From NCBI GenBank assembly GCA_903872065.1, contig CAIQJJ010000597.1, positions 1-35,666 of the forward strand: a stretch of DNA of 35,666 nt. The letters run 5' to 3'. Shown here in pieces: positions 1 through 35,666 of the stretch. This stretch comes from an uncultured Anaerolineales bacterium. Lineage in GTDB: Bacteria > Chloroflexota > Anaerolineae > Anaerolineales > UBA4823. The notes under the pieces are model-generated. The model did not search any database. It was given only the letters and a program-made list of their open reading frames with translations, and was not told where the DNA came from. The position numbers and the translations under genes are program-made. Numbering within the stretch: the first letter of the stretch is position 1; every line of letters begins with the position of its first letter.

Positions 1-474
1 GACTCCTACCTGTTTTCAGGGAGCATTTTGGATAACATCCGCTATGGAAAAGCGGATGCAACTGAAGCCGAGGTGCAGGCAGCCGCCAAAGCTGCTTTTG
101 CGCATGATTTTGTGTGCGAGCTTCCAGATGGCTACCAGACGCTGGTCGGCGAGCGCGGGGCGCGACTTTCGGGCGGACAACGCCAGAGAATCGCGATTGC
201 CAGAGCGTTTTTGAAAGATGCGCCGATCTTGCTGCTGGATGAGGCTACCTCTGCTCTGGACTCCGAAGCGGAGCAGATCGTCCATCAAGCGCTGGAGGGG
301 CTGATGCAAGGGCGCACTACGCTGGTCATCGCTCACCGCTTCTCAACGATTTTGAATGCTGACAAAATCTGCGTCCTGGAGGGCGGAAGGGTGGTGGAGC
401 AAGGCCGCCACCTTGATTTGCTGCGCCAGCAAGGGGTGTATGCTAGCCTTTACGAGATGCAGCAGGCATCCTGA
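1..474 (+). CDS. ABC transporter ATP-binding/permease protein, C-terminal part (5' truncated by window edge)
   Basis: Open from base 1 ([16 protein letters not shown]...); signature [14 protein letters not shown], Walker [18 protein letters not shown]-loop IAHR; exporter-type NBD. Confidence 0.95.
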
Positions 475-489
475 GATGCAACAAGCCAC

Positions 490-749
490 GCTTCGACAGG
501 CTCACGCTTCGACAGGCTCACGCTTCGACAAGCTCAGCGCGCCTATGCGGGAGGCATTCGAGGCATCCTGAGCCCTGTCGAAGGATTGCCGGAGGATGGC
601 GCTTCGACAACCTCACGCTTCGACAGGCTCACGCTTCGACAAGCTCAGCGCGCCTATGCGGGAGGCATTCGAGGCATCCTGAGCTTGTCGAAGGATTGCC
701 GGAGGATGGCGCTTCGACAGGCTCACGCTTCGACAGGCTCAGCGCGCCT
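490..749. repeat. Tandem ~110-bp repeat (2.3 copies) built from ~15-bp CTTCGACAGGCTCA-type subrepeats and inverted repeats
   Basis: Units 490-600, 601-710, 711-749; CTTCGACAAGCTCAG ... CTGAGCTTGTCGAAG inverted pair in unit 2; lies between convergent genes. Confidence 0.9.
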
Positions 750-765
750 GGGATGATGATAGGCA

Positions 766-3700
766 TTAACCATGTGGCGCCATGGCGGCGATTTTCGCAA
801 GAAACTCACTTAATTCAAAAGGTTTGGTCAGATATGTCAGGTGGTTTTCGTCGAGAAAACGTCGCGTGGACAGACTGACTGTATCCCCGGTAGCAAAGAT
901 CACCCGCGCGGCGGCATCCGGGCTCTGCTGCTGCAAGCTGGCGTAAAATTCTTCGCCATTGACATCCGGCATCCGAATATCTGACATGATCAGATGGTAA
1001 CGCTGCTTCTGGCATAATGCCAAGCCATCCCGTCCATTTGACGCTGTATCCACCTGATAGCCGCGCCGGCGCAGGGCGCGGCTCAAAACGTCGAGCATAT
1101 TCACTTCATCATCAATAATTAAGATGCGAGTATCTGTATGCAAAGCCTGATCAGACAATCCATTTTCAGATTTTAGAGAAGCTGCACTCTCTGCAGCCGG
1201 ATGAAGTTCACTTTGAAGAGGCTGAAAGCCTGACTTCGTCTTTTGGCTCAGCAGTGGGTTTTCCCTGGCAGCTAGAATGGGTAATTCAATGATAAATCTA
1301 GCTCCCTCTCCCGGCGGACTTTCAGCCCAAATATGCCCATCATGCTCACTGATAATGCCGTGACAGATAGACAGTCCCAAACCGGTGCCTTTTTCGCCTT
1401 TCGTGGTAAAAAATGGATCGAAAACCTGCGTAATATACTCTGATGGAATTCCAGGCCCGCTGTCCTGAAAAACAATCCGAATTACCTGCTGCGTACTTTT
1501 CGATCGGCCTAAAAAAATGGATGGCCCAGTTTCAGAGGTGACGTTCAAGTAGCCACGGCTGCGAGCTTTACCAAATCTCGCGCCGAGCGAGGTTTTCTCA
1601 ACACCAGCAGACGGAGCAGCATCATTTTCAGCCATCACCTGCCAGGCGTTCGTGATCAGGTTGATAAACACTTGTTGCAACTGCCCCATATCAGCCAACG
1701 TGACCGGCAAATCAGGCGCCAGTTCCAACGTGAATTGAATATTGTGGCTGTGCAGTTCATAAGCCAAAAGTTCGATGCTGTTTTTCAAGATCTGATTGAT
1801 CTGCACTGGCTTGCGCTCAGGAGGGCGCTGGCGCGCAAAGTTGAGCAGCCCTCGCACAATTTCAGCCGCCCGCTGCGCTTCGGAAACGATCTTGTTTAAC
1901 TCATAGGCTGTATCGCTTTGCACTTCACGCGACTGCGCCATTTGGGCGTAGAGGATGACGGAGGTTAGTGGATTATTCAATTCATGCGCGACGCCGGCAA
2001 TCAGGCTGCCAATGGCCGCCAGTTTCTCGGTTTGAATCAAGCGGTTTTGCGCTGTTTGAAGGATCTTGAATTGCTCTTCCAGGTTTTCGTGCAATCTCTG
2101 GCGGTGGATGGCGCTGGCAGCCATATTGCTGATCGACTCCAGCAAGCGCACATCGTCATCCAAAATGGGCGACTTGCGCCCGATCATGATCGAGCCAATC
2201 TTATATTCTTGCACTACCAACGGTACCGCCGCGATGCCGATCAAAGGCTTGAACAGATCTGGAATAAGTGTGTAGGGATCGTTCGGGGCATCGTTGTTAA
2301 CATAAGTCCTGCCAGAAGCAATCACGCGACTGTTAATGCCCTGGCCAGGGGGAAAACGCCAGTTTGTGCATTCAACCCACCTCCCAAAGCCGCACACCAC
2401 GTAGGCGCTTCCATCCGAAGGGTCCAGGGCGATGAGCATCGCGCCTTCCGCTTTTAACAAACGTGAAACCTGCTGTAAAATGGCTGGCAGCAAAGTGGCG
2501 CTATTTGGAGCCATGCGCATCGCAGACGAGACACTTTCCAGCACCTCCATTTCGAAGGCATATTTGCGCGTCTCTTCGAGAAGTTTTGTCCTGGCGATTG
2601 CCAGTGAAACCAATTGAGCGGCCTGGGTGCAAGCCGCGATTTCTTCCAAGGTGAACTCGTGTAGATGGTTAAAACCGATCAGCACCGCGCCCAATTTAAT
2701 ATTCGTAGCTATCAATGGGAGAGCCAATAAAGCACGCGCCGGATAAGAAGCAGCAACTTGCCCACCGACATACAGAGTATCGGCAATATCACTGATCACA
2801 ACTGGAGATTGAGTCTCTAATACCGCAGCCGGCAAAGTCAGCGCCGAGGCATCTTCAGGAATGAGCCTATCCGCATTCTGCAACACCCCTGAGACAACCG
2901 CCGGCAGAAAACGCGATTGGCACTCTTCCCACAACGTGATGGCGCAGCCATTAGCATGAATCAATTCGCCCATGCGGTCTGCCAGAGATTGCAGCAAACT
3001 GTATAAATCGGGCGATAGTAATGCAACCTGCACAATGTGGTTGAGTGTCTCAAGATAATACTGCCGCTCGCGACGCTCAATTTCCGCCTGGCGGCTGGCA
3101 GTAATATCTCTGGCAATCCCCAAAATTTGCAGCGACTCGCCCTCCGGGGAGGTTTTAAAAACTGTGTCGCGGCTGCGCAACCAAATGAACTGGCCATCTT
3201 TGCGCAGGGCGCGGTATTCAATCTCACAAACTTTGCTGCCATGCTCACTGGCGATACTCGCCAGATACTCTTTAACGCGTAAGGCATCCTCAGGATGGAG
3301 AAAATCAAAAACTGTTTTCTCTGGAGATAAATGAAATACTTCTTCTTCGCTGTATCCGAGGAGAGCCGCCACCGAGTGGTTAATATAGATGATTGAATAG
3401 GTTTGCAGATCGCAAACATAGATAATATCGGGAACCGCGCCAGTAACAGCGGAAATAAAGGCCGCGTTTTCACGCAAACGTTGTTCCGTTTCATGTTTAT
3501 AAAACGTAATTTCGATCGCGTTGCGCAGAGCAGTCTCGTCAAAAGGTTTGACCAGATAGCCAAACGCTTCTGTCAACTTGGCGCGCTGAAGAGTCTCTTC
3601 GTCTGTAGAGGCGGCCAGGTAGATAACCGGAATCTGGACATGGTCATGAATGCGCTTAACCGCCTCAATTCCATCCATTTCGCCGTTCAGGCAAATATCC

Positions 3701-3861
3701 ATAATAATTAAATCAGGGCGCAGCTCAAGCGCCATCCCAATCGCTTTCTCGCCGCTATCCGCAGGTCCAACCATTTGATAGCCAAGCCGCGAAAGCCTCT
3801 TGCTGATATTTACCGCAACCAAGATCTGATCTTCAACCAGGAGAATCTTTTTGGCACTCAT
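766..3861 (-). CDS. Hybrid sensor histidine kinase: REC-PAS-GAF-GAF-HisKA-HATPase-REC
   Basis: N-terminal REC (LIIMDICLNGEMDG), PAS (IIYINHSVAALLGYSEEEVF), H-box GVAHELNNPLTSV, N-box NLITNAWQ, G-boxes DSGPGIP/GTGLGLSI, C-terminal REC (LIIDDEVNML...IMSDIRMPDVNG). Confidence 0.95.
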   Translation of the reverse strand: MSAKKILLVEDQILVAVNISKRLSRLGYQMVGPADSGEKAIGMALELRPDLIIMDICLNGEMDGIEAVKRIHDHVQIPVIYLAASTDEETLQRAKLTEAFGYLVKPFDETALRNAIEITFYKHETEQRLRENAAFISAVTGAVPDIIYVCDLQTYSIIYINHSVAALLGYSEEEVFHLSPEKTVFDFLHPEDALRVKEYLASIASEHGSKVCEIEYRALRKDGQFIWLRSRDTVFKTSPEGESLQILGIARDITASRQAEIERRERQYYLETLNHIVQVALLSPDLYSLLQSLADRMGELIHANGCAITLWEECQSRFLPAVVSGVLQNADRLIPEDASALTLPAAVLETQSPVVISDIADTLYVGGQVAASYPARALLALPLIATNIKLGAVLIGFNHLHEFTLEEIAACTQAAQLVSLAIARTKLLEETRKYAFEMEVLESVSSAMRMAPNSATLLPAILQQVSRLLKAEGAMLIALDPSDGSAYVVCGFGRWVECTNWRFPPGQGINSRVIASGRTYVNNDAPNDPYTLIPDLFKPLIGIAAVPLVVQEYKIGSIMIGRKSPILDDDVRLLESISNMAASAIHRQRLHENLEEQFKILQTAQNRLIQTEKLAAIGSLIAGVAHELNNPLTSVILYAQMAQSREVQSDTAYELNKIVSEAQRAAEIVRGLLNFARQRPPERKPVQINQILKNSIELLAYELHSHNIQFTLELAPDLPVTLADMGQLQQVFINLITNAWQVMAENDAAPSAGVEKTSLGARFGKARSRGYLNVTSETGPSIFLGRSKSTQQVIRIVFQDSGPGIPSEYITQVFDPFFTTKGEKGTGLGLSICHGIISEHDGHIWAESPPGEGARFIIELPILAARENPLLSQKTKSGFQPLQSELHPAAESAASLKSENGLSDQALHTDTRILIIDDEVNMLDVLSRALRRRGYQVDTASNGRDGLALCQKQRYHLIMSDIRMPDVNGEEFYASLQQQSPDAAARVIFATGDTVSLSTRRFLDENHLTYLTKPFELSEFLAKIAAMAPHG

Positions 3862-4032
3862 ACCCTAAGAATACTTTCATCAAGGCAGATATATCATCAT
3901 AGGAAATTCCACCTATGATCATACCCTATTTTGACCAGTTTGTTTTCAATATCTGCCCATTTCGTCAATTATTTACCTCCCTTTTATCATTATTGCTTCT
4001 TGCCACTTTCTGCAAGATTTCCTGAATTGCTT

Positions 4033-4755
4033 CTAAAACGATGCTTTATTGGCTTGAATTTGCTTCTGAACGTCTTCCAATGCCGCTTGAATATCAATCA
4101 TTGAGGTAGAGTTCGCATAATTGGTTAAGTTAACGTCCGCAGCATTGCGCAAAACTTTCAGCACCGCTTCAATTCCTTTAGCGCTATTATAACTGTCTTT
4201 GACAATTTGCAAAACTGTAGGATCGGTGTCTTTTTTTTGCTGAAACAACTCATCCAACAGACTCAACCCGGCGTAAAGCACCATTAAATAATTATTGAGG
4301 TAATGCGACAGCGTGACAACTGTCAGCCGCACCGCTTCGGCAGTGACCAGGTTGCGGCTCAATTCTTCGCGCTCAGACGCCAGACGGCTTTCACGCAACG
4401 CGTTGTCAATCGCGCTCCTCACTTCTTCAGGGGTAAAAGGCTTCCGAAGATAATCACGCACCCCCAGGCGAAAAGCTTCTACTGCGATCTGCTCTGAACC
4501 TTCGACCGTCATAAAAATCACAGGAGATTTACAGGTCGTGTTTCGCAGCGCCGCCAACATCTCCAACCCACTCACGCGCGGCATATTCATATCGAGCAAG
4601 ATCAGATCTGGATTTTGAGCAACCGCAAGTCGCAGGCCAACTTCTCCATCCACCGCGGTCAAAACTCGATACCCCAATGGCTCCAAAATATAAGTCTTCA
4701 AGATGCGGTGCATCTCAGTGCTATCATCAACCACCAGGACTGTTTCTTGAGCCAT
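4033..4755 (-). CDS. Response regulator: REC domain plus C-terminal DHp-like helical region
   Basis: VLVVDDSTEMHR...LILLDMNMPRVSG...YLRKPF; then TVVTLSHYLNNYLMVLYAGLSLL, resembling an H-box. ORF opens at 4776; internal ATG at 4755 (MAQETVL) has GGAG upstream. Confidence 0.85.
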   Translation of the reverse strand: MAQETVLVVDDSTEMHRILKTYILEPLGYRVLTAVDGEVGLRLAVAQNPDLILLDMNMPRVSGLEMLAALRNTTCKSPVIFMTVEGSEQIAVEAFRLGVRDYLRKPFTPEEVRSAIDNALRESRLASEREELSRNLVTAEAVRLTVVTLSHYLNNYLMVLYAGLSLLDELFQQKKDTDPTVLQIVKDSYNSAKGIEAVLKVLRNAADVNLTNYANSTSMIDIQAALEDVQKQIQANKASF

Positions 4756-5539
4756 TGGGAGAATCTCCATCATCAAACGTTAAGGATAATGCGTAAGGAG
4801 GCTGTGTCCGTTCCCGACTGATCGCGCGCGCATCAAAAAGCATTAACTGATCATGGGCAAGGGTTTCGGTAATGAGCGAAAAACCAAAAGCTTTGCGTAA
4901 GAAGATGTAACGCGAGGAAAAGATGAGCGCATTCCACGGTTCGTGAAAATGGATGCACAGCGGGTTGTTGTGTTTGAGAACCAACAAACCATAAGGCGAC
5001 CGCTGATCATAAGCAATAAATGTAAATTGACCTTGCAGTAAGGTGATCTGATGGCTAATTTGAGCCAGGTATACATCAGGCGGCGGCTGCGGCGAAAAGG
5101 CAGCCAACATCTGGAAAATAATCTCACTATCCACCTCTGCCTGGCGGTGATAACCCAATTGATCAAAGAGTTGATTGTCGTTTTTGATATGACCGTTATG
5201 GACGCCAAAGACCGGCCCGGTGTGAATCGGATGGTTATTTTGCTCGTTGGTGGGATCGCCCTTGGTGGGCAAACGAGTATGCCCAAGGATGAGGGTTGTT
5301 TGATCGTTAACTTGATCTAAGAAGCTCAAGTAACGGGGGGTTTCAACAAATTGCGAGGCTGGCAGAGGCGCTTTGTACAGGTCTGTACTCCCATCGCAAT
5401 GCATCACTGCCAGCCCGGTTGCCGCCCGCCCGCGCTCTTCGTTAAAAAGTAAATTGCGGGTGAAGATTTCGCGAATCGCCTGCCATTCCGCCGCGGTCCG
5501 AGATTGAGGATTAAGCAAAATGGCTGCGATACCGCACAT
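4727..5539 (-). CDS. Class II glutamine amidotransferase (Ntn-type) domain protein
   Basis: MCGIAAIL with Cys at position 2, GHTRLPT, NNHPIHTGPVFGVHNGHI, EVDSEIIF: GAT-II motifs. Confidence 0.9.
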   Translation of the reverse strand: MCGIAAILLNPQSRTAAEWQAIREIFTRNLLFNEERGRAATGLAVMHCDGSTDLYKAPLPASQFVETPRYLSFLDQVNDQTTLILGHTRLPTKGDPTNEQNNHPIHTGPVFGVHNGHIKNDNQLFDQLGYHRQAEVDSEIIFQMLAAFSPQPPPDVYLAQISHQITLLQGQFTFIAYDQRSPYGLLVLKHNNPLCIHFHEPWNALIFSSRYIFLRKAFGFSLITETLAHDQLMLFDARAISRERTQPPYALSLTFDDGDSPNGSRNSPGG

Positions 5540-5554
5540 CAGGCTATCCGCTGC

Positions 5555-6145
5555 CTATTTCAAAAACTCGACTTTGCCGGTGTCGATTTGGTAGATGGCG
5601 CCGACCACATTCATCTTGCCATGCTTCACCATCTCGGCCAAGATCGGCTCGCAGGTGCGAATTTTCTCGACGCTCATGCGCACATTGGCAAGTGTAGCAT
5701 TCAACACGGCATCACCCGCCTCGCCCTTGACCGCATCCGCCGCCGGCTTAATCGTGGTGACAATGCTGCCAATATGCCCCGGAACCTCGCCGCCCTGCAC
5801 CGTGGCAGTGACTGCGCCGCACTTGGTATGACCCAGGACCAGGACAAGAGGCACGCCCAGGTGTTCCGCGGCATACTCCATGCTGCCCAAGACCACGTCG
5901 TCAAGGATATTGCCGGCGTTGCGGATAATGAAGAGATCGCCAATCCCCTGGTCAAAGAAGACTTCAGGAGGGACGCGTGAATCGGAGCAGCTCAAGATCG
6001 TGACAAAGGGATGCTGACCGGTAAACACTTCTTGCCGCCGCGCAGAATTTTGGTGCGGGTGTTCGGACTTGCCGCCCGTGTAACGCTGGTTGCCATCCAC
6101 CAACATTTGCAGGGCCTGTTCGGGGGTAACTGAAGAGGTATGCAT
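5555..6145 (-). CDS. Beta-carbonic anhydrase
   Basis: SCSDSRVPPEVFFDQGIGDLFIIRNAGN ... LGHTKCGAV; Zn-ligand pattern Cys, Asp/Arg dyad, His-x2-Cys; SD AAGGAG. Confidence 0.95.
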   Translation of the reverse strand: MHTSSVTPEQALQMLVDGNQRYTGGKSEHPHQNSARRQEVFTGQHPFVTILSCSDSRVPPEVFFDQGIGDLFIIRNAGNILDDVVLGSMEYAAEHLGVPLVLVLGHTKCGAVTATVQGGEVPGHIGSIVTTIKPAADAVKGEAGDAVLNATLANVRMSVEKIRTCEPILAEMVKHGKMNVVGAIYQIDTGKVEFLK

Positions 6146-6178
6146 AAAAGAATCTCCTTATCGAAAAAAAATGGTTGA

Positions 6179-7471
6179 TTAACTGGTAAACACGATGCTC
6201 CCGTGCCGTTCATCCCAGCGGACGCCGCGCAACGCATCAATGCGCTGCAGACGACGCTCTAAATCTTGAGGGGTAAGGAAAAGTTCCTGCGCTGCGCGCC
6301 ATTTCCAGGCTTCCAACGATGTCTTTCCACTCCATTCACCCAGTTCGATACGCTGCATCAATTTGCGATCTGTGTCATCCAGACCCTGGGGGTCTGCGGA
6401 GGCGCGTTCTGACAATAAGGCATCAATTTGCGCCCACTCGTAACCCGAAATGCGCAGCAAAGAGACCGGCCGCTCAGCCAACGCCAACAATACATCCAGC
6501 GCGGAACTGGCGGAAAGACCCTCGAAAACCGGGCAAAGCAGATCGAGCATCTCGTAACAACCCTGGCGCAGTTCTTCGATCACGTTATCATCTACGGCGC
6601 GGGTATCGCTGGTTGCCAGATTGCCATCATTGTTGCTTAAAATATCTAACAAGTATTTCTTGCGCTGCCAGGTTTGGATGCGACCCACATGGACAACGCC
6701 ATACTGACTGAGATCAACGGATTTCAACAATAAGGCCAAAAAGAGAATTGTTTTGGCCGTAACCGAGATTGCAGATAGATCTGCATCGGGGAAGCGAAAT
6801 TCAATATGAAAGGGGAGAACAGCGCCGCTTTCAGCAAAGCGAACGTGTTCCAGGTTGACGAAGTTTTGGTGCTCAGGCACCTTCAGGCTCTCTTTGAGCG
6901 CCTGGTAAATCTTGGACATGTGAACGACGCCTGAAGAATGATTGACAAACTCCAGGTGACTGTTATGCTGACGGCGACGGCACAAGCCGTCGCGGGATTC
7001 GCCGCCGCTGGTCAGGAACTTGAGTTCAGGGCCATAACGTCGCGTGAGATTCCACAAATTTGCAAGGATGATCTCTGGCACCGGCTCCGCCAGAGTGGGG
7101 GTCAATAGATGAAAATGCAGTCCACAGGTCGGGCGCGCCCGCCCCCCCAACGCCAACAACGAATTCATAATGCTCGTATATTGGCGTTGGAGAGAGCGAA
7201 AGTGCGGCTGCCGGCCAATGATGCGAATCTCGATGCCACAATGTTCAGGTTTAATATCCAACACCCCATTCGCGCCCAGACGATCTAAGGTCTCTGAGGG
7301 AGCGAGGGCATCCCGCGACTGAATTTCAAAGTCGGGTCGCGAGATCCCCTTTGGTGTGGCTACTTCCAATTCAGCGCCGATTTTGACCACCCGATAAAGC
7401 AAGTCTTTCCAATAGCTTGCTTCACCAGGGTCCAAAGTATCCTTGCGGCGAAATAGAATTGGGTCTTTCAT
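6179..7471 (-). CDS. Amidoligase-family protein (GCS/GS-like fold COOH-NH2 ligase)
   Basis: IGAELEV, GIEIRI, TCGLHFHL, HQNFVNLEHVRF and HIEFRFPDADLS resemble amidoligase motifs (GxE, CGxHxH, N-x-N, EFR). Confidence 0.75.
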   Translation of the reverse strand: MKDPILFRRKDTLDPGEASYWKDLLYRVVKIGAELEVATPKGISRPDFEIQSRDALAPSETLDRLGANGVLDIKPEHCGIEIRIIGRQPHFRSLQRQYTSIMNSLLALGGRARPTCGLHFHLLTPTLAEPVPEIILANLWNLTRRYGPELKFLTSGGESRDGLCRRRQHNSHLEFVNHSSGVVHMSKIYQALKESLKVPEHQNFVNLEHVRFAESGAVLPFHIEFRFPDADLSAISVTAKTILFLALLLKSVDLSQYGVVHVGRIQTWQRKKYLLDILSNNDGNLATSDTRAVDDNVIEELRQGCYEMLDLLCPVFEGLSASSALDVLLALAERPVSLLRISGYEWAQIDALLSERASADPQGLDDTDRKLMQRIELGEWSGKTSLEAWKWRAAQELFLTPQDLERRLQRIDALRGVRWDERHGSIVFTS

Positions 7472-7500
7472 AGTTGGTCAGCAGATCAGATAACGAACCA

Positions 7501-7974
7501 CTAGGTCAGATGGAAATCAATATCGCAGGTGCGTTTTTCGTCATCATGCGTTATGCCTACCAGATGCGCTTTCTTGCCCAGGCGCTTGTGCAGCGCGGCT
7601 TCCGCGATCATCATCGGCACGCAGGTGTAAGCGGGGATGCCCTCTTTGCGCAGTTCTTGTGTGGAATGCCAGAACATGCAGCCCTCGACAAAGACATCCA
7701 CCTCATGATCTTGCACCTTCAAGCTGGCGTTGCGGCACATGCCATACTCGTCAATCAGAAGGCGCTCAAGCTCAGTGAGGATGGCTTGCGGATCCTCGCC
7801 ATGAATTTCGAGGCCCATCTCGTGTTCCATTTCTTCAATGATGTCCTCGCCGATCTCGTCCACGGTCGCCAGGGCCGATTCGCCAAACAGATCGTACATG
7901 CCTTTTGCAAAGCCAAACAAAATGTCATTACAGAGCTTCAACTGTCGAGCTTTTTTCTGTTCCTCAGTAGCCAT
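7501..7974 (-). CDS. Small Cys-rich protein, V4R/methanogen-output-like candidate sensor
   Basis: 157 aa, SD AAAGGAG; C-terminal half EGCMFWHS...YTCVPMMIAEAAL...RTCDIDFHL resembles V4R-type Cys spacing. Confidence 0.5.
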   Translation of the reverse strand: MATEEQKKARQLKLCNDILFGFAKGMYDLFGESALATVDEIGEDIIEEMEHEMGLEIHGEDPQAILTELERLLIDEYGMCRNASLKVQDHEVDVFVEGCMFWHSTQELRKEGIPAYTCVPMMIAEAALHKRLGKKAHLVGITHDDEKRTCDIDFHLT

Positions 7975-8023
7975 ATCATGTCTCCTTTATAAAGAATAAT
8001 TTTTGATAAGGGTTATGTCTTTT

Positions 8024-8395
8024 TTAATGAGGAATGGCATTCCAAAGCTGGTCTGCATATTCGTTCATTACCATACGCACACTGCCCAGGGTGGCGTCCT
8101 TCGGCACCGCTATCACCCAGAAGTAGGAGCCATTGCCCAGATAGCGAGCCAAAACAATCATATCAGCCGTCGTTGCCATGTTCTCTTGCACACTGCCCAA
8201 AGCCAACTTATCACTGACCTTCGAAGAAAGCTTCATCACCATGGCAAAACGAGCGGACGCGGCGCTGCCATCATAACCTGGGTTGGCAGATGTACCGGCG
8301 ATGGAAATACCATCCGATCCAACAATATCTGTGGCGACGAAATCGCCGCCCAGTTCTGTCCGGATCTCTTGTAACAATTGGTCTATTTTAGCCAT
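8024..8395 (-). CDS. Roadblock/LC7 domain protein
   Basis: 123 aa; LLQEIRTELGGDFVATDIVGSDGISIAG ... DMIVLARYLGNGSYFWVIAVPKDATLGSVRMVM. Confidence 0.85.
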   Translation of the reverse strand: MAKIDQLLQEIRTELGGDFVATDIVGSDGISIAGTSANPGYDGSAASARFAMVMKLSSKVSDKLALGSVQENMATTADMIVLARYLGNGSYFWVIAVPKDATLGSVRMVMNEYADQLWNAIPH

Positions 8396-8439
8396 ACTTC
8401 ACCTCATTCATTTTTAGGGTAGGGTGACAATTACCAACC

Positions 8440-9183
8440 TCAGCGCGGGATGGCTTTTGAGACCCGATCTGCATAAATACGACTCATAAGACGTAAATTG
8501 CCCAGGCTGGCGCTGCGTTTATCCACCACAACGGTCAGGAAATAACGTTTGCTTTCCAAAAAGCGGATCAAGACCAGCGCGTTTTCTGTGGTCAGCAACG
8601 TATCTTCCAATGAACCTGCTTGCAATTTGGCGGCGGATGTATCCACCAGCTTAATCAGCAGGGCGGTCTGGGCGCCGATCGAATCGACATCGGCTTTACT
8701 CGAGTGCATGTCATGGGCAATGCTGATGCCATCTAACCCGATGACAGCAGAAGCCATATAGCCATTCACCTCGTTACCCAGCCCCTTGAGAACTTCTTGC
8801 AGTTGGGATGCCATATATTTCACCTCCGATTGTTTTGTTTCTAATAATGGTGTTTCGCCGGCTGCGGGTTGCGCACGGCCTTCATCCAACCGTCGGGCGC
8901 CTTCCATGAGCAGCCCAGACCAGGAACGCTGAATGCTGGTCATTGGCGGTTCGATATCATTTTCCAGAGAAAAACTTCCATCCTCCCAGGCAAGGATGCG
9001 GTAAACAATTTCTTCCCCGCTCTGCAAACCCATTTTTGCGTGAACTACCTGCCCTTCTTTAAAGTATAAGCTGGCAACGGAATTGTCATGCCGAATGGTA
9101 AGAAACGCGGATTTGCGATCCTGGCAAGTTTGCTGGATTAAATCAGCCACACCCATATCGCGGAGATTTCCTTGCAGAGCCAT
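8440..9183 (-). CDS. DUF4388 (PATAN-like) + Roadblock/LC7 domain protein
   Basis: MALQGNLRDMGVADLIQQTCQDRKSAFLTIRHDN (DUF4388) followed by Roadblock (GYMASAVIGLDGISIAHD...YFLTVVVDK). Start 9183 chosen for SD GGGAG; longer ORF opens at 9273. Confidence 0.85.
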   Translation of the reverse strand: MALQGNLRDMGVADLIQQTCQDRKSAFLTIRHDNSVASLYFKEGQVVHAKMGLQSGEEIVYRILAWEDGSFSLENDIEPPMTSIQRSWSGLLMEGARRLDEGRAQPAAGETPLLETKQSEVKYMASQLQEVLKGLGNEVNGYMASAVIGLDGISIAHDMHSSKADVDSIGAQTALLIKLVDTSAAKLQAGSLEDTLLTTENALVLIRFLESKRYFLTVVVDKRSASLGNLRLMSRIYADRVSKAIPR

Positions 9184-9187
9184 AGTT

Positions 9188-9589
9188 TTACTCCCAATAA
9201 GATTTCCAAACCTGGGTGATATTTCGAATCGTCTGGGTAGTGAGACGGCGGTGGGTTTGGGCGCGTTTGCCAACCATAACCGCCAGAATCAGTTGGTTGC
9301 CGCTCACCTCAAATGGACGACACACCAGGCGCTGCCCATCGGCGGCATTCAAGGTGATTTCATCCGTCTCCATCCCCAAATGCCCGCTGACTTGCGTAGC
9401 AGTCTTTTGCACCAAAGCAACCACGGCGGACTGCCGATCGGGATCGTAACCAGGAGCTGCGGCAAAAGCTATCGGTAAACCCTGGCGATCGGTTAACACA
9501 GAGATTGGAAAGCTTCCCTCATCATTCATTTTGGCGAGAAGCTGGCTCAAAGCCGCAGACCCTGATAATGGATTTTGTTTCATAATCAC
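9188..9589 (-). CDS. Roadblock/LC7-like protein
   Basis: 133 aa; SVLTDRQGLPIAFAAAPG...QLILAVMVGKRAQ, located between the GTPase and DUF4388-Roadblock genes. Confidence 0.75.
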   Translation of the reverse strand: MIMKQNPLSGSAALSQLLAKMNDEGSFPISVLTDRQGLPIAFAAAPGYDPDRQSAVVALVQKTATQVSGHLGMETDEITLNAADGQRLVCRPFEVSGNQLILAVMVGKRAQTHRRLTTQTIRNITQVWKSYWE

Positions 9590-9594
9590 TCCTC

Positions 9595-10182
9595 TTAAGC
9601 AATTTCGCGTTGAACATTGGTCATCACTGCCCGAGTGATCAACTTTAGCGTATCCAAAACCCCTTCCCCACGCACCGCGACCGCATTGACTACCGGTTTA
9701 CCATTCGTGTGAAGAAGATTTTTAATGGCTAATGGATTCAAGGCATCTGGCAGATCTTGTTTGTTAAATTGGACAACGATCGGCATTTTATCGGGATCGA
9801 AGCCAAACGAGCGCAAATGGCTGTACATATCTTTCCAGGCGGCGACGTTGTCGTTGAGCCGTGAGACGCTAGAATCGACGACAAAAACTACACCATCCGT
9901 CCCGCGCAGCACCAGGCGGCGGCTGGCTTCATAATAACTCTGACCAGGCACGGTATACAAATGGATTTTCGGCGTCAAGCCGCCGATTTTGCCCAGCTCA
10001 AGTTGAAGAAAATCAAAAAAGAGTGTACGGTCTTCATGGGTTTTCAAGGAAACCAATTCACTACGTTGATTGGGATTGACCCGTTTGTAGATTTGCTCCA
10101 AATTGGTCGTCTTACCGCTCAACGCCGGGCCATAGTACACCACTTTAAGATTAAGTTCACGATGTTGCCAGTTGATGTTCAT
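9595..10182 (-). CDS. MglA-like Ras/Arf-family small GTPase
   Basis: P-loop GPALSGKTTNLEQIY, HEDRTLFFDFLQLELG, TVPGQSYY switch II, NKQDLPDAL. Confidence 0.95.
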   Translation of the reverse strand: MNINWQHRELNLKVVYYGPALSGKTTNLEQIYKRVNPNQRSELVSLKTHEDRTLFFDFLQLELGKIGGLTPKIHLYTVPGQSYYEASRRLVLRGTDGVVFVVDSSVSRLNDNVAAWKDMYSHLRSFGFDPDKMPIVVQFNKQDLPDALNPLAIKNLLHTNGKPVVNAVAVRGEGVLDTLKLITRAVMTNVQREIA

Positions 10183-10186
10183 GACG

Positions 10187-10747
10187 CTATCCTATCCACA
10201 AATCATCCAGCGCATCCCCGATCAAATCGGATAAGTTATCCTTGTTGATCTCCAGGTTTATCTCCTCAACCTGGGCCGGGACAGTTTTGATGATATTGAC
10301 CGCCTGGCGGCCAGTGTATTGAATGAGCAAGCGCGCCCAACCCAATGGGGTTTCACGCGCGGTTTGGACAAAGAGGATGAGGTTCTCACCGGCGTCAGCG
10401 ATAAAGCTGTTATATTTGGGGCCTTCGCGCAAAATGAGGTGGGAGGCCTGCAATTCGCCGGTCAGGCGGGCAATTTCCTGGCTGGCAGCCAGATCGCCGG
10501 CGACCAGTGAAGCCAGTGCGATCAGGTCGTGCTTGCCGCGTTCTCCCTTATAAGAGATCAGTTGTCCACTGGAATCGGCCATCAGTGCAAACGGCGCCGG
10601 GCAGCGTTCAACCAGCTGCTCCAGCAAGGTATCCAGCGCCCTCTCATGATCAGGATACAAAGTGATTCCCGTGCGCAGTACCAGGGAGGGCCGGTCGGCG
10701 TCAACGTTGATCGCTGAGCCTTGAGAACTGCTCAAAAAATCTGACAT
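10187..10747 (-). CDS. Roadblock/LC7 domain protein
   Basis: 186 aa; APFALMADSSGQLISYKG ... LIALASLVAGDLAASQEIARL ... LILFVQT. Confidence 0.8.
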   Translation of the reverse strand: MSDFLSSSQGSAINVDADRPSLVLRTGITLYPDHERALDTLLEQLVERCPAPFALMADSSGQLISYKGERGKHDLIALASLVAGDLAASQEIARLTGELQASHLILREGPKYNSFIADAGENLILFVQTARETPLGWARLLIQYTGRQAVNIIKTVPAQVEEINLEINKDNLSDLIGDALDDLWIG

Positions 10748-10793
10748 CTTTTATCTCCGATTAGCATTGGGTACGGATTTTCTCACAGCAAGA

Positions 10794-11666
10794 TCAGCCG
10801 AACAATTGATCAAGTTGGGCATCAAGAGAGCCTTCAAAATTTTGGCCCAGAACAGTATCTGCTTGAGCATATTCAGCGGTACTCAATTTCTCGCGCAATT
10901 TGGTGGCGGTCTGTTGTGCGTAGTACCAGACAGAACCCAGGCGGCTGCTAAACTGCCCAACCTCAATGATGATTACCAACAGCAGTTGCAAACCGATATT
11001 GATTACATAAAGATTTTCGCGTTTCCCTTCACGGTAACACAAGTTCATCGTATCTTCAGAACCATCCAATAACCGCCCTACTTCAAAAAGCGACACAACC
11101 GCCCCACCAACCAGAGAAGCAATCTGATCCACCGGGGTTTCGCCCATATCGCCGGCCTGGGCGATGAAATGCCCGCTGCCATCAGCCAGGAAGACGCAGC
11201 GCGCGCCGACTTCCGACTGCAAGGAGTTCAGCAAATTACTGACCTGGCGATAATATTCATCGGAAAGGACTAATACACTGGAATAGCTGGCGGCAGCATC
11301 TTTAACCGCTTCTTTGACGATCTCGCGAAATTCGGTGATCTCAAGAGGCTTGGTCAGGTAACGATAGGCTTGTTTGGCTTGGGCGTCTTTTTGAATGGAA
11401 GCGTTGCCAAAAGCGGTCATCAAAATGACTCGCGCATTCGGCTGCTGCGCCTTAATTCGATCCAATAATTCCAACCCATTCATCCCAGCCATTTTGTAAT
11501 CTGTTACGATCAAGTCGTAAGGATGCTGGCGGATCAGGTCGAGGGCAGCCATGCCATTGGTGGCAGTGGAGACAGAAAAGTCAGGCCCTAATTTCTTAAG
11601 ACTGCTCTTCAATACCGAAAGGACGGCTTCTTCATCGTCAACAATTAAGATCCATTTTTGGCTCAT
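10794..11666 (-). CDS. Response regulator: REC + Roadblock/LC7 domain
   Basis: WILIVDDEEAVLSVL...LIVTDYKMAGMNGLELL...YLTKPLE; C-terminal ARCVFLADGSGHFIAQAGDMG...VGGAVVSLFEVGRLL...NLYVINIGLQLLLVIII. Confidence 0.9.
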   Translation of the reverse strand: MSQKWILIVDDEEAVLSVLKSSLKKLGPDFSVSTATNGMAALDLIRQHPYDLIVTDYKMAGMNGLELLDRIKAQQPNARVILMTAFGNASIQKDAQAKQAYRYLTKPLEITEFREIVKEAVKDAAASYSSVLVLSDEYYRQVSNLLNSLQSEVGARCVFLADGSGHFIAQAGDMGETPVDQIASLVGGAVVSLFEVGRLLDGSEDTMNLCYREGKRENLYVINIGLQLLLVIIIEVGQFSSRLGSVWYYAQQTATKLREKLSTAEYAQADTVLGQNFEGSLDAQLDQLFG

Positions 11667-11755
11667 AGCGGTTACCTTTACGAACTTATTGTATCAAAAT
11701 TCAGGTTTCGCTAAAGTTTGTAAAGGTTAGCAAAGGTAGATGAACCGCTACCTTC

Positions 11756-12538
11756 TTAACCGCTCCATAGATACCCCTTATAGCGCACCGTTTTAATATA
11801 TTGCGGCGAGGTAGGATCAGGTTCAATCTTTTGGCGCAGATGATAAATATGGCCTTTGATAATCTCGCTGGCCTCGGCCTCTTCACAATCGTAATTGAGC
11901 GCTTCTTGCACCAACTGGCGCGGGGTGATGGGGGCCGGCGCGGCGGAGACAAGGGAGAGCAGTAAATTAAACTCGGTGGTGGTTAAATCCAACAAGTTGC
12001 CATCCAGAGTGGCGCTGCGATGATGGCGATCAATCACCAGTTTGCCGGCCGACAAAAAGCGGTCAGAGAGGCTGGGTGGAGCAAACGCCCCGCCGCCCTC
12101 ATCCAGCACGCTGAGGGCCTGTTTCAACTGCTCGACCTGCGCCAACAATCGCTGGCGACGCAAATTTTGCTGGCGATGCTGCAGCCCCTCACGCACCCGC
12201 TGGCGGATCATTTCAGGGGTCGCTGGTTTGAATAAATAATCGAACGCGCCCAGGCGTAAAGCCTCAACCGCGCTTTGCAAAGTGCTGTGCGCCGTCAGAA
12301 TGATCACCACAGCATCCTGCCCTTGCTGCCGCAAATGGCTCATCACCTGCAAGCCATTAATCGGCTTCATGTTCAAATCCAACAAGATCAGGTCATAAGT
12401 AGTCTGGACTATTTTTTCCAAGGCCAGGCGGCCATCTTGAACACTTTCAATCGCGTAGCCATCTGAGCGAAAAGAACGCTCCAGGATAAAGCAAACATCT
12501 GGTTCATCATCAACAATGAGAATTTTGGGGATTTCCAT
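11756..12538 (-). CDS. OmpR/PhoB-type response regulator (REC + winged helix)
   Basis: KILIVDDEPDVCF...LILLDLNMKPINGLQVM; C-terminal LDLTTTEFNLLLSLVS...IIKGHIYHLRQKIEPDPTSPQYIKTVRYKGYLW. Confidence 0.95.
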   Translation of the reverse strand: MEIPKILIVDDEPDVCFILERSFRSDGYAIESVQDGRLALEKIVQTTYDLILLDLNMKPINGLQVMSHLRQQGQDAVVIILTAHSTLQSAVEALRLGAFDYLFKPATPEMIRQRVREGLQHRQQNLRRQRLLAQVEQLKQALSVLDEGGGAFAPPSLSDRFLSAGKLVIDRHHRSATLDGNLLDLTTTEFNLLLSLVSAAPAPITPRQLVQEALNYDCEEAEASEIIKGHIYHLRQKIEPDPTSPQYIKTVRYKGYLWSG

Positions 12539-12572
12539 CTAAATCTGGCGTCGTAAGGACAGGGGAAGTAAT

Positions 12573-13280
12573 TCAAACAGAGAGAATAAGCATGACTCCG
12601 GGCGCCGGCTGCTCAATCAGCGCCAACTCACCAGATTGAGCGATCAAAATATCGCGCACTGGCTGCAAACTGACCTGCAGCAGTTGAACGAATTCAACCT
12701 CGAGCATCCTCTCAGAGGCATCAGGCGAGGCAGAGGGCGGCAGACTAAATGTAAACAACACTTTGTCCTGCTGGGAATACACTTGCAAGGTAAGCTGCTG
12801 CCGTATTTGGGTCAGCTTCAAGTCTATCAGGTTCAAGAGCGTCATCAGCAAAGCCAGGATAATCTCATTCTCCTGGCCCATGACTGAGGCGGCGGCGGGA
12901 TTATGCTCAACCGAAAAAACAACCTCATGCCGTTCCACCTCATGGTGACTGAGTTTCAGAATCGCATCCAACAAGGCCTGGACAGAAACGGCAGACGGTG
13001 GACGAGGCTGAGGGATATACACCTCACGCAACAAGGCAAGCAAGGTCACCACACGCTCAGTCTCTTTAAAACTGAGGTGCAAATAATGCTCAAGCTCATC
13101 GGGATCCGAAGAATCTTCTAAGGCCAGCGCCAGCGCGCCGCGGATGATCTGCATCGGGTTGCCGATCTCGTGGACAATTGTAGAGGTTAAGCGCCCGATG
13201 GTGATCAGACGGCTTTGGCGGCTCGTCTCTTGAATGGATTGAGCAGGTGGATGATTTGCCATGGATAAAATCTCTGTCAA
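12573..13280 (-). CDS. Histidine kinase-like protein with intact H-box and degenerate ATPase region
   Basis: LTSTIVHEIGNPMQIIRGAL H-box; no recognisable DxGxG/GxGxG boxes downstream. Start could be 13280 or 13262. Confidence 0.75.
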   Translation of the reverse strand: MTEILSMANHPPAQSIQETSRQSRLITIGRLTSTIVHEIGNPMQIIRGALALALEDSSDPDELEHYLHLSFKETERVVTLLALLREVYIPQPRPPSAVSVQALLDAILKLSHHEVERHEVVFSVEHNPAAASVMGQENEIILALLMTLLNLIDLKLTQIRQQLTLQVYSQQDKVLFTFSLPPSASPDASERMLEVEFVQLLQVSLQPVRDILIAQSGELALIEQPAPGVMLILSV

Positions 13281-13349
13281 AGATAGAATATAAGCTATGA
13301 TTATATCGGAATTTCACTAAATCCGAGGCGTCATCCTGCAAAGATTTCC

Positions 13350-14951
13350 TTAGATACAACCTTTTAAGGCGTTGACGATCTCTTCGTGAACCGCTCGCTC
13401 CAGGCGATCGGTAATCTCCCAGCGCGGCTTGGCCTTGCCAAAGTAAAAACTCTGCACATAACGGACGCCGACCTCGTACAGACGTTGGAGCGAAAAACGG
13501 CTCTCTTCATCGTAGCCCTCGATAATCACACCGACATCCCCTGGCATCATCAAGGCCAGTTTGACTATGTACTCCACGGTGAAATTGCCGTACAAATCCA
13601 ACAGGGCGTCGCGATCCACTTTGACCAGCGCCGGGCCAAGCCGCGACAGGCGCGATGAGGAAGAATAGCCTATGCCAAAATCGTCAATCGAAAAACGGAC
13701 ACCCAGTTGGTTGTATTTGAGCAACTGCTGGCGAAAAGCTTCGGTCTCATTTTGATTTTTATAGGTTTTGTCAACTTGTGGGGTGGGAAATTTCTCGGAA
13801 ATTTCCAGGTAAAGCTTATTCAGCGGCATGTGGCCCTGCACCTGCAGCCTTTTTAAGGCTTCAAAATACTTGGGGTGGAGCAGCGATTGTGGATAAACGT
13901 TGACGGATAATGGCAAGATGAGGTTTTTCCGCATTGGGCGGGGATTTTTGGGATCCTGGTAATCCAAAGGGTAATTGTTGATGGCAACTTGCAGAAAATG
14001 TAAATCCACTTGCAGAAGGAAATTGCGTCCCCATAGTTCAGCAGCAGCAAACAAGTCTCCTGGCGAGCGCCCGGTTGTCTCATCCCTGGCCAGGGCTTCC
14101 CAACCAAACAGGCTGGGCGCGATCGGGTCGAGGTAAATGATCGGCTCAAAATAGATTGTCATGTTCTCCAGGCGCTGATTAAACAAATGGAACTGCCGGC
14201 CATACATCCAATTGGAAACCAGACCAAATGACCTTTTCAAACCATTGTAAATTGCAAACTCAATCGCCTCGGGCTTTTGCGAACGGGTTAATCCCTCGGT
14301 GGATTGTACGATCGCCCTCAGGATAACGCCAAAAGTGGTATCAATGCCGGTTTCAAAGCTTAAGTTGAGAAACACCAGAGCCTGAAAAGTGGGCGAGTCG
14401 GGAAAAGGAAAGACCACGCAGCTTTGTACATTTTCACCCAAGACGGCCAACGAAATATCTGGCCGGCTGCAAGCCTTTAGCAGCAGTTCGCGATAAGCAT
14501 GATTTTGATTCACCATTTGGGTAAACTCGCCGCTGATTGCCTCATCATCGAGGCGAATTTGCCACTGATCATCCACAAATCTGGCCCAGAAAACATGCTC
14601 TGCCAGGCTGGCTTTCTTCAAACTTAACAAAACTGTATTGACAAAGTCACCCGCCTGCCCGTCCCAATCTCTCATCTCGTCCGCAAAACGCGTGACAAAA
14701 TAATCATATTTTTGCAGATGATGGGCGGCTGTCCACAAACGATACGGCGCGTCCACTGTGGCCTGGCGGATCAAATCTTCCATTTCCTGCTTGAGCTGGC
14801 TGATTAAAAAATTCATATTCTCGATTTGATTCGAGAGTCTGACATCCACTGCTCCCCCATTGCGCGCCTGGCGGAGTTCAAGCAAGTGCAAACTTGTGTT
14901 ATAAATTGCAATCAGGTCTTGTTTTTGCCTGATCAACTCGCTCTTATCCAT
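13350..14951 (-). CDS. EAL-domain (cyclic-di-GMP phosphodiesterase-like) protein with N-terminal sensory region
   Basis: GWEALARDE, LSVNVYP, LYLEISE, SIDDFGIGYSSSSRL, LVKVDRDAL, VIIEGYDEE, VQSFYFG; ATG at 14951 preceded by AGGAG (ORF opens at 14999). Confidence 0.9.
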   Translation of the reverse strand: MDKSELIRQKQDLIAIYNTSLHLLELRQARNGGAVDVRLSNQIENMNFLISQLKQEMEDLIRQATVDAPYRLWTAAHHLQKYDYFVTRFADEMRDWDGQAGDFVNTVLLSLKKASLAEHVFWARFVDDQWQIRLDDEAISGEFTQMVNQNHAYRELLLKACSRPDISLAVLGENVQSCVVFPFPDSPTFQALVFLNLSFETGIDTTFGVILRAIVQSTEGLTRSQKPEAIEFAIYNGLKRSFGLVSNWMYGRQFHLFNQRLENMTIYFEPIIYLDPIAPSLFGWEALARDETTGRSPGDLFAAAELWGRNFLLQVDLHFLQVAINNYPLDYQDPKNPRPMRKNLILPLSVNVYPQSLLHPKYFEALKRLQVQGHMPLNKLYLEISEKFPTPQVDKTYKNQNETEAFRQQLLKYNQLGVRFSIDDFGIGYSSSSRLSRLGPALVKVDRDALLDLYGNFTVEYIVKLALMMPGDVGVIIEGYDEESRFSLQRLYEVGVRYVQSFYFGKAKPRWEITDRLERAVHEEIVNALKGCI

Positions 14952-14999
14952 ATCACTGCTCCTGCCTGGCCAGAATGGTCTTGCCGCACAAAAATCCAA

Positions 15000-15788
15000 T
15001 CACCTTACGCACCAATATTTACGTCGCCAACCAGTCTGCGGTTCTTCAAAGCGCGCCCAGGCAAACCCTCGCTCTGTCAAAAAGGCGTGGACATCATTCT
15101 CACAATCGTTATTGCCTGGACAGAGAATGATCAATCCACCAATTTTGGTAACACGCGCCATCTCCTCATATTCTGCGGCCGGGTTATCGCCAAAAACATG
15201 GCCGGCCATACACACGTCAGCAAACTGAGGCGGGAAAGGCATGTCAGTGATCAACCCATCCAGTGGATAAACATTCTGCGCGCCGCCGGCGCGGGCTTTC
15301 TGTTTAAGATACTGGCGCAAATTGGCCACCGGTTCGACGGCAAAAACTGCTCTGGCCTGGTCAGCGACCGCAAGGGCCAGCCGTCCCGTCCCTGAGCCAA
15401 CATCAATCACAATTTTATCGTTAAAATCGGTCAAAGAGAGCAGTTCACGGCTGTTCCACCCGAGAAATGGTTGGGCGTCGTAAGCTGCCGGATCCACTGC
15501 ATACACGACCAGATCGGCGATAGCCGCCAGCACGCGCAGTTCAGCCTGGCGAAGCGCCTCAGCCGAAAGGGGAAGCTCGCCGGCAGCCCCGGCTTGCACT
15601 CGATCTAGCCAGTCATTCAGGGATGGACATTTGTGGCGCAGGTACCACTCTACCGTGGGATTGGCTTTGAGCGCCAGGCCCAGGTCGCGTTCCGGCAGCC
15701 AGCCAGGGAACCAACTTAACTGCGCCTGTTCAAGCAAGAGCAGGGTATTGAAGGAAATTTGAGACAGGTCGATCCAATTAAGCGGCAT
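15000..15788 (-). CDS. Class I SAM-dependent methyltransferase
   Basis: KIVIDVGSGTGRLALAVADQARAVFAVEP motif I; methyltransferase-11-like core. Confidence 0.85.
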   Translation of the reverse strand: MPLNWIDLSQISFNTLLLLEQAQLSWFPGWLPERDLGLALKANPTVEWYLRHKCPSLNDWLDRVQAGAAGELPLSAEALRQAELRVLAAIADLVVYAVDPAAYDAQPFLGWNSRELLSLTDFNDKIVIDVGSGTGRLALAVADQARAVFAVEPVANLRQYLKQKARAGGAQNVYPLDGLITDMPFPPQFADVCMAGHVFGDNPAAEYEEMARVTKIGGLIILCPGNNDCENDVHAFLTERGFAWARFEEPQTGWRRKYWCVR

Positions 15789-15901
15789 ACGCTTCTCCTG
15801 AGGCGGCAATTTTTTGCAGTGCGCAGCTTGCGATGTGTAAAAACCTCATCAACGATTGTATCCCAAATTATATACTTTCTCGGCAAAAAATGCTTCACGA
15901 A

Positions 15902-17017
<1,116 letters not shown>

Positions 17018-17872
17018 TTACGCCAGTTTGCGGTCGGCTGCGGCGCAGGTGAACCGATCGTGCAAGGTCAAGACTGGCTCAACCTCTGGGTGAACCTGGC
17101 GCGGGCCTATTTGCTGGAGCAGTTTGCAGACCACATACGGCGAGGCGGCCTGGGTATACTCACGTTCCCAGGCGCGGTAGCGCGCCTCGTGGACTGAGTT
17201 CTCCCACGGGTAGCGCGAGGGGGGCAGTTTCACGCCGCAGCGCCAGGGCTTGGGGGTGAGGCGGGCGCGAAAACACTCCTGGACGCGGCAGAGTTGAATG
17301 TACAAAGGATCGCTCTTCAGCGAACGCATCAAGGCGGCGCTCTCCTCCTGGCGCGGATCAAACAAGGTATTCGTCACCAGGCAGCGCAGCCCGCCAAAGG
17401 TACGATAGACGCGCAGCCCCAGGTCAGGGCGCGTCCTGGCCCAGGCGACGATCTCCTGGCAAGCGCGTTCTTCCAGGGTAGGCTGCGGTTTGCCAAACAG
17501 CCCTTTCAGGCGTCCCACCAGGCTTCCCCCATCTGCGCCAGAGGGAAAGTCTATATCTATAAACATCACATTGGCCGTGTTTAAGACCAATGCCCCGTAA
17601 CCATTGCGGGTGACCAGGCCTGCTTCGGGCGTCGAACGGCCAGGAACCACCTGGACGACCTCTTCGCGCAGCGGACGGTCGCCGTAACTGTAGCGATCAA
17701 GAGTCTGGTGGTTCAGAAATTTTTGGGCGACGTTTAAGGCCCTGGCGTTGGCTTTTTGCTGCGCCTCGGCCACACTCACATCTGACCAGTGCCAACACGA
17801 GAAAGCGACCATGCGACCATCTGGCCCAGGCAGAGATTGCGTTCCTTTGGCCCAATATTTTGGGATTTTCAT
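17018..17872 (-). CDS. Conserved hypothetical protein (YWA...RVYRT.GGLR...CFRARLTPKPWR family)
   Basis: 284 aa intact ORF 12 bp upstream of the methyltransferase; motifs MFIDIDF, LRVYRTFGGLRCLVT, ECFRARLTPKPWR. Confidence 0.7.
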   Translation of the reverse strand: MKIPKYWAKGTQSLPGPDGRMVAFSCWHWSDVSVAEAQQKANARALNVAQKFLNHQTLDRYSYGDRPLREEVVQVVPGRSTPEAGLVTRNGYGALVLNTANVMFIDIDFPSGADGGSLVGRLKGLFGKPQPTLEERACQEIVAWARTRPDLGLRVYRTFGGLRCLVTNTLFDPRQEESAALMRSLKSDPLYIQLCRVQECFRARLTPKPWRCGVKLPPSRYPWENSVHEARYRAWEREYTQAASPYVVCKLLQQIGPRQVHPEVEPVLTLHDRFTCAAADRKLA

Positions 17873-17937
17873 ATTAACCTTCCTGCTGCGAGAAAAGACC
17901 TTCAGGGTTTAAGAAAACCCTAAAGGTCTGGTTACGA

Positions 17938-19245
17938 TCATAACCTGTTGATAAGTTCGAGCGCCTTTTCAACCAGGACCCGCCCGGCGTCGGGGGTGAA
18001 CAGGCTGAAGGCGGCTTCGTAGCCCTCCGCGCCGGGGGTGACAATATACCCTTGCAGTTCGCCGTTCGCCAGGCTGATGACCAGGGCCGGGCGCGGGGAA
18101 CGGCGCTTGATCTCCAGAGCATATTCGACAAACAACTCGCCAGGCAAACCGATGAAGCAAGTTTCGCCAACGCGCAGCGCCTGCACTTCAACCGGCGTGT
18201 AGCGCTCTTGCAGCGCCGTCACCACCCCGCTCTGCTGCGCCTGCGCCAGGTGAACGCGCTCCTCCGCGCCAAAGATGGTCACTTCGGCGGTGCGCACCTC
18301 GGCGCGCGGCGCGCTGTTCGCTTTGAGCCGCTCATAGTCGGCCTGCGCCTGCTGCAAGAGCCTCTCCGCTTCGGCGACCGGCGGAAACGCCCGCGGCGGC
18401 AGTTCCACCCAGCCCTGGACGGCGCTCAAAGACAGGTCGTCCCTGAAAGCGGCAGGGGACAGATCGCCAAGCGCCTGGTCAATGGCTTCGCCCAGGCGGC
18501 AGCCCAGGCGCTCGGCCTCGGCAAAGGTCTGGGCGCGGACATGATAGCGCGGGCTGAGATTGCCACACGGCCCATTGTGATAGATGACCGGCGCGCCGGC
18601 CAGGCGTTCAGCCAGGTATTGGCGGGTGTAGCCGGGGAAATCGGCTGAGACCAGCTTAGAGTCTTCGTGCAGCACGGTGGGGTGCATCGAATAGACCACG
18701 CTGAGCGCCAATGGCTGCTGGCGGGCGGCATCTTGTAGATAGAGAAGGCCAACTTCGGGATCGCGCGGCCCGTCGGGGCGGTGACGGTTGCCGCCCACGC
18801 CCTCGACCATGGCGCGAGTGAAGGCGGCGCGCGCCGGAACAGCGCGCTGCTGGGCTTCCAGGGCGGCCTGGCAGATCTGCTGGCAGAGCCAATCCACATA
18901 GAGCGGGTCGGCCGGCGACACAACCGCATCATGACGAAAAGCAAGCAAATCCACCGTCACCGGGCCAGAATGGGTGTGACTGGCGCTGATCAGGATATTT
19001 CCGGCGGGGACGCCAGTGACCTGCTGAATGTCGACGCGGCAGCGCTGGACGGTCTCATGCGCCAACATGAGAATATCCACCGCCACAAACAGCAGGGCGG
19101 TCGCTCCGTCCGCAAGGTAAAGCGCCGAGGCCAGCAGCGGGTCATGGATGCCGGTTGAGGTGCGCTCAAACTTGGGATAGCCGGTCAGATACATCGGCTG
19201 GCGCGGGCTGATCTCACGCCGGGCTGCGCCGGCGAGGAGACTCAC
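17938..19245 (-). CDS. Neutral/alkaline non-lysosomal ceramidase-like N-terminal domain protein
   Basis: AGAARREISPRQPMYLTGY, LLFVAVDILML, ILISASHTHSGP, YHNGPCGNLSPR. Confidence 0.8.
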   Translation of the reverse strand: MSLLAGAARREISPRQPMYLTGYPKFERTSTGIHDPLLASALYLADGATALLFVAVDILMLAHETVQRCRVDIQQVTGVPAGNILISASHTHSGPVTVDLLAFRHDAVVSPADPLYVDWLCQQICQAALEAQQRAVPARAAFTRAMVEGVGGNRHRPDGPRDPEVGLLYLQDAARQQPLALSVVYSMHPTVLHEDSKLVSADFPGYTRQYLAERLAGAPVIYHNGPCGNLSPRYHVRAQTFAEAERLGCRLGEAIDQALGDLSPAAFRDDLSLSAVQGWVELPPRAFPPVAEAERLLQQAQADYERLKANSAPRAEVRTAEVTIFGAEERVHLAQAQQSGVVTALQERYTPVEVQALRVGETCFIGLPGELFVEYALEIKRRSPRPALVISLANGELQGYIVTPGAEGYEAAFSLFTPDAGRVLVEKALELINRL

Positions 19246-19760
19246 TGCGCCCTCCGCAGCTCGTCCCCCGGCGAAGGCGTGTAGTTGCCGCCAATCGGAA
19301 TGAGGCGATCCTGGAAATAATTGTCGTCAATGATGCTCGGCTTCGACACTTCCAGGAGCAAGGCATTGCCCCTGCCGGTAAAAGCATGGTCATGGCCGGT
19401 TTCGACGCGCAGCACGTCGCCGGCGCGCAAGTCAAAGCTCCGTCCGTCATAAGTAACCGCGAAACAGCCTTTGACGATATAAAAGGTTTCCAGCTTCACG
19501 TTGTGGTGGTGCATGGGGCAGGTCTGGCCGTCAAACAAGAAGAGAAATTTGCCGCAGTAGCCGGCCTCAGCCTCGTTGGCGATCCAGTATTCGATCAAAC
19601 CGGTGCGATAGAAATCGCCCAGGCCGAAATCCAACACCAGCGGGTCTACAGGCGGCATGGCCAATTCCCAGGCCTGCAACTGCTGTTGAAAAGCGGCCAG
19701 GATGGGGACGCTTTCCGCCTGGCTCAAGCAAAAAGATAATCCTTTTTGTAGCTCGTCCAT
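19242..19760 (-). CDS. Cupin-fold sugar isomerase-like protein (D-lyxose isomerase-like)
   Basis: QTCPMHHHNVKLETFYIVKG ... LRAGDVLRVETGHDHAFTG; ATG at 19760 with SD AAAGGAG (ORF opens at 19877). Confidence 0.7.
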   Translation of the reverse strand: MDELQKGLSFCLSQAESVPILAAFQQQLQAWELAMPPVDPLVLDFGLGDFYRTGLIEYWIANEAEAGYCGKFLFLFDGQTCPMHHHNVKLETFYIVKGCFAVTYDGRSFDLRAGDVLRVETGHDHAFTGRGNALLLEVSKPSIIDDNYFQDRLIPIGGNYTPSPGDELRRAQ

Positions 19761-19773
19761 CAATACACTCCTT

Positions 19774-20925
19774 TCATTGTCCAAACAGAGCGGCGGCCTT
19801 GACCATATTGGCGGCCACCTCCACACCAAACGGACAGCGCTCCTCGCAATCGCCGCACTCAATACAATCTGAGGCATGGGCGCTCAAACTCAGGTAATGT
19901 TCACGCAGTGTGGCCGGCATCTCGCTCTGATTGCGGGCGAGGTCATAATATTTATGCACGGCGGCAATGTCAATTTGCTGCGGGCAGGGCAGGCAGTGAT
20001 TGCAATACATGCAGGCGCCGCTTTGGGTGTAGCGTTTCGAGTTCACCAATACGGCGGTGTAGTCTTTTTCTTCCTCAGTGAGCGAAGAATACCGCAGCGC
20101 CTGGCGCACCTCGTCGCCTGAAACGCAGCCGATCAAGGCGCTGACGACGCCGGGGCGCGTCAGGGCGTAGTGTTCGCATTGACCCACCGTCAACGGCGCG
20201 CCAAACGGCGAAGCGTGGGCAAAGAGCAACTGCCCGGCGGAGAGGGTCTTCATCACGGTGATGCCCACCCCGCGCCGCGCGCACTCTTCGTAAAGCTGCT
20301 GGCGCAGAGGATTGGCGTCCGCCAGGGCGGGCTGCTCGTAGGTCTTGCGGTCGAACAAGGCGTCAATGACTGTCTTTTCGGGCAGCAAGTCAAACGAGGG
20401 GTTGATCGAGAACATCAAGACATCAATATGACCGCTCTGGACAGCAGTCAGGGCCGTCAGCGGCTCGTGCGAACTGAGGCCGATGGCGCGAAAGACGCCC
20501 TTTTGCTTGAGCTGCAAGGCATATTCCAGGACGCCTCCGCTCTCGACGGCGCGCCAATCTTCCAGGTTATCCACAAAGTGGATCATGCCGATGTCAATAT
20601 AATCGGTGTGGAAGCGGGTCATAAAGTCCTGGATGTAGCGATCGCAGGACTGCACCTCGCGCGTGCGCTTGTACTGCCCGTTCTCCAATGTGGCGCCGAT
20701 ATGGCCCTGCAGATAGATTTGCTGGCGCACGCTGCGAATGGCGTTGCCGATGCGCGAGCGCACTTCCGGCTGCGGCATAAACACATCCAGGATGTTGACG
20801 CCGCCCTGCAAAGCGGCTCCAACCACTTCCTCTACCAAAGCCTGGCTTTTTTGTTCGAGGTGTTCACACCCCAGGCCAATTTCGCTGACTTCAAAACCAA
20901 CACGTTGAATACGACGATAGTGCAT
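19774..20925 (-). CDS. Aldo/keto reductase with C-terminal 4Fe-4S ferredoxin-type domain
   Basis: MHYRRIQRVGFEVSEIGLGCE, HTDYIDIGMIHFVD; CMYCNHCLPCP and CIECGDCEERCPFGV clusters. Confidence 0.9.
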   Translation of the reverse strand: MHYRRIQRVGFEVSEIGLGCEHLEQKSQALVEEVVGAALQGGVNILDVFMPQPEVRSRIGNAIRSVRQQIYLQGHIGATLENGQYKRTREVQSCDRYIQDFMTRFHTDYIDIGMIHFVDNLEDWRAVESGGVLEYALQLKQKGVFRAIGLSSHEPLTALTAVQSGHIDVLMFSINPSFDLLPEKTVIDALFDRKTYEQPALADANPLRQQLYEECARRGVGITVMKTLSAGQLLFAHASPFGAPLTVGQCEHYALTRPGVVSALIGCVSGDEVRQALRYSSLTEEEKDYTAVLVNSKRYTQSGACMYCNHCLPCPQQIDIAAVHKYYDLARNQSEMPATLREHYLSLSAHASDCIECGDCEERCPFGVEVAANMVKAAALFGQ

Positions 20926-21039
20926 AGTTGTTTGCTCACTCGCTCTCAAAAGATTTGGCGCGGATCAATCCGCCTGGCAGTCCGCAGGGGGGGATCCCGG
21001 CGGCTGCACAAGCTATCTTACCGCAACTCGGGCAAAAGC

Positions 21040-21195
21040 GGGAGACGCCCATTGGGAGACGCCCATCGGGAGACGCCCATTGGGGAGACGCCCATTGGGA
21101 GACGCCCATCGGGGGCCATCGGGAGACGCCCATCGGGGGCCATCGGGAGACGCCCATCGGGAGACGCCCATTGGGAGACGCCCATTGGGCGTCTC
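21040..21195. repeat. Tandem 15-bp repeat GGGAGACGCCCATYG (~10 units, some degenerate) ending in a perfect palindrome
   Basis: Direct reading of the repeated GGGAGACGCCCATTG/ATCG units; GAGACGCCCA-T-TGGGCGTCTC at 21175-21195. Confidence 0.95.
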
Positions 21196-22541
21196 TACAG
21201 ATGCGCATGCCAGAGGTGATAGAGGGCCTGGTAAAACCCGGACTGCTGGGCGCGGGGCTGCCAGGTCGCTGGCGGGGCGGAATGAGGCGGTTCGACCGCC
21301 GGCAGCGCCAGGCGCGCCGCGCCCAGCAGGGCATCGCCGGCGGCGCGCTGCACGGCGACGCCCAGGATGTCAGCCAGCAGTTGCAGCCAGAAATCGCTGC
21401 GGCTGCCGCCGCCGGTGACGATCAATCTCTCAAGCCGCTGATCTGCGCCCAATTCGTCGAAGAGCAGCCCACGCAGCGAGAAACTGATCCCTTCCAGAAC
21501 AGCCAGCGCCCGCTCGCCGGCTGTCCCCTCCCCCACCCAGGCGGTGGGAGAACCGGTGAGATCGGGGTAAAAGAGCGGAGGCGCGGCAGAGCCCGGCGCG
21601 GCCTGGGCGGCGGCGGTCATGAACTGTTCCAAAGGGCCCAGCGGGAACAAGAGCGTGCGCGCCCAGTCCAGGGCGGCGCAGCCGAAATCACGCACGGCCA
21701 GTTCGTAATACCCGCCGCCGGGGTAGGGACCCCAACAGCCGCGCGGATGGTATGGTCCAGGGGACTGGCCAGCGCGGCGGTAGGCCACCAGTGCAGTGCC
21801 GAGGGTCGCGACCCAGGCGTTGAGTTGGCAGTCATTGCCATACGCGCCGCAAGTCTGGTCATTGCCGGCCAGGGTCAGGCGGGGCGCGCCGGCCGGCAGA
21901 GCAGACCCCACCGGAACAACGGATGGAAGCTGCGCCTCTGACACCCCGCACAATGCCAGCGCCGCCGGCCAATAAGCCTGGGCCGGCAGGCTGTACAAAC
22001 CGCTCATCGCGGCCAGGTTGTCATCCAGTGCGGCGGGAGCGCCCAGACGCAGCGCCAACCAGGTCGGCAGCGAGGCAATGCAAGCGGCGCGCGCCAGCAG
22101 GTCAGGAGCGTTCTTGTGCAGCCAGAAGAGCTTTGCCACCTGCAACTGGGGCATCGGCTCAGCAAAGCTGCAATGCCGCGCAAACTCATCTCCCAGCGCG
22201 GCCCGCAGATGCGCCGCCAAGCCATCGGCGCGGCGGTCGAGCCAACTGATCAGCGGGGTGAGCGGTTGATTCTGCTCATCCAACAACAAGAAAGTCTGCG
22301 CCTGGCTCGTAATGGCGAGGCGGGCGACCTGGGAAAACGTCACACCGGCCTGTTGGCAGGTCTGCTGCAGCAAAGCCGAGGCGATCTGCCAGGTTTCTTC
22401 GGCGTCCAGTTCTACACATTGAGCGCCATAGTTTAAGGAAGGCAAGGGCCGGGCGGCTTGCGATAGACGCTGTAAGCCATCGTCAAAAAGGGCGGCCTTG
22501 AAATTGGTCGAGCCGCAATCCAGGGCAAGCACATACTGCAT
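21195..22541 (-). CDS. FGGY-family carbohydrate kinase
   Basis: MQYVLALDCGSTNFKAALFD, LAGNDQTCGAYG, LERLIVTGGGSRSDFWLQLLADILG; ATG at 22541 rather than ORF opening 22799. Confidence 0.9.
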   Translation of the reverse strand: MQYVLALDCGSTNFKAALFDDGLQRLSQAARPLPSLNYGAQCVELDAEETWQIASALLQQTCQQAGVTFSQVARLAITSQAQTFLLLDEQNQPLTPLISWLDRRADGLAAHLRAALGDEFARHCSFAEPMPQLQVAKLFWLHKNAPDLLARAACIASLPTWLALRLGAPAALDDNLAAMSGLYSLPAQAYWPAALALCGVSEAQLPSVVPVGSALPAGAPRLTLAGNDQTCGAYGNDCQLNAWVATLGTALVAYRRAGQSPGPYHPRGCWGPYPGGGYYELAVRDFGCAALDWARTLLFPLGPLEQFMTAAAQAAPGSAAPPLFYPDLTGSPTAWVGEGTAGERALAVLEGISFSLRGLLFDELGADQRLERLIVTGGGSRSDFWLQLLADILGVAVQRAAGDALLGAARLALPAVEPPHSAPPATWQPRAQQSGFYQALYHLWHAHL

Positions 22542-22555
22542 AACACTTCTCGCTT

Positions 22556-23689
22556 TCAGGGCGCGGCAAACAGGGTGGCTTCCAAATGGGTTTCGGGGCG
22601 CTCTGGCGAGCACCAGAAGTAAACCGTCGCCAGGCGGCCATCCAAGCGCTGAAAGAGGCGCGGGTAGCCCAAATCCATCGCGCCGTTGGCAGAGTGAAAA
22701 TCCTGGCGTAAGATCATCTTTGCGCCCCAGGTTCGTCCGCCATCCTGGCTGAACCTGGCAATGATCAGCCCGCGCCGCCGCTCGCCATAGACGCAGCACA
22801 GCCGGCCATCCACAAGCCGGATCATGGCCGGCGGGTTGCCATTGCTATTTCTGCCGCCGGTGAAGCCCACTTCAGAGAGGAAGGCCCAGGTCTGGCCGTT
22901 ATCCTGGCTCTGATAACAGTCAATCCAGCAGCGGTCGGCGGGGTCGTTGCGGCGGCGAAGGGCCACGACGATATCCGCCGCCGAGAGGCGGACAGGCGCC
23001 GGCATGACCGCCCGCGATTCATCGGAGGGCGGGACAACCCAAGCGACAAACTGAAATGAACGGCCGCCATCCACTGTGCGGGCGAGGAAAACCTTGTCGG
23101 TGGGGCTGACAACGTGCGCGGCGATCCCTAACTGGCGCACCGAAAGGAACAGGAAGCAGTCCTGCGCGGCGTTGACCAGGTAGGCGGTGCGGCTGGTGAA
23201 CTGCCGGCCGGCCAGTTCGGGGTGATCGAGCAGCCCGGTGAAGAGGAAGGGGCCGCGCCAGTTTTGCCCCTTATCCAGGCTGTGAAACCACTGCTGGCCG
23301 GCATTGCCGTGATAGCCATACCCGGCCACGCGCAGCACGAAACCCGCGGCGCGAAAGTCGAGCGCTTTGGGCAAGGGAACGGCGGCGTCAATCTCGCGGT
23401 CGGAATCGCGGGCGTGATCGATCTGGCAATTGCCGGGATAATTTTCGGGCGCGTAACTCTGCCAGGATTCGCCGCCATCCAGGCTGCGCGCCAGCATTGA
23501 GCGGTACGGCTGCGCATCGTCTACCTGGTGAAAACTGCTGTCGGTCTTGGCGGCGCCCTGGGTGAAGCCGACCAGCAGTTCATTCCCCCACTGCCAGGTT
23601 GGCCCATTGCCGCCGTTGTTGGCTGGCACGGCGTTCCACTGCGCTGGATCATCAATTACAACTACATGCCTGAGGGCAGATTGGGTCAT
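22556..23689 (-). CDS. Sialidase-like (BNR/Asp-box) beta-propeller protein
   Basis: Asp-boxes SLDGGESWQS, SLDKGQNWRG, TVDGGRSFQF, SQDNGQTWAF, SQDGGRTWGA. Confidence 0.85.
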   Translation of the reverse strand: MTQSALRHVVVIDDPAQWNAVPANNGGNGPTWQWGNELLVGFTQGAAKTDSSFHQVDDAQPYRSMLARSLDGGESWQSYAPENYPGNCQIDHARDSDREIDAAVPLPKALDFRAAGFVLRVAGYGYHGNAGQQWFHSLDKGQNWRGPFLFTGLLDHPELAGRQFTSRTAYLVNAAQDCFLFLSVRQLGIAAHVVSPTDKVFLARTVDGGRSFQFVAWVVPPSDESRAVMPAPVRLSAADIVVALRRRNDPADRCWIDCYQSQDNGQTWAFLSEVGFTGGRNSNGNPPAMIRLVDGRLCCVYGERRRGLIIARFSQDGGRTWGAKMILRQDFHSANGAMDLGYPRLFQRLDGRLATVYFWCSPERPETHLEATLFAAP

Positions 23690-23941
23690 TGGATTCTTCC
23701 TCCGATTTCATCAAAATCATTTGATCATCCTTCCCATTTTAAACCACAAATGATGCAACTTACAAAAATGTAAGCCTCAATTTTTGAATTGCTGATATAG
23801 TAATTGAGGTTTTATTCGCTAATGACGATCTTGAGCCTGGGAGAAAGCCAACTGCGAGGCAAAGTGGTTTTTGACACTCAGCAGGGCGTGGCCTGTCAGA
23901 TTACGTTTCAAGACATCTTCTATACATCCAAAGTTTAACCA

Positions 23942-25771
23942 ATGAAAAAACGTCAAAGACGCAAGCCAATCACAGCAATGCAATTCGAGAACGATCGCAG
24001 ACTCTTCGCTTTGATTGAAGCTATTGGGGATCGCGCCTGGCTGGTGGATACACAGTATCGCTTGATCGCCGGCAACGCCGCTTTTCATCAAGAAGTTATC
24101 AACGCCTTTGGACGCCCCTTTGCGATAGGCGAAAATGTATTAAGCGCAGCCATGCCAGAAGCCGCCCGCCAGCAGTGGCAAAACTATTATACACGGGCGT
24201 TGAATGGCGAGGCTTATCGGATTGAAACCCAAACCCAATTCACCACTGGGATTCGCTTTCTCGAACTTCGCTTCAACCCGATCCGGGCGGCAGATGGAAG
24301 CTGCACAGGCGTGGCGGTCATCGGAAGCGACATCACCAGGCGCAAGCATACCGAAGAAAAACTGCACGCCAGTGAAGTAGAGCTTCAGCACACGCTGGAC
24401 ACCATTCCCAATATCCTGTGGACCTCGCTGCCGGATGGGCACATTGATTACTGCAGCCAGAACTGGCTCGATTTCACCGGCATGACCCAAGAGCAAATCC
24501 AGGGCAGTGGTTGGATGAAAGCGCTGCACCCTGATGACATCGCCCACACCGGCAAAATATGGGTTGAGGCCTGCCGCGAGCGCAAACCTTATGAAGTGGA
24601 ACAGCGTTTGCGGCGTTTTGATGGCGAATATCACTGGTTTTTAACCCGCGCCAGGCCCACATTTGATGAGACAGGCAATATCCTCAAATGGTACGGTTCA
24701 AACACTGACATTACCGAGCGCAAATTGGCAGAAACGCGCCTTGAGGATACATTCATCCAGTTAGCCAAATCGCTTGAACGTTTAGATCTCGCCGCCCGCG
24801 CGGCGGCGCTTGGGATTTGGGATTGGGACATCCAGAAGAATGAGTTGGTATGGGATGACAGGATGTACAAACTGTATGGCATCCAACGCGAAGACTTTGC
24901 CGGCGCGTATGAGGCCTGGCTGGCTGGCGTTCATCCTGATGATCGCGCCCTGAGCAATGAAATCTCGCAGCAAGCGCGGCTGGGTGAAAAAGAGTATGAC
25001 ACCGAATTTCGGATTATCCTACCCACTGGGGCGATCCGCGCGATCAAAGCCTACGGGCAGGTCATCTATGATGCGCAGGGCAATCCCACCCGCATGATTG
25101 GCGTCAATTACGATATTACTGAACGCAAACGCGTCGAAGAGCAAATTCGCGCCGCGCTGGCAGAAAAAGAAATGCTGCTGCGCGAGCTGAATCACCGCAC
25201 CAAAAACAACCTGAACATTGTCAGTTCCCTCATCAACCTGCAAGCCACAACCAGCGCCAATGAAGAATTTCACGCTTTGGCGCAGACCCTCACCGACCGG
25301 ATTAAGGCCATTGCACTGGTGCATCAGATGCTTTATCGCGTCCCCAATCTATCCCAGGTCAACCTGGAAATTTATCTGCGCGAACTGGTGAGCAGCCTGG
25401 CGGCCAGCTTTGACGCTGCTCCAGGCAAAATCACGGTTGAGATTGAATCCATGCCCGTCCTGGTTGGGATCAATAGCGCCATTCCATGCGGCCAGTTTAT
25501 GAATGAACTCCTCTCCAATGCTTTCAAATACGCCTTTCCGGGCGAGCGAAAAGGAAAAATCCACATCCAACTGCAACAGACGCAAGATGGAGAGATCATC
25601 TTGCGCGTGAGGGACGATGGGGTAGGTCTGCCGCACGACTACAATGAGGAAGACTCGGATTCATTGGGCATGGCGATCCTGCGCATGCTGGCGCAGCAGC
25701 TTAATGGCCAACTCAACATTCAAAACGGGAGCGGCGTGGCGTATGAACTGCGTTTCAAAGAAGCAAACTGA
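23942..25771 (+). CDS. Sensor histidine kinase with multiple PAS domains, HisKA_2-type
   Basis: PAS/PAC repeats (NILWTSLPDGHIDYCSQNWLDFTG; DITERKLAE; DITERKRVEE), ELNHRTKNNLNIVSSLINLQ (HisKA_2), NELLSNAFKYAF, DDGVGLP. Confidence 0.95.
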   Translation: MKKRQRRKPITAMQFENDRRLFALIEAIGDRAWLVDTQYRLIAGNAAFHQEVINAFGRPFAIGENVLSAAMPEAARQQWQNYYTRALNGEAYRIETQTQFTTGIRFLELRFNPIRAADGSCTGVAVIGSDITRRKHTEEKLHASEVELQHTLDTIPNILWTSLPDGHIDYCSQNWLDFTGMTQEQIQGSGWMKALHPDDIAHTGKIWVEACRERKPYEVEQRLRRFDGEYHWFLTRARPTFDETGNILKWYGSNTDITERKLAETRLEDTFIQLAKSLERLDLAARAAALGIWDWDIQKNELVWDDRMYKLYGIQREDFAGAYEAWLAGVHPDDRALSNEISQQARLGEKEYDTEFRIILPTGAIRAIKAYGQVIYDAQGNPTRMIGVNYDITERKRVEEQIRAALAEKEMLLRELNHRTKNNLNIVSSLINLQATTSANEEFHALAQTLTDRIKAIALVHQMLYRVPNLSQVNLEIYLRELVSSLAASFDAAPGKITVEIESMPVLVGINSAIPCGQFMNELLSNAFKYAFPGERKGKIHIQLQQTQDGEIILRVRDDGVGLPHDYNEEDSDSLGMAILRMLAQQLNGQLNIQNGSGVAYELRFKEAN

Positions 25772-25825
25772 CAAATCGTTGAAAGGGGCTTGTATTTTCT
25801 CCATAACCATGCTATAAACTTCTTA

Positions 25826-26734
25826 ATGAAACTACCTTTCCCTCTTTCGAATGTGTTATGGGCGAGACAAAATGCCGCTGAGGAAAAAGAGATCGTCATC
25901 CGCGCGGCAGAGGATGATGATCGCCAGGCGGTAGCAAACTTGATACATTTTGAAAACCGTTCCCACCGCCACCTGGATTGGCGGCGGCCGCTGGATTGGA
26001 TCGGTTATCCCCCTTACCTGGTCGCGGAAAAAAATGGAAGTCTCTTGGGAGCTTTTGCCTGCCCACCGGACCCGCCGGAGGTGGCGTGGCTGCGCTTGTT
26101 CGCGGTTTCGGCGCAATGGGAGGCCAATGCAGCCTGGGAAGCTTTTTGGCCCAGGGTCTGCGAAGCGCTGGAAAGCCTGGGCAATCCAATCGTGGCGGCG
26201 ATTCCCTTGCAGCCCTGGATGCAAGACCTGCTGGATGAACACGGTTTTTACTGCGTGCATAAGGTCATTTCGCTGCTGTGGCAAAGCCAACCGGTTGAAC
26301 CGCGGCCCTGCCCCCCGCAGTTGATCGTCCGCCCAATGAATCTGCAAGACCTGCCCGAGGTGGCCGGGTTGGATGAGGCTGCTTTCGGCCCGATCTGGCG
26401 CAATTCGCAGGGAGCGCTGGAGATCGCCTTCTGGCAGTCGGCGCTGGCAACGGTGGCAGAATGGGATGGACAGATCGCCGGCTATCAAATCAGCACCCCT
26501 GGCCCGATGGGAGGCCACCTGGCGCGCCTGGCGGTGCATCCTGACTGGCAGCGCAACGGCATTGGCTATGCGCTGGTGCAAGATGTGCTGGATCAGTTCC
26601 GCCGCAAGGGGGCGCTGCATGTTACGGTGAATACCCAGGAGGAAAATTATTCTTCGATTGGCTTGTATGAGAAGGCCGGCTTCCGGCGGACGGGCGAGTC
26701 GTACCCGGTTTACCAATACGCGCGGCGCCCCTGA
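25826..26734 (+). CDS. GNAT-family N-acetyltransferase
   Basis: C-terminal GNAT core HLARLAVHPDWQRNGIGYALVQDVLDQ...VTVNTQEENYSSIGLYEKAGFRRTGE; N-terminal half also GNAT-like. ORF opens at 25790. Confidence 0.9.
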   Translation: MKLPFPLSNVLWARQNAAEEKEIVIRAAEDDDRQAVANLIHFENRSHRHLDWRRPLDWIGYPPYLVAEKNGSLLGAFACPPDPPEVAWLRLFAVSAQWEANAAWEAFWPRVCEALESLGNPIVAAIPLQPWMQDLLDEHGFYCVHKVISLLWQSQPVEPRPCPPQLIVRPMNLQDLPEVAGLDEAAFGPIWRNSQGALEIAFWQSALATVAEWDGQIAGYQISTPGPMGGHLARLAVHPDWQRNGIGYALVQDVLDQFRRKGALHVTVNTQEENYSSIGLYEKAGFRRTGESYPVYQYARRP

Positions 26735-26748
26735 CGAGCCAAAGGAAC

Positions 26749-27393
26749 TCAGGTTTTATCGAGGCCGTGTTGAATGGCGATGATGGCGGCCTGGGTGCGA
26801 TCGGCGACATCCAGCCTGGCGAAAATGGCGCTGACGTGGTTGCGCACCGTGCCTTCTGAAAGATGAAGGCGGGCGGCAATTTCGGTATTGCTCAAGCCGC
26901 GCGCCAGCAGACGCAGCACATCCACCTCCCGTTCGCTCAATTTGTCGGTAATTAACAAAGACGGTTTGACCCGTTCGCTGGCTACCTGGTTTAAGAGCTT
27001 GCCGGCGACGGCGGGGTCAAGATAAGTTTTCCCATCCATCGTGCCGCGAATGGCTTCGATGACCTTTTCGCGGGGGGTGTCTTTGAGCAAGTACCCCAGG
27101 GCGCCGGCGCGGATGGCGTCGAAGAGCCATTCGTCATCATCATAGGTGGTCAAAACCAGCACCTTGATCTCTGGGTAACGGGAGCGGATGCGGCGTGTGG
27201 CCTCGACGCCATTGACCCCCGGCATTTTCAAGTCCATCAGCACCAGATCGGGGGATTTGGCGGCGGCCAGTGTCACCGCCTCGGCGCCATCCTGCGCCAG
27301 GCCAACGATCTGGATATCCTTCTCCAGTTTGAGCAGCATCTCCAGGCCATCGCGAATGATGGCCTGGTCATCACAAATGACGATTTTGATCAT
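26749..27393 (-). CDS. NarL/FixJ-family response regulator
   Basis: MIKIVICDDQAIIRDGLEMLL...LVLMDLKMPGVNG...LSEREVDVLRLLARGLSNTEIAARLHLSEGTVRNHV. Confidence 0.95.
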   Translation of the reverse strand: MIKIVICDDQAIIRDGLEMLLKLEKDIQIVGLAQDGAEAVTLAAAKSPDLVLMDLKMPGVNGVEATRRIRSRYPEIKVLVLTTYDDDEWLFDAIRAGALGYLLKDTPREKVIEAIRGTMDGKTYLDPAVAGKLLNQVASERVKPSLLITDKLSEREVDVLRLLARGLSNTEIAARLHLSEGTVRNHVSAIFARLDVADRTQAAIIAIQHGLDKT

Positions 27394-28642
27394 GTCGGTA
27401 TCCTTCAATGAGAAGTTGGACGCGCGTCCCCTGCCCCGGCTGACTGCTGACGGTCAACTGACCGCCGGCCAACTGCGCCCGCTCGCGCATGCCTCGCAAG
27501 CCAAAATGCCCGCCCTGTTCTTCTTGTGAACGCGGGGCGGCGCTCTGATCGGTTCCCACGCCATCATCCTCAATTACCAGGACAATTTGCTGATCGTTCA
27601 CCGTAAACTGCACGGTCAGGTTTTGCGCCCTGGCATGCCTGACCACGTTCTCAATCGCCTCTTGCGCCACGCGATAGAGGCACTGCTCCACATCCGGGGC
27701 AAGCGATTTGTCGGACAGGGCCAGGTGAAGCTGCAAGGGGGCGCGCCCGGCGGCGGACTCGGCCATCTGCTGCAGCGCCAGGCGCAGGCCCAGGTCTTCC
27801 AGCGGGCTGGCGCGCAGCGATCTCAGGGCGCGGCGGGTCTCATCCAGGCCGGAACGGGTGATCGCCAGTGACTGCGCCAACAACTGATAGGCGGTCTCTG
27901 GCTGCACCGCCCAATAGGCTTTGACGGTCTCCAGTTGGACGCTCAAACCGCTCAATGTGTGCGCCAGGGTATCGTGCAGTTCGCGCGCCAGGCGGTTGCG
28001 CTCACGGCTGACCGCCAGCGTCTCCAGCGTGCTGGCGTAATGGGCCAGTTCCTGGTTGGCAGCCTGCAGCGCCTCTTGCTGGCGGCGCAGGCGGGCAATT
28101 AACTGGCTGACGAAGATGCCAACCACCGCCAGCGAAATGGTGCGAATAGCGATCACAAAATAGAAGAGGAGCTGCCGATCGGGGTCGAAAGCGATGCGGA
28201 TGCTGATCATTACCCATTCAAAGGCGCAGGTAAAGACGGTATAGAACAGCACCATCCACAAGGGGTAGCGCCAGGCGATCAGCGCCAGGCCGACAAACAT
28301 CACGGGCAGTTGGCGCAAGACCATACCCTCGACATTGGCGAGCGGGGCGGCCGGCAGGCGCAAATCCAGCAGGTGATTGAGTAGAATCGGAACAATGGAT
28401 ATCAGCAGGATCATCCAGGGGATCATCGCCGCCTGGGGACGCGTCTTGAGCCATTTTAAATAAGACAGGCCGACAAACAAGAGCGCCGGCGCGCCGTTGA
28501 TCAGGTGGTACCACAGCACCGGCTCCAAAGGGCCGCCAGGGTAGATAAACCTGTCCATGACCGCCAGCGAGACCAGGTAGCCGATCCAGATCCAGGCGGC
28601 GGTGCGAAAGACGCGCATCAGTTCAAGGGAGTCATTTTGCAT
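27371..28642 (-). CDS. Membrane sensor histidine kinase, HisKA_3 type (partner of the NarL-type regulator)
   Basis: Hydrophobic N-terminus; RNRLARELHDTLAHTLSGLSVQLE; IEDDGVGTD; GHFGLRGMRERA. Confidence 0.95.
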   Translation of the reverse strand: MQNDSLELMRVFRTAAWIWIGYLVSLAVMDRFIYPGGPLEPVLWYHLINGAPALLFVGLSYLKWLKTRPQAAMIPWMILLISIVPILLNHLLDLRLPAAPLANVEGMVLRQLPVMFVGLALIAWRYPLWMVLFYTVFTCAFEWVMISIRIAFDPDRQLLFYFVIAIRTISLAVVGIFVSQLIARLRRQQEALQAANQELAHYASTLETLAVSRERNRLARELHDTLAHTLSGLSVQLETVKAYWAVQPETAYQLLAQSLAITRSGLDETRRALRSLRASPLEDLGLRLALQQMAESAAGRAPLQLHLALSDKSLAPDVEQCLYRVAQEAIENVVRHARAQNLTVQFTVNDQQIVLVIEDDGVGTDQSAAPRSQEEQGGHFGLRGMRERAQLAGGQLTVSSQPGQGTRVQLLIEGYRHDQNRHL

Positions 28643-28823
28643 ATTGGAATGATAACACATCCACCCTGGCAATCTCCCTGACGGGCGTCACGATCTGGGG
28701 GCGCGATCCATGATCGCGGTCATGATCGCAGGTGAGGCGTCTCATGTTGAAACTGCTCAGAGGATGACTGGAGGCACTCTCGCTTCTGTTTGAGGCAGGG
28801 TAAACTGAAGAAGTGCAGTGTGC

Positions 28824-28873
28824 GAGTCCGATGAATCAGTTCATCGGATGATACGGAAAACGCAAAGTGCGTT
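28824..28873 (+). repeat. Hairpin-bearing dispersed repeat, copy 1
   Basis: GAGTCCGATGAATCAGTTCATCGGATGATACGGAAAACGCAAAGTGCGTT; related to the reverse complement of 35229-35281. Confidence 0.75.
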
Positions 28874-28937
28874 AATCCGGCGGTTGGTCTGTTGCAACCG
28901 CTGATTTAAAGCAGGTAGGTATGAAAGGAGTTTTAAT

Positions 28938-31511
28938 ATGAAGAGCAAGTATTGGAAGAAATTTTGGCTATGCGCAACAATCGTCGTCATTACGGTTTTC
29001 GCGCTTGCGGCAGGGGCGCGGGCGCGGCCGGCAAAGACGGCGACCGTCGCAGCAAGCACCGCGACGACCAGCAGCTATCCAATTGTGGACACCGGTCAGC
29101 GCCAGTGCTACAACAACAACGGCCCAATCGCCTGCCCAAGCGCGGCAAGCGCTGATTTTTTCGGGCAAGACGCCCAATTTGCGGGCCGCTCATCCAGCTA
29201 TACTCTGAGCAGCGACAGCGTCACCGTCTATGATCAAGTCACCGGCCTGACCTGGGAACGCAGCCCGGAGACGAACGGCGACGGCAGCCTGAGCAAGAGC
29301 GACAAACTAAGCTATGCCAATGCGCTGCTGCACTGCGCCGAACACAGCGCCGCCAACTACGCCGGCTATAATGACTGGCGGCTGCCGTCCATCAAGGAAC
29401 TGTATTCACTGATTGATTTCAGCGGGACGGATCCCAGCGGGGTCGCCGGGACAGACACGACCGGCCTGACCCCCTTCATTGACACGGACTATTTCTTGTT
29501 TGCGTATGGGGATACCAGCGCCGGCGAGCGCCTGATTGACGCGCAGTATGTCTCCAGCACGCCTTACGTGGTCAGTTCGGGCAGCGTTACCAAAGTGTTT
29601 GGCGTGAATTTCGCCGATGGGCGCATCAAAGGCTATGACCTGAAGATGCCGGGCGATGTGGAGAAAACTTTTGCGGTGCAGTGTGTGCGCGGCAGCTCCA
29701 GTTACGGCGTCAATGACTTTGAGGATAACCAGGATGGGACGATCAGCGATCAGGCGACCGGCCTGATGTGGAGCAAGGCCGACAGCGCGGCAGCCATGAA
29801 CTGGAAGAACGCCCTGGCGTGGGTGCAGACCAAGAACGCGGAAAACTACCTGGGGCATGATGACTGGCGGCTGCCAAACGCCAAGGAATTGCAGAGCATC
29901 CTGGATTACAGCCGCTCTCCCGATGTCACCGCCTCGGCGGCGATCGATCCCGTCTTTGAGGCCACTTCGTTCACCAATGAAGACGGCCAAGCCGATTGGG
30001 GCTGGTATTGGACTTCGACGACCCACGCCAGTTCGAACGGCATGGGCGGGGCCGGGATTTACCTGGCGTTTGGCAGGGCCGGCGGCTGGCAGCAAACACA
30101 GGCCGGCTGCTTCAGCCTGGTGGATGTGCATGGGGCCGGGGCGCAGCGCAGCGATCCCAAGAACAGCAACAACCTGGTGGAGATGGGCAGCATTTGCAAT
30201 GGCGGGACGGCTTATGGGCTGGGGCCGCAGGGAGATGTTCAACGCGCCGCCAATTACGTGCGCCTGGTGCGGGATATAGACGGCGCCAGCACTGCCTTGC
30301 TGGATGAGAATCTCTACCTGGCGTTGATCAGCGCCAATGCAAGCAGCGCCAAAGCGCCAGCCTTTACCCTCGACCAGACTCTTTCGGACGGGGCGCAGCG
30401 CAACACACTCGCCTTCGATGGGTTGGCTTTCCTCACCGGCAACCTGGGATCCGACTCGTTCTTCCCGCCTGGCAAAGTGGCCGATTTCTGGGGCTTCCAA
30501 TACCTGCGAGATAACGACCCCAGCGAGATGGGCCACAACACTGATTTTCTGACGCGCGCCGCGCTCAATATGCTCTATATCCTCACCCCGGCGCAGCGCA
30601 GCGACCTGGTCGCACTGGCCGAAAGCCAGGTAGATGCGATCAATGACTATGGCTATCAGCGCTTTGTCTTAATGGACGCCTTCCGCCGGCTGCTGGAGGG
30701 CGATCTACCGGCCGGGGCCAGCGGGCTGGATCAGGCGGCGGTGCAAGCGTACTCGGCTCAGTTGTACCGCCTGGACGGCGAGATCAGTTATGCGCGCGCC
30801 CAGGTGATGGGCGGCATGCTCAACCAACTGGATGCGACCCAGCGCGCTTACCTGGATCCAATGGTGGGGCAGGGTATGCTCACCTGGCCCGTGGTGGACG
30901 AACCCGAAGACTTGCGCGGTCTAAACAACGATGTCAAAGTGGCGGTGATGACCTACGCCGGGGATCTGTTCAGTTGGTATGCGGGTTCGCTCGAAGCGGA
31001 TGTATACTTCTGTCCTGAGCGGCAAGGCACGTACTTCGGTTCTTTTTACATGAAAGATGCGCCGGCGGTGGGCAATCCCGGCTATTCCATCCCGGTGACG
31101 CTGACGGCGGAACTGGGAGAGACCTTTATCAATACGCTGACGACGGAACAACAACCCCTCGTCACCAACCTGGTGGCAGAGCAAAAAACGGCTCTGTATG
31201 AGATCGTTGACCGGCGGGAGGATGTGGCAGTGCTGCTGCGCCAGTTCCTCAGCGGCGGGACGCCCGACCGGGCCACTGTCTTGAGTTTGATGGAACACTA
31301 CGGCGAACTGGACGGCGAGATCGTCTACCGTTACGCCACGGCTTTCGCCCAGGTCAACCAGGCGCTCAGCGCCGAACAGCGGGCAAAGCTGCTCAAGCTG
31401 CGCAGCGACCTGCTCGGCGACCTGGCTTACCCAAGCGGGGCGTTTCTCTACTCGCAGAGCATCCCCGTGCCGGAGATTCCGAACAGCGATTTTTTGTTTG
31501 ATGTTCCTTGA
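28938..31511 (+). CDS. Secreted protein with two DUF1566 (Lcl C-terminal-like) domains and C-terminal LTxxQ-like helical region
   Basis: Signal peptide MKSKYWKKFWLCATIVVITVFALAAGARA; YNDWRLPSIKELYSLID and HDDWRLPNAKELQSILDYS; later LTPAQR, LDATQR, LTTEQQ, LSAEQR. Confidence 0.85.
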   Translation: MKSKYWKKFWLCATIVVITVFALAAGARARPAKTATVAASTATTSSYPIVDTGQRQCYNNNGPIACPSAASADFFGQDAQFAGRSSSYTLSSDSVTVYDQVTGLTWERSPETNGDGSLSKSDKLSYANALLHCAEHSAANYAGYNDWRLPSIKELYSLIDFSGTDPSGVAGTDTTGLTPFIDTDYFLFAYGDTSAGERLIDAQYVSSTPYVVSSGSVTKVFGVNFADGRIKGYDLKMPGDVEKTFAVQCVRGSSSYGVNDFEDNQDGTISDQATGLMWSKADSAAAMNWKNALAWVQTKNAENYLGHDDWRLPNAKELQSILDYSRSPDVTASAAIDPVFEATSFTNEDGQADWGWYWTSTTHASSNGMGGAGIYLAFGRAGGWQQTQAGCFSLVDVHGAGAQRSDPKNSNNLVEMGSICNGGTAYGLGPQGDVQRAANYVRLVRDIDGASTALLDENLYLALISANASSAKAPAFTLDQTLSDGAQRNTLAFDGLAFLTGNLGSDSFFPPGKVADFWGFQYLRDNDPSEMGHNTDFLTRAALNMLYILTPAQRSDLVALAESQVDAINDYGYQRFVLMDAFRRLLEGDLPAGASGLDQAAVQAYSAQLYRLDGEISYARAQVMGGMLNQLDATQRAYLDPMVGQGMLTWPVVDEPEDLRGLNNDVKVAVMTYAGDLFSWYAGSLEADVYFCPERQGTYFGSFYMKDAPAVGNPGYSIPVTLTAELGETFINTLTTEQQPLVTNLVAEQKTALYEIVDRREDVAVLLRQFLSGGTPDRATVLSLMEHYGELDGEIVYRYATAFAQVNQALSAEQRAKLLKLRSDLLGDLAYPSGAFLYSQSIPVPEIPNSDFLFDVP

Positions 31512-34433
31512 AAAAAATTATGTCTGGCAAAATTACCCTCTTACAAAATCGGCCACAACTACGCTTGATTTTCATCTTCCTGGCGCTTGGCCTGCTGGCA
31601 TGCGCCAGCCCACAAGCCGATCGCGTCTCGAACGAGACGCGGTCGGCGCCGGCCGGCGCAGCCAAAAAGACGCCCAAAGCGCCAGGGGTCAAACGCACGC
31701 CGGCGGCAGCCCAACCCGGCGCGGCCAGCCCCGGGTTCAGCGCCCCGGAGATCAGCGGGCGGCCCAGCGCCAGTTCAATCACGATCAACGCCGTCCCACA
31801 GCAGGCAGTGGAACTTTACTATGAATACGGGATTGCGGCAGGAACGTACATCAGCCAGACAACGCCGGTGAGCGCCGCCGGCGGCGCGCCGTTGGAGACC
31901 GTGATCAATTCGCTGCAAGCCAACACGCGCTATTTCTACCGCCTGCGCTACCGCCTGGACGGAACGGGGGAATTCGCGTCCGGCGAGGAGCGCAGTTTCA
32001 TGACGCAGCGCGCCCCCGGCAGCACGTTCACCTTCGGCGTGCAGGGCGATTCCCATCCCGAACGGGTCAATACGCAGTTCAACGCCGATCTCTACACGCG
32101 CAGCCTGCTCAACGCCGCCGCCAGCCAGCCTGATTTCTACCTGACGATCGGCGACGATTTCAGCGTAGATCAGCTCGCCACGCTCACCGAGGCGACGGTG
32201 AGTCAGCTTTACCTCAACCAACGCCAATACCTGGGGCTGGTGGGCGCGCCGGTCTTCCTGGTGAATGGCAATCACGAACAAGCGGCGCTGGCCAACCTGG
32301 ACGGTACGCCCGACAATGTGGCGGTCTGGGCGCAAACGGCGCGCAACGCCTATTACCCGCAGCCGGCGCCGGATGATTTTTACGGCGGCGACGCTCAAGT
32401 GATGCCGTATATCGGCCTGCTGCGCGATTACTATGCCTGGACATGGGGCGACGCGCTGTTTGTGGTGATTGACCCCTACTGGCACTCGACGGTGGCGGTG
32501 GATAACAGGCTGGACGGTGAAAAGAATACGCGCAACCTGTGGGATGTGACGCTGGATGAAACGCAGTACCAATGGTTTAAGCAGACGCTTGAGCAGTCGG
32601 ACGCCAAGTTTAAGTTCGTCTTTGCCCATCACGTCAGCGGCACAGGACGCGGCGGCATTGAACTGGCCGGGCTGTACGAATGGGGCGGCTACGACAAGAA
32701 CGGAAGCTGGCTCTTCGACGAAAAGCGCCCTGGCTGGCCACTGCCCCTGCACCAACTGATGGTGCAAAACGGTGTGACCATCTTTTTCCAGGGACACGAT
32801 CACATCTTCGTCAAGCAGGAATTGGACGGCGTTATCTACCAAAGCCTGCCGGAGCCGGCCGATCCCAATTACAGCCTGTTCAACGCCGACAAGTACCTGT
32901 CGGGGGTCGAACTGCCCAACAGCGGCTATGTGCGCGTCACCGTCTCTGCGGATCAGGTGTTGGTCGAGTACGTGCGCGCCTACCTGCCGCAGGATGAGGG
33001 CGGCGGACAGTTCAACGGACAGGCAGCCTATTCTTACACGGTAGGCTCGGCGACGCCCAGCGAGGCCTTTCCGGGGACGATGATCCTGGGCAGCCCGACG
33101 GATCGTTCAGTGACCCTGAACGTTCTGCCAGAGCAAACCGTAGAAGCTTACCTGGAGTACGGGCCGCAAGCCGGGATCCCCGTCAGCCAGACGATCACGA
33201 CCTCGCTGCAAAGCGGCGCGCCGGACCAATGGACGCTCGCCGGCCTGGCCGCCGACACGCGCTATTTTTACCGGATGCGCTTCCGGCGGGCCGGCGAGGC
33301 GCTCTTTGCGACGGACGCCGAACACAGCTTCACCACCCAACGCCGCGCTGGCAGTACCTTCACTTTCGATGTGACCGCCGACCCGCACAACCGCGAGCCA
33401 AATTTCAACGGCGGCGTCTACGCCCAAACTCTCCAAAACGTGCTGGACGATCAACCGGATTTCCTGGTTGACCTGGGGGACACTTTCATGACGGAAAAGC
33501 TCCGCGCCAGTACGTACATCAGTGTGGTGCAAACGATGCTGGACATGCGCCCTTACCTGAGCCTGGCCGGGGCCGAGACGCCGCTTTACCTGGTCAACGG
33601 CAATCACGAGGGGGAATTGGGCTGGCTGCTGGACGGGGACGGCGACAACCTGGCGGTGTGGTCTACGCAGGCGCGCCAGCTTTACTACCCCCAATCCCAC
33701 GCCGGGCGGCTTTTATTCGGGCAGTGCGACCGAAGAGGCATGGATCGGGAGGCGCGACGGCTATTACGCCTGGGAATGGGGCGATGCGCTGTTCGTCGTC
33801 CTCGACCCCTTCTGGTACACGCTGGAAAAGTCCAGGCCAGGGGAGGAAAACTGGGGCTGGACGCTGGGCAAAGAGCAGTATGACTGGCTGGCCCAAACGC
33901 TCTCTGAGAGCCAGGCGACCTTCAAGTTTGTCTTCGCCCACCAGTTGGTAGGCGGGACGAATGACACTTTGGGCGTCGGGCGCGGCGGGATTGAATGGGC
34001 CGGCTTCTATGAATGGGGCGGACAGAACCTGGATGGGAGCTGGGGATTCGACGCTTACCGGCCCGGTTGGGGAAAGCCAATCCACCAACTGCTGGTGGAC
34101 AATCACGTCACCATCTTCTTCCACGGCCACGATCACCTTTTTGTCAAACAAGACCTGGATGGGGTGGTCTATCAAGAAGCACCGCAGCCCAGCTACACCA
34201 ATTACGACAATACCAACAGCGCCGCGGAGTACGGCTATCTGAACGGCGTCCTGTTGGGCAACACGGGCCATCTGCGCGTGACGGTCTCGCCTGGGCAGGT
34301 GACGGTGGATTATGTGCGCGCCTATCTGCCGCAGGACGAGAACAGCCAGCGGCAAAACGGCGCGGTCAGCTACAGCTATACGATCACTGCACCGCAGTCG
34401 AGGTGGGTCTATTTGCCAATGCTGTGCAGGTGA
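31508..34433 (+). pseudogene. Tandemly duplicated metallophosphoesterase lipoprotein (purple acid phosphatase-like), interrupted by a +1 frameshift at 33688-33692
   Basis: ORF 31508-33883 (lipobox-like LGLLACAS; GDSH, GDDF, NGNHE, GHDH) continues in the +1 frame to 34433 (FVFAHQLVGG...FFHGHDHLFVKQDL). Removing one C from CCCCC restores YYPNPTPGGFY. Confidence 0.85.
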
Positions 34434-34468
34434 GGCGGGGAGCGGCTTTTGGTTGCAGTGTGTGTGGG

Positions 34469-35128
34469 CTAACGGCTCTCCAGCAGGGCTGATCCGTTGG
34501 CCCGCACACAATCTACCAGGTGGCCGATCTCATGCTGGCCGGCCAGGACGATCGGTTTGTGGCGCGCCCAATGGATCGTTTCGGCGCTGAAGCCGCCCGG
34601 AGCCCAAAAGTAGCCGCACAGGGCGTTTTCTTGTTTTACGGCGAGGGATAAGGCGTAGACGGCGCGAATTTCCACCGGGCCGGTCTGTTGAGCGTAGGCC
34701 AGCAGTTCGAGTCCGCCATCGGGATTGCGCAAGCGCAGGTAGTCTTCTGCTTCATCGTCCTCATCCTGGTTGATTACGTGGTAGCCCATACGCGCATGGG
34801 TGTGGATCGCCAGGAAGCGCAAGCCGCCGGCGGACAGGTGGCCGGCCATATCAAACTGGGGGGGCAGGTCTTGTTCGCTCTTCGCCTGCCAGGCGATCAT
34901 ACTGCGCCGCCAGATGCGCTTGCGCAGCCAGCGCCAGAAGGTTTGAACTGCCAGCAGGCCAATGAAGCAAAACAGGACGCCGAGGCTGCTGCTAAAAATG
35001 ATGCGCGCCTGGTTTTCTTTGGAGAGGTTCTCCACGAAACCAAGCGCGAATACCCCTGCCAGTAAGCACAGGGCGGCGATTCCCAAGAAGGTTGTCTCAA
35101 GCAGGGTGCGAACTTTTAGCTTTTGCAT
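34469..35128 (-). CDS. Membrane protein with two N-terminal TM helices and a degenerate Mrr/restriction-endonuclease-like domain
   Basis: Hydrophobic helices GIAALCLLAGVFALGFV and SSLGVLFCFIGLLAVQTFW; GYHVINQDEDDEAEDYLRLRNPDGGLELLAYAQQ...GYFWAPGGFSAETIHWARHKPIVLAGQHEIGHLVD. Confidence 0.6.
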   Translation of the reverse strand: MQKLKVRTLLETTFLGIAALCLLAGVFALGFVENLSKENQARIIFSSSLGVLFCFIGLLAVQTFWRWLRKRIWRRSMIAWQAKSEQDLPPQFDMAGHLSAGGLRFLAIHTHARMGYHVINQDEDDEAEDYLRLRNPDGGLELLAYAQQTGPVEIRAVYALSLAVKQENALCGYFWAPGGFSAETIHWARHKPIVLAGQHEIGHLVDCVRANGSALLESR

Positions 35129-35228
35129 CGGTTTACCCAGGTGTAAAGCCAGGCTCAGAGTTGGGCTATTGTATCACAAGAGGTGAAGACACTGGAAACG
35201 TCCTGCAAACTCGCCAGCGCAGAGGCCC

Positions 35229-35610
35229 AACGCGCTTGCGCACGTTTCCCATACCATCCGATGAAGTGATTGATCGGACTCGGCGATGGATTCTCGTCCG
35301 GGACGCGGCATGAGCCAGCCGGCTGGACTCAAGGCTTCAGCCGGTCGGATGGGCGATCTGAATGGATCGGGCCGGCGATCCCTGGCATGAATGCCAGGGC
35401 AAAGCTGCGCCGGATCAATCCGGCTGAATAAGACGGGCTATAAGGGGAGTTCGCTGGCGCGGGAGATCGTTCCGGCCAAGGCGAACCCCACCCCGGCCCT
35501 CCCCAACGGAAAACCACCGGTGGGGAGGGAGAGCGCGTCGCGATAGTCCGAGTCCAAGCCCCATTCATGGGGCGCTGTTCTTTAGCCAGGCGATTGATCG
35601 CCTGGCTTTC
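35229..35610. repeat. Chain of short palindromes/hairpins, starting with dispersed repeat copy 2 (35229-35281, minus orientation)
   Basis: CCAGCC|GGCTGG 35315-35326; CCCTGGCAT-GA-ATGCCAGGG 35380-35399; GCCGGAT-CA-ATCCGGC 35409-35424; CCCTCCCCA...TGGGGAGGG 35497-35529; GCCCCAT-TC-ATGGGGC 35558-35573; AGCCAGGCGAT-TG-ATCGCCTGGCT 35584-35607. Confidence 0.85.
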
Positions 35611-35666
35611 CCGGCGATTCCTGGCGGCGCGGGCCAGGCGAACGGCCTGGGCTGATGGACATGATC

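Follow-up and report, generated by a model that had tools for sequence, protein, structure and literature searches.

Why should a small GTPase, a set of Roadblock proteins and a phosphorelay share an operon with an amidoligase and a glutaminase? The question is raised by 35,666 nucleotides of an uncultured Anaerolineales bacterium, the whole stretch of DNA analysed here and referred to as the window. The first-pass annotation had described fifteen consecutive minus-strand genes carrying these modules; all fifteen open reading frames (766-14951) were found at or very near the positions it gave, and Pfam, fold and profile matches bore out the modules (Table 1). Once start codons had been reassigned by eye, intergenic gaps are mostly 4-89 bp, the glutaminase (GAT-II) and REC-DHp genes overlap by 29 bp, and the hybrid kinase gene alone is set apart, by a gap of 171 bp. 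No terminator-like site was found on the minus strand at 7.5-8.0 kb, and an Rfam scan of the window matched no cis RNA element.

Table 1. Genes of the minus-strand operon, with the matches on which each call rests.
Position	Strand	Product	Evidence
766..3861	-	Hybrid sensor histidine kinase, REC-PAS-GAF-GAF-HisKA-HATPase-REC	Pfam; downstream homologues L006, L008, L051
4033..4755	-	REC-DHp protein: receiver and histidine-phosphotransfer-like helix pair (H-x-x-N-N)	Pfam; motif
4727..5539	-	Stand-alone class II glutaminase (GAT-II)	GATase_6 7.7e-15; PDB GlmS; alignment
5555..6145	-	Beta-carbonic anhydrase, accessory	Pro_CA 6e-43
6179..7471	-	Amidoligase, glutamine-synthetase fold	AF2, Foldseek, hhalign, invariant motifs
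7501..7974	-	V4R-like protein, Bet3/TRAPPC3 fold	AF2, Foldseek, conservation analysis
8024..8395	-	Roadblock protein, accompanies one V4R subtype	Weak Robl_LC7; copies in relatives
8440..9183	-	DUF4388-Roadblock protein	DUF4388 1.8e-23, Robl_LC7 0.0024
9188..9583	-	Roadblock protein	Robl_LC7 0.11; GTPase neighbour in relatives
9595..10182	-	MglA-type small GTPase	T. thermophilus MglA 3e-60; conserved motifs
10187..10747	-	MglB-like Roadblock protein, candidate GAP/GEF	NCBIfam MglB 7.5e-11; PDB MglB 4.3e-11
10794..11666	-	REC-Roadblock protein	Response_reg 9e-27, Robl_LC7 7e-6
11756..12538	-	OmpR-type response regulator	Response_reg and Trans_reg_C
12573..13262	-	HisKA protein without recognisable ATPase domain	HisKA 1.7e-8 only; kinship L006, L051, L008
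13350..14951	-	EAL (c-di-GMP phosphodiesterase-type) protein, accessory	EAL 1.9e-21

Signalling and accessory proteins

The earlier call of an MglA-like GTPase with five Roadblock domains holds, given the close match to Thermus thermophilus MglA and the presence of all five domains, among which the REC-Roadblock one alone passes the Pfam gathering score. The P-loop, the TVPGQ switch II and NKxD are intact in the GTPase and kept in 23 copies, and its similarity to Thermus and Myxococcus MglA suggests placement in group 1. Copies of the 8024-8395 Roadblock protein that are 41-66% identical occur in L010, L015, L018, L023, G544 and G554, the 9188-9583 protein has a 31-65% identical counterpart as GTPase neighbour in relatives, and almost every locus has the DUF4388-Roadblock gene next to V4R. 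The REC-Roadblock protein is likely the input of the phosphorelay to the GTPase. Among the phosphorelay proteins, REC-DHp has relatives that in many cases are REC-GAF-DHp by Pfam; 10 of 11 keep its H-x-x-N-N box, and the window form lacks an ATPase domain. The gene once named as a kinase with degenerate ATPase matched HisKA and left HATPase unmatched in Pfam, and homologues of the hybrid kinase hold the same downstream position in three loci (L006, L008, L051).

In the glutaminase, the N-terminal catalytic Cys2 and the HTR, HNG and VDSE motifs, with the Arg and Asn-Gly oxyanion motifs, are conserved across an alignment of relatives; the L007 entry in that alignment is missing its initial residues. 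Its PDB match is the GlmS glutaminase (6e-19), and its gene lies downstream of the amidoligase in every locus with that side visible. The first-pass annotation had also grouped the carbonic anhydrase and the EAL protein with these genes. This grouping did not survive comparison: the carbonic anhydrase is in the cluster only in the window and L018, the EAL gene only in the window, relatives' loci having no homologue, and both were rejected as core parts.

Linkage and spread of the cassette

Homologues of the cassette were found in about 25 other genomes of Anaerolineae, Acidobacteriota and two 'Deltaproteobacteria' MAGs. Recurrence in independently assembled genomes excludes chance or misassembly, and its extent, across three phyla, makes the cassette look like a real, undescribed signalling system with a chemical modification as its output or target; the literature search found no mention of an amidoligase together with Roadblock. 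Not counted as full members were L021 (Thermoguttaceae), with broken amidoligase and V4R fragments, and L022/G439, with a truncated amidoligase. Whether the amidoligase and GAT-II genes ever neighbour the GTPase/Roadblock genes in related genomes had been set beforehand as a refuting check; the result was the reverse of a refutation, the MglA GTPase/Roadblock set lying at most 10 kb from the amidoligase in 16 of 18 loci. This linkage upholds the view of GTPase/Roadblock set, phosphorelay and amidoligase-glutaminase pair as one conserved unit. Both exceptions are Acidobacteriota, and the absence of GTPase genes near these copies indicates that the cassette can do without a GTPase.

It is the V4R-like protein, not the GTPase, that accompanies the amidoligase most tightly, the V4R gene lying upstream in 22 of 22 loci with that side visible. 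Across 396 genomes of the class, 17 have both genes, 2 the amidoligase only, 1 V4R only and 376 neither (Fisher P=1e-26; genome-wide counts come from search tools), so that 17 of the 18 genomes with the V4R family are amidoligase-positive. The two amidoligase-only genomes are both incomplete, with edge fragments. The GTPase/V4R module also occurs without an adjoining amidoligase (G460, G309, G486, G554, G544, G692). The operon has a GC content of 0.504 versus 0.595 for the rest of the contig, its species distribution is patchy, and gene order is shuffled among lineages (G192, L013 and L014 compared with the window). We propose that the cassette is mobile and has spread horizontally.

The amidoligase and its V4R-like neighbour

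The amidoligase, first called from motifs, is a new subfamily of the glutamine-synthetase fold, and both fold and profile comparison back the original call. It was unmatched in a Pfam scan. Its AF2 model (pLDDT 82) retrieved only GS, PafA, Dop and GCS structures among the best 50 PDB matches in Foldseek, with a best E of 3e-5 and TM of about 0.3-0.4, and its profile aligned with members of Amidoligase_2 (PF12224) at an hhalign probability of 90 (E=1.5e-6). The curated PF12224 cut-off is not reached, the window protein being without a match and the best relative at E 0.045; a PF12224 search of the source genome gave no match, and likewise none in control genomes. Four motifs are invariant in 19 members (G32xE34xE36, E76HxGxE81, C116GLH119xH121, E224xR226) and, from the family, would be catalytic core residues.

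Sequence searches of Pfam and PDB with the V4R-like protein gave no match. Its AF2 model (pLDDT 88.5) has an alpha-alpha-beta-beta-alpha-alpha-beta-beta fold and matched TPC6/Bet3 (Foldseek 1.9e-4) and TRAPPC3, at a TM of only about 0.5-0.6 for Bet3-type folds, with H-NOX/BcsD scoring nearly equally. The protein is taken to have the Bet3/TRAPPC3 fold, which brings GTPase, Roadblock and Bet3-fold parts together in one operon. Cys99 and Cys118 are common to general V4R proteins, and the family-specific features are the M1-A2-T3-K7 start and an E50/E56/E60/E68/R71/D75 patch. The N-terminus, MATEEEKK, does not vary within the family and is not seen in general V4R proteins. A protoglobin-type reading frame lies near the V4R gene in L048.

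One genome, G460 (96% complete), has the GTPase, Roadblocks, kinases and V4R protein and no amidoligase. Its V4R protein keeps the N-terminus and both cysteines, and it alone lacks the charged residues E56, E60, E68 and R71, the changes being E56K, E60D, E68N and R71H. These residues are invariant in 31 of 32 sequences, and general V4R proteins from outside the cassette do not have them. All four lie in the loop between helices 1 and 2 or in helix 2. Of 11 singleton losses, 4 fall in G460, where a share of 4% would be expected (binomial 8e-4; 1.4e-5 for charged residues only), both values being post hoc, computed after the pattern was seen in what is a natural experiment of one genome. Genomes with extra V4R copies that lack an adjoining amidoligase are themselves amidoligase-positive, and these copies retain the patch. 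We lean towards reading the losses as pointing to direct V4R-amidoligase contact, and propose that the V4R protein may be a docking partner or substrate of the amidoligase; the E56-R71 residues could also bind a third partner lost along with it. Of the two readings offered in the first-pass annotation, amidation controlled by the signalling state and amidation that modifies a signalling component, either may hold. The N-terminus was rejected as an amidoligase-specific tag, since amidoligase-free G460 keeps MATEEEKK, and its role is more likely with the V4R core or the GTPase/Roadblock partners.

Possible functions and known relatives

The genes present, their conserved linkage, the folds and catalytic motifs, the co-occurrence of V4R and amidoligase and the loss of four residues in the amidoligase-free genome are best explained, if still tentatively, by a conserved, horizontally spread signalling cassette in which V4R-guided amidation is tied to the GTPase switch. 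Here the hybrid kinase, REC-DHp and HisKA proteins would feed the OmpR regulator and the REC-Roadblock protein, and the Roadblock proteins would set the nucleotide state of the GTPase and assemble with the V4R protein, which would recruit a substrate for the amidoligase or present one. The glutaminase would release free ammonia from glutamine, and the amidoligase would activate a carboxylate with ATP and then amidate it, most likely on V4R glutamates in the 56-68 loop/helix or on a V4R-held partner. The amidation state may then reset or record the output of the switch. Complex formation, signalling direction, ammonia transfer and target are what we infer in this scheme.

A metabolite target would fit equally well, V4R domains commonly binding small hydrophobic ligands. 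The pair might make a small amide or amidated peptide, with the V4R pocket as receptor and the GTPase/Roadblock proteins reading its occupancy, an account we think somewhat unlikely. Ligand binding by V4R/Bet3-fold domains (Podar 2008, PMC2253512), cavities in Thor-TRAPPC3 (PMC10933270), contact between the amidoligase and V4R genes in almost every locus, the retained general V4R cysteines and the L048 protoglobin neighbour agree with it. However, transporters, exporters, precursor peptides and further biosynthetic enzymes do not recur beside the trio, and the residues lost in G460 are charged ones that include neither the cysteines nor any of the C-terminal half, where the lining of a pocket would be expected.

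It is improbable, in our view, that the pair modifies an unrelated lipid, envelope or storage polymer, with the GTPase and phosphorelay regulating only its expression or place and V4R as adaptor. MglA/MglB systems do control localisation, podoviruses carry phage-type COOH-NH2 ligases beside GAT genes (PMC6209634), and a distant amidoligase relative (33% over 278 aa) lies beside PF14395 ligases on the phage-like contig L163, but neighbourhoods have no conserved envelope, lipid or polymer gene, and the V4R losses in G460 go unexplained. We are equally doubtful of a bacterial TRAPP-like complex of MglA GTPase, Roadblock proteins and V4R protein whose Bet3-fold subunit would be switched by amidation of its glutamates at the expense of ATP and glutamine, the dedicated pair probably deriving from phage-type COOH-NH2 ligases. 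INPHARED and an IMG/VR pattern scan gave no match, and phage origin by direct homology was rejected, L163 being the sole phage-like relative; a known anti-phage defence system was rejected too, PADLOC giving no hit for the seven proteins, core and accessory, that were submitted. That signalling genes and pair merely co-travel on a mobile segment is very improbable: GC content, patchy distribution and modules without the pair are consistent with it, but no locus with a visible upstream flank has the amidoligase apart from V4R, despite shuffled order, and co-occurrence extends to extra V4R copies on other contigs.

The favoured cassette shares an MglA-type GTPase, an MglB-like Roadblock protein and receiver-domain coupling with the polarity systems of Myxococcus and Thermus, including RomR-type regulators, but adds DUF4388-Roadblock, Bet3-fold V4R, phosphorelay and ligase-glutaminase components, and its cluster has no motility gene. 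Actinobacterial conservons (CvnA-D) combine a kinase-like protein, Roadblock and MglA-family GTPase in an operon (PMC4316618). In contrast, the cassette has response regulators, V4R and enzymes, its hosts are not Actinomycetota, and Pfam scans of the fifteen genes found no CvnC-type DUF742 gene. Amidoligase_2 and phiEco32-type COOH-NH2 ligases (PF14395) share the GS fold, motif order and adjoining glutaminase, whereas the window amidoligase has a long helical C-terminal region and a GTPase-signalling rather than phage or peptide-tag context. The Pup ligase PafA and Dop, among the best fold matches, are protein-modifying members of the same superfamily; the cluster shows no Pup-like protein or proteasome gene, and the partner glutaminase suggests ammonia as nucleophile, unlike PafA/Dop. 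Eukaryotic TRAPP and Asgard TRAPPC3 combine a Bet3 fold with longin/Roadblock and Rab proteins; in TRAPP a Bet3-fold dimer flanks one of longin/Roadblock type, and the complex has exchange activity towards a small GTPase. The cassette encodes counterparts of these components side by side, with Roadblock instead of longin and MglA instead of Rab; Asgard GTPases are reported generally not to be in operons with such partners (PMC10933270).

In bacteria, most known GTPase/Roadblock sets belong to polarity systems or conservons, which have no enzyme committed to them. In this operon a Bet3-fold protein is encoded with such a set. Across three phyla the GTPase unit includes, as conserved components, a ligase that forms amides and the enzyme that supplies its ammonia, so that the role of a stand-alone GAT-II paired with an amidoligase of the GS fold can be tested directly on three small proteins. 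Regulatory glutamate amidation, if demonstrated, would add a new type of modification switch.

Conservation of the cassette

Among 84,980 species genomes, a pattern scan picked out 18 loci carrying homologs of the cassette; a profile search within the class, covering 396 genomes, yielded 19 genomes, a set that overlaps with these loci. G774, an addition from later searches, shares its phylum with the Acidobacteria locus L018. The total is about 26 distinct loci, including the window and excluding broken remnants. Linkage was counted by reading gene-neighborhood tables. The V4R gene lies upstream of the amidoligase in 22 of 22 loci with a visible upstream side, either adjoining it or separated by one small ORF or a carbonic anhydrase, while the class II glutaminase (GAT-II) follows the amidoligase in every locus with a visible downstream side; a carbonic anhydrase is inserted there in the window only. 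GTPase/Roadblock genes, proposed in the first-pass annotation to belong with the amidoligase, are found within 10 kb of it in 16 of the 18 loci whose flanks are long enough. The two loci without this set, L018 and G774 (both Acidobacteriota), carry instead REC-DUF4388 proteins, Roadblock domains, kinases and an NtrC-type regulator.

Gene order varies by lineage, with the GTPase located after GAT-II in G192, L013 and L014 and before it in the window. Since the same members are kept although their order is reshuffled, these findings argue for functional membership rather than mere hitch-hiking. Parts of the cassette also seem to have been exchanged between lineages, because the closest matches to the window V4R are in G554, L018 and L010 (68-72%) and those to the window amidoligase in L048 and L006 (67-69%). 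In four loci (L007, L008, L017 and L048) the V4R gene is present twice in tandem, and an additional ORF of 142-197 aa lies between V4R and the amidoligase; this ORF matches Protoglobin in L048 (1.7e-9) and has no Pfam match in the other three. Fragments in L021, a Thermoguttaceae MAG, are a decayed cassette remnant outside the main phyla.

Coordinates of the cassette genes and of other features observed
Feature	Sequence	Position	Remark
Operon	window	766-14951	fifteen genes, minus strand
Hybrid kinase	window	766-3861	
REC-DHp protein	window	4033-4755	
GAT-II	window	4727-5539	
Carbonic anhydrase	window	5555-6145	
Amidoligase	window	6179-7471	
V4R-like protein	window	7501-7974	
MglA-type GTPase	window	9595-10182	
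REC-Roadblock protein	window	10794-11666	
HisKA protein	window	12573-13262	
Methyltransferase-type gene and DNA methylase with RAMA domain	window	15000-17005	directly upstream of operon, same strand; GC starts climbing here
Two more histidine kinases	window	23942-28672	PAS-HisKA_2 and HisKA_3 types; right half of contig
Broken amidoligase and V4R fragments	L021	10001-10387 and nearby	first 130 amidoligase residues
Second GTPase/Roadblock/DUF4388-like cluster	L019	17250-21222	opposite strand, about 5 kb beyond GAT-II, without amidoligase

The V4R protein and its amidoligase

Strong full-length matches to the cassette V4R profile (E < 1e-54) were detected in 18 of the 396 class genomes, separated by a sharp gap from weaker matches (E 1e-8 to 1e-13) that represent other V4R proteins in other contexts. 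The amidoligase is also present in 17 of these 18 genomes (Fisher P 1e-26); two amidoligase genomes have no strong V4R match, both being incomplete and containing edge fragments. Residues C99, C118, G31 and G42 are common to other V4R proteins, and M1, A2, T3, K7, E50, G54, E56, E60, P62, E68 and R71 are found in the cassette family only.

G460 carries the V4R gene with GTPase, Roadblocks, kinases and regulators and without the amidoligase. Among 32 V4R family members, E56, E60, E68 and R71 are lost in G460 only, a comparison made post hoc on this single genome. Its V4R is not unusually divergent (69% to the nearest member) and keeps the remaining family residues; over region 50-76 its identity to its nearest relatives is 52%, compared with 74% among those relatives, and elsewhere its identity is ordinary. 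The loss of these residues where the amidoligase is absent points to the E56/E60/E68/R71 patch as a place where V4R may contact the amidoligase or be modified by it. Another six V4R copies that have no amidoligase in view next to them (G309, G486, G544, G692 and two in G554) retain the patch, and all five genomes are amidoligase-positive.

The amidoligase-glutaminase pair and its possible origin

Alignment of 19 relatives identified the invariant amidoligase motifs G32xE34xE36, E76HxGxE81, C116GLH119xH121 and E224xR226. The best 50 PDB matches of its AlphaFold2 model (pLDDT 82) are only glutamine synthetases, the Pup ligase PafA, Dop and gamma-glutamylcysteine synthetase. Profile-profile comparison with actual PF12224 members gave a probability of 90 and E 1.5e-6, and the protein stays below Pfam's own PF12224 cut-off. 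The next gene of the pair encodes a stand-alone GAT-II with intact catalytic motifs. From family membership it follows that the pair is predicted to release ammonia from glutamine and then form an amide in an ATP-dependent reaction.

The closest amidoligase relative from outside the cassette (33% across 278 aa) lies on a phage-like G921 contig, in the vicinity of a clamp loader, SSB, a helicase and two PF14395 COOH-NH2 ligases. Pa11-type podoviruses are reported in a published comparison (PMC6209634) whose gene entries include COOH-NH2 ligase, amidoligase and glutamine amidotransferase. That a GTPase signaling module took up a phage-type ligase/GAT pair is a reasonable but unproven possibility.

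The operon and its signaling parts

The fifteen consecutive minus-strand genes of the first-pass annotation are present in the window, with gaps of 4-89 bp, a 29 bp overlap between GAT-II and REC-DHp, and a wider spacing of 171 bp ahead of the hybrid kinase. A terminator scan found a minus-strand terminator-like site at neither the amidoligase-V4R nor the V4R-Roadblock junction. For two of the proteins, the amidoligase and the V4R-like one, Pfam gives no significant match; for the others it agrees with the domain names assigned earlier. The source genome comprises 7.5 Mb in 927 contigs, one of them this 35.7 kb contig, and in the scan of species genomes the nearest cassette relatives are Anaerolineae (Chloroflexota). 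The operon segment may have been acquired horizontally, since its GC of 0.504 is below the 0.595 found for the remainder of the contig and the values of other readable contigs of the genome (mostly 0.56-0.63).

In most relatives the counterpart of the window REC-DHp protein is REC-GAF-DHp; its H-x-x-N-N box is conserved and an ATPase is absent. Pfam gave no HATPase match in the window HisKA protein. Judged by their domains, both look like phosphotransfer steps, and REC-Roadblock could plausibly be the junction from phosphorelay to GTPase.

The AlphaFold2 model of V4R (pLDDT 88.5) combines a long initial helix with a Bet3-like fold; TPC6, Bet3 and TRAPPC3 lead its PDB matches, closely followed by H-NOX and BcsD (TM 0.45-0.62). 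Prokaryotic V4R domains have been proposed as ancestors of Bet3 (PMC2253512), and the structure of an Asgard TRAPPC3 has been solved (PMC10933270). The kinds of parts that make up eukaryotic TRAPP (V4R, Roadblock and GTPase) are here encoded in one operon, and the cassette proteins may form a TRAPP-like complex.

Our literature search, whose reach did not extend to the 2009 comparative amidoligase study, found no paper on amidoligase and roadblock together, and the accessible text of literature combining V4R, roadblock and GTPase does not describe this cluster. The cluster is real and conserved, and apparently undescribed. Its signaling parts are of known kinds; the new features are an obligate amide ligase and its link with V4R.
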